DNA from: a virus
Reading direction: 5' to 3' (one strand)
Virus record (IMG/VR): IMGVR_UViG_3300003322_000224
Span: 1-35,773 of that record
DNA: 35,773 nt
A program made the position numbers and the translations under genes. How positions within the stretch are numbered: position 1 is the first letter of the stretch; the number at the start of each line of letters is the position of its first letter. Of this stretch, positions 1 to 35,773 are shown piece after piece. A model generated the notes under the pieces. The model made no database searches. It saw only the letters and a list, made by a program, of their open reading frames with translations, and was not told the origin of the DNA.

Positions 1-138
1 GAACCCGGCACATTCCCGCTGGTTAATGGCGCTCCCTCCCGAGTGGGACGACTGCGCGCCTACGGCAACGCGATCAATCTCGAGCAAGCGGCCGAGTTCA
101 TCGGCGCCGCGCTCGAAGCGATCGAGGTGACGGTATGA
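1..138 (+). CDS. DNA cytosine-5 methyltransferase, C-terminal end (partial)
   Basis: An open frame enters from the left edge and ends at the TGA at 136-138, giving the last 45 residues of a protein. The piece contains [12 protein letters not shown], which matches motif X and the C-terminal end of C5-cytosine DNA methyltransferases, where a GN-A/S-I/V motif closes the SAM pocket. Phage enzymes of this type methylate their own DNA and usually protect it from host restriction. The catalytic PCQ and ENV motifs lie outside the window, so activity cannot be judged. The next gene starts inside its stop codon (ATGA overlap), so both belong to the same early operon. Confidence 0.85.
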
Positions 139-1232
139 CCGACCTTCCGCAACCCCTCACGCCGGCCGACTGCGACCTCCGCGACTTTCCGTACATGCCG
201 CTCGACGTGCTGCGCCTTCGCGATAGCGATCTGGCCGCGCGCACGAGTGGAGAGGAGTTCCGTTGCGCTGTGCTGCTGTGGTGCGCTTCATGGCATCAAG
301 TGCCCGCCGCGTCGCTTCCTGATGACGACGTCAACCTCGCTCAGTACGCCGGATTCGGTCGTGCCATCGATCAGTGGCTGCAGCACAAGGAAGGTGCAAT
401 GCGCGGCTGGGTCAAGTGCTCAGACGGGCGCCTATATCACGCCGTCGTCGCCGAAAAGGCTAATGAAGCGTGGCAGCAAAAGCACGTCAAGGCGCACGAA
501 AAACTGGGCGAGCGTATCCGCAAACGCAACAAAGTGAGGGCGGAAAAAGGCCAATCTCCGTTGGAAATTCCGGATGTGGATAACTGGATTTCCATGGGTC
601 GTCCGGTGGAACGCGATCTTTTTCCGGAGGAATTTGCAGCATCTTCCGCCGGAAATAAGAAGGCTTCCGCCGGAAAAGATATGAGCGGTGTCCGGAACGG
701 TAGCCAAATTCCGCCGGAAAACGCTCTTAAGGGAACAGAACAGAACAGAACGGAACGGAAAGATAAAACCATAGGTTCTAACGACGACGGTGGTACGCCT
801 CCCGCGCGAGACGAAAAATCGCACGCTGCCGCCGTCGAGGTTTCGAAATCGCTGCGCGAATGGGAAAAAGCGCGCGGCAAGTTTCCGCGAAACATCACGC
901 CCAGCCAAGAGCAGGTGATCGAGCTGGCCGCCTTGGAGCCGACGCCCGACGAGCTGCGCAAGGCCTACGAACTGGCCGTCGAGGCACGCGAGAACGCAAG
1001 CGACCCCGGACCGATCAACGCAGCATTCGTGCGCACGAAGCTCGAGCAGCTTCGCCGGCCGCCGCCACCCAAGCGCGAACCGCAACTCTCGCTGCAAGCC
1101 ATGACTGACGCTCAGCGCGACGCGGTTGCTCGCGATCTCGGAATCAGCGGGGCCCGTGCGGGCGAGTCTCGCGATGCGTTCATTGCCCGCATCCAGGCCA
1201 AACGCGCCGAGGCGCAGGGAGCGACAGCATGA
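135..1232 (+). CDS. DUF1376 (YdaU-like) phage replication-region protein
   Basis: A 365-residue protein. The first 110 residues (TPADCDLRDFPYMPLDVLRL, then a WCASWHQVPAASLPDDD-type segment) are the DUF1376 domain found in lambdoid phage replication modules in the place of lambda O or a DnaT/primosome loader. The middle (about 120-220) is charged and low in complexity. The C-terminal half has short helical segments. Nothing catalytic is visible, so a role in origin binding or helicase loading is inferred from position and family. Its own coding sequence carries a phased repeat array (556-719) and an AT-richer purine tract, as the lambda O gene carries the lambda origin. It overlaps the genes before and after by ATGA. 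Confidence 0.85.
   Translation: MTDLPQPLTPADCDLRDFPYMPLDVLRLRDSDLAARTSGEEFRCAVLLWCASWHQVPAASLPDDDVNLAQYAGFGRAIDQWLQHKEGAMRGWVKCSDGRLYHAVVAEKANEAWQQKHVKAHEKLGERIRKRNKVRAEKGQSPLEIPDVDNWISMGRPVERDLFPEEFAASSAGNKKASAGKDMSGVRNGSQIPPENALKGTEQNRTERKDKTIGSNDDGGTPPARDEKSHAAAVEVSKSLREWEKARGKFPRNITPSQEQVIELAALEPTPDELRKAYELAVEARENASDPGPINAAFVRTKLEQLRRPPPPKREPQLSLQAMTDAQRDAVARDLGISGARAGESRDAFIARIQAKRAEAQGATA
556..719 (+). repeat. Iteron array, candidate replication origin
   Basis: Three exact copies of the palindrome TTCCGCCGGAA lie at 644-654, 665-675 and 709-719. Degenerate copies matching TCCGnnGGAA lie at 556-566, 601-611 and 622-632, and a half copy (CCGGAA) ends at 697. Start positions 601, 622, 644, 665, (687) and 709 step by 21-22 bp, two helical turns, so all sites face one side of the helix. 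A 22-bp step is not a multiple of three and the copies fall in different codon phases, so the repeats are kept at DNA level rather than as a protein repeat. The probable binder is the DUF1376 protein encoded here. The origin role is inference. Confidence 0.65.
733..780 (+). repeat. Pentanucleotide purine repeat and AT-richer stretch beside the iterons
   Basis: Six tandem five-base units run from 733 to 762: GAACA three times, GAACG twice, then GAAAG. AT-rich sequence (ATAAAACC...) follows to 780. Over 721-780 only 25 of 60 bases are G or C, clearly below the surrounding sequence. A repetitive, strand-asymmetric, easily melted tract directly next to iterons fits a DNA unwinding element. It is translated as part of the DUF1376 gene. 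Confidence 0.5.
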
Positions 1233-1696
1233 GCGACGCCGGCGAATGGGGCATGTGCGCCGCTCACGGATGCCCGCTGCTGGGCACGCTGGTCGCCTCG
1301 CCCTGGTACTGCTTTTGCCACCACGGCCGACCGAACGGCGCGAATGACGCAATCACCGCTCGCCTTCGCAGCGACGAGCTTTCGGCGATTGTGCAGGCCA
1401 CGCTCGACATTCGGCGATGCGCCAGCTCGTTTCGCGACTACCCCGATGTATATCGATCGCTTCAGCAACGGCTTATCCAAGCCGATCGTCGCGACCTTCT
1501 GCTCGGTGATGCTGACTGCTCGCCTCATCGCCCAGGCAAGCCGATCGTGAAGCAATGGCTCGCCAGGCTCGAGCGCGAACTCATCAAAGCCACGGCCGAC
1601 AGCGGCAGGCAGCAAGGCCTTTCGGGAATCGTGCCGACGGCGCCCGTCATCGGGCCAACGCATGCACTGCAGCACTACTCGGAGCGCGCCGAATGA
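1229..1696 (+). CDS. Hypothetical phage protein, Cys/His-rich N-terminus
   Basis: 155 residues, not recognised as a named family. The N-terminus holds Cys and His residues (CAAHGCP near residue 10, then CFCHHG near residue 28) spaced in a way that could bind one zinc ion. The remainder looks helical and charged. The start codon overlaps the DUF1376 stop (ATGA at 1229-1232), so translation is probably coupled. The position between a replication gene and a winged-helix protein suggests a DNA-metabolism accessory role, which is inference only. Confidence 0.7.
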   Translation: MSDAGEWGMCAAHGCPLLGTLVASPWYCFCHHGRPNGANDAITARLRSDELSAIVQATLDIRRCASSFRDYPDVYRSLQQRLIQADRRDLLLGDADCSPHRPGKPIVKQWLARLERELIKATADSGRQQGLSGIVPTAPVIGPTHALQHYSERAE

Positions 1697-1764
1697 CCGC
1701 CACCACGCGCCTGCGCGCGATTCTTCACCCCCGAAAAGGAGGAAATCATGACAAGCACGAATGA
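1693..1764 (+). CDS. Possible 23-residue leader or coupling peptide
   Basis: A short frame starts with ATG overlapping the previous stop (ATGA at 1693-1696) and ends at 1764. It runs over the strong ribosome binding site AAAGGAGGAAATC of the next gene and stops 17 bases inside it. The peptide (start MTATTRLRAILHPRKGG) has no recognisable domain. It may only keep ribosomes moving across the junction. It may equally be chance. Confidence 0.25.
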   Translation: MTATTRLRAILHPRKGGNHDKHE

Positions 1765-2122
1765 GCCGGGTCCGACGCGGCTTTCGGCAAAACAACGGCA
1801 ACTCACGGACGATCGCGTTTGCGCTCTCCTTGAGGAATCCGGCGTGATGTCGGTTGAGCAACTCGTCGCAAAGACGAAGTTCGCACGCTCTACGGTGAAA
1901 CTGTCGGTCGAGCGATTGCGCAAGGACGGCGTTGTTCGCAAATTGCCCAAGAAGCGAGCCTGCGGAAGACGTGGAATTTTTGCGTGCGTCTACGAGTTGG
2001 GTTGCGAAGAGGACTTGCCGATCAGGCGCGCGCCGGTCAAATTCGCGCCATTCCGACACCCGCAGGATATTGCCTTCTTCGGGCTGCCGAAAACAGCGGT
2101 GCATCAGCGGGAGGCAGCGTGA
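1748..2122 (+). CDS. Winged helix-turn-helix DNA-binding protein
   Basis: 124 residues. Residues about 20-70 form a winged-helix pattern: a helix with DDRVCALLEESG, a second (SVEQLVAKTKFARSTVK) with the recognition segment, then a basic wing (RKLPKKRACGRRG). The C-terminal 45 residues are not recognised. The start is the ATG at 1748, directly behind a near-perfect AAAGGAGGAAATC ribosome binding site. Its stop overlaps the GTG start of the RuvC-like gene. It is probably a phage transcription or replication regulator; the target is unknown. Confidence 0.75.
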   Translation: MTSTNEPGPTRLSAKQRQLTDDRVCALLEESGVMSVEQLVAKTKFARSTVKLSVERLRKDGVVRKLPKKRACGRRGIFACVYELGCEEDLPIRRAPVKFAPFRHPQDIAFFGLPKTAVHQREAA

Positions 2123-2613
2123 GCTTTCTGATCGGGTGCGACCCGGGTTTGACTGGTGCCATCACATCGCTCGACCATCACGGCCACCTGCGGGCGGTCG
2201 TCGACCTGCCGACATGCCCGATCGAGACGGCCGGCCCGCAGTCCAAGATCAAGCGCAAGATCGACGCGCGAGCACTGCGCGCCATCCTGCGAGAACTGGT
2301 GCCGGCCGACGAACGCGCGATGTTCGTCATCGAGGACATGCAGCTGCTCGGCGGCTCGTCGGTGCAGACGATGGGCGCGCTGGCGCATACGCGGGGCGTT
2401 ATCGAGGCCGTGGCGCTGCTGTGTGACCTCGACGTTAGGTTCGTGCGTCCACAGGCGTGGAAGCGCTTCTACGGGCTTGGGAGCGACAAGACGGCGGCGC
2501 TGGCGGCCGCGCGAACGATGTGGTGCGGACACGATGATTTCAAGCGGGCGAAGGATCACAACCGCGCCGAGGCGGCGCTCATCGCGCATTTCGCGCTTAG
2601 GACGATGGCGTGA
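2119..2613 (+). CDS. RuvC-like Holliday junction resolvase
   Basis: 164 residues from a GTG start at 2119 that overlaps the upstream stop (GTGA). The fold signature is RNase H/RuvC: FLIGCDPGLTGA with D8, then FVIEDMQ with E72, then a C-terminal DHNRAEAALIAHFAL segment supplying D146 and E151 as likely metal ligands. Enzymes of this family cut four-way junctions symmetrically. In phages they clear branched replication or recombination intermediates before packaging. The frame stays open upstream to 1984, but that stretch lies inside the winged-helix gene and does not look like this family, so the GTG was chosen. The Sak4-like recombinase in the left arm is a natural partner. Confidence 0.85.
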   Translation: MSFLIGCDPGLTGAITSLDHHGHLRAVVDLPTCPIETAGPQSKIKRKIDARALRAILRELVPADERAMFVIEDMQLLGGSSVQTMGALAHTRGVIEAVALLCDLDVRFVRPQAWKRFYGLGSDKTAALAAARTMWCGHDDFKRAKDHNRAEAALIAHFALRTMA

Positions 2614-2870
2614 TGGCCGCGCAACTCACGCCCGTTCAGTTGGCCGGCATGCTCCCGCGCGACGAGCGCTTCCGCGAGTTCGTAAGCCAGTACATGGTTC
2701 CACCGCGCATGCCCAGCGTCGACGAAGCGGCGCACTTCATCCGCGTCGCGTGCGAGGTCGAGAGCCGTCGGGAGATCGCACAGAGTGCGCGCGCCGCGGC
2801 GGCGTTCCACCGTTTCATCTGCCGGCCGTTCTCGGCTTGGCAGGAAAAGCAGACTCACGTTGAGGTATGA
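2613..2870 (+). CDS. Hypothetical small phage protein
   Basis: 85 residues from the ATG at 2613, which shares one base with the upstream TGA; a GTG one codon earlier (2610) is an alternative start. The protein is largely helical (LTPVQLAGMLPRDERFREFV...) with no motif I recognise. It lies tightly between the RuvC-like gene and the Q-like gene, and the next ATG follows its stop directly. Conserved proteins of this size are common between the resolvase and the late regulator in phages of this group. Confidence 0.7.
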   Translation: MAAQLTPVQLAGMLPRDERFREFVSQYMVPPRMPSVDEAAHFIRVACEVESRREIAQSARAAAAFHRFICRPFSAWQEKQTHVEV

Positions 2871-3293
2871 ATGGATCTGGCGACGCTTGAGCCAAGGCTG
2901 GAAAATTGGGCGCGCGCGCAGTGGTCTAGCGGCTATGAGCCCGGCCGCGCCGCGTCGGCGGAGGGAATGTGGCGTGGCGGAGGCTGGCGCGAACTGCGAG
3001 CCGCGCCTGATCCCATCGACGCTCGCGACGCCGCCCTCGTCAACGCCGCATGGCAGCGCCTGATGCCGCTTGATCGCGACGTGCTGCGTATGCACTACGT
3101 CTGGCGGGCTCGCTCGTCGTTCATCTGCCGCCGGCTCAAGCTCAAGCAAGGGCACGGATACGAGCACGTGTGGGATTTCGCGCTCTACCACGCGCATCAA
3201 GCGATCGCAGCCATGCTTGACAAAATCGATGACCTTGCGAAACCCATACGCTGTGCCTATAATCGCGACCAGATTACCGAATCCGTCGATTGA
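2871..3293 (+). CDS. Probable Q-like late-gene regulator (antiterminator)
   Basis: 140 residues. The core (about 55-120) has MPLDRDVLRMHYVWRARS followed by SFICRRLKLKQ and a WDFALYHAHQAI helix. This is the sigma-region-4-like or helix-turn-helix arrangement of phage proteins usually annotated as antiterminator Q-like. It is the last early gene before the terminase, the position of Q in lambdoid phages. A strong promoter lies inside its 3' end and is followed at once by terminators, exactly where a Q-type factor would act. The Q assignment rests on position and the promoter/terminator layout as much as on sequence. A transcription activator is the main alternative. Confidence 0.6.
   Translation: MDLATLEPRLENWARAQWSSGYEPGRAASAEGMWRGGGWRELRAAPDPIDARDAALVNAAWQRLMPLDRDVLRMHYVWRARSSFICRRLKLKQGHGYEHVWDFALYHAHQAIAAMLDKIDDLAKPIRCAYNRDQITESVD
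3235..3263 (+). promoter_or_regulatory. Late promoter, sigma70 type (pR'-like)
   Basis: TTGCGA at 3235-3240 (4 of 6 to consensus) is followed, after exactly 17 bases, by a perfect TATAAT at 3258-3263. Transcription would start near 3270, inside the last codons of the Q-like gene, and run into two hairpins before the first late gene. No equally good promoter is apparent elsewhere on this strand in the late operon. Confidence 0.7.
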
Positions 3294-3299
3294 CGAGTG

Positions 3300-3324
3300 A
3301 AGCGACCGCAGTAGGGGTCGCTTT
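3300..3324 (+). terminator. Hairpin with short T-run, first part of a tR'-like terminator
   Basis: AGCGACC at 3301-3307 pairs with GGTCGCT at 3316-3322 across an 8-base loop; one more A-T pair extends the stem. It is followed by a few Ts. The T-run is weak, so it may act as a pause or as part of the leader structure rather than as a full terminator. Confidence 0.5.
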
Positions 3325-3339
3325 CGCCCGAAAATCCCG

Positions 3340-3378
3340 AAGCCCGCCTGGCCCTAAGCCTCGCGGGCTTTTGCTTTT
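3340..3378 (+). terminator. Rho-independent terminator in the late leader (tR'-like)
   Basis: AAGCCCGC at 3340-3347 pairs with GCGGGCTT at 3363-3370, followed by a T-rich tail (TTGCTTTT to 3378). It ends 10 bases before the first late start codon. With the promoter at 3235-3263 it would release a leader RNA of about 100 bases unless RNA polymerase is antiterminated. Confidence 0.75.
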
Positions 3379-3388
3379 GGAGCCCAAG

Positions 3389-3655
3389 ATGGCGAAATTG
3401 AGCACCGCGCAGCGCAAATCGATGCCCGCCAAGGAATTTGCCGGCGGCAAGCCCAAGGGCGATGCGACCGGACGATTTCCGCTGAACGACAAAGCGCACG
3501 TCAAGGCGGCCGAGTCGTACGAGCGCTTCGCCACCCCGGCCGAGAAGAAGAAAATCGACGCGGCGGCGTCCAAGGACTTCCCGAAGGGCAAGAAGGCGAG
3601 CTCCGATGGCAAGAAGGTCGGCGCGCGCCTTGCAGGATACAAGTCGGGGTATTGA
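3389..3655 (+). CDS. Small basic phage protein, DUF6582-like
   Basis: 88 residues from the ATG at 3389, behind a GGAG site. The protein is lysine-rich (MAKLSTAQRKSMPAKEFAGG, then RFPLNDKAHVKAAESY). The F-P-x-x-D-x-x-H-x-x-A-A pattern resembles the DUF6582 group found next to terminases and in phage capsid genes. Function is unknown. The frame is open further upstream, but that would run through the leader terminators. It is the first gene of the late operon. Confidence 0.7.
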   Translation: MAKLSTAQRKSMPAKEFAGGKPKGDATGRFPLNDKAHVKAAESYERFATPAEKKKIDAAASKDFPKGKKASSDGKKVGARLAGYKSGY

Positions 3656-3658
3656 GCA

Positions 3659-4048
3659 ATGGGTGCGCCTTCTACGTTTTCTCAAGCCTTGTTCGACCGG
3701 ATCTGCGAGCAAATGGCCGAGGGAAAGAGCTTGCGCGCGATTTGCAAGGCGAAGGACATGCCGAACCGGCGCACTGTGAGCGACTGGCTCGCGAAGGACG
3801 AAAAGCTGGCCAAGCAATATGCCGCAGCCATTGAGGCGCGCGCGGAGCACTACTTCGACGAGATCATCGATATTGCCGACAGCAAATCGGATCCGCAGAA
3901 GACCCGCGTTCAGATCGACGCCCGCAAATGGGTGCTCGCGCGCATGAATCCGAAGAAGTATGGCGACAAGTTCACGCAGGAACTCACGGGTGCCGAGGGT
4001 GGGCCGCTCGTCGTCAAGATCGTGCGGCATGGGGATGAGGATGCCTGA
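3659..4048 (+). CDS. Terminase small subunit
   Basis: 129 residues. The N-terminal part (about 10-50: FSQALFDRICEQMAEGKSLR, then NRRTVSDWLAKD) is a helix-turn-helix of the type used by small terminase subunits to recognise the packaging site. A helical oligomerisation segment follows (HYFDEIIDIAD), then the typical RVQIDARKWVLARMNPKKYG stretch. It works with the large subunit to start DNA packaging. The large-subunit gene overlaps its 3' end by 8 bases. Confidence 0.85.
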   Translation: MGAPSTFSQALFDRICEQMAEGKSLRAICKAKDMPNRRTVSDWLAKDEKLAKQYAAAIEARAEHYFDEIIDIADSKSDPQKTRVQIDARKWVLARMNPKKYGDKFTQELTGAEGGPLVVKIVRHGDEDA

Positions 4049-5480
4049 GATAGTCCTCCCGGCCCACGGCTGGAAGCCTCGCAAGCATCAGCGCAAGGCA
4101 TGGACGTATCTGGAGAACGGCGGACGCTACCTCTATCAAATCGCGCATCGGCGCTGGGGCAAGGACGATATTGCGCTGCGCTGGACGAGCGTCGCGGCGT
4201 TCGAGCGCGTCGGCGCCTACTGGCATCTGCTGCCGGAAGCGGCGCACGCGCGCAAGGCGATCTGGACGGCTGTGAACCCGCACACGGGCATGCGTCGTAT
4301 CGACGAAGCATTCCCGCATGCGCTGCGAAAGACCACGCGCGAGCAGGAAATGTTCATCGAATTTCTGAACGGCTCGACATGGCAGGTGGGGGGGAGCGAT
4401 CGATACAACACGCTCGTGGGCTCATCTCCGGCGGGCGTGGTTTTCTCCGAATGGGCGCTCGCCAATCCAGCGGCGTGGGCCTATGTGCGCCCGATCCTGC
4501 TGGAAAACGGCGGATGGTCGGCGTTCATCACGACGCCTCGGGGGCATAACCATGCAGAGCGCATGCTCAAGGCCGCACGCAACATGCCGGGCGCGTTTGC
4601 CGATGTGTCGCCGGCCACCGAGACGGGCATCTTCTCGCCCGAAGCGCTCGAACAGGAGCGCCTGTCGCTGATCGCCGAATACGGCCCGGAGTTCGGGCAG
4701 TCGATCTTCGACCAGGAGTACATGTGCAGCTTCGACGCGGCCGTGCTGGGCGCCTATTACACGGCATGGATTGTCCAGGTACGGGCCGAGAAGCGCATCC
4801 AAGAGGTCAAGGTCGATGCTGCACTGCCAGTGCATTTCGCCTTCGACATTGGGCGCACGGACGATACGAGCATTTGGCCGTTCCAAGTTCCATGGAAAGC
4901 GCTCCACGTGAACGGATTCCATTCGAGTAACGGCAAGGACGTGGGCTTCTATCTCGAATGGCTGTGGGCCTTCCTGCAGGAGCGCGGCGCGAAGCTCGGC
5001 AAGCTCTATCTCCCGCACGACGCCAAGGCCAAGACGCTCGCGAGCATGGGCAAGAGCGTAATGGAGCAATTCATCGAGGGCGTCGAGAAGGATGGACACA
5101 AGATTCCGGGCGTCGGCTGGGGGCACGTCGAGATCGTGCCGAATTTGAGCGTACAGGACGGCATCCAGGCGGTCCGCACGATGTTTCCGCGCGTCTACTT
5201 CGACAAGTCGTGCGACACGGACGATTCGGCCGGCTTCACCGGCATCGAGGCGCTGTCGCAATACAAGCGCGAGTACGACGCGGACCACAAGGTCTTTCGC
5301 GAAAAGCCGCTGCACGACTGGTGCTCGAACCCTGCGGATGCATTCCGCATGCTCGCGGTCGCCTATCAGGCCGAAAAAGCCGCAGCGCCCCCTCCGCCCC
5401 CTCCGAAATACCCCCTCGATCTCTCGATTGACCAACTCATCGCCCGCCAGCGCGCCAAGCGCATAGCCGAGGAAGCCTGA
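4041..5480 (+). CDS. Terminase large subunit
   Basis: 479 residues. The packaging ATPase has a deviant Walker A (RRWGKDD, residues 37-43), a Walker B with catalytic Glu (VVFSE, 133-137) and the coupling motif TTPRG (164-168). The C-terminal RNase H-like nuclease shows the acidic residues D269 (AFDIGRTDD), D327 (LPHDAK) and D426/D433 (LHDWCSNPADAF). Together they translocate DNA into the prohead and cut it. In-frame ATGs at 4029 and 4035 are alternative starts; 4041 was chosen as the most conserved-looking. A proline run near residue 450 leads to a short helical tail. The WGKD-type Walker A is typical of podovirus-like and GTA-like terminases. Confidence 0.93.
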   Translation: MPEIVLPAHGWKPRKHQRKAWTYLENGGRYLYQIAHRRWGKDDIALRWTSVAAFERVGAYWHLLPEAAHARKAIWTAVNPHTGMRRIDEAFPHALRKTTREQEMFIEFLNGSTWQVGGSDRYNTLVGSSPAGVVFSEWALANPAAWAYVRPILLENGGWSAFITTPRGHNHAERMLKAARNMPGAFADVSPATETGIFSPEALEQERLSLIAEYGPEFGQSIFDQEYMCSFDAAVLGAYYTAWIVQVRAEKRIQEVKVDAALPVHFAFDIGRTDDTSIWPFQVPWKALHVNGFHSSNGKDVGFYLEWLWAFLQERGAKLGKLYLPHDAKAKTLASMGKSVMEQFIEGVEKDGHKIPGVGWGHVEIVPNLSVQDGIQAVRTMFPRVYFDKSCDTDDSAGFTGIEALSQYKREYDADHKVFREKPLHDWCSNPADAFRMLAVAYQAEKAAAPPPPPPKYPLDLSIDQLIARQRAKRIAEEA

Positions 5481-5481
5481 C

Positions 5482-5718
5482 ATGCAAACAGGACCGTTTT
5501 CGACCTACGATACCGCCGCGGCCGTGACGCCGAGCGACACGACGGCGGTCACTTTCCGCGCGCTTTGGGTGGGCGGCGCCGGCAATGTAGCCGTCGTCAC
5601 CGAGGGGGGCAATAGCGTGACATTCACGGCTGTCCCCGCTGGCACCCTGCTCCCGGTCGCCGTGCAAACCGTCAAGTCAACGGGCACGACGGCCACGAAC
5701 ATGGTGGGGCTCGCGTAA
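5482..5718 (+). CDS. Spike-base-like small beta protein (RCAP_Rcc01079-type)
   Basis: 78 residues, beta-rich. The pattern TPSDTTAVTFRALWVGGAGN followed by VTFTAVPAGTLLPVAVQTV and TTATNMVGL matches small proteins annotated as spike base protein of the gene transfer agent type. It would form a trimeric beta base on a capsid or tail spike. It lies between terminase and portal, an odd place for a spike component. The family call is from memory of the pattern. Confidence 0.6.
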   Translation: MQTGPFSTYDTAAAVTPSDTTAVTFRALWVGGAGNVAVVTEGGNSVTFTAVPAGTLLPVAVQTVKSTGTTATNMVGLA

Positions 5719-7977
5719 ATGGCGGATATTGCCGATTCGACGGCCGTAACTGCCGTCGATACGCCGGCCGATTTCGGCAAGGGCGCGGAGGGCGAATACC
5801 GGCGCTGGGCGGTCGAGATTTCGCTCGCCAAGACACGCATGAAGGACTGGCGCGAGAACGCCAAGAAGCTGTGGGACGTGTACCACGGAACGAGCGTGAG
5901 CCGGAAAAGGAACAGCTACAACGCGCTCTACGCCAACACTGAGATCCTCGCGCCGTCGGTCTACAACTCCATGCCCACCCCCGATGTGCGCCGGCGCTTT
6001 GCCCAGGGTGATCCGCTCGGTAAGGCCGTCTCGGAAGTGCTCAATCGCGCGCTGCTGTTCAACGCGGAGACGACCGGATTCGAGGCAGAGATCAAAGACG
6101 ATGTGCTCGACATGCTGATCGTCGGCATGGGCTTCTCGCGCGTGCGCTATGTTCCCGATCTCGTCGAGGTGGGCGATGCCAAGCATATCGGCAGCGAAGA
6201 GGCGGAAACGAACCTTGTGCATGAGGCGCAGCAGGGCGAAGAGAACGAGGAACTCGCCTGGGAGACGGCGCCCATCGAGCATGTGAAATGGGACAAATAC
6301 CTACGCGGGCCTGGTCGCACCTTCAAGGAAATCCCCTGGTGGGCCTTTGAGCACGACCTGACGCGCGATGAATTGATCCGCCGTTTCGGCGAGGAAATCG
6401 GAAGCGCGATTGAGCTCTCTGGCGGCCCGGCAAATGTCGATACCGATATTCAGCGCATCGCCGACGACGACACCATGGCGCTCTTCAAGACGGCCAAGGT
6501 ATGGGAGATTTGGGACAAGGAGACGCGCCAGGTCTATTGGCTGGCTGAGGGCTTCAAGTCGCGCTTATGCAAGACCGAGAAAGACCCGCTCAAGCTCGAT
6601 CAGTTCTTCCCGCTGCCTGACCCGCTGCGCGCCATCGAGGATTCGGATACGTTCGAGCCGACGGCGCTCTACGATCAATACAGGGAGCAGGCCGAGGAAC
6701 TCGACCGCATCTCAACGCGCATCAATAAGCTCGTCGATGCGCTCAAGGCACGCGCCATCTATGATCCGTCGCTCGGAACGATGGTCGCTGAACTGTTCCG
6801 CGGACAGGACAACGACCTGATCGCGGCCGATCAGGCAATCAAGGCACTCTACGAGAACGGAGGCCTCGCCAATTCGATCTGGTTCGCGCCGATCGAGCAA
6901 ATCGCCAAGGTCATCGCCGGTCTATACGAGCAGCGCGAGCAGTGCAAGCAGGTGATTTACGAGCTGACGGGCATCGCGGACATCATGCGGGGCTCGACGG
7001 ATGCGCAGGAGACGAAGGGCGCCCAGGATTTGAAGGTCGCATTCGGCATGACGCGGCTTTCGCGCATGCAGCGCTCGGTTCAGCGGTATATCCGCGATCT
7101 GCTGTGCCTGCAGGCCGAGGTAATCTGCAACCGCTTTGCCCTCGACACGCTACAGCAGATGACGCAATTGCCGCTTCAGAGCGAGGCGCAAGTGCTCGCA
7201 TCGCCGACGCATCAGCAATGGATGCAGCTCGCGGTTGCTGCCGTTCAGCAAGGACAAACGCCTCCGCCGCGCCCTCCGAAGCCCGTCACGTGGGAGGACG
7301 TGCATCGCGCCATGCAAAACGACGCGCAGCGCGCTTTCCGCGTCGATATTGAGACCGATTCGACAATCGCGGCAGCCCAGCAGGAGGACGCACAAGACCT
7401 CGCCACGGTGATGACGGCTATCGTCGAGATGGTGAGGGAAGTCGGACCGATGGTGCAGATGGGCGTCATGCCATTCCCGGCGTTCAAGGAGTTGCTGCTC
7501 ATGACGGCCCGCAAGTTCCGCATGGGAACCGCCGTCGAGGACGCGATCGACCAGATGCAACCGCCGCAGCAGGGTCAGCCGCCGGTGCAGGTTCAAGTCG
7601 AGCAGATGCGCCAGCAAGGCAAGCAGCAGGAAATCGCGGCGAATACGCAGGCCGAGCAGCAGAAGGCTCAGATTCAGGCGTGGCTCGCGATGATGGAGCA
7701 GCGCGCGCAGGCGGCCCAGGCGCAGCAGGAGAACACGCTCGAAGCGCAGCGCGCGGCGATGCAGGCTCACTACGACGCTCAAGTGGAAGCGCTCAAGGCT
7801 CAGCAAGCCGCCTCCGTCGAAGCGATCAAGACCCAGATCAACGGTCAATTGCAGATCATCTTGCAGGCCATGAAGAACCAGAGCGCAATCGAGGTAGCGG
7901 AAATCACGACCGGCGCGCAGCTTGAGGCGGCGCAGATCAGCGCGGCGCAGGCCGGCAGCGAGAAAGGAGGCGAATGA
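5719..7977 (+). CDS. Portal protein
   Basis: 752 residues, long for a portal. The core (about 20-560) has the expected order: RRWAVEISLAKTRMKDWREN, NALYANTEILAPSVYNSMPT, a clip/stem helix region with TAKVWEIWDKETRQVYWLAE, and the segment VIYELTGIADIMRGSTDAQE. From about 610 to the end the protein is Gln/Ala-rich coiled coil, like the barrel extension of P22-type portals. It forms the dodecameric ring through which DNA enters and leaves. Its position after the terminase confirms the call. It is followed by the zinc-ribbon gene with a one-base overlap. Confidence 0.9.
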   Translation: MADIADSTAVTAVDTPADFGKGAEGEYRRWAVEISLAKTRMKDWRENAKKLWDVYHGTSVSRKRNSYNALYANTEILAPSVYNSMPTPDVRRRFAQGDPLGKAVSEVLNRALLFNAETTGFEAEIKDDVLDMLIVGMGFSRVRYVPDLVEVGDAKHIGSEEAETNLVHEAQQGEENEELAWETAPIEHVKWDKYLRGPGRTFKEIPWWAFEHDLTRDELIRRFGEEIGSAIELSGGPANVDTDIQRIADDDTMALFKTAKVWEIWDKETRQVYWLAEGFKSRLCKTEKDPLKLDQFFPLPDPLRAIEDSDTFEPTALYDQYREQAEELDRISTRINKLVDALKARAIYDPSLGTMVAELFRGQDNDLIAADQAIKALYENGGLANSIWFAPIEQIAKVIAGLYEQREQCKQVIYELTGIADIMRGSTDAQETKGAQDLKVAFGMTRLSRMQRSVQRYIRDLLCLQAEVICNRFALDTLQQMTQLPLQSEAQVLASPTHQQWMQLAVAAVQQGQTPPPRPPKPVTWEDVHRAMQNDAQRAFRVDIETDSTIAAAQQEDAQDLATVMTAIVEMVREVGPMVQMGVMPFPAFKELLLMTARKFRMGTAVEDAIDQMQPPQQGQPPVQVQVEQMRQQGKQQEIAANTQAEQQKAQIQAWLAMMEQRAQAAQAQQENTLEAQRAAMQAHYDAQVEALKAQQAASVEAIKTQINGQLQIILQAMKNQSAIEVAEITTGAQLEAAQISAAQAGSEKGGE

Positions 7978-8378
7978 TGCCACTCTATTCGTTCAAGTGC
8001 CCGAACTGCGGCACGGTCGAGCGCGTTTTCCGCAAGGTGGATGATCGCAACGACGCGCCGCTGTGCGTGAAATGCACGGCCCTCGAAACCTGCCGCAATC
8101 CTATGCAGCGCATCATCGAAGCGCCGGCCGTGCAGGCTGATTTGCCTGGCTACACCTCTCCGATCGATGGCCGCTGGATCGAAGGGCGACGCGCGCGAGC
8201 CGAAGACCTCAAGCGCAACGGTTGCCGGCCGTGGGAAGGCATGGAGGCCGAGAAGAAGGAAGCGGAGCGTCGCGCGAACGAGATCGACCATACGCACGAG
8301 CGCGCCGTCGAGGCGGCCGTGGCCGATGTGTACAACGGCATGAGCGCCGAATCGCAGCGAGCGCTGCAACAGCTATGA
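7977..8378 (+). CDS. FmdB-like zinc ribbon protein
   Basis: 133 residues. The N-terminus MPLYSFKCPNCGTVERVF with a second Cys pair (CVKCTALETC) is an FmdB/CxxC-type zinc ribbon. The rest (about 60-133) is charged helix. The ATG at 7977 has an AAGGAGG six bases upstream; the ATG three bases earlier is too close to it. Zinc-ribbon proteins of this sort often sit between portal and scaffold in podovirus-like genomes. Their job is not known to me. A terminator follows the gene. Confidence 0.75.
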   Translation: MPLYSFKCPNCGTVERVFRKVDDRNDAPLCVKCTALETCRNPMQRIIEAPAVQADLPGYTSPIDGRWIEGRRARAEDLKRNGCRPWEGMEAEKKEAERRANEIDHTHERAVEAAVADVYNGMSAESQRALQQL

Positions 8379-8400
8379 AGCCGAGCCAAAAACAACAGAC

Positions 8401-8423
8401 AGCCGCCTTGAGCGGCTTTTTTT
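8401..8423 (+). terminator. Rho-independent terminator before the scaffold gene
   Basis: AGCCGC at 8401-8406 pairs with GCGGCT at 8412-8417 across a 5-base loop and runs into seven Ts (8417-8423). It lies inside the late operon, with no obvious promoter between it and the scaffold start at 8442, so late transcripts must read through it. Confidence 0.8.
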
Positions 8424-8441
8424 ACGCCCAAGGAGCTTGAA

Positions 8442-9527
8442 ATGACGGATACATCAGCCGCGCCGACGCAGAAAGAGCCGACGATCGACGAAACGCTATT
8501 GAGCACATGGAACGCGATTCAATCGCGCGGCAAGGAGGGCGACTTCACGCCGGAGGGCGGTGATGGTGACATCCAAGTCGCCTCGGGCGCCGAAGAAGAG
8601 CACGAGGACGCCGCCACGCAGATCGCTAACGAATCGAGCGACGGACAGGATGGCTCGATCGACGAAAGCAATGAAGCGGCCGGGGAAAGCGAGCAGCAAC
8701 AGGCCGAGGCGCAGACGTTCCGGCCGCCGTGGAAGAAGGCTGCGCTTGCCGAGTGGGAGAAGTTGCCCGAGCTTGCGCGCAAGGAGATCGAGCGCCGCGA
8801 GGCCGACTTTCACAAGGGCATCGAGCAATACAAGGCCGGCGCGCAGCAGTCGCAGGAGTGGGAGCGCACGGTGCAGCCCTACATGGCGACGATCCAGAGC
8901 TTCGGTGTTACGCCGCAGGTCGCCGTGAATGAGCTTTTGAAGGCCGATCATATGCTGCGCTATAGCCCGCCGCAGCAGAAGATCGGCTTCCTGCTGAAGA
9001 TCGCAGGCGATTACGGCGTCGATCTCCAAACCCTGGCGAACGGCATTCAACAGGTCGCCGGCGAGCAGGTATGGCAACAGCAGAACCCGATGGATCCGCG
9101 CACGCAACAACTGCAGCAGCGCGTCAATCAGTTGGAACAGCACATTCAGCAGTCGCAGCATCAAAACGTCGCTCGGGAAAACTCATCGATCGACGCGGAG
9201 ATTGCTGCCTTTGCCTCGGACCCTGACCACGAGCATTTCGGGGTTCTTCAGCAAGACATGGCCCTGCTTTTGCAGGCCGGTCGCGCGAAGACCCTCGAGG
9301 ATGCTTATGACATGGCGATGCGGCAGAACCCGCAGACGTACCAGGTTTGGCTTGCTCAACAGCAGCAGAAGTGGGACGACGAGCGGAAAGCGAAGGTCCG
9401 TACGGCCAGGCAGGCCGGCGCGAATGTGGTCCGCCCTAACGGGCGCGCAAGCGTGCCGACGGCTCAGCCGCCTCGGACGATGGAAGAGGACATTGAGGCC
9501 AAAGCTCGCGAGCTCGGCCTTATCTGA
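8442..9527 (+). CDS. Capsid scaffolding protein
   Basis: 361 residues. It is acidic and low in complexity at the N-terminus (residues 1-90), with RPPWKKAALAEWEKLPELAR at about 93-112, a helical middle, and a long Gln-rich coiled coil (about 205-245). The C-terminus is basic (AKVRTARQAGANVVRPNGR), followed by a short terminal helix, as scaffold proteins use to bind coat subunits. It lies immediately before the major capsid gene. No protease motif is visible, so removal would be by exit from the shell as in P22. Its start is preceded by AAGGAGC. Confidence 0.8.
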   Translation: MTDTSAAPTQKEPTIDETLLSTWNAIQSRGKEGDFTPEGGDGDIQVASGAEEEHEDAATQIANESSDGQDGSIDESNEAAGESEQQQAEAQTFRPPWKKAALAEWEKLPELARKEIERREADFHKGIEQYKAGAQQSQEWERTVQPYMATIQSFGVTPQVAVNELLKADHMLRYSPPQQKIGFLLKIAGDYGVDLQTLANGIQQVAGEQVWQQQNPMDPRTQQLQQRVNQLEQHIQQSQHQNVARENSSIDAEIAAFASDPDHEHFGVLQQDMALLLQAGRAKTLEDAYDMAMRQNPQTYQVWLAQQQQKWDDERKAKVRTARQAGANVVRPNGRASVPTAQPPRTMEEDIEAKARELGLI

Positions 9528-9547
9528 ACTGACATAAGGAGTCGATC

Positions 9548-10534
9548 ATGGCATCTCCCGGTCAGTCGAGCCTGTTCAACGCTTTCACCGAACTGGTATC
9601 GACCACCTATCGCAATCACAAGAAGACGGTCTCCGACAACGTGTCGCACCATAACGCTCTCTATCGGCGCATCGCGTCGAAGGGCCGCGTGCGGCTCGAA
9701 GACGGCGGCCTGTCGATCGTCTGTCCGCTGGACTATCAAGCGAATTCGACCTTTCAGCGCTACAGCGGCTACGATGTGCTGAACATCAACGCCGTGGACG
9801 TGCTGACGGCGGCCGAATATCCGTGGCGCCAAGCCGCGGTGAACGTGGCCGCCTCGGGTCTCGAACTTCGCACGAACTCGGGCGCGCAACGCATCATCAA
9901 CTTCGTCAAGGCCAAAATCACGAACGCGCAGCGCTCGTTCGCGAACGGCATGTCGAGCGACGTGTATTCGGACGGCACCGCAGCAAACCAGATCAACGGT
10001 TTGCAGGCGATCGTCGCCGATAGCGGCGTGGGCACGGTCGGTGGCATCAACGCTTCGACGTGGGCTTTCTGGCAAAACATCGTCCAATCGGCGGCCGCTC
10101 CGATTCAGGGCGGCGGCGCCATCACGCCGAGCGCGACGACGATCGAGTCGCTCATGCTCCCGCTGTGGATCAAGCTGACCCGCGGCACCGATACGCCGGA
10201 TTTGATTGTCATGTCGGACGACTACTTCACGATGTACGAGCAATCGCAAACGTCGCTGAAGCGCTATGCCCCGGAAGATCGCGGGCAGGGCGGCATGATT
10301 TCCATGAAGTACAAGACGGCCGACGTGTTCTTCGATTCGTCGGGCGGCATTCCTGCGCAGCACGCCTATTTCTTGAACACCGAGTTCATGGAAATGGTCG
10401 TGCATCGCGATGCGAACATGGACATGCCGGAAGAGTTGCGCAGCGTGAACCAGGATGCCGTCGTCATGCCGATTCTGTGGCAAGGCAACTTGGTTTGCTC
10501 GGCGCGCTTCCTGCAAGGCGTGATGAAGGCTTAA
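9548..10534 (+). CDS. Major capsid protein
   Basis: 328 residues. The pattern KKTVSDNVSHHNALYRRI, STFQRYSGYDVLNINAVDVL, AAEYPWRQAAVNVAASGLEL and GINASTWAFWQNI is that of a well-known phage coat family with an HK97-like fold. The C-terminal part has a DMPEELRSVNQDAVVMPILW strand region. It is the shell subunit. It has a good TAAGGAG site, follows the scaffold by 20 bases, and is followed by the decoration-type gene. No delta domain or cleavage site is evident at the N-terminus, which fits a separate scaffold. Confidence 0.92.
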   Translation: MASPGQSSLFNAFTELVSTTYRNHKKTVSDNVSHHNALYRRIASKGRVRLEDGGLSIVCPLDYQANSTFQRYSGYDVLNINAVDVLTAAEYPWRQAAVNVAASGLELRTNSGAQRIINFVKAKITNAQRSFANGMSSDVYSDGTAANQINGLQAIVADSGVGTVGGINASTWAFWQNIVQSAAAPIQGGGAITPSATTIESLMLPLWIKLTRGTDTPDLIVMSDDYFTMYEQSQTSLKRYAPEDRGQGGMISMKYKTADVFFDSSGGIPAQHAYFLNTEFMEMVVHRDANMDMPEELRSVNQDAVVMPILWQGNLVCSARFLQGVMKA

Positions 10535-10550
10535 CCGAACGGAGGATGAA

Positions 10551-11294
10551 ATGACGGTAGCAGCAACGCAGTTCCCTCTGATCGGTTCGCAGCCGATCGG
10601 AAATTTCTTTGCCCCCGATACGACTCAGCGCCAGCCGCTCGGGTCGATCGTGGCGGCGGACGATCCGTTTTGGGGTGGCGGGGAGTTCATCTACCTCAAG
10701 GCCAATGCAACGCTTAACCAGGGCGCCGCTGTCACGTGGAATGCCGCAGTGGGCTTCCTCGCGATCAACCTGCCCAATACGGCCAATCAGGGCTGTGCGG
10801 TGGCATGGGCGATTTACCCGATGACGAGCGGACAATACGGCTGGTTCAAGTTGTCGGGCCAGGTCGTGGCGAATTGTACGGCGTCAGTCGCAGCCGGGAC
10901 GACGGTCGGCATCACTGCCGCCGGTCAACTCGGGGCCAACAGCGCCGGCAAGCAGATTCTCGGAGCGACCTCCGTGCAAGCTGCAACGGCCACGATCACG
11001 AAGGCCAATACGCAGACCCAAAACGGCTCGCCGCGCCTTCGCGTGTCGAATACCGATGGGCTGTTCGTCGGCTTGGCGATCTCGGGCACGGGTATCCCTG
11101 CCTCGACCTATATCGGCCAGATCAGCCCGGACGGCGCCGGCGCGATCCTCACGATGACGCAATCGGACCTCGCCACGGCGCAAAACGCCACGGCGACGGG
11201 ATCGATCACGCTCACCGGCACGATGAATGACGGCACGACGTACTACAACGTGCTGTACTCGGATCGCGCATTCGCACAGGGCGCAATTACGTAA
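10551..11294 (+). CDS. Head decoration-like protein
   Basis: 247 residues, beta-rich and low in charge. The first 130 residues (GSIVAADDPFWGGGEFIYLK, TSGQYGWFKLSGQVVANCTA) resemble proteins that follow the coat gene in this phage group and are annotated as head decoration or hypothetical. Residues 150-245 form a repeated beta region with GLFVGLAISGTGIPASTYIG, like Ig-type or bacterial adhesion repeats. It probably sits on the capsid surface. It has a GGAGG site and ends 30 bases before a terminator. Position is the main support. Confidence 0.65.
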   Translation: MTVAATQFPLIGSQPIGNFFAPDTTQRQPLGSIVAADDPFWGGGEFIYLKANATLNQGAAVTWNAAVGFLAINLPNTANQGCAVAWAIYPMTSGQYGWFKLSGQVVANCTASVAAGTTVGITAAGQLGANSAGKQILGATSVQAATATITKANTQTQNGSPRLRVSNTDGLFVGLAISGTGIPASTYIGQISPDGAGAILTMTQSDLATAQNATATGSITLTGTMNDGTTYYNVLYSDRAFAQGAIT

Positions 11295-11323
11295 TTCCCT
11301 GCTGTCTCCTTGGGGAATCTTTT

Positions 11324-11354
11324 GCGGCGCATCTTCGGGTGCGCCGCGCTTTTT
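11324..11354 (+). terminator. Rho-independent terminator after the capsid cassette
   Basis: GCGGCGCA at 11324-11331 pairs perfectly with TGCGCCGC at 11340-11347 across an 8-base loop containing TTCG. Five Ts follow (11350-11354). It lies just before the next start codon at 11367. Confidence 0.8.
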
Positions 11355-11366
11355 GGAGGATACGAA

Positions 11367-11705
11367 ATGCCGGACGATAACGCTCCGAGCAGCACCGAAC
11401 CGATTCGAGTCGAGGTGGCCGACCCAAACGTTGCCTTGGCTGCGGCCGAAAGCGCAACAGGCCAGGACTCTGCGGGCGCTGCCGCTGGCGCCGATACGTC
11501 GTCGCTCAAAAGCGAAAGTTCAAGCGCCGCTGGTGAGCCGGCCGAGCTCACGTTCGAGCAGCTTGTCGAGCAGCGCTTCGTGAAGCTCGAAGCGGCGCTC
11601 ATGGGATTGCCATCGGCCATTCACCAGGCTCTCTCGGAAGGGAGCCACAGCACACACGAGTCGTTCTGTGCTCGCGTGCTGCAACACCTATTCAAAGCGC
11701 TGTAA
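11367..11705 (+). CDS. Hypothetical acidic phage protein
   Basis: 112 residues from the ATG at 11367, behind GGAGG. The first 55 residues are disordered and Ala/Ser/Asp-rich. The rest is helical (ELTFEQLVEQRFVKLEAALM, then VLQHLFKAL). No family is recognised. An upstream in-frame start would lie before the terminator and was rejected. The position between the capsid cassette and a coiled-coil protein suggests a head or head-tail accessory role. Confidence 0.6.
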   Translation: MPDDNAPSSTEPIRVEVADPNVALAAAESATGQDSAGAAAGADTSSLKSESSSAAGEPAELTFEQLVEQRFVKLEAALMGLPSAIHQALSEGSHSTHESFCARVLQHLFKAL

Positions 11706-11725
11706 CCGCCCAAGGAGAAATGGCA

Positions 11726-12370
11726 ATGCAAGAACCGAGATTGCAGGAGAAGGGCTCGCGCCCGCATGTGCGCTTCGAGACGCGGCCCGTCGAGGATCGC
11801 GAGCAGTCGATCGCCCAGGGCCACAAGGTCTACAAAGACGTGCATTGGGTCGTGGTGACGCCGGCCGGCGGCAAGGACGTACGCGAGGATCACGCCGAGG
11901 CGTGGCTCGACAAAATCGAAGCACAAGCGCAACTCGGCCAGTACGACTACGAGTGGGCCAAGGACTTCCGCAAGATGTTCGCGATGTACAAGGACGGCTT
12001 GGAGATGCCGGTGCACGGCACGCCGCTTCGCATGTGCACGACGCTTTTCACGCCGGCCGAGATTGCCAACTGCGCCGCGGTGAATGTGCTCTCGCTCGAG
12101 GAACTGGCCGGCGCGAACGAGGAAACGCTCGGACGCATCGGCATGGGCGCGCGGGCGCTCAAAACGCGCGCTCAAGAGGCCATTAAGACGGGCGAGGGCA
12201 AAGAGAGCGCAATGAAGGTCGAGGCGCTCACGATCGAGAACTCTCAGCTCAAGCAGAAGGTAGACGACTTGATCGGCGTCGTGAATGAGCTCAAAGAGCA
12301 GATGGCGACGATGGTTCCCGTCGAGAAGCGCGGTCCCGGTCGGCCGCCGAAACAGCAGGAGGCTGCGTAA
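11726..12370 (+). CDS. Hypothetical head-region protein with coiled coil and AT-hook-like tail
   Basis: 214 residues from the second ATG (11726), which is better spaced behind AAGGAG than the one at 11720. Residues 1-150 are globular: YKDVHWVVVTPAGGKDVRED, then LFTPAEIANCAAVNVLSLEE. Residues about 160-200 form a heptad-type coiled coil (ALTIENSQLKQKVDDLIGVV). The last dozen include KRGPGRPPK, the core of an AT-hook, a minor-groove DNA-binding motif. A virion protein that touches DNA is one reading; chance is another. The function is not known to me. Confidence 0.65.
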   Translation: MQEPRLQEKGSRPHVRFETRPVEDREQSIAQGHKVYKDVHWVVVTPAGGKDVREDHAEAWLDKIEAQAQLGQYDYEWAKDFRKMFAMYKDGLEMPVHGTPLRMCTTLFTPAEIANCAAVNVLSLEELAGANEETLGRIGMGARALKTRAQEAIKTGEGKESAMKVEALTIENSQLKQKVDDLIGVVNELKEQMATMVPVEKRGPGRPPKQQEAA

Positions 12371-12372
12371 TC

Positions 12373-12726
12373 ATGCAGAAGTACCAGAACAATGTCCTTT
12401 TGAGCCCAGGCGGCATAGCGGTTCCGAACGCCAGCGTTCTGGTGCTCAATTACCCGGACGGCACTACCGCGACGATCTATTCCGATAACGGCGTCACGCC
12501 GGCCGCCAATCCGCTGACGACTGATGCGAATGGTGCGTTCGGCTTCTATGCTGCCGACGGGCACTATTCGCTGCAGATCACCGGAAACGTAGGCGGTATT
12601 GCGATTACGCCCGTCACTGTGCCGGATGTGCTGCTCGTCGATGTTCTTCCGGCCGACCTTCCTACGACGCTGCCAGCAGCATCCGGCAAGCTCTGGAATA
12701 ACGGTCAAGTTATCTCGGTGTCCTGA
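12373..12726 (+). CDS. Tail fibre-type anchor protein
   Basis: 117 residues, beta-rich. The pattern NASVLVLNYPDGTTATIYSD, PLTTDANGAFGFYAADGHYS is the transthyretin/carboxypeptidase-regulatory-like fold seen at the N-terminus of many phage tail fibres. Here it ends early and is followed two bases later by a second fibre-like gene. The pair may be a split fibre: anchor first, receptor-binding part second. It is led by AGGAGG. Confidence 0.65.
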   Translation: MQKYQNNVLLSPGGIAVPNASVLVLNYPDGTTATIYSDNGVTPAANPLTTDANGAFGFYAADGHYSLQITGNVGGIAITPVTVPDVLLVDVLPADLPTTLPAASGKLWNNGQVISVS

Positions 12727-12727
12727 C

Positions 12728-13834
12728 ATGCTCAAGAAACTGAAACTAGGGCTCGTAGCGCTGCTACTGCCCGCGCTGGCGCTCGCGCAAACCTACCCGT
12801 CGCCGACGTTCAATAATGTCACGGTGCAGGGCACGTTAGCCGTCACCGGCGCACCGACGTTCACGGCGCCGGTTCCCATTTCATCGGGCGGCACGGGACA
12901 GACGACGGCTTCCGCTGCGGCGCACGCGCTCGGGCTTGGCGCGGCCGATTCGCCGACGTTCACAGGGCTGACGCTATCTACGACGCCGTTATCGGTTGCA
13001 TCCGGCGGCACGGGCGGCGCGACGCAGGCGCAATACCAGCCGTTAGCCGGCAGTGGCACCGGCGCGATTACGACGCTCGGCACCGGGACGGCTGGGCAGG
13101 TGCTTACGTCTAACGGCAATGCCGCGTATCCCTCATTCCAAAACGTCTCGGCTCTGGCTGGGCGCCTGATAGGCATCCAGACATTTTGCCCGTCTGGCTG
13201 CACGGCCACGGGCGGCACTTATACGCCGACCTCTGGAACGAATAGCGTCATCGTCGAGGTGCAGGCGGCAGGCGGTGGATCTGGAGGTGCGGCGGCGACT
13301 TCCAGTAGTCAACTTTCGGCCTCGCCGGGCGGCGGTGCGGGGGCGTATGCCAAGGTTCGATTCACTTCCGGTTTTTCCGGCGCAACGATTACGATTGGGG
13401 CGGCAGGGGCGGCGGGAACCGCCGGCGGCGCTGGCGGAAATGCTTCTGCTACAAGTTTCGGTTCTCTCATATCGTGCCCGGGTGGAATTGGTTCGGGTGC
13501 TGGCGGGGTTATCGCCAATACGAGTAGCGGCGGGATCACATTGGGCGCCGCCGCGACGGCGGCTCCGACCATCAGCGGCGGTACGGTCCTAACTGCGAAG
13601 TATGGCGGCGGGACTACGGTGTCCTTCGCGCTCGGTGGGCAGCCATTTGGCTCATCTGGTTCGGATAGCACTTTGGGGGTCGGTGGGCGCTTACAGGGAA
13701 GCTCTGCGCAAGCCGCAAATGCCGGATCGGGATATGGATCGGGGCCGTCGGGAGCGGCAAATATCGCGTCTCAATCCGCTTCCGTAGGGCAGGCGGGGCA
13801 GCCCGGTATCGTGATCGTCTACGAGTACAACTGA
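12728..13834 (+). CDS. Glycine-rich tail fibre/receptor-binding protein with signal peptide
   Basis: 368 residues. Residues 1-21 look like a classical signal peptide: MLKKLKLG, a Leu/Ala core, and an ALALAQ cleavage region. Fibre repeats follow (ISSGGTGQTTASAAAHALG, ASGGTGGATQ), then a glycine-rich domain from about 225 (GGGSGG, SPGGGAGAYAKVRF) ending in PGIVIVYEYN. That ending is typical of polyglycine-sandwich receptor-binding domains of phage tail adhesins. The upstream extension of the frame lies inside the previous gene and was rejected. A secretion signal on a cytoplasmically assembled fibre is odd; it may be a membrane anchor, or a leftover from a secreted protein. Confidence 0.75.
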   Translation: MLKKLKLGLVALLLPALALAQTYPSPTFNNVTVQGTLAVTGAPTFTAPVPISSGGTGQTTASAAAHALGLGAADSPTFTGLTLSTTPLSVASGGTGGATQAQYQPLAGSGTGAITTLGTGTAGQVLTSNGNAAYPSFQNVSALAGRLIGIQTFCPSGCTATGGTYTPTSGTNSVIVEVQAAGGGSGGAAATSSSQLSASPGGGAGAYAKVRFTSGFSGATITIGAAGAAGTAGGAGGNASATSFGSLISCPGGIGSGAGGVIANTSSGGITLGAAATAAPTISGGTVLTAKYGGGTTVSFALGGQPFGSSGSDSTLGVGGRLQGSSAQAANAGSGYGSGPSGAANIASQSASVGQAGQPGIVIVYEYN

Positions 13835-13836
13835 CC

Positions 13837-14574
13837 ATGCCTATCGTCACACAGCCGGTAACCGGCAGCGTTTCATGCCTGTCGATAGTCCAAGATCTGA
13901 CGCAGCGGATGAATATCCCGACGCCCTCGGCAGTGGCGACTTCGACCGATCCGGCGATTCTCCAAATTCTCGCGCTCTGCAATAAAGAGGGCGAATGGGT
14001 GACGAACCAATACGATTGGCAATCGCTTTGCCTCGAAGCCAACTTCGTGACCGTCGCCCAGGAAAGCCAAGGCTCGCTTTCGACGATTGCGCCGTACATG
14101 AAAAACATCATCAACGACACGATGTGGAACCGCGATTTGCGGCGCCCCGTGTTCGGGCCGATGACGCCGCAACGATGGGAGCAGCTCAAGGCAATGGTTA
14201 TGCAAGGACCCTGGAATCAATTTCAGATCCGCGGTGACAACATCCTGTTCATTCCGGTCCCGGCGGCCGGACAAAACATCTGGTTTCAGTACACGACGCG
14301 GGCATGGTGCAAGTCAGTTGGTGGCATGGGGCAAGTCAAATTCCTTGCAGATGACGATACGCTCACGCTGCGCGATGATCTCTTCAAGCTCGGCGTCGAG
14401 TGGCGCTGGCGCAAGGCCAAGGGCCTCGACTACGCGCAGGATTTCGTCGATTACGAGACCATGCTGCAGGATGCGAAAGCGCGCGACGGCACGAAAGACA
14501 CGATCAACATGGGCGATGTGAAGTACGACATTTACCCAGGAATCATGGTCCCGGCTGGGAGCTGGTCGGCATGA
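13837..14574 (+). CDS. Head-tail adaptor / tail tubular protein A-like
   Basis: 245 residues. The pattern includes NKEGEWVTNQYDWQSL, IINDTMWNRDLRRPVFGPMT and the C-terminal LTLRDDLFKLGVEWRWRKAK. It matches the adaptor/tail-tube A proteins of podovirus-like phages, which join the portal to the tail hub. It directly precedes, with ATGA overlap, a protein resembling tail tubular protein B, the usual partner. Function is from family and position. Confidence 0.75.
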   Translation: MPIVTQPVTGSVSCLSIVQDLTQRMNIPTPSAVATSTDPAILQILALCNKEGEWVTNQYDWQSLCLEANFVTVAQESQGSLSTIAPYMKNIINDTMWNRDLRRPVFGPMTPQRWEQLKAMVMQGPWNQFQIRGDNILFIPVPAAGQNIWFQYTTRAWCKSVGGMGQVKFLADDDTLTLRDDLFKLGVEWRWRKAKGLDYAQDFVDYETMLQDAKARDGTKDTINMGDVKYDIYPGIMVPAGSWSA

Positions 14575-16139
14575 TGCGTCGCCCGGTTGTCCCCGCCACT
14601 GTGGCGGGGAAGATGCAAAAGTCGCGCACGATGAGCGTACCTGCGCCAATCGGCGGCTGGAACGCGCGAGACTCGATCGCGAACATGCCGCCCGAGGATG
14701 CTGTGATCCTCACGAACTGGTTTCCGCGGCCCTCGGACGTGATTTTGCGAAGCGGCTCGCAGAACTGGGCGACCGGCCTGGGGAACCAGGTGAATACGAT
14801 CATGCCGTACAACCCATCAAGTGGATCGGGAAAGCTGTTCGCGGCAGCCGGCGGTTCCATCTTCGACGTGACGAGTGCGGGCGCGGTCGGCGCGGCCGTC
14901 ATAGGCTCCCTCTCGAGCGACAAGTGGAAATTTCTGAATTACTCCACGGCGGCCGGCCCATATCTGGCGATCGTCAACGGCGTAGACGGCTACTACGTCT
15001 ATAACGGCTCAAGTTGGCAGCAAATCACGTCCACCTCGTCAGGAATCTCAATCACCGGAGTGGACCCGACGACGCTCTCGGATATTCAGGAATACGCCTC
15101 GCGCGTGTGGTTCATCCAAAAGTCATCGCTCACGGCCTATTACCTCCCGGTCAATAGCGTGGGCGGCGCCGCAGCCGCTTTCCCGATGACTGCCATATTC
15201 CGCCGCGGCGGTTCGCTCGTCGCAATGGGGATTTGGACAGTCGACGGTGGATACGGGATGCAGGACTACCTGTGCTTCGTCACGACCGAGGGAGAAATCG
15301 CAATCTATGGCGGCACCGATCCGTCGCAGTCGAGTTCGTTCTCGCTCGTTGGCGTGTACCAAGTGGGCGTGCCAATGGGCAATCGCTGCTTCATGAAGTA
15401 TGGCGGCGATCTGCTTTATATCGGCAAGGACGGGCTTGGGCCGCTCTCGCGCCTGCTTGCGTCGTCGCGCGTCAACACCCAGGTCGATCTCAGCTATAAG
15501 ATCCAAAACGCCATATCTCAGGCGACGAGCCTCTATGCGTCGAATTTCGGCTGGGGCATGGTGCTCTACCCGGCTGCGAACGCGCTGCTTCTGAACGTGC
15601 CGGTCGCACAAGGTCAGCAGCAGCAGTACGTCATGAACACGATCACCGGTGCATGGTGCAACTTCACCGGATGGGCAGCCAATTGCTGGGTTCGATTCAA
15701 CGACAATCTCTACTACGGCGGAAATGGCGTAGTCGTGCATGCATGGAGTTCGGCGCAGGACGATAACGGTGGATCGATCGTCGGCGAGGCACTCCCCGCA
15801 TTCAACTATTTCGGCAGTCACCAGCTTAAGCAATGGACGATGGCTCGTCCGGTACTGCAATCGACCGGCACGCCCGGCGTACTACTCGGGCTGAACATTG
15901 ATTTCGACACGACGGCACCAAGTGGAGCGCCTGAATTCTCGGCGCAGTCGGGGGCAGTTTGGGATCAAGCGATTTGGGATGGCGCCGTATGGGGCGGCTC
16001 CCAGCAGATCATCAAGAATTGGCAGTATGTCGGCGGTGTTGGCTACGCCGCAGCGCTCCATATGCTCGTGAGCGCGCGCGATATGCCGGTGTCGTGGATG
16101 AGCACCGACTATGCAATGCTTGACGGGGGCGTGTTGTGA
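14571..16139 (+). CDS. Tail hub / tail tubular protein B-like
   Basis: 522 residues from the ATG at 14571 that overlaps the previous stop. It is beta-rich with repeated short blades: GGWNARDSIANMPPEDAVIL, TNWFPRPSDVILRSG, GGSLVAMGIWTVDGGYGMQD, TGWAANCWVRFNDNLYYGG. The opening 'GGWNxRD...MPPxDAxxLxNWFP' is characteristic of T7 gp12/P22 gp10-type tail hub proteins, which form a beta-propeller nozzle. The downstream GNAT gene starts in its stop codon. Confidence 0.8.
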   Translation: MMRRPVVPATVAGKMQKSRTMSVPAPIGGWNARDSIANMPPEDAVILTNWFPRPSDVILRSGSQNWATGLGNQVNTIMPYNPSSGSGKLFAAAGGSIFDVTSAGAVGAAVIGSLSSDKWKFLNYSTAAGPYLAIVNGVDGYYVYNGSSWQQITSTSSGISITGVDPTTLSDIQEYASRVWFIQKSSLTAYYLPVNSVGGAAAAFPMTAIFRRGGSLVAMGIWTVDGGYGMQDYLCFVTTEGEIAIYGGTDPSQSSSFSLVGVYQVGVPMGNRCFMKYGGDLLYIGKDGLGPLSRLLASSRVNTQVDLSYKIQNAISQATSLYASNFGWGMVLYPAANALLLNVPVAQGQQQQYVMNTITGAWCNFTGWAANCWVRFNDNLYYGGNGVVVHAWSSAQDDNGGSIVGEALPAFNYFGSHQLKQWTMARPVLQSTGTPGVLLGLNIDFDTTAPSGAPEFSAQSGAVWDQAIWDGAVWGGSQQIIKNWQYVGGVGYAAALHMLVSARDMPVSWMSTDYAMLDGGVL

Positions 16140-16609
16140 CCAAGCGCATCGTGTGGGACGACCCGCAGCGCGTGCTCTCGTTCGTCTCGCCGCGCGTGGA
16201 TGCTGAGCGTTTCTCCGACGAAGCGCGGGCGATCGGCCTAGAGAATGACGGCGAGCTGATCGCTGGAGTGGTATTCGAGGGCAGGAATGGAACGAACATT
16301 CTCATGCATGTGGCCTCCGATGGATCGCGCCATTGGATGACCCCTGCATACATGGCGGCGTGCTTCCGCTATGCTTTCGTGCAGGAGGGATGCAGCAGAA
16401 TCACCGGCCTCGTGCGGGCCGATAACGTCGAGGCTCAGCGTTTCGACGAGCACTTGGGGTTCAAGCGTGAAGGACAACTCCGCGCTGCTTGCACCGATGG
16501 GACGGACTTGATCGTCTACGGCATGCTGAAAAGCGAATGCCGATACATCGAAGGCAGGTACTATGCGGCACTGTTGGCTGACATGCGACGCGCCGGATTT
16601 GCCGTTTGA
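16136..16609 (+). CDS. GNAT family N-acetyltransferase
   Basis: 157 residues from a GTG start overlapping the hub gene's stop. The GNAT fold shows in GELIAGVVFEGRNGTN (beta strands), a helix MAACFRYAFVQEGC and the strand-loop ITGLVRADNVEAQRFDEHLGFKREG, where NxxAxRxxEhLGF is the classic acetyl-CoA-binding/C-terminal signature. It transfers acetyl from acetyl-CoA to an unknown amine. Genes like this sit in the tail module of several podovirus-like phages; whether they modify virion or host proteins is unsettled. It overlaps the next gene by 47 bases. Confidence 0.82.
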   Translation: MTKRIVWDDPQRVLSFVSPRVDAERFSDEARAIGLENDGELIAGVVFEGRNGTNILMHVASDGSRHWMTPAYMAACFRYAFVQEGCSRITGLVRADNVEAQRFDEHLGFKREGQLRAACTDGTDLIVYGMLKSECRYIEGRYYAALLADMRRAGFAV

Positions 16610-17510
16610 GGCATTCCGCAAAGCGCCCGGACGGAATCGACCGGCTACCCTGGAAGGCGGAGGGGGTAAGGATGGGGGTTCAGCCCCCTCATATCCCGAT
16701 CCGTACACGGTCGCCGGCGCGACCACGCAGACGAATGAGAATACGGCCGCCTATAACAAGGCGCTGAATCTCAATAACTACACGAATCCGTTCGGCTCGC
16801 AGACGACGGTTCAGACCGGCACCGATCCAAATACCGGCGCGCCGATCTATTCGACTCAGATCTCGGCCAATCCTCAGCTGCAGCAGCAGCTTTCGTCGCT
16901 GCTCGGGCAGACCGGGCAAAGCGCCGGTATCAATTCGCAGGCCCTTAATGGGCTCATGGGGTTATCGAGATCCATCAATCCCGCAGCGGCGCAGGCCGCG
17001 CAAGCGAACGGGCAGAATGCGTCCTATCAGTCGGCGATGGGCTATCTCACGCCGCAATTTTCCCAGCAACAGGAATCGCTGGACGCACAACTCGCGAATC
17101 AGGGGCTCGCGCCTGGTTCGCAGGCATGGAACAACGCTCAAGCTAACCTCGCGCGCAATCAGACCTTCGCGCAGCAGCAAGCGATCAATCAGGCTCAGCT
17201 CACGGGCTCGCAGATCGGCACGCAAAACCTGCAAAACCAACTCGCCGGCATCAATACGCAGGCGGGCCTTTTTGGACAAATGGTCGGGGTCGGGCAGGTT
17301 CCATATTCGAACCTGCAGACAATCGCACAGATGATTCCCGGCTATTCCGGCACAGCGCAAAGCAGCGCGGCACCGGCCAACATCGCGCAGCAGTTCCAGA
17401 ATCAGTACCAGTCGCAGCTAGCCGGCTATAACGCGAACCAATCAAGCTCGAATCAGATGATGGGCGGTCTGTTCGGACTCGGTTCCGCGGCGATGATGGC
17501 CTTCATGTAA
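16563..17510 (+). CDS. Virion-internal (ejection) protein 1
   Basis: 315 residues, rich in Gln, Asn, Ala and Ser. The middle (QQESLDAQLANQGLAPGSQA, then FAQQQAINQAQLTGSQIGTQ) is a well-spread phage motif in proteins encoded before the DNA-ejection set. The end (MMGGLFGLGSAAMMAFM) is hydrophobic and glycine-rich, suggesting membrane contact. The start at 16563 lies within the GNAT gene behind AAGGCAGG. A TTG at 16605 is possible. By position and composition it is a P22 gp7/gp20-like injected protein or a tail tip protein. Confidence 0.6.
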   Translation: MRHCWLTCDAPDLPFEAFRKAPGRNRPATLEGGGGKDGGSAPSYPDPYTVAGATTQTNENTAAYNKALNLNNYTNPFGSQTTVQTGTDPNTGAPIYSTQISANPQLQQQLSSLLGQTGQSAGINSQALNGLMGLSRSINPAAAQAAQANGQNASYQSAMGYLTPQFSQQQESLDAQLANQGLAPGSQAWNNAQANLARNQTFAQQQAINQAQLTGSQIGTQNLQNQLAGINTQAGLFGQMVGVGQVPYSNLQTIAQMIPGYSGTAQSSAAPANIAQQFQNQYQSQLAGYNANQSSSNQMMGGLFGLGSAAMMAFM

Positions 17511-17519
17511 GGAATAATC

Positions 17520-18275
17520 ATGCTAGGCGACATCGGCGATTACCTCGGCGCGACATTCAAAGAGATCGGCAAGCATCCGCTGCAAGCCGCGGGCGCAGCG
17601 CTTGGCGTTCCCGGTTATGACCCATTCTTTGGCGGACTCTTCAATAACCACAAGGGCGGTGCTCTGCTCAGTCCGACGGGAAATTTCACGTCGAGCGCGT
17701 GGGGCGAAATGTATAAGGACAACCCCGGGAACAAGGGCGGACTCGATACATTCCATCGCATCAATTCAATCGCCGACGTAATCGCCCCGATGATCGCGGG
17801 CGGCTATGCCTCGGGAGCGCTGGGCGGTGGCGGCAGCGCCGCAGCGTCAGGCGGCATCGATTCCGGCTTCGGCATGCCTGCTGGCGGCGAGTTGGATCTC
17901 GGCGGATCACTTGGTTCGGCGCCAACCGGACTTTTCAGCGGGCTGAATCCCGGCGCGAGCATGGGCTCGTCATATGGCGGCAGCGCGCTCGGTGGCGGCT
18001 TCTCCGGGCAGATGGCCGGCATGCAGCCTTTGAGCTTCAGCGGCGGAGCGGCCGGCAGTTCGCCATATCTAAACGCTTTGCAGCAAGCGCTGCAGCAGCA
18101 GTCGAACGTCAGTCAGCAGCGTGCGTCACAGCCTTCGGCAACATTCTCGCCGGCGCCGCAGATCGATGAGGCCTATGGGCTACAAGCCTATTCCCCGATC
18201 CGCACATATGGCGCCGTCACGCCTCAACAAGTGCTTGCGCAGCGTCTCATGAATTACGGAGGCAACTATGCCTAA
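17520..18275 (+). CDS. Virion-internal (ejection) protein 2
   Basis: 251 residues. The N-terminus (MLGDIGDYLGATFKEIGKHP) leads to a stretch with DPFFGGLFNNHKGGALLSPT. A glycine/serine-rich segment (about 85-165) follows with hydrophobic patches, then a Gln-rich tail (YLNALQQALQQQSN). There is no enzyme motif. Glycine-rich, weakly hydrophobic proteins in this place are typically ejected with the DNA and line the path through the envelope. It is separated from the gene before by 9 bases and overlaps the next by 8. Confidence 0.55.
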   Translation: MLGDIGDYLGATFKEIGKHPLQAAGAALGVPGYDPFFGGLFNNHKGGALLSPTGNFTSSAWGEMYKDNPGNKGGLDTFHRINSIADVIAPMIAGGYASGALGGGGSAAASGGIDSGFGMPAGGELDLGGSLGSAPTGLFSGLNPGASMGSSYGGSALGGGFSGQMAGMQPLSFSGGAAGSSPYLNALQQALQQQSNVSQQRASQPSATFSPAPQIDEAYGLQAYSPIRTYGAVTPQQVLAQRLMNYGGNYA

Positions 18276-20199
18276 CGCAGGGATGGTCGTTCTCCCACAG
18301 TTCCAGGGCAATTACTACGACCTGCAGCGTCAGCAGGCGCTCGCGCAGGCACTTACGCAGCAGGCATTGCAGGGATCGCAGCCAGCGCCGGCGGCGGCCG
18401 TCGGCCCATATCAGGTACAGCCGAAATATTCGATTGGAGCGGGCATTGCGCAGCTCGGGCAAGCGCTGCTTGCTTCCCGCATGGCCGATCGCGTTTCGCA
18501 GGGCTATAACCAACTTGGCGCGCAACAGGCCCAAGCGTTTGGATTCGGCGCGCCCGCGGCGCAAGCGGACGGTTCTAGTAATGCGGCGCTTGCACAAGGG
18601 GCATCCCAGGGCGACGTGGGTCCGACGCTCACGAATGCTGCACGCATGGATGCGCTGCAAGCGGCCGCGCCCGCGCAGGGAGGCTCCGCGACTTCGCCCA
18701 TGAATCCGCTTGGGTTGCCGCCGGCGCTCGCCTACACGGCCTATGCGTCGGACCCGGCTAAGTACGCCGAGATGCAGGCGGCAGCCTACAAGCCGACCGA
18801 TATGGCGCTCATGCTACGGCAGGCTGGCATCGATCCTTCGTCGCCGCTGGGCCGCTCGGTTATGCAACAAGCGATCGTCAAGGCGAACAATATCCCACTC
18901 GTGGCCGGACGCGCCGGCGCCCCCATGTACGACTACGAAGGCCATGTCGTGGCGATGGCGCCGAAGATCCCGGATAACGCGATCCCGACGATTCAGAACG
19001 GGCAGGTGACGGGCGTGACAGGATTGCCCGGTGCCACTGACATTGAAGCGGCGAATGCCACCGCGAAGGCGAGCGGGCCTGCCTCGTTCAATCTGCAGAA
19101 GGTCTGGAACCGGCAGACCAAGCAATATGAGTTTCAGCCGGCGACGAATGTGTCCGCGGCGGCCGGTGGCACCAATCTCCCGCTCCCGCTCCGCAATAAC
19201 AATCCCGGTGCGGTGTCGCCCGGTGGCAAAGTCGCCAGCTACCCCGACATGCAGACGGGCCTCGCCGCGATGGATCAGAACCTCGCGAATTATGCGAAGG
19301 ACCCGAACGTGAAGACGCTCGCCGACGCAATTACGAAATGGGTTGGCTCACCTCCGAATGCGCCGGCCTATATCAAGGACGTGTCGACGCGCCTGGGTAT
19401 CGGCGCGAACACTCCCGTCGATTTGACGAATCCGGCGCAGCGGCAGGCGATCGGCACGGCGATCATGCTGCACGAGAGTGGTCCTAGCGCGGTATTCGGT
19501 GGCGGAGGCGCAGCCGGCGCGGGGTCCCCTCAAGCAACTTCGCCCCAACCGCGCGATGGCGCAATGGCTGCCGAGCCGCAGGCCGGCTTCACGAAAGGCC
19601 AGGAAGACTTGCAAGGCGATCTGACGAAGAAATGGGGCGCGCTGAATGACGCCAATTCTCAGGCGCAGACGACGATCTCTTACCTACAGAACATCCGCGA
19701 TCTGGCATCCAAGGCGGCAACCGGTCAGCAGTCGGATAAGCTCAATTTCGTCAATGGGCTGTTGTCGCTCGCTGGCAGTGAACGCGCGACGAACATGGTC
19801 ACGGCGAATAACCTGCTCGATAAGTACAGCAATCAGATCGTCGCGCGGCTCGGTACCGGCTCGCTCGGTACCGACGCGGCGCGCTCGATTCTCGCCTCCG
19901 CCTATCCGAACGCGCATATGACGAACGACGCTATCAACGAGGCGGTATCGAACCTCGTCGGCGCGAGCCAGATGACGCAGGCAAAAGCGCGCCTGCTGCA
20001 AGGCGCCTATAACGCGCGCGATCCGCAGGCATACAACCAAAAGGAGATGGTCTTCGACCAGAACGCCGACCCGCGCATCTGGCAATACAAGAACATTACC
20101 GACCCGAATGCGCGCAAGGCATTCGCACGCCAGGTGCTGCAGCAGGATCCGCAGTTCCCAGCGAAGATCAAGGCCCTTGAGGGCATCGGAGCGCTCTGA
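18268..20199 (+). CDS. Virion-internal protein with murein-hydrolase-like domain
   Basis: 643 residues. Residues 1-290 are Ala/Gln-rich helix. Residues about 305-410 hold a domain starting LPLPLRNNNPGAVSPGGKVA, with SYPDMQTGLAAMDQNLANYA, WVGSPPNAPAYIKDV and AIMLHESGP. This pattern is known from phage and conjugation-linked murein hydrolases and from the 'structural protein P5'-type annotation. A large helical C-terminus follows. The likely role is local opening of peptidoglycan during DNA entry, like T7 gp16 or PRD1 P7. The RNNNPGA motif is clear; catalysis is not proven. GGAGG precedes the start. Confidence 0.72.
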   Translation: MPNAGMVVLPQFQGNYYDLQRQQALAQALTQQALQGSQPAPAAAVGPYQVQPKYSIGAGIAQLGQALLASRMADRVSQGYNQLGAQQAQAFGFGAPAAQADGSSNAALAQGASQGDVGPTLTNAARMDALQAAAPAQGGSATSPMNPLGLPPALAYTAYASDPAKYAEMQAAAYKPTDMALMLRQAGIDPSSPLGRSVMQQAIVKANNIPLVAGRAGAPMYDYEGHVVAMAPKIPDNAIPTIQNGQVTGVTGLPGATDIEAANATAKASGPASFNLQKVWNRQTKQYEFQPATNVSAAAGGTNLPLPLRNNNPGAVSPGGKVASYPDMQTGLAAMDQNLANYAKDPNVKTLADAITKWVGSPPNAPAYIKDVSTRLGIGANTPVDLTNPAQRQAIGTAIMLHESGPSAVFGGGGAAGAGSPQATSPQPRDGAMAAEPQAGFTKGQEDLQGDLTKKWGALNDANSQAQTTISYLQNIRDLASKAATGQQSDKLNFVNGLLSLAGSERATNMVTANNLLDKYSNQIVARLGTGSLGTDAARSILASAYPNAHMTNDAINEAVSNLVGASQMTQAKARLLQGAYNARDPQAYNQKEMVFDQNADPRIWQYKNITDPNARKAFARQVLQQDPQFPAKIKALEGIGAL

Positions 20200-22325
20200 T
20201 GGCGAGTCTCGCGGATCAGTTTGCAGCGGACGCCGGCCCGGCGAGCTCGAAAGGCGCGTCCCTTGCCGATCAGTTCGCTGCCGATGCCAAAGCTGCGCCG
20301 GCTGCCGCTCCCGCGCCAGCGCCGCAGGCGGCCGCACAGCCGTCGATGCTCGATCAGCTCGGGCGGCAGATTGGCTTGACCGCGCGCGCGGGCATTACAG
20401 GCGTCACGGCGCTGCCTACGATGATTGGGGATGCGCTCAATTCCGGCATCAATCTCGGCATCCGGGGTGTGAATGCCGTGCATGATGCCGTCGTGCCGCC
20501 GACGCTCCCCGAGTTGATCACTGGTCGCACGCCGTGGATTCCAGAACTGTCGATGCCATCCCAGGAAGTGCAGCGGGGTATGAACGCCATTGGCGTGCCA
20601 CAGCCGCAGAACGCGACTGAGCGCATCGTTCAAGACGCCGCCAGTTCGATGGCCGGCGTTGCGCCTTCTGTGGCTGTCGGGCGCGTGTTGGCTGGCGCCG
20701 CATCGCCGGTCGTATCAGCCGTCGGCCATGGACTTGCAACCGCGCCCGGCATGCAGATGTTCGGCGCAGCGGGATCGGGCACAGGCTCATCCGGCGCGCG
20801 CGAGCTAGGACTCGGACCAAGCTGGCAGATCGCCGGTGGGGTGCTCGGCGGTGCGGGCGGCGTCGCAGCGGGATCGGGCCTGACTGCGGCGGCGCGCGGC
20901 ATCGGTAATGCTGTCGGCCGCGCAACAGCTCCCGCGCTAACTCTACCGGCCGCCGCAGCGCGCGCAGACGTGGGCGTCGATCGCGCGGTGTCCGACCTCG
21001 GACCGCAGGGCGGCCAGCTTTTCTCGCCGCTCGAAGTCGATCCGCTCAAGCAACAGGTCGCGCAGCAACTGCTGCAATACCCCAATGCAAGTGCGGCCGC
21101 TGCAGTGCGCGCGCAGGACTTCCGCAATCTGGGGATTCAGCCGACGCTTGGGCAGATCACGCGCGATCCGATGCAGTTCGCGCAAGAGCGAAACATGCGC
21201 GGCATACCCGACGTTGGAGCACCGCTCACGCAGCGCATGAACGCGCAGAACACGCAGCTGCAGCGGAACCTATACAGCCTCGCTGGGCAGCCTGCTGACG
21301 CGTTCACGGCCGGCACACAGTTGCAGACCACGCTCAAGTCGATCGACGATCAAATGGGGCGCCAAGTCAGCGATGCCTACGCGGCGGCGCGCGCCTCAAG
21401 CGGGAAGAATCTCGATGTGCCGCTTCAGGGCGTCGCGCAGGACTATGCGCAGGTTCTGAACGACTTCGGCGACAAGGTGCCGAGCGGCGTGCGCAATAAC
21501 TTCGAGCAGCTCGGCCTGATGGGCGGAACTCAGCGTAAGACGTTCTCGATCGAGAACGCCGAAAACCTGCTCAAGGTCATCAACGCCAACCAGAGCAATG
21601 ACCCGGCGACGAACGCGGCGCTCGGGCAACTGCGCACGAGTGTGAAGAACGCGATTCTGTCGGCCGACGATCAGGGCGGCGTCTATGCGCCAGCCCGAGC
21701 ACTCGCCGCGCAGCGATTCGCGTTGCAGGATCAGGTTCCGGCGCTCGAAGCGGCTGCGAGCGGGTCGGTGGCGCCGGATGACTTCATGCGGCGCTTCGTT
21801 CTGAACGGCAAGACGAACGACGTGCTTGCACTCGCGAACCTGCTCAAGCAGAACAATGCGGCCGCGCTCGGCGAGGCGCGCAATCAGGTGGGCGGCCAGC
21901 TGGCGCAGGCTGCGTTCGGCGCTAACCCGGCCGGAGATGCCTCGTTCTCCCCGGTCGCATACGCGAACGCCTTGCGCAATCTCGGGGACACGAAGCTCGG
22001 GGCCTTCTATACGCCGGAGGAGATCGGGCAGTTGCATACGATCGGCCGCGTGGGCGGATACATCAATAGCTTCCCGAGCGCGGCGCCGGTCAATACCTCG
22101 AACACCGCATCGGCGATTACCGGGCTGCTGGGGTCGGGCGTGAAGAAGGTGCCGTACATCGGACCGCTGATCCAGGGCGCGCAAAACCGCGCATTCGTGG
22201 CGCGGGCACTCGCGGCCTCGCTCGACAACGCGCCCGCCGCGCCGATTCCAACGCCAGCGAATCCTCTAGCCGCGGGCTTGCTTCGCCGCACGCCAGCGCC
22301 GAATCGCTCCAATGGCGCCCCGTAA
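20199..22325 (+). CDS. Virion-internal (ejection) protein 4, large
   Basis: 708 residues. The N-terminus carries a near-repeat: SLADQFAADA at residues 3-12 and again at about 21-30. A long Ala/Gly-rich region (about 60-270) with weakly hydrophobic helices follows. The C-terminal half is helical and charged (QRKTFSIENAENLLKVINAN). Size, composition and place match the large ejection proteins of P22-like and T7-like phages (gp16/gp20, gp15). No enzymatic motif is recognised. The start shares one base with the upstream stop. It is the last gene of the head/tail block before the fibre and lysis genes. Confidence 0.65.
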   Translation: MASLADQFAADAGPASSKGASLADQFAADAKAAPAAAPAPAPQAAAQPSMLDQLGRQIGLTARAGITGVTALPTMIGDALNSGINLGIRGVNAVHDAVVPPTLPELITGRTPWIPELSMPSQEVQRGMNAIGVPQPQNATERIVQDAASSMAGVAPSVAVGRVLAGAASPVVSAVGHGLATAPGMQMFGAAGSGTGSSGARELGLGPSWQIAGGVLGGAGGVAAGSGLTAAARGIGNAVGRATAPALTLPAAAARADVGVDRAVSDLGPQGGQLFSPLEVDPLKQQVAQQLLQYPNASAAAAVRAQDFRNLGIQPTLGQITRDPMQFAQERNMRGIPDVGAPLTQRMNAQNTQLQRNLYSLAGQPADAFTAGTQLQTTLKSIDDQMGRQVSDAYAAARASSGKNLDVPLQGVAQDYAQVLNDFGDKVPSGVRNNFEQLGLMGGTQRKTFSIENAENLLKVINANQSNDPATNAALGQLRTSVKNAILSADDQGGVYAPARALAAQRFALQDQVPALEAAASGSVAPDDFMRRFVLNGKTNDVLALANLLKQNNAAALGEARNQVGGQLAQAAFGANPAGDASFSPVAYANALRNLGDTKLGAFYTPEEIGQLHTIGRVGGYINSFPSAAPVNTSNTASAITGLLGSGVKKVPYIGPLIQGAQNRAFVARALAASLDNAPAAPIPTPANPLAAGLLRRTPAPNRSNGAP

Positions 22326-22399
22326 CGCGTGATAGATGGCAATCGATCCGAAAGGACCAAACGCAATGATTGCATTCTGCAGATTCATGGAGGTATCCA

Positions 22400-23221
22400 A
22401 TGCCACGCAACGGTAGTGGGACGTACAGCTTACCATCGGGCAATCCGGTCGTGACCGGCACGACGATCAGCTCGAGCGGATGGGCCAATCCAACGCTTTC
22501 CGACATCGCGTCCGCACTGACTTCCTCAATCGCGGTGGATGGTCAGACGACGCCGACGGCGAATCTTCCGATGGGCAATTTTCGCCATACCGGCTGCGCC
22601 GATGCTCAGAACGCGAATGAGTATGCCACGGTCTCGCAGGTGCAAGCAGCCGGCTTGGCCGTGCTCGGCGCGTCCAAGGGCAATACGCTGACGCTGACGG
22701 GTGCCGCCAGCGTCTATCGAGCCGTCTATATGCAAACCTCGGGCTCGAATCGATGGTTCGCCGGGGCCGATACGGCGACGGAAAGCGGATCGAATGCCGG
22801 ATCGAACTTCGAGATTATTCGATATACCGACGCCGGCGCCATCATCGATTCGCCGATGACAATCAATCGCGCGACGGGGAATGTGACGTTTTCGCAGAAC
22901 GTTACGGCCACCGGCACACTTAGCGGTTCGAATTTAACGGGAACGTCGGATGAGCGTCTCAAGGAGGACTGGCGTCCGATGGCGCACGATTTCCTTGAGC
23001 GCATGGCTGGCGTGCTGCACGGCACATTCGCATGGGTGAACGGCGGCCCGCGCAGCGCCGGGGCCGGCGCGCAATCGATGCGCGAAGCATTTCCCGAGGT
23101 CGTTCACGAAGCCGAAGATGGCACGCTCTCGATCGCATATGGGCATGCCGCGCTTGTTACTGTGCTCGAACTCATCCCGCTCGTGCTGCGGCTGCTTGAT
23201 GAGCATGGGGAGGCGCCGTGA
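22400..23221 (+). CDS. Tail fibre with C-terminal S74 intramolecular chaperone
   Basis: 273 residues from the ATG at 22400, behind GGAGG. The N-terminus (PRNGSGTYSLPSGNPVVTGT) is a fibre attachment type; a beta-rich shaft follows. From residue about 182 (TSDERLKEDW) runs a Peptidase_S74 domain with the self-cleaving Ser-Lys pair S183 and K188, then GTFAWVNGG, AGAQSMREAFPEVV and a helical end (HAALVTVLELIPLVLRLLDE). Such domains trimerise the fibre and then cut themselves off just before the Ser. It is the main candidate for host recognition. The preceding 74 bases hold no gene. Confidence 0.85.
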   Translation: MPRNGSGTYSLPSGNPVVTGTTISSSGWANPTLSDIASALTSSIAVDGQTTPTANLPMGNFRHTGCADAQNANEYATVSQVQAAGLAVLGASKGNTLTLTGAASVYRAVYMQTSGSNRWFAGADTATESGSNAGSNFEIIRYTDAGAIIDSPMTINRATGNVTFSQNVTATGTLSGSNLTGTSDERLKEDWRPMAHDFLERMAGVLHGTFAWVNGGPRSAGAGAQSMREAFPEVVHEAEDGTLSIAYGHAALVTVLELIPLVLRLLDEHGEAP

Positions 23222-23709
23222 CGCTGCCGTCCTCCTTTCCTCTATCGATGTCGCAAGTCGCAACAGAACTCGGCACGACGTTGCCGCTATCGGTCAGCAA
23301 CCCATGGATTCTCCTGCTGTCGGGAAAGTATGCGCTGCCGATCAGTTTCAGTGATTTGCTAGGCAAGTCGGGTCGCTACGACGGATCGGCTCAGATCAAT
23401 CAAAGCGGTCAATTCGACTGCTTCGTATCACTTCCGAATGTCCCATTCTTCAACTGTTCGATTATCGAAATCGAAGAAAGCACGGCAAATGGATTGGTGG
23501 TCTATTGTGCTCAAGGATCGCATTCCGTACAGAATCCTTTAAAGATCCTCGTGAAAGACAACACGACTGGCCAGTCTGTCGTTTTAGCGCAAGTCTCCGG
23601 TACGGGAAATGGCCTCATCGGATTGCAGTGGCAGGCTAATCCCGGGGCTATAGGCATGCTTAATGACATTGGACAGACCCACAGTTTCACCATCCTTCCA
23701 TCGAATTGA
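23218..23709 (+). CDS. Tail-associated hypothetical protein
   Basis: 163 residues from a GTG overlapping the fibre stop. The N-terminus (LPSSFPLSMSQVATELGTTL, then YALPISFSDLLGKSGRYDG) is a pattern common to phage tail or fibre-associated proteins whose first 45 residues are conserved and whose rest varies. The remainder is beta-rich (FDCFVSLPNVPFFNCSIIEI). Its base composition is noticeably lower in GC than its neighbours, which points to more recent exchange. Confidence 0.6.
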   Translation: MTLPSSFPLSMSQVATELGTTLPLSVSNPWILLLSGKYALPISFSDLLGKSGRYDGSAQINQSGQFDCFVSLPNVPFFNCSIIEIEESTANGLVVYCAQGSHSVQNPLKILVKDNTTGQSVVLAQVSGTGNGLIGLQWQANPGAIGMLNDIGQTHSFTILPSN

Positions 23710-23719
23710 CGGGGTTCTA

Positions 23720-23902
23720 ATGGAACACAATCACGCCAATCTGCTGTCGATGCTGCCGCCAATCGTGGGCAGCGTCATCGGCCACATCGCCAACGACCTT
23801 ACCGTGTCGAACGTCGCTTCGATTGCATCGATCGCCTATTGCGTGGTCGGCGTATGGGTCATGCTCCGAAGGAATCGAGATGAGAAAAACCGATCCGAAT
23901 GA
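23720..23902 (+). CDS. Probable holin
   Basis: 60 residues. Two hydrophobic stretches, LLSMLPPIVGSVIGHI and ASIASIAYCVVGVWVML, are followed by a charged tail (RRNRDEKNRSE), the layout of a small class II-type holin. It is the first gene of the lysis cassette. It would form the membrane lesion that releases the lysozyme. It overlaps the second membrane protein by 23 bases. The in-frame upstream extension lies within the previous gene and was rejected. Confidence 0.7.
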   Translation: MEHNHANLLSMLPPIVGSVIGHIANDLTVSNVASIASIAYCVVGVWVMLRRNRDEKNRSE

Positions 23903-24185
23903 GGGTAAGTTCGCGCAGCTCTATGCGAAAGCGCGCGGCTCGCGCTCTTTCCTCATTGGCCTGTGCGTCATCGTGGTTAGCTGGCTCGGCGTGAGTCTCG
24001 CGACGGGATTCGATCGCGATCACGGGCTGCTCAACCTGTTTCTGTCGTTCGAGGCTTCGATTTCGCTCGCGTTCTTTGCGGTCGTCAGCGAGATGCAATA
24101 CCGCGTCCTCTTGAAGCTGCTCGAAAAGATCAAGCGCGAAGAGGCGCGGATACTCAAAGAGGTGGGGCATGAAACCGAGCAATGA
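23880..24185 (+). CDS. Second lysis-cassette membrane protein (DUF1003-like)
   Basis: 101 residues from the ATG at 23880. Two membrane segments are visible: SFLIGLCVIVVSWLGVSL and LLNLFLSFEASISLAFFAVV, with a charged C-terminus (KLLEKIKREEARILKEV). The pattern GSxxF...W...FDxxxxLLNLFLSxxA resembles the DUF1003 membrane family. In this place it could be an antiholin or a co-holin. It overlaps the lysozyme gene by 17 bases. Confidence 0.65.
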   Translation: MRKTDPNEGKFAQLYAKARGSRSFLIGLCVIVVSWLGVSLATGFDRDHGLLNLFLSFEASISLAFFAVVSEMQYRVLLKLLEKIKREEARILKEVGHETEQ

Positions 24186-24621
24186 AGCGCTTCTCGTCAA
24201 AGAGTTGCGCCGCGACGAAGGCGTGCGTTACACGCCCTACGAGGACACGAAGGGCATCCCGACTGTAGGTGTTGGGCACAACCTGCAAGCCGCGCCGTTG
24301 CCGGCTGGATGGGCGTATCCGCTGACCGATGGCCAGGTGAATCTTCTACTCGACAGCGACTTGCTCAACGTCTACCACGACCTTGACCGCAATCTGCCGT
24401 GGTGGCAAACGCTCTCGGACGTGCGCCAGCGCGTGATTTGCAATATGTGCTTCAACCTCGGCATGAATCGGCTGCTCGGCTTCAAGAACACGCTGGCGGC
24501 GATGCGGCAGGGTAACTATGACGCGGCGGCCGATGGGATGCTCAATTCTGCGTGGGCGGCCCAGGTTGGCGAGCGCGCACAACGACTCGCGCAGATGATG
24601 CGCACGGGAGAAACAGCATGA
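24169..24621 (+). CDS. Endolysin, T4-type lysozyme (GH24)
   Basis: 150 residues. The catalytic triad of T4-type lysozymes is visible: E17 (RRDEG), D26 (YEDTKG) and T32 (IPTVGVGHNL). Further family segments are VICNMCFNLGMNRLLGFKNT and the C-terminal Arg-rich helix GERAQRLAQMM. The enzyme cuts the beta-1,4 bond between MurNAc and GlcNAc. There is no signal peptide or SAR-type anchor, so it needs a holin to reach the wall. It sits between the membrane proteins of the cassette and has an ATGA overlap with the gene after it. Confidence 0.93.
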   Translation: MKPSNEALLVKELRRDEGVRYTPYEDTKGIPTVGVGHNLQAAPLPAGWAYPLTDGQVNLLLDSDLLNVYHDLDRNLPWWQTLSDVRQRVICNMCFNLGMNRLLGFKNTLAAMRQGNYDAAADGMLNSAWAAQVGERAQRLAQMMRTGETA

Positions 24622-25193
24622 GCGGCTGGCAAGATGCATTGAATGTGGTAGAGAAGCTGGCGCCGACGATTGCGACGGTTCTCGGCGGCCCGCTGGCCGG
24701 CGGCGGCGTGGCTGCGCTCGAATCGGTCTTTGGGCTGACGCCCAAGCCGGATGCCTCGACGGACGATCGGCAGAACGCTATCGCTGCGGCAATCTCCGGC
24801 GCAACACCCGAGCAATTGCAGGCCATGCGAAAGGCTGACCAGGATTATGCGCTGGCAATGGCGCAAGCTGGGTTCAAGGATACCGAGACGCTAGCATCGC
24901 TGTCGGTCCAAGATCGCAGTAGCGCGCGTACGATGCAGGTCGCGACGCGCTCTATCATGCCGCCCCTGTTCGGGATGGCGATCATCTTGGGGAGCCTAGG
25001 CGCCGCTGCCGCTATCCTCGCCGGCAAGGTGGACTACGCCAACACGACCGAAGCGACGATGGTCGGAACCGTTATCGGATACCTGTTCAGTGAAGCCAAG
25101 GCGGTGCTCGCCTTCTATTTCGGCTCGACGCGTGACACGGAGCAGACGAACGAGTTGCTTGCCAAATCGACGCCGCCGGGGAGCCAGCAATGA
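24618..25193 (+). CDS. 3TM-type holin (GTA_holin_3TM-like)
   Basis: 191 residues from the ATG at 24618 overlapping the endolysin stop. The soluble N-terminus (VEKLAPTIATVLGGPLAGGG, then MRKADQDYALAMAQAG, SVQDRSSARTMQ) matches the GTA/3TM holin family. Membrane segments follow at about 115-140 (PPLFGMAIILGSLGAAAAIL) and about 150-175 (MVGTVIGYLFSEAKAVLAFY). It is the third holin-like protein in the cassette. Whether this one or the 60-residue protein sets lysis timing cannot be told from sequence. Confidence 0.75.
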   Translation: MSGWQDALNVVEKLAPTIATVLGGPLAGGGVAALESVFGLTPKPDASTDDRQNAIAAAISGATPEQLQAMRKADQDYALAMAQAGFKDTETLASLSVQDRSSARTMQVATRSIMPPLFGMAIILGSLGAAAAILAGKVDYANTTEATMVGTVIGYLFSEAKAVLAFYFGSTRDTEQTNELLAKSTPPGSQQ

Positions 25194-25429
25194 GAAAGAT
25201 AGGTCGATACCTGCTCAATCTCGCCATTCTGCTCGACGAAGCCGCCAACACGCTTGCAGGCGGCTCGCCTAATGAGACGATTAGCGAGCGCGCAGCGAAG
25301 GCACGCAATGCAGGACGCCGATGGGGGTGTGTGCTGTGCCGAGCGCTAAACTGGATCAATCGCGGACATTGTGACCGCGCGCTGACTTCGACCATCGGCG
25401 ACGATGCCGTAATTCCTGACGGCAACTAG
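25190..25429 (+). CDS. Conserved small lysis-region protein
   Basis: 79 residues. The core LNLAILLDEAANTLAGGSPN followed by ETISERAAKARNAGRR is a pattern I know from small phage proteins that follow the lysis genes in proteobacterial phages; their function is not established. It has a possible short hydrophobic first helix, Cys residues at about 47-50 and 61, and no lipobox, so it is not an Rz1-type spanin. It overlaps the holin by ATGA and the convergent moron by the four bases CTAG at 25426-25429. Confidence 0.65.
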   Translation: MRKIGRYLLNLAILLDEAANTLAGGSPNETISERAAKARNAGRRWGCVLCRALNWINRGHCDRALTSTIGDDAVIPDGN

Positions 25430-25893
25430 AATGCGATTCGACCGAAGATCGCTATGCAGTGATACCCGTCCTTCGCCGCCGGCGGAATGTACGTCGCCTC
25501 GAGCGACGCGCGCTTGTAGGTGATGCCGACGCTCGGCAGCGCGCCGGGCCCGTGGTGGCCAGATCCGTTCAAATAGCCCGCGCGCATGGTCGCAAAGACC
25601 GAGAGGTCGCTCGACACCGGTACAGTGAACTGATAGCCGCCGTAGACGGTATAGGCCTGCTGGCGGAACGTATCGCGGTAGCTCAATCCGCCCACGAGCC
25701 ATTGGCCGTGCCAGGCAGCGCCGCGGTACTCCAACCCTCCGCCCCAATTGTATTGGTTCACGTCATAGCCGGCCTGCCCGGACGGCACTGCATGCCCGAA
25801 ATGCCACGACTTGCCCATGAGCAGCAGGTCGGTCTCAGCGTGCGCCGCGATATTCGCCAATCCAAAGGCGAGAGCAACTATGGTCTTCCTCAT
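25426..25893 (-). CDS. Secreted outer-membrane beta-barrel-like protein (moron)
   Basis: 155 residues from the ATG at 25893, behind GGAG and GGGGA. A signal peptide is visible (MRKTIVALAFGLANIAAHAE, residues 1-20). The mature part is built of alternating beta strands: WHFGHAV, NQYNWGGGLEYRG, YTVYGGYQFTVP, LPSVGITYKRASLEATYIPP, ending with an aromatic residue (IFGRIAF) as beta-barrel proteins do. The layout recalls small lipid-A-modifying barrels such as PagP/PagL, but I see no catalytic signature. It is opposite in strand to the lysis genes and next to the attachment region, typical of a lysogenic conversion gene. Confidence 0.7.
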   Translation of the reverse strand: MRKTIVALAFGLANIAAHAETDLLLMGKSWHFGHAVPSGQAGYDVNQYNWGGGLEYRGAAWHGQWLVGGLSYRDTFRQQAYTVYGGYQFTVPVSSDLSVFATMRAGYLNGSGHHGPGALPSVGITYKRASLEATYIPPAAKDGYHCIAIFGRIAF

Positions 25894-25907
25894 TTCCCCG
25901 ATCTCCG

Positions 25908-25923
25908 TACGCAAAAATTACGC
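25908..25923 (+). repeat. TACGC pair, 11-bp spacing
   Basis: TACGC occurs at 25908-25912 and 25919-25923, exactly 11 bp apart, in the moron leader. It matches the core and the spacing of the larger array before int. Confidence 0.45.
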
Positions 25924-26062
25924 TCAACTGCTGTTTTGCGTTATCGCGCAAGGATTGAGGTGTCCCGCTCCTCGCACCATACTGCAATTCCGCACGACGC
26001 AACTATAGGCCACAAGTCGTGTGTTTACAAGGGGATTCGGCAGATTCCCTGTGCGGACGCTC

Positions 26063-26132
26063 CTACGCAAACCACACAGTAAACCGCATATACTACGCAG
26101 CTTCTACGCAATAACTACGCTGGGAGCTACGC
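26063..26132 (+). repeat. Helically phased CTACGC direct repeats before int
   Basis: CTACGC occurs at 26063-26068, 26093-26098, 26104-26109, 26115-26120 and 26127-26132. The last four start 11, 11 and 12 bp apart, one turn of the helix, so the sites lie on one face. The final copy ends two bases before the int start codon and covers its ribosome binding region. This suits integrase arm-type sites, excisionase sites or a cooperative repressor of int. Confidence 0.65.
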
Positions 26133-26134
26133 AC

Positions 26135-27157
26135 ATGGCATCACTGAGGAAGATGGCGTCTGGCGGATGGCGCGCCGAGGTGTACGTCAAGGGCGTCCGT
26201 GATTCTGCTGTCCGGGATACGAAATCCGAGGCGCTTGCCTGGGCGGCCAAGCGGGAATCGGAGCTGCGCTCGATAGCCAGCGGACAGGGCAGCAAGACGC
26301 ACACGGTCGGCGACGTGCTGGCCGCCTATGCCGATAAGGTCAGCCCGGCCAAGCGCGGCGAGCGCTGGGAGCGTTTGCGGCTCGGCTTGATCGGCAAGAA
26401 GATGATCGACGGGCGTCCGTTTGGCGAGATTCGGCTGGCGGATTTGCGAACGTCTCATATCGCGGCATGGCGCGATGCACGCTCGAGAGAGGTTGCCGGC
26501 GCGTCGGTGTCTCGCGAAATGTCGTTGCTGTCCCATGCGCTCGATGTGGCCCGCAAGGAATGGGGATGGCTGACGACCGACCCTATGAAGGACGTAAAGC
26601 GGCCCTCTGGAGGGCCCGCGCGTGACCGGCTTATCTCCGACAAGGAAATCGAGACGATTACGCTGGCGCTTGGTTATCAGGAGGGCTCGCAGGCCGTCAA
26701 CACGTCGCAGCGCGTCGCCGTTGCGTTCCTGTTTGCCATCGAGACAGCCATGCGATCAAGCGAGATCCTGGGTCTCACGAGCCGCACGGTCGATTTCGAG
26801 AAGCGCGTCGCCAGACTGCCGATGACGAAGAACGGCAGCGCGCGCAATGTCCCGCTGTCGCCGCGGGCGATTGATCTGCTGCGGATGCTGCCGGAGGTGG
26901 ATGAGGGTGCGCCGCTGTTCGGGCTGGGGGACAAGATCCGCGACGCCCTGTTTCGCAAGGCGCGAGATAAGGCGTTTGGCAAGCAGAAACGGCATGAGCG
27001 ATTTACGTTCCATGATGCGCGCCATGAGGCCATCACTCGCCTCGCAAAGAAGATCGATGTGCTCGACCTCGCGCGGATGACCGGGCACACCGATATTCGT
27101 GAACTGTTGACCTATTACAACGCGACGGCGGCAGACATCGCCGCGCGCCTGGGTTAG
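26135..27157 (+). CDS. int: Tyrosine-type phage integrase
   Basis: 340 residues. It has an arm-binding N-terminus (ASLRKMASGGWRAEVYVKG), a core-binding helix domain (about 55-150) and a catalytic domain with R207 (AMRSSEILGL), K232 (MTKNGSARNVPL), H293 and R296 (HDARHE), H318 (GHTD) and the nucleophile Tyr at 327/328 (LLTYYNA). It recombines attP with a host attB and, with Xis, reverses this. The ATG at 26135 was chosen because an upstream frame to 26021 runs through the repeat array and lacks family features. Its stop overlaps the convergent Xis-like gene by four bases. Confidence 0.92.
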   Translation: MASLRKMASGGWRAEVYVKGVRDSAVRDTKSEALAWAAKRESELRSIASGQGSKTHTVGDVLAAYADKVSPAKRGERWERLRLGLIGKKMIDGRPFGEIRLADLRTSHIAAWRDARSREVAGASVSREMSLLSHALDVARKEWGWLTTDPMKDVKRPSGGPARDRLISDKEIETITLALGYQEGSQAVNTSQRVAVAFLFAIETAMRSSEILGLTSRTVDFEKRVARLPMTKNGSARNVPLSPRAIDLLRMLPEVDEGAPLFGLGDKIRDALFRKARDKAFGKQKRHERFTFHDARHEAITRLAKKIDVLDLARMTGHTDIRELLTYYNATAADIAARLG

Positions 27158-27459
27158 TCCTTCTTGCGCGGGCGCCCGATGCGTCCGCCTCCCTTGTGCG
27201 ATTCCACCCATGCGATGACCTCAGCAGCTCGCCAGCGCGGGTGCGCCTTGCCACCTCCGAAGTTCGGCAGCCGTATCGGCTCGGGAAAGCCCGGCACGCA
27301 GACGACGCGCTCGCGCACGACCTGCGCCGGCCGCTGCAAGTATTCGCCGATTTCCTTTGTTGACCAAAGAGCGTGCTCGATCGGCACAGCCGCCGGTTGC
27401 TTGGCGATTGCCCTCTCCACCGCGCGCTCGATGATCCGTTCAAGTTCAAGCGTTTCCAT
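27154..27459 (-). CDS. Probable excisionase, AlpA/MerR-like HTH
   Basis: 101 residues. Residues about 32-85 form a winged-helix of the AlpA/excisionase type: WSTKEIGEYLQRPAQVVRER, a PIRLPNFGGGKAHPRWRAAE turn-and-strand, and VIAWVESHK. The C-terminus (RIGRPRKKD) is basic and AT-hook-like. The first 25 residues are helical. It sits tail to tail with int, sharing four bases, and is the last gene of the leftward operon, so it would be made after induction when excision is needed. A transcription regulator of similar fold is the alternative. Confidence 0.75.
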   Translation of the reverse strand: METLELERIIERAVERAIAKQPAAVPIEHALWSTKEIGEYLQRPAQVVRERVVCVPGFPEPIRLPNFGGGKAHPRWRAAEVIAWVESHKGGGRIGRPRKKD

Positions 27460-27694
27460 TATCTCCCCTCCCCATCATCGCGAGCTCGACGGCGTGCTTC
27501 TCGGCTTCGTCTTTCTCGCGCTCGGCTTGATCCAGCGATGCCGCCAGTAGGGCGCATTTGGCTTCGAGACCTTCAATGCGACCGGCCTGGGATTCGATGA
27601 AAGCCTTTAGCTCTTCGAGAAATGCGCGGTTCGGGCCAGCCAATAAGACAGCGCCCGAAAGCCGCTCGCACAGCTCTTGGGTGGGGGTTGTCAT
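27446..27694 (-). CDS. Hypothetical coiled-coil phage protein
   Basis: 82 residues. The central stretch (FLEELKAFIESQAGRIEGLE, then LAASLDQAEREKDEAEKH) is a heptad-type coiled coil. The rest shows no motif. Short coiled-coil proteins are frequent in the leftward early operon of such phages. It overlaps the Xis-like gene by 14 bases and the gene before it by ATGA, so all are translated as a chain. Confidence 0.6.
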   Translation of the reverse strand: MTTPTQELCERLSGAVLLAGPNRAFLEELKAFIESQAGRIEGLEAKCALLAASLDQAEREKDEAEKHAVELAMMGRGDNGNA

Positions 27695-27915
27695 AGGTGA
27701 TCCTTCAACGCCGCTCGATAGAACTCGATCACTGCCCGCTCGCAGTCGGTGAGGCCGACGATCTTCTCTTGGCTGCTGGACTCAAGAGCGGCGCCGATAC
27801 GCATGAGAAGTTCGTACGGGCCGCGAGATTCCGCTAGAGCATTCTTGCGGCCCAGCGCACGGCCGGCCGCATAGCCTCGCTGGTAGGCCACTAGATCTTG
27901 ATTAGCCAAGGTCAC
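27691..27915 (-). CDS. Hypothetical small phage protein
   Basis: 74 residues from a GTG at 27915 that lies behind GGGAGGGGAAATC and overlaps the previous stop (GTGA). The sequence (LANQDLVAYQRGYAAGRALG, then MRIGAALESSSQEKIVGLTD) looks helical with a conserved-like YxxGYxxGRxxG turn. No function is recognised. An upstream open stretch in this frame overlaps the next gene and was not used. Confidence 0.6.
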   Translation of the reverse strand: MTLANQDLVAYQRGYAAGRALGRKNALAESRGPYELLMRIGAALESSSQEKIVGLTDCERAVIEFYRAALKDHL

Positions 27916-28136
27916 GATTTCCCCTCCCGAAGTGCGCGGATAGCGTCGGCGTAGTATTCGCGTGGCGGGTATCCGAGAATTGTCATGACACGTTGCGCGG
28001 CTTCCTCTATCGCCGCAGCGCGTGCGGCGCGCCAGCAGTCCCGCAAGTCTTCTCCGAGCACCGTGCCGCGCCAATTCGCTTGCGAGACGCCGAAGCGCTT
28101 GCGCATGTATGCTTCGAATTGCTCGTCGTCAGTCAT
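27912..28136 (-). CDS. Hypothetical small phage protein
   Basis: 74 residues. The pattern EAYMRKRFGVSQANWRG, DCWRAARAAAIEEAAQRV and PPREYYADAIRALRE resembles the short proteins of many early operons in which a W-R-A-A-R-A/Q segment recurs. Function unknown. The start overlaps the zinc-ribbon gene by 8 bases. Confidence 0.6.
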   Translation of the reverse strand: MTDDEQFEAYMRKRFGVSQANWRGTVLGEDLRDCWRAARAAAIEEAAQRVMTILGYPPREYYADAIRALREGKS

Positions 28137-28308
28137 GGCCGCCGTTCCCCTTCGCTGCGTCGCGTGCGTCTAACGCTTCCTGATAGGTAATAAACTGCGG
28201 ATGACCCCAGCCCCAATCGCATGCAAAGCATCGGAATCGCCAACCGCCTAAGCACGAAACCGAATCGGCCACTTTTTGGCATCCAGGGCAGATAGCGGCG
28301 GCGTTCAC
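28129..28308 (-). CDS. 59-residue zinc ribbon protein
   Basis: A short gene from a GTG at 28308 (GTGA overlap with the gene before) to the TGA at 28129-28131. The peptide starts MNAAAICPGCQKVADSVSC and continues with RFRCFACDWGWG. Two CxxC pairs (residues 7-10 and 27-30) make a compact zinc ribbon, and a helical tail follows (ITYQEALDARDAAK). It may bind nucleic acid or protein; nothing more can be said. Both junctions and the Cys spacing argue that it is real despite its size. Confidence 0.65.
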   Translation of the reverse strand: MNAAAICPGCQKVADSVSCLGGWRFRCFACDWGWGHPQFITYQEALDARDAAKGNGGHD

Positions 28309-29291
28309 TTGTTGTCTCCCCGCTCACCGCGCTCGATTTCGGCGCGGTCGATGCGCACACGAACGTATTCGGCCTGCTCGCATTCCTCCTGGCTGTCCTC
28401 GCACCAAGTATGCGAACCGCATTCGCCGACGCCCCGTTGAAGCCAGATTCGACGCGGAGCCCAATCATCCCCCGCCGCCCCGCTAACTGGCGATGCTGCC
28501 GCGCGGGCTTGCCAGCCTGCCCAGGCGTCGCATATGCCGGTGTACTTGTAGCTGTCGCCTCGACGCGAAAGACCGTCGGCGCGCAATTGGAATTCCTCTA
28601 CTGCCCACGCCTCAAACGCTTCGCGCTCGCATACGATCCTGTCGTATGTTGCCTGCGATGCTGCGAGAGTTACGGTTTGACCGTTTCGCAGACAACGTTC
28701 TTTGCACGATAGCGGCGCGCCGCAAACACCGCACCAATGGTTACCGCTATGCAGTTTGGCAACGGTGTCGAGATTAACGCGCTCGTCCTGCGCTGCTGCG
28801 AGTTGCTCGGCTTTCCCATCTGCGAGGCCGCGCGCGTAGCCCTTCTCTTCCTCGCGTTGCAATTCGGTCTGATGGCGCGCCTGCATGGCATATATTGTCC
28901 GATGCAGATCGGTATCTTCCTCGACATGAAGGCGTACCGTTTCCTCCATCGCTCGATACTTTGCCGCGTCGATAGTGCATGCGGGCTCACAAACCTGGGT
29001 GCGCCCGAAATGTTCCTTCGCGGATTCCGCATCGGTGAATGTTTCGTCGCAGTGGAAGCATCGCCACGGCAGCGCTGCTGCGGGCATCGGGGCGGTATGC
29101 TCATTTAACCCAAGCTCAGCAGCCATGTCTGGAACGTGTTGTGGCTCCGCTTGCCCTGCGCTGGCAGCGAAGATGAATCGCTCAGCTAGCGCAAGATCGT
29201 AGAAAAGCGCTACCGGAGGATTCGTGAAATCTCCCTTGCGCACTATGTACCATTGCCCTGGCACATTGGCTTGAATGGCAAACTCACTCAT
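28305..29291 (-). CDS. Hypothetical phage protein with C2HC-type zinc finger
   Basis: 328 residues. The N-terminus (MSEFAIQANVPGQWYIVRKG) is a pattern shared by early phage proteins. At about 77-107 lies CFHCDETFTDAESAKEHF with further Cys residues, a C2H2/C2HC zinc-finger shape. A coiled coil follows (about 110-170), then CGVCGAPLSCKERC at about 188, a second Cys cluster. The segment FEAWAVEEFQ...DAWAGWQAR is a known short phage motif. It looks like a mosaic of small modules. Function is unknown. Confidence 0.6.
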   Translation of the reverse strand: MSEFAIQANVPGQWYIVRKGDFTNPPVALFYDLALAERFIFAASAGQAEPQHVPDMAAELGLNEHTAPMPAAALPWRCFHCDETFTDAESAKEHFGRTQVCEPACTIDAAKYRAMEETVRLHVEEDTDLHRTIYAMQARHQTELQREEEKGYARGLADGKAEQLAAAQDERVNLDTVAKLHSGNHWCGVCGAPLSCKERCLRNGQTVTLAASQATYDRIVCEREAFEAWAVEEFQLRADGLSRRGDSYKYTGICDAWAGWQARAAASPVSGAAGDDWAPRRIWLQRGVGECGSHTWCEDSQEECEQAEYVRVRIDRAEIERGERGDNK

Positions 29292-29802
29292 TCTTGCCCC
29301 CGTTGTGAATGTGCTCGACCTTCATGAAGACGAGCCAATGCGTCAGACCTTTCCGCCCGGACAGGTGGCCGAACAGCGGGCGTTGCGGCGCAAGCTCGAG
29401 CACTTCGGAGATTTTCACTTGCGTCTCGTTCCACTTGAACACCAGGACGCCATGTGCATCGAGCACACGCAGGCATTCGGCAAAGCCGGCGCGAATGTCG
29501 TCGCGCCAGTTCTCGCTCAACTTCCCGTATTTCGCGGCGAGCCAGCTTCTCGGGCCGGCGCGAACAAGGTGCGGCGGATCGAACACGACGAGCTTGAACG
29601 AGCCATCCGGGTACGGCAGATCGCGGAAATCGATCAGGGTGTCGGGCTCGATGCGAAGCGTGCGCATGCCACTTTCGTTTCCGTGCGAGCGGTCCGTTAC
29701 CTCAATGGTTTCGCTTCGAATGTCGCCGAACACGACGGCCGGGTTTTTCCGGTCATCCCAAAACATGCGGCCACCGCAACAGGGGTCGAGGATCAGCTTC
29801 AC
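29284..29802 (-). CDS. Class I SAM-dependent methyltransferase, probably DNA-directed
   Basis: 172 residues. It opens directly with motif I-like LDPCCGGRMFW; an acidic segment (PDTLIDFRDLPYPDGSF) and motif IV-like LVVFDPPHL follow. DPPH takes the place of the DPPY/NPPY of N6-adenine methyltransferases. AECLRVLDAHGVLVFKWNET then gives later strands of the Rossmann fold. No target-recognition domain is present, so it is a minimal enzyme. A phage would use it for self-modification against restriction. The fourth-position His makes the base specificity doubtful. It overlaps the gene before by ATGA and the one after by 8 bases. Confidence 0.75.
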   Translation of the reverse strand: MKLILDPCCGGRMFWDDRKNPAVVFGDIRSETIEVTDRSHGNESGMRTLRIEPDTLIDFRDLPYPDGSFKLVVFDPPHLVRAGPRSWLAAKYGKLSENWRDDIRAGFAECLRVLDAHGVLVFKWNETQVKISEVLELAPQRPLFGHLSGRKGLTHWLVFMKVEHIHNGGKNE

Positions 29803-31013
29803 GCCTTACCCCCGTTGAGAGTGGAGAGAAGACGGAACACCTCTTGCAATTCGGACGAGCGCTTGAGCACGCCATCCTTTTTCACAAGCGCAAGCAGGTA
29901 GACGACGCGGGTCGGAACTTCGCAGGTGCTCAACGTCGCCGCGCGCTGCTCGGGCTCGACCGTACCCGTTCCGTCGCAAACGCAGCACTCTTGATCTGTC
30001 CCAATGTCTGGGTCGCGCGTAACCCATCCCGACCCGTGGCATGCATTGCAGGGTTCGCCTGCTTGCTGCTCCCCCTTCGGTTCGGCCGGTGCGGCATCGC
30101 CGTATGTACTGAACTTGCATCGGCATCCCGCGCAAATATCAGCCGGATCGCACGACGACTTCGGTTCGGCCGGTGCGGGGGCGGCAATCTTCGCGCCGTG
30201 GTGGTACAGCATCATGCCGAAGTTCGCAACGTCGATCGGGTCGCCCTTCTCGACGTGTTCGCGCAGCATGCGGGATAAGTCGGCAGGATCGCATCCTTCC
30301 CAGCCGCTACGACCTTTGGCGCGTGACTTAGCCACCTTCGCCTTCATTGCGCGCGCGAACGAATCGACCGCGATATTGTCGGTGTTGTCGTGCGGCGCTA
30401 CAGCCGGCGCAGCGGGGGCGGCGCGACGCATCCCATCGAGTTCAGCACGCCATTCGACAATTCGCGGATCGGCCTCATGCGTTGTGTCGATCAGCGTTTC
30501 GAGTTGACGTGCGCGATCTTCCCCGGCTTGCGGCTGTGGGGAGTGATTTCCGCGCTCTATAAGCGTGTCGATTGCCGCCACAGCGGCGCGCGCTGCGATC
30601 TCCCAATCGCATCCCGTTTCACGCTGGATTGCCTCGGTCACAGCGTCAATGTCGTCAGGATCGACCGGGCGCTCCACAGGGATCGCCCCGGCTTGCGGCG
30701 GCTGTGGGGCGGCGGCGCGAGCTTGTCCGAGTTCATCGAGCAATCGATTGACGGCGAAATTCATCCGCTCGAATACGCGCTCGTTCGCATGTTCGCGCAC
30801 GTCCTTCAGCGCGGACGATACTGTCTCGATCGTCTTCGGGCTGGCGATCATGCCGGGCGCGTGGTCCGTCACCCGAGCAACGTCCTGCGAGCGCGAGAGG
30901 GCGGCTATCGCTTGCTCAAGCGTTGACCGCGCGGTTTTGGCTAGCACCGCGTCGCCGCTCATCAGCAGGAGCAGGCGATCGGCTAGCGCTGAGGCTTCTT
31001 CCTGGTAGCTCAC
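29799..31013 (-). CDS. Hypothetical modular protein with DnaJ-type zinc motif
   Basis: 404 residues from the GTG at 31013, which overlaps the XRE gene's stop (GTGA) and has AAAGGAAAGG upstream. The N-terminus is helical (SALADRLLLLMSGDAVLAKT). The middle has charged low-complexity linkers. Near the C-terminus CDPADICAGCRC is followed by CNACHGSGW and CCVCDGTGTV, two CxxCxGxG units as in the DnaJ cysteine-rich domain. The C-terminal helix region (VVYLLALVKKDGVLKRSSEL) is not recognised. No J-domain is present, so it is not a co-chaperone in the usual sense. Confidence 0.6.
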   Translation of the reverse strand: MSYQEEASALADRLLLLMSGDAVLAKTARSTLEQAIAALSRSQDVARVTDHAPGMIASPKTIETVSSALKDVREHANERVFERMNFAVNRLLDELGQARAAAPQPPQAGAIPVERPVDPDDIDAVTEAIQRETGCDWEIAARAAVAAIDTLIERGNHSPQPQAGEDRARQLETLIDTTHEADPRIVEWRAELDGMRRAAPAAPAVAPHDNTDNIAVDSFARAMKAKVAKSRAKGRSGWEGCDPADLSRMLREHVEKGDPIDVANFGMMLYHHGAKIAAPAPAEPKSSCDPADICAGCRCKFSTYGDAAPAEPKGEQQAGEPCNACHGSGWVTRDPDIGTDQECCVCDGTGTVEPEQRAATLSTCEVPTRVVYLLALVKKDGVLKRSSELQEVFRLLSTLNGGKA

Positions 31014-31192
31014 ATCCTTTCCTTTGGCGCCATAGCGCCGGTTTTCAGTTGAAACAGTTCTCGCGCTGCCGCCGGCATTGTGGTTTGGCCGGATTCCCAA
31101 TTGCGCCACGTGCGATCAGTTACGCCGACGAGCTTTGCGGCTTTCGCCTGTGTCAGCTTGGCGGCTTTGCGAGCCTTTTTGACGGAGTTCAT
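31010..31192 (-). CDS. XRE-family helix-turn-helix regulator
   Basis: 60 residues. Almost the whole protein is an XRE/Cro-type helix-turn-helix: KKARKAAKLTQAKAAKLVGV, then TDRTWRNWESGQTTMP. It is likely a DNA-binding regulator of the leftward operon. As it sits in mid-operon and not in a divergent switch, it is probably not the main repressor or Cro. Its start shares one base with the upstream stop (TGATG). Confidence 0.8.
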   Translation of the reverse strand: MNSVKKARKAAKLTQAKAAKLVGVTDRTWRNWESGQTTMPAAARELFQLKTGAMAPKERM

Positions 31193-31500
31193 CAGCAGTA
31201 TTGAGAGAGAATCTGTTGCGGGTACTGCTCGAAATGCTCGGCCAGCTCGTGCAGCGAGGTAATGACGATTTCTCCCGTCTGCGCATCACGCACCGCGACC
31301 GGCCGCCATCCGTTCACCACACCGTAGGCTTTCTCGTCGAGCACCCACTGGTCGGCGAAGTGCTTGAGCGCTTGTTCCAAGCTCTCGGCTGCGAATACCT
31401 CTGTCGGCTCGCCGATCCAGTAGAAATGAACCCGGCTATTGGTCGGCGGCGGCGCTATCTCGAGCCAGACGGCAATGCGATGAATGAGCGCGCGCAGCAT
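31192..31500 (-). CDS. Hypothetical phage protein
   Basis: 102 residues from the ATG at 31500 (MLRALIHRIAVWLEIAPPPT). Segments such as VHFYWIGEPTEVFAAESLEQ and GWRPVAVRDAQTGEIV suggest a small alpha/beta fold. Not recognised. The frame is open to 31728, giving an apparent 178-residue protein, but the extra part belongs to the frameshifted gene upstream, so the shorter form is annotated. Confidence 0.6.
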   Translation of the reverse strand: MLRALIHRIAVWLEIAPPPTNSRVHFYWIGEPTEVFAAESLEQALKHFADQWVLDEKAYGVVNGWRPVAVRDAQTGEIVITSLHELAEHFEQYPQQILSQYC

Positions 31501-31501
31501 G

Positions 31502-31710
31502 TCAGTTGCCCTCCCGAGCGCGGAGCATGGCGTCGGCGAACCTATAGGCTTGCTCAGCCCACAAGTCCCAGTGCTGACAACCCATTGGCCCGCACGACTG
31601 ACGATAAGTCCGTTAAGCGCCTTCGCCGCGAAGTAGTCGCGCAGTGTCATGCCGGTCGACCAATTCAATTCTGGTATCGGAAAAGCAAAATCGTTTGGTC
31701 CCACATCCAT
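31502..31710 (-). pseudogene. Frameshifted small phage gene (RDYFAAKA family)
   Basis: From the ATG at 31710 the frame reads MDVGPNDFAFPIPE and MTLRDYFAAKALNGL, the known start of a conserved small phage protein. It then drifts into unlikely sequence. In the -1 frame the expected end of the same family appears: QHWDLWAEQAYRFADAMLRA, stopping at 31502-31504 just before the next ATG. A single-base loss near 31600-31625 would explain this. It is a real mutation or a sequence error; no canonical slippery heptamer is visible. Without the shift the frame fuses to the next gene. Confidence 0.7.
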
Positions 31711-31803
31711 CTCCACGCCCGAGGGCAAGAATTCGAAAAAGCGGCCGCCGTACTGACCGGCCCAAAATCCGCGCGTCCGAGGTTTGCGCGCGGTGAGAGG
31801 GGG

Positions 31804-32319
31804 TTACAAATCCATGCTGCGTTGCCTGTCGCTCGGCGGTTTGAGGCTTATCTCGGTCTCAAGCTGAAGCATGTGATCGATCTTTCCTTGCTGCGCAGCC
31901 GTGGGATGCGTCATGGCTTTGAATTTCGTGATGACCGTTCCGCCGTCGGTGCAGTCGAATGTGAATCCGCTGAGAGATACGCTGTCCAGAACGATGTCCT
32001 CCCGCCCGCTCGCGCCGATGTGAAACTGAAGCTCATAGCCGACGGCTTCCCAATCGAACTTCAGCGGCATCCCGAGCTTCGGAAACTTGAGCGTCGTCAG
32101 GCCGTCCATTTCGTCTTCGACGAGTTGGCCTTGCCCCACGCGGCTCTCGTCGCGGCTGTAGATCGCGTGGCGCAACTGCGAGTCGAACTCGGACAGGATG
32201 TAGTTATTCGATCGCATCTCGAACGTGATGCAACAGCCTGCGCGGCGCTGACTACCGTGCAACTCGGATACGACTGTTACAGCGACGATCTTGGCCTTGG
32301 ACATGAGAAGGGAGAGCAT
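31804..32319 (-). CDS. Conserved phage protein beside the recombination genes
   Basis: 171 residues from the ATG at 32319, behind AAGGAG. The pattern is beta-rich: IVAVTVVSELHGSQRRAGCC, RSNNYILSEFDSQLRHAIYS, TTLKFPKLGMPLKFDWEAVG, then a C-terminal segment HPTAAQQGKIDHMLQLETEI. I recognise the layout from phage early operons that carry Sak4-type genes but know no assigned function. A single-strand-binding or recombination accessory role is a guess from context. The following 93 bases (31711-31803) hold no gene that I can support. Confidence 0.6.
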   Translation of the reverse strand: MLSLLMSKAKIVAVTVVSELHGSQRRAGCCITFEMRSNNYILSEFDSQLRHAIYSRDESRVGQGQLVEDEMDGLTTLKFPKLGMPLKFDWEAVGYELQFHIGASGREDIVLDSVSLSGFTFDCTDGGTVITKFKAMTHPTAAQQGKIDHMLQLETEISLKPPSDRQRSMDL

Positions 32320-32328
32320 TCGGGCTCC

Positions 32329-32673
32329 TTAAACGGTTTTTGCTTCAAAGCGCCGCGTCGATTCAAGCGTGCGCCATGCTTCGATGCGCGCTTGCGCTGC
32401 CACCATGCGCCATCTCAGCGTTTCCTCAAGCTCTACGGCGTCTTTAAGCGCTCCGAGCAGTTCGACGTAGGATGAATCTGCATATGCCTCGCGCTCCTGA
32501 GCTACCGCAGACTTGTGACCAGCAGTCTCTGCGTCACGCATCAAAAGGGCTTTCTTCGATTTTCGAAACTCTTCGAGATATACGCGATCGGCCTTAGCCT
32601 TCGCATATGCTGGCGCGTTATCCCGCATGTAGTCGAGCGCGCGAAAGATGTTGATCTCGCTTTCGTCGCTCAT
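32329..32673 (-). CDS. Conserved helical phage protein (Gp157 companion)
   Basis: 114 residues from the ATG at 32673 (ATGA overlap with the Gp157-like gene). The sequence is almost wholly helical: KADRVYLEEFRKSKKALLMR, AVAQEREAYADSSYVELLGA and ETLRWRMVAAQARIEAWRTL. This pattern is widespread next to Gp157-like and recombinase genes in siphovirus and podovirus early regions. Its function is not established. The acidic, coiled-coil nature suits a protein-protein adaptor. Confidence 0.7.
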   Translation of the reverse strand: MSDESEINIFRALDYMRDNAPAYAKAKADRVYLEEFRKSKKALLMRDAETAGHKSAVAQEREAYADSSYVELLGALKDAVELEETLRWRMVAAQARIEAWRTLESTRRFEAKTV

Positions 32674-33179
32674 TTGATTTCGAGCCTCTTGCCGCGCTCC
32701 AACCGGCATCCAGGAACGTCGTAACCGTCTTTCAATGCCTTCGCAATCAGCTTCTTGTCCGGCTTGGGCTCGGGCGGTGGCGGGGGCGCTGGATCGGTCA
32801 TGTAAGAGGCCGGTATCTGCCGCTCGTCTTCGACGATTACTTTCGGCGGATTCTCGCGCACCGACAGCGAGAAGTAGGGGCATTCGATCTTCTGGACGCC
32901 AGCCATCTGCATATTCATGAGCAGGTATTCGCGCACACGTTCGGCGCGCTTCTCAAGCGCCTTCGCCCGCGCGTTCATGGCTTCAACTGCCACGCCGATC
33001 TGCTCAGCCATGCCTTCGAGGTTGCGAATGACGAATGCGACGTTCTGCGATTTCGTCGTCAGGTCGCCGCTGATTGATTCCAGGGTGTCGGCGATCGTCT
33101 GCTCGTCGAGGTCCAATTCGGCGAGAGTGTTGGCCGCGTCGCGGTACTCAGCCGCTATTTGATAGAGCGTCAGTTCCAT
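32670..33179 (-). CDS. Gp157-family phage protein
   Basis: 169 residues from the ATG at 33179. It matches the Siphovirus Gp157 family: a helical N-terminus (ELTLYQIAAEYRDAANTLAE), a long coiled coil (QNVAFVIRNLEGMAEQIGVA, RAERVREYLLMNMQMAGVQK), then the beta segment PYFSLSVRENPPKVIVED and a proline-rich linker before a C-terminal KLIAKALKDGYDVPG. Proteins of this family are linked to phage resistance and recombination regions, but the biochemistry is not settled. Lies 7 bases after the Sak4-like gene. Confidence 0.8.
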   Translation of the reverse strand: MELTLYQIAAEYRDAANTLAELDLDEQTIADTLESISGDLTTKSQNVAFVIRNLEGMAEQIGVAVEAMNARAKALEKRAERVREYLLMNMQMAGVQKIECPYFSLSVRENPPKVIVEDERQIPASYMTDPAPPPPPEPKPDKKLIAKALKDGYDVPGCRLERGKRLEIK

Positions 33180-33186
33180 GTTGTCC

Positions 33187-34137
33187 TCAGTAAGGAATGT
33201 CCTGGTCTTCAAGGTCGCCTTGCGGCTGATCTGCCGATTCGAGTTGCTTCTTGCGCGCATCCTTGGAGGCCGTCAGAGCGTCTTCCGAGAGCTTGTCTTT
33301 GCGCGCCCGAGCAATCTTCACGGCACCCAGGTAGTGCTGTTTCAATTCGTCCATGTCGGCCGCGCCAGCGATAGCGGCCTGCCAGTCGGCTAGCTCGTCG
33401 GCGCTCATACCCTCCGGCTCAGGTTCCGCTTTCGGCTCGGCACCACTCTCAAGCCATTCGCGCAACATGACGCCCGTCTGCTCGCTGATCTTGAATGGAT
33501 CTTTTCCCGCGAACAGGCCCGTACGGTCCTTGGAAGGAAGCGCGTAGTTAGATTCGTGTTGCACATCGAGGATCACCGTCAGTTCGTATTCGAATCCATC
33601 GCGCTGCTCGGCCTTCATGCCCAACTTGACGACCTTCTTGCGCCCGTTTTCCTCAACTTGCGCCGTCTCTGTCTTGCTGCGCATCGTTACGATGATGTGC
33701 AGCGACGAGCGCAGGATTGTGTCGATGAACGCGCGGTGCCGCGGCGTCACATCGTTCCATGCAGACCACGAATTTCCCTTGTATCGAGCACGCGCGATTT
33801 CATCGACGAGCTCAAGGCATCCGCCGACACCGGACCATTCGTGCGTCGTGCTGTCGATGATGAGCACGTTGTATCCGGCTTGCTCGGCCTCCTGGACCTT
33901 CTTGATGAATGCCTCCGGCGTGTACGGCGGATTGAGGTCGTCCGCGTCGAATTCGACGTTCCACTTTGGATCGTCGGCGTACAGTTGCGCCGATCCTTTC
34001 TCGGTGTCGAGCAGAGCAATTTTTCCTCCGAGCCCTTTAGCAATCAAAAGGGCACCGATCGTCTTGCCCGCGCCGCTCGGGCCGGTGATACCGAGGCGAA
34101 GTTTCGACTTTTTGCGCACGGCTTTCGTGAACGCCAT
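33187..34137 (-). CDS. Sak4-like recombinase ATPase (AAA_24)
   Basis: 316 residues. Walker A is GPSGAGKT (residues 19-26) and Walker B is VLIIDS (91-96), in a RecA-like core with DTEKGSAQLY (44-53) after the first strand. The layout is that of AAA_24/Sak4 proteins, phage RecA-fold single-strand annealing recombinases. The C-terminal 90 residues are acidic and helical. It would drive homologous recombination of phage DNA with the Gp157-like and 171-residue neighbours and feed branches to the RuvC-like resolvase. The start follows AAGGAGAAAGGAA, a strong site. Confidence 0.85.
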   Translation of the reverse strand: MAFTKAVRKKSKLRLGITGPSGAGKTIGALLIAKGLGGKIALLDTEKGSAQLYADDPKWNVEFDADDLNPPYTPEAFIKKVQEAEQAGYNVLIIDSTTHEWSGVGGCLELVDEIARARYKGNSWSAWNDVTPRHRAFIDTILRSSLHIIVTMRSKTETAQVEENGRKKVVKLGMKAEQRDGFEYELTVILDVQHESNYALPSKDRTGLFAGKDPFKISEQTGVMLREWLESGAEPKAEPEPEGMSADELADWQAAIAGAADMDELKQHYLGAVKIARARKDKLSEDALTASKDARKKQLESADQPQGDLEDQDIPY

Positions 34138-34261
34138 TTCCTTTCTCCTTGATGGGCGCGGTGGCTATCCCTTGTCGCATCCCATGCTGATGTGTTTCGA
34201 ACCATTCCAACGCTTCTTGCGCTTGCTGCATGCCCCAATCGGGCCCATCGTCTTCGCTCAT
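34037..34261 (-). CDS. Small early protein overlapping the Sak4-like gene
   Basis: 74 residues from the ATG at 34261, behind GGGAGAAGC and overlapping the previous stop (ATGA). The first 40 residues (MSEDDGPDWGMQQAQEALEW, then FETHQHGMRQG) look like a genuine acidic helical protein. The last 30, read through 101 bases of the Sak4-like gene, are basic and low in pattern. The start junction supports it as real; the long overlap is unusual, and a truncated real product is possible. Confidence 0.5.
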   Translation of the reverse strand: MSEDDGPDWGMQQAQEALEWFETHQHGMRQGIATAPIKEKGNGVHESRAQKVETSPRYHRPERRGQDDRCPFDC

Positions 34262-34395
34262 GCGCTTCTCCCGACGTAAGGCGTATCCCGCATCGGATCG
34301 AGCACCGCCAGCACGGCCGCCGCAGTGGCTATCGCGATCGCGATGCCGAGCCAGATGAGCGCGAGTTGGCCGATTGACTTGATGACGCGCTTCAC
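34258..34395 (-). CDS. 45-residue single-pass membrane protein
   Basis: From a GTG at 34395 (GTGA overlap) to 34258. The peptide has a basic start (MKRVIKSIGQ), one strong membrane segment (LALIWLGIAIAIATAAAVLAV) centred on residue 20, and a short polar tail (DPMRDTPYVGRSA). Tiny membrane proteins in leftward early operons sometimes act in superinfection exclusion or host takeover; here that is inference only. Confidence 0.6.
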   Translation of the reverse strand: MKRVIKSIGQLALIWLGIAIAIATAAAVLAVLDPMRDTPYVGRSA

Positions 34396-34571
34396 GACGC
34401 CACCCCTTGCGCTGCACTCCATCCGATGAAAACGCCGAGCCCGACGACGACGAGCCACACGCCGATCGTTTCGCGGGCCTTAGCGATGCGGAGGAGGGCG
34501 TTGTCCCGGCGCGCGCGGCGCAGGCCTTCTTTCGAGAGCGTCACGACGACGCCCGGTTCGGTTGAACGCAT
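34392..34571 (-). CDS. 59-residue membrane protein
   Basis: From the ATG at 34571, preceded by the ideal GGAGGAATC. A basic, helical N-terminus (TLSKEGLRRARRDNALLRIA) is followed by one C-terminal membrane segment (IGVWLVVVGLGVFIGWSAA). It is a tail-anchored layout. It pairs with the next small membrane gene by GTGA overlap, so the two are probably made together. Frame is open further up to 34670 but the ribosome site decides the start. The 77 bases before it hold no gene. Confidence 0.6.
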   Translation of the reverse strand: MRSTEPGVVVTLSKEGLRRARRDNALLRIAKARETIGVWLVVVGLGVFIGWSAAQGVAS

Positions 34572-34648
34572 GATTCCTCCATAAATCGCGGCGTCCCACC
34601 GCAGCGGCGTATAGAAAATGAACAAGCGGCCGTCGCTTCGAAGATGAT

Positions 34649-35002
34649 TTAGTCTGCGGCCCTTCTCCAACCTTCGGGCGCGTTCTCTCGCTGGCGGCGG
34701 ATTTCGTAGTTGCCCGGCCCGATCGAAATCGACTCGTGCGTATCGAAGCTGCGCAGATGCTCGACGACAGCTTCCATCGCGTCCGTTGCCTCGATCACTT
34801 GCAGATACGAGACGAGTGGATCTTCGGTGTCGAAGACGATCACGTTTGGACGCGCTTCGATGACATGGTGATGTCCCGTCTCGCTATGGGCGACGATGAA
34901 CTTGCCGTTCTCGGTCGCCATCGGCTTGAGACCTTCCGGTAGTTTCTCGATCCGACGGATGAACAGGTCGCCTTGGGCAGCTTGATTCTTGAAAGTGCGC
35001 AT
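34649..35002 (-). CDS. Conserved phage protein paired with the DUF6745-like gene
   Basis: 117 residues from the ATG at 35002, behind AAAAGGAAC. The sequence has KNQAAQGDLFIRRIEKLPEG, then ENGKFIVAHSETGHHHVIEA and a C-terminal NYEIRRQRENAPEGWRRAAD. The GHHH cluster could bind metal. I know this pattern as a conserved gene beside DUF6745-type genes in phages and actinobacterial or proteobacterial islands. The two probably act together, function unknown. Eleven bases separate them. Confidence 0.7.
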   Translation of the reverse strand: MRTFKNQAAQGDLFIRRIEKLPEGLKPMATENGKFIVAHSETGHHHVIEARPNVIVFDTEDPLVSYLQVIEATDAMEAVVEHLRSFDTHESISIGPGNYEIRRQRENAPEGWRRAAD

Positions 35003-35013
35003 TGCAGTTCCTT

Positions 35014-35773
35014 TTAGGTACGAACCTCGGGTTTAAACGACATGGCGTCGAGGCCAAACGTCCATGCGTTGGCTGCGAGAGCCGTTTCGCATTCGCGAGG
35101 CACGGAGAGCACGAAAACGCGCCCCGTGCCACAGCGAACCTTTAGAAAGCGCTCCGGTCCAGAATCAGGAATTTCCGCTTCGAGCAACTGGCCGATCTCC
35201 GCATCGTCATCGGTATCGATCACCTTTGCGTCAAGTTGCTCGAGTACCTTCGCCCATCCGATGATTTCGCATGCCGCGCGCCGCTGCTCCATGTTCGGCC
35301 AGTGCAGCGCTTCGGACGCGGTGATGCGCTTCTCGACGATCCACTCGCGCGGCACTTCGATGCCGTGCCAAAAATAAATCTCGAACCCATCGCGCCAACG
35401 ATGCGAAGGGCCGTTCTCGCAATGCGGGCGGTTCTGCTCGTCGACCTTAAGCACTTCGGGCCGATCGCTGACGATGCAAAACTCCTCGTGCATGATGCGA
35501 AAGCCGCCTTCGATAGCACATGCTTCCCACGCTCGATACCGCTCGTGCTGAGGCAAAACAAGACCGAGCACATCGCGGAACGCCGTGAGATAGCAGTCGT
35601 ATGCGCTCCACATATTTCCGCCCTGATACATGCGATACCAGTTCTGGGCGCAGCGAAGCATGAAGATGTGATCGACGCCGAACTCTTGCCCAAGGTCCAG
35701 CGCAAGGGCGGCGAAACGCGGTCCAACCGTGGCCGAGTCCGTGGCCGAGTCCGTGGCCGAGTCCGTGGCCGAG
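35014..35773 (-). CDS. DUF6745-like protein (partial, N-terminus beyond edge)
   Basis: The frame is open from the right edge to 35014, giving at least 252 residues. Near the edge it starts in tetrapeptide repeats (SATD repeated) and continues with FGVDHIFMLRCAQNWYRMYQ and GNMWSAYDCYLTAFRDVLGL. It goes on with HEEFCIVSDRPEVLKVDEQN, WRDGFEIYFWHGIEVPREWI, and a C-terminal CGTGRVFVLSVP segment. This is the DUF6745 layout, in which short repeats precede the conserved domain. Function is unknown. An internal ATG at 35661 exists, but homology-like sequence continues upstream of it, so the real start lies outside. Confidence 0.8.
   Translation of the reverse strand, partial: SATDSATDSATDSATVGPRFAALALDLGQEFGVDHIFMLRCAQNWYRMYQGGNMWSAYDCYLTAFRDVLGLVLPQHERYRAWEACAIEGGFRIMHEEFCIVSDRPEVLKVDEQNRPHCENGPSHRWRDGFEIYFWHGIEVPREWIVEKRITASEALHWPNMEQRRAACEIIGWAKVLEQLDAKVIDTDDDAEIGQLLEAEIPDSGPERFLKVRCGTGRVFVLSVPRECETALAANAWTFGLDAMSFKPEVRT
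35729..35773 (+). repeat. 12-bp tandem repeat at the right edge
   Basis: GTGGCCGAGTCC is repeated exactly 3.75 times from 35729 to the last base. On the minus strand it encodes SATD repeats at the N-terminal side of the DUF6745-like protein. The sequence stops inside the array, which suggests that the repeat broke the assembly or was chosen as the end point. Confidence 0.85.

Follow-up and report, generated by a model that had tools for sequence, protein, structure and literature searches.

Does a phased repeat array inside a DUF1376 gene constitute the replication origin of the phage that carries it? We address this question for the viral record IMGVR_UViG_3300003322_000224, all 35,773 nucleotides of which were analysed (the window) and in which an array of short dyads lies in the linker-coding part of a DUF1376 gene (Table 1). 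With a probability of roughly 0.87, judged from sequence comparison, these repeats are a phage replication origin inside the gene of the protein that would recognise them. The fuller explanation, according to which 557-781 is a theta-type origin in its own initiator gene, is more demanding and still very probable.

Table 1. Features of the DUF1376 locus, in nucleotide positions of the window.
Feature	Position	Strand	Basis
DUF1376 (PF07120) replication initiator gene (predicted), 365 aa	135..1232	+	Pfam and PHROG
Conserved winged-helix domain, codons 16-111 (W49, A51-P57 invariant)	180..467	+	AlphaFold2 model and alignment
Basic helix, proposed iteron reader, codons 112-138 (E126, R127, R129, K130 here)	468..548	+	AlphaFold2 helix and iteron-type association
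Iteron TCCGTTGGAA	557..566	+	Core match
Iteron TCCGGTGGAA	602..611	+	Core match
Iteron TCCGGAGGAA	623..632	+	Core match
Iteron TTCCGCCGGAA	644..654	+	Exact copy
Iteron TTCCGCCGGAA	665..675	+	Exact copy
Half-iteron GTGTCCGGAA, right arm GGAA in phase	688..697	+	Core analysis
Iteron TTCCGCCGGAA	709..719	+	Exact copy
Direct 5-mer array (GAACA)3(GAACG)2GAA = GAACAGAACAGAACAGAACGGAACGGAA, purine-rich strand	733..760	+	Sequence
Predicted DNA unwinding element	742..781	.	Nearest-neighbour stability profile
Helical C-terminal half, codons 227-365, exchangeable among relatives, proposed to recruit helicase	813..1229	+	AlphaFold2 model; no iteron-type association

The encoded protein matches DUF1376 at residues 19-108 (E = 1.9e-9, 38.2 bits versus a gathering threshold of 30.1) and no other Pfam family. 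In PHROG it matches only phrog_22470 ('replication protein', E = 2.9e-47) and phrog_3992, and the PHROG labels for the family read replication protein or primosomal protein. In the AlphaFold2 model, residues 39-102 form a winged helix with the typical order of helices and strands (pLDDT >90 over most of it), and residues 103-137 form one long basic helix. Structure comparison of the N-domain identifies a generic winged helix only: matches to initiator structures are weak (Z about 4), and even the RepA structures that lead them (4pql, 4pt7 and 5kbj at Z 3.9-4.3 over about 85 residues) are tied with unrelated winged helices. In the open literature, where five of 5.39 million papers mention the domain, we found no tested function for DUF1376 (subscription journals were mostly not covered), and a search for the repeat or array sequence returned unrelated matches only. 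Elsewhere the window holds an integrase (26021-27157, + strand), a phrog_1366 protein with weak Sak4-like similarity (33187-34137, - strand) and a DNA methyltransferase open frame that lacks the first part of the profile (29284-29802, - strand). We take the window to be a temperate phage with a methyltransferase that may be cut or split.

First, we consider the repeats themselves. The core TCCGNNGGAA is expected 0.73 times in the whole window; six copies, starting at 557, 602, 623, 645, 666 and 710, lie together with one half-site within 557-719. An isolated TCCGAAGGAA at 23865-23874, far from the array, is the sole further exact match to the core within the window. Exact TTCCGCCGGAA is confined in the window to 644, 665 and 709. 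An initial annotation made from the sequence alone had reported these three copies, and the degenerate copies that it placed at 556, 601 and 622 and the half copy at 687 are recovered as the cores at 557, 602 and 623 and the half-site at 688-697. Its claim that the copies step by 21-22 bp stands for the overall register, which is regular at about 21.9 bp, but not for every interval, because 557 to 602 spans 45 bp and 666 to 710 spans 44 bp. Dyads are thus 21-22 bp or double that apart. The first gap holds just a very weak copy near 580 and the second holds the half-site in its middle, in phase and 22 bp from either neighbour; hence the array is regular with one near-empty register. The copies also fall into different codon phases, as claimed: the cores at 557, 602, 623 and 710 share one phase, those at 645 and 666 a second, and the half-site at 688 the third. 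In 100 synonymous-codon shuffles of the gene no arm had three perfect dyad copies (maximum two), and the excess therefore lies at the DNA level.

The direct array begins 3' of the dyads, and the predicted unwinding element is the least stable 40-bp stretch across codons 68-346 of the gene. Relatives carry 5-6-bp direct arrays as well, mostly of AGGGAC or AGGGAA hexamers, and in 65 of 89 genes, lambda O included, the least stable 40-bp stretch starts between -20 and +60 bp from the direct array. A ACCATAGGTTCTAACGACGACG-like sequence just 3' of the array (768-789 in the window) recurs in L103, L073 and L074; since these phages differ in their iterons, conservation or recombination of the right flank does not depend on iteron type. 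In 32 of 77 genes the (GGGACA)n array creates a canonical G-quadruplex motif on the coding strand (for example in L009 from ORF nucleotide 574 onward), and outside the array region such a motif is found in 2 of 88 genes. A G-quadruplex role of the array was considered and rejected; it cannot be general because the motif is absent from the window and from many relatives.

Comparison with relatives drew on 80 viral loci, 15 genome loci and a phylum-wide survey. The relatives share one layout, namely a DUF1376 winged helix, a basic helix, phased dyads, a 5-6-bp direct array, an AT-rich tract and a C-terminal half, the last of which is exchangeable among them. While the layout is constant, the dyad sequence varies between at least six types: TTCCGnCGGAA in the window, TGTCCCnnGGGACA in most relatives, ATCGCCCCCCGAT in Pseudomonas phage Ostro and an Acinetobacter record, and TGTCCGnCGGACA, GTCCCGnCGGGAC and others. 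The initial annotation proposed to look for TCCGnnGGAA spacing in the DUF1376 genes of related phages; the phased spacing is kept in these relatives, and the dyad sequence is not. A count of perfect same-arm palindromes was too strict for many relatives and gave way to shift correlation, with synonymous shuffles as the null. For 56 representative relatives, 200, 165 and 162 windows matched at shifts of 21, 22 and 23 bp, versus shuffle means of 50, 20 and 19. The phased-repeat statistic reached p <= 0.01 in 51 of 88 DUF1376 genes versus 4 of 52 control ORFs, a set that probably includes some spurious genes. No repeat excess is seen in some distant, short DUF1376 genes (e.g., L120, L127, L129 and L134), and thus not every member of the Pfam family has the origin layout. 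Related phages without phased repeats, which had been named as counting against an origin, were confined to such distant genes and did not occur in the close family.

Furthermore, DUF1376 genes are enriched when 2.9 million viral contigs are scanned blind for pairs of tandem dyads separated by 9-12 bp. The scan for TTCCGnCGGAA returned 47 stretches, 36 of them in ORFs whose protein bears the DUF1376 N-domain; the scan for GTCCCnnGGGAC returned 90, of which 80 were kept, and 73 of these 80 lie in ORFs with the DUF1376 N-domain. Some scan loci are contigs of the earlier relative set, and the scans are thus independent by method and not wholly by data. Phased TTCCGnCGGAA dyads without a DUF1376 N-domain were seen in L162 (reverse complement about 3185-3974), L175, L185 and L171. 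The proteins of the first three are closely alike and by eye resemble other winged-helix initiators, and that of L171 is another candidate. Since the dyads lie inside these non-DUF1376 candidate initiator genes, the iteron may serve other initiator families too.

The genomic surroundings of the family point to replication. A DnaB helicase gene directly follows the DUF1376 gene in phi297 and nine representatives, a primase-helicase adjoins it in Ostro, and the neighbour is a DnaC-like ATPase in the Rac prophage, where that of YdaV follows ydaU, and in pACI-6db8. The C-terminal halves of the phi297, L052/L059 and Rac YdaU proteins match O-like families that have lambda-O-matching N-terminal halves, and residues 173-285 of YdaU directly match the O proteins of Gifsy-1 and further lambdoid phages. 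DUF1376 thus occupies the position of the O-type DNA-binding domain beyond the origin. For the window protein's own C-terminal half PHROG gave no O-like family match, and no recognisable helicase or loader adjoins its gene according to Pfam and PHROG. The gene at 1229-1696, which overlaps the DUF1376 stop codon by 4 bp, encodes 155 aa with a Cys/His-containing N-terminus and matches nothing in Pfam or PHROG. In L055, L043 and L050 a homologue comes immediately after the DUF1376 gene, and in L025 it is located farther downstream. The product of this gene is a candidate helicase-loading partner where no DnaB or DnaC gene is present. No further plasmid rep gene is annotated in two circular records, NZ_CP026419 and NZ_CP034394; these records lend weak support, because both have integrases and look like excised phage genomes. 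A GC-skew turn, which had been suggested as a check, is not visible near the array, and this is uninformative as the window starts only 134 bp upstream of the gene.

In its predicted mode of action the window system is like lambda ori in O and like pSK41 RepA_N; by protein family it is neither. As in lambda gene O, the putative origin lies in the middle of an initiator gene, with phased dyad iterons followed by a low-stability tract. The lambda iterons are annotated at 39034, 39054, 39078 and 39101 (span 39034-39118, steps of 20, 24 and 23 bp), and the least stable stretch comes right after them too. In lambdoid and Stx phage origins, the iterons are followed by an AT tract with an A-rich strand (PMC7466680). 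In contrast to lambda O, the N-terminal domain of the window protein is DUF1376 and not O-type, the iteron sequences differ, the window has no recognisable P or DnaC gene, and in DUF1376 genes the opening tract is formed or preceded by a direct array of GC-containing 5-6-bp units. Lambda O matches phrog_277, 2365, 678 and others, none of which the window protein matches. In pSK41 Rep, the N-terminal winged helix binds four Rep boxes central in the rep gene, the protein segment encoded by the origin is a dispensable linker and the C-terminal domain is DnaD-like; in RepA_N proteins the N-domain and the origin are exchangeable together, as in pPR9 (PMC5703833). Pfam detected no RepA_N domain (PF06970) in the window protein or in 54 aligned members. 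Unlike RepA_N plasmids, DUF1376 phages have Gram-negative hosts, and their iteron type does not follow the winged helix.

A further comparison is offered by the E. coli K-12 Rac prophage, whose YdaU is a DUF1376 protein distantly related to that of the window. Like the window gene, ydaU has phased repeats and an A-rich direct array in its linker, and it is followed by the gene for DnaC-like YdaV. The repeats (TGTTCAAACA / TGTTcAAACA-type, steps of 33 and then 11-13 bp) differ from those of the window in sequence and in their shorter steps. Rac is reported to carry the active origin oriJ (PMC3945230); no literature source was found that places oriJ inside ydaU. The shared layout with changing repeats, the blind scans, the helicase-related neighbours of DnaB and DnaC type, the O-type C-termini and the Rac layout together with oriJ thus support what the initial annotation had proposed, a lambda-ori-like origin embedded in the DUF1376 gene, in a different initiator family.

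How might such an origin work? We infer that DUF1376 protein would bind the phased dyads, probably as dimers, and would form a nucleoprotein array along one face of the DNA. The purine-strand direct array and the low-stability tract next to the dyads would open. The C-terminal half, or the product of the neighbouring gene, would recruit the replicative DnaB helicase, which would be phage-encoded in some relatives and otherwise the host's. Helix 112-138 may read the half-sites, with Asp/Glu126 and Arg129 directing it to CGG and Ala126 and Lys129 to GGG.

This last step concerns the part of the protein that would provide specificity. Within the aligned sequences, the dyad type tracks the helix after the DUF1376 domain and not the domain itself, which is new here. 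In a sliding comparison, similarity in residues 112-138 predicts iteron type with an AUC of 0.97-0.99 (0.987; nearest neighbour 46/47), versus 0.51-0.71 for the winged helix and 0.50-0.59 for the C-terminal half. The association is not circular because residues 112-138 are encoded before the first iteron; comparison windows at residues 150-204, which overlap the coding of the iterons and are circular, were left out. The recognition helix of the winged helix was considered as the specificity determinant and rejected, as it did not follow iteron type. Among 107 distinct helices, residue 129 is Arg in 36 of the 38 with a CCGnCGG core and Lys in 65 of the 69 with a CCCnnGGG core, and residue 126 is Asp/Glu in 37 of the former and Ala/Gly/Ser in 63 of the latter, a two-residue rule derived and counted in one and the same data set. 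Both residues carry about 0.8 bit each on iteron type versus <=0.15 in shuffles. Nearest-neighbour assignment by the whole helix classified just 15 of 27 new sequences of the TTCCG type, as intermediates have other residues in common with the GTCCC type; residues 126 and 129 did separate them. Counted on trees, changes of iteron type number 13 for the winged helix, 13 for the C-terminal half and 4 for the helix, and core type changes 21 times in a larger set versus 31-39 times with shuffled labels. It is fairly likely that the basic helix 112-138 is the specificity determinant that reads the half-sites.

The helix is encoded beside the iterons, and therefore its association with iteron type could reflect hitch-hiking of neighbouring DNA, with the origin reading right and specificity residing in the winged helix. 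In the window about 10 bp separate the end of the helix from the first iteron, and well-supported independent contrasts are few: the winged-helix tree is short and poorly supported, with only two on well-supported branches, both of which agree. We nevertheless regard hitch-hiking as rather unlikely. The C-terminal flank is also near the iterons, yet it scores as low as given above. Moreover, the association is concentrated at residues 119, 123, 126, 129, 131, 133 and 135 and is not even along the helix, and the TGTCCG- and TTCCG-type helices, otherwise unlike, both have Asp/Glu126 and Arg129. L087 is a natural chimera in this respect: it has the winged helix of L016 (0.94 identity), whereas its helix (0.16) and its iterons differ, and DNA similarity between the two drops near nt 300-360.

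Could the dyads be something other than an origin? As phased palindromes can bind repressors or ParB-like proteins, and a ParA-like gene is located about 2.7 kb upstream in phi297, the dyads might be operators for autoregulation or a centromere-like partition site. This is improbable given that the site lies within a coding region, that in most relatives a direct array within the least stable tract comes next, that the gene is annotated as a replication protein with helicase genes adjoining it in relatives, and that Rac ydaU has a like layout in a prophage with a known origin. The repeats might also be recombination joints for the exchange of initiator modules, for modules are swapped at the edges of the stretch, as at the L087 breakpoint, and iteron type changes repeatedly on the winged-helix and C-terminal trees; joints would need a sequence conserved across phages, however, whereas the dyads differ among relatives while their spacing stays, and helical phasing plays no part in homologous joints, which makes this reading very improbable. 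The chance that the repeats are a by-product of a protein-level repeat or low-complexity linker is negligible, even though the linker is predicted to be disordered (AlphaFold2 pLDDT <50 at 183-194 and 200-220), because 10 of the 12 genes that have at least three exact dyads carry them in more than one codon frame, the 22- and 23-bp shifts are not divisible by three, and the signal is lost in synonymous shuffles.

The reading of the array as an origin inside its initiator gene can be extended to a more general proposal, to which we give even odds. DUF1376 would mark a large origin-in-gene family in which a near-invariant winged helix is followed by a helix that recognises the half-site through a simple code (Asp/Glu126 and Arg129 for CGG, Ala/Gly/Ser126 and Lys129 for GGG), helix and iterons would form a recombining specificity cassette, and a conserved (AGGGAC)n-type array would be the element that opens. 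If this is true, helix and iterons move together and origin type would be readable from sequence.

An origin in the DUF1376 gene would give a likely function and a DNA target to a widespread domain of unknown function that is seldom mentioned in the open literature, and it lets origins be predicted in many phages and prophages not yet characterised. It also points to where oriJ of Rac might be sought. Moreover, the family would offer a natural series of matched protein-DNA variants in which to follow the evolution of origin specificity where an origin is embedded in its reader's own gene.

Follow-up and report, generated by a model that had tools for sequence, protein, structure and literature searches.

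The DNA analyzed here (the window, i.e., the whole stretch of 35,773 nt) carries on its plus strand a gene at 2871-3293 that encodes a 140-aa protein of PHROG 19609, a family of unknown function. This Q-like protein has an N-terminal helix followed by a sigma-region-4-like helix-turn-helix. A putative late promoter of the pR' type (3235-3263, plus strand; -35 TTGCGA, 17-nt spacer, -10 TATAAT) lies inside the 3' end of the gene, within the final 60 bases of the open reading frame (ORF), and agrees with the consensus at 10 of 12 positions. Transcription is predicted to start at ~3270 and to end at a tR'-like intrinsic terminator (3340-3378, plus strand), which consists of a hairpin at 3340-3370 (AAGCCCGC/GCGGGCTT) and a T-run at 3369-3378. 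The terminated RNA would be ~105 nt long, in agreement with the leader of about 100 bases that an earlier, sequence-only reading of this DNA had anticipated. The T-run ends 10 bases before the ATG at 3389 of the first late gene (3389-3655, plus strand; 88 aa, phrog_16160, unknown function, with GGAG upstream). The next gene (3659-4048, plus strand) encodes the phrog_1482 small terminase, which bears out the earlier view that late genes lie downstream. As in a pR'-tR' region, an intrinsic terminator is located between the promoter and the first late gene, and the Q-like gene is found immediately upstream of the late promoter, both in the window and in its relatives.

The sequence-only reading also described two hairpins ending 10 bases before the late gene and regarded them as the terminator. 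These two hairpins (3297-3327 and 3340-3370, with the T-run to 3378) are present, but a third one at 3284-3295 had been missed, and only the last of them, together with its T-run, is terminator-like. The hairpin at 3297-3327 lacks a T-run and looks like a conserved RNA element instead. Hairpin A (3284-3295, plus strand; CGUC-GAUU-GACG, 4 bp) overlaps the stop codon of the Q-like gene and sits just 5' of hairpin B (3297-3327, plus strand), a bulged stem with the upper stem GCGACC/GGUCGC.

The Q-like identity of the 2871-3293 product, which had been a guess, is now backed by fold evidence and by weak sequence bridges. A Pfam search with the window protein gave no match, and since the protein failed the sequence test for PF06530 (the Q21 family) at the curated cut-off, we kept it outside that family. 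Among 34 relatives, one matched PF06530, weakly (E 0.004). The relative L046 matched phrog_79, "anti-termination protein Q-like" (E 3.7e-4), and the relative L073 matched phrog_248, "transcriptional activator" (E 4e-5). Searching the PDB by sequence with the family profile returned chance matches only, and an hhalign comparison of the profile with just QuuD, a member of the Q21 family from E. coli, gave nothing and was uninformative. The E. coli Q21-family loci retrieved for comparison were all identical to each other; in E. coli DLP12, the region 3' of quuD holds nmpC with IS5.

An AlphaFold2 model of the window protein, built with 34 relatives as input (mean pLDDT 74), has a confident core, with low confidence at residues 20-39 and 123-140. 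Foldseek placed Q21 among the PDB matches, but with weak E-values (0.08). In a second structural alignment against the PDB, Q21 entries occupied ranks 1-7 (Z 8.9-10.8, 99-128 residues aligned), followed by sigma region 4 domains at Z ~8 and below. Middling Z values of this kind are common; here, the top rows belong to one family and cover most of the length, and the gene stands in the place of Q. The match spans residues 1-131 and thus takes in both the N-terminal helix and the helix-turn-helix. The model displays all parts of the Q21 fold (N-terminal helix, sigma-4-like helix-turn-helix, and long C-terminal helix), so that a Q21-like fold is predicted for the window protein, with a function that is probably that of Q. 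The earlier statement that the family has seen little experimental work is true of PHROG 19609, whereas Q21, to which it seems structurally related, has been studied extensively (PMC7171158, PMC9371919). The family profile found matches in 59 of the 398 genomes sampled from the host family (Burkholderiaceae), and a class-wide search for phrog_19609 revealed nothing beyond the genome already known.

The promoter consensus is weak evidence by itself because shuffles of positions 1-8000 yield on average 1.4 promoter-like matches; in the actual sequence of that region, the site at 3235-3263 is the only one. The pattern TTGCGA-17-TATAAT with at most one mismatch occurs once in 35.8 kb (0.09 expected). 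The real support for this putative promoter, which the sequence-only reading had called near-ideal, is its conservation, as ~40 relatives have a promoter in the same position. In addition, the initial transcribed region contains CAGATT (3270-3275, plus strand), a -10-like hexamer and candidate sigma-dependent pause element. A -10-like sequence is required for the sigma-dependent pause (PMC9371919), and the window combines a sigma-70 promoter with such a sequence, so a pause is predicted here. CAGATT begins 6 nt past the -10, exactly the offset of AACGAT at lambda pR' (TAAATT-TGACTC-AACGAT in lambda versus TATAAT-CGCGAC-CAGATT in the window, with one further C counted into the hexamer).

IMG/VR searches with the Q-like protein and its alignment uncovered 43 loci. 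Nearly all of them have a promoter with a 17-nt spacer at or just past the gene end and, after it, an initial transcribed sequence similar to that of the window, the hairpin pair, and a terminator; this module lies directly behind the Q-like gene in phages of groups A, B, and C. A pattern scan of IMG/VR for the -10 and the initial transcribed sequence (TATAMT-N5-9-AGATTACYGAWTCCG) retrieved 17 contigs. All 16 interpretable exact matches adjoin a PHROG 19609 gene, with the Q-like gene directly upstream, and the matches include a divergent group near Burkholderia phage Magia. The named phages that have a Q-like gene of this type are KS9 (gp47), BgVeeders33, and Magia.

In total, 77 homologous elements were gathered, 51 of which are distinct. 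The spacer measures 17 nt in 49 of the 51, a count partly favored by the small bonus that the scoring gives to 17. A terminator-like site occurs at most 220 bases past the -10 in 50 of the 51 distinct elements, compared with ~13% of shuffles. A hexamer with A2 and T6 is found 4-8 nt past the -10 in 39 of the 51 (24% when shuffled) and is missing from 12, with the reservation that hexamers may be misassigned at a few far loci whose promoters match poorly (L079, L086, L090, L092, and L094). The -35 of the distinct elements is mostly TTGYRA rather than TTGACA, and no bipartite site was defined on the promoter DNA. Promoter and leader are intact in two relatives with altered gene ends: the Q-like gene stops short of the promoter in L028 (gene 3001-3378), and its C-terminal frame is changed in L010 (gene 275-694). 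The persistence of the element in both argues that DNA or RNA is conserved here rather than the protein end. With the pattern used and in the stretch examined, no recognizable element was detected near the Q-like gene of the far relatives L046, L072, L073, L080, L085, L088, and L091. In another relative, L011, from 1708 onward and shortly past hairpin B, other sequence stands where the terminator and first late gene usually lie.

Folding of the leader gives a structure more stable than those of its shuffles (z -3.78). In the minimum-energy fold of the window leader, a competing pairing takes the place of hairpin A, and formation of hairpin A there would therefore depend on co-transcriptional folding. 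We assessed covariation in 23 leaders of group A, aligned with plain MAFFT. The pairs of hairpins A and B form in 92.6% of the alignment cells, which, in sequences as related as these, are not independent events. At six pairs, changes occurred on both sides. The covariation score was 0.264, versus 0.138 when shuffled and at most 0.086 with the partner slid, although the pair columns were picked by eye from the same 23 sequences, which biases the comparison with the slid versions in favor of structure. In the wider groups, the stem of hairpin A is CGTC/GACG, CAGC/GCTG, CGGC/GCCG, CGAA/TTCG, CGGT/ACCG, or CGGTC/GACCG, with varying loops. Wobble pairs, read on the transcript strand, comprise 26 G.U cells versus 5 A.C cells, an excess that favors a function as RNA over one as DNA. 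Hairpins A and B, judged by these compensatory changes, look like conserved RNA structures. Two other readings of the hairpins were rejected: that of a DNA-binding palindrome, because the stems vary with pairing kept and the wobble follows the transcript strand, and that of tandem terminators, because hairpin B lacks a T-run. Model R1, which was built on group A, detects the elements of groups B and C and of L074 only weakly, and hairpin B therefore contributes less to the definition of the wider family than do the promoter, the initial transcribed sequence, and hairpin A.

An Rfam search of the leader found no family at gathering score. The best sub-threshold match was RF02424, a Burkholderia sRNA candidate (3301-3373, minus strand; 21.8 bits versus 70), and it probably stems from the hairpins reading alike on both strands. 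A survey of open-access papers found no description of the leader RNA or of its use at virB operons.

The module also occurs in Burkholderiaceae genomes, where the promoter, initial transcribed sequence, hairpin A, terminator, and Q-like gene precede type IV secretion genes. In a large group among the profile-matching genomes (L075-L095), the Q-like gene lies behind an AlpA-family gene (PF05930) and is followed, mostly, by TTG-17-TANAGT, AACAAYCTGATCCGGTC, hairpin A, and a terminator. Six loci were extended, and a search of each showed a VirB4 gene to follow; VirB3, VirB6, and a lytic transglycosylase also turned up where they were tested for. An AlpA-family gene, a Q-like gene, and the promoter/leader/terminator module ahead of virB genes were seen in L075-L095 and also in L096-L103; in L099, for example, the AlpA-family and Q-like genes and the promoter module are at 2404-2914 and 2966, and virB4 is at 5099-7576. 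Searching a plasmid collection with one type IV secretion leader gave no match. On the basis of these genome sequences, the module is not phage-only, and the element seems to be a portable control switch.

Two further terminator-like sites are located within the late operon of the window, both of them strong and on its coding strand. One (8401-8424, plus strand; stem 8401-8417 and a T-run) lies between ORFs that end at 8378 and start at 8442, and the other (11323-11354, plus strand) has a stem of 11 pairs at 11323-11348 followed by CTTTTT. Over the whole window, terminator-like sites are near the expected number. A plus-strand promoter scan of 5700-25600 found none, which, together with the internal terminators, fits a need for processive antitermination.

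Antitermination of the pR'-tR' type (Q-type) is the best explanation of this region, and we consider it highly probable. The anatomy, its conservation, the RNA covariation, and the predicted fold were observed, and from them we infer the start site, pausing, loading, and readthrough. Sigma-70 RNA polymerase would start constitutively near 3270, and CAGATT in the initial transcribed region would hold sigma and pause the enzyme. In the absence of the Q-like protein, the polymerase would proceed through the ~105-nt leader with hairpins A and B and stop at 3340-3378. The 2871-3293 protein, made from the early operon, would bind promoter DNA and, in the manner of Q21, load at the RNA exit channel of the paused enzyme. 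Polymerase modified in this way would then pass the terminator at 3340-3378 as well as those at ~8.4 and 11.3 kb. The most likely role of hairpins A and B is in the termination/antitermination geometry of the leader.

The window shares with phage 21 Q/pR'21 (PF06530) the order Q, promoter, leader, terminator, and late genes, the -10-like sequence in the initial transcribed region, and the predicted fold over residues 1-131; it differs in that its protein has no significant PF06530 sequence match, its leader has two conserved hairpins, and systems of the window type were found in Burkholderiaceae and their phages. Lambda Q/pR'-tR' likewise has a 17-nt spacer and a terminator ahead of the late genes, whereas its Q protein belongs to another family and its leader is longer (~194 nt). 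In Pseudomonas phage YA3 (PMC7326022), a pR'-tR' region was also predicted from sequence, with a Q homologue, a promoter behind it, and a terminator before the late genes; there, unlike in the window, Q is assigned directly to Phage_antitermQ, and the passages considered here report no leader structure. The Pseudomonas aeruginosa protein AlpA is a DNA-bound factor whose target promoter has a -10-like element for pausing together with an intrinsic terminator (PMC7969949, PMC9371919), a combination that we propose from sequence for the window, and in the type IV secretion loci the Q-like gene has an AlpA-family gene as its neighbor. However, no AlpA-family gene was seen beside the window element, and the fold predicted for the window protein is that of Q21, not AlpA.

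A role of the RNA itself is a possibility that we hold only tentatively. The hairpins would modify polymerase, as HK022 put does, or be bound together with the Q-like protein, making the RNA a functional component of the antitermination complex. HK022 put RNA, ~70 nt of nascent leader, has two adjacent stem-loops and a nearby -10-like sequence, for which a sigma-dependent pause has been suggested (PMC9378689). The window leader resembles it in having two back-to-back hairpins near its 5' end, and their compensatory changes, the G.U excess, and the same layout across divergent proteins and operons all speak for such a role. However, put sits at early promoters and needs no dedicated protein, whereas the window element belongs to a late promoter and adjoins a Q-like gene wherever this could be checked; moreover, Q21 antitermination has been described without an RNA element, and the leader has no Rfam match. 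Either role of the hairpins, put-like or Q-plus-RNA, is compatible with Q-type antitermination rather than exclusive of it.

It is unlikely that the Q-like protein is instead a sigma-region-4-like activator or repressor of initiation at the non-canonical -35 (TTGYRA), with the terminator only trimming basal transcription. The prevalence of that -35, the rank of sigma region 4 domains as the next best structural matches, and the phrog_248 match of L073 agree with such a regulator, but the near-consensus -10 suggests a constitutive promoter, the intrinsic terminator recurs in all but one of the distinct elements, and the Q21 match takes in the N-terminal helix besides the region-4-like part. We consider it quite improbable that the leader is mainly a stable small RNA that acts in trans and whose structure is conserved for that purpose: the terminated product is indeed structured and conserved, but its loops and upper stems vary, no conserved single-stranded seed was seen past the initial transcribed region, and its position before different operons argues for a role in cis. 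That the hairpins arose by chance in GC-rich sequence and that the promoter match is likewise accidental is scarcely credible, given that spacing, pairing, and order are conserved in 51 distinct elements, even if one promoter match in 8 kb is what shuffles yield and terminator-like sites are about as frequent as expected.

Q-type antitermination thus gives PHROG 19609 a likely function and a target site. It also brings a covarying leader RNA into Q-type control, where Q21 is described as acting without an RNA element. We speculate, with considerable reserve, that hairpins A and B serve as a functional RNA component in a new antitermination complex of the Q-plus-RNA kind, in a module common to the late genes of Burkholderiaceae phages and to type IV secretion operons, where it would be coupled to an AlpA-family protein. 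The presence of the module ahead of virB genes suggests that type IV secretion operons of Burkholderiaceae may be switched by phage-type antitermination.
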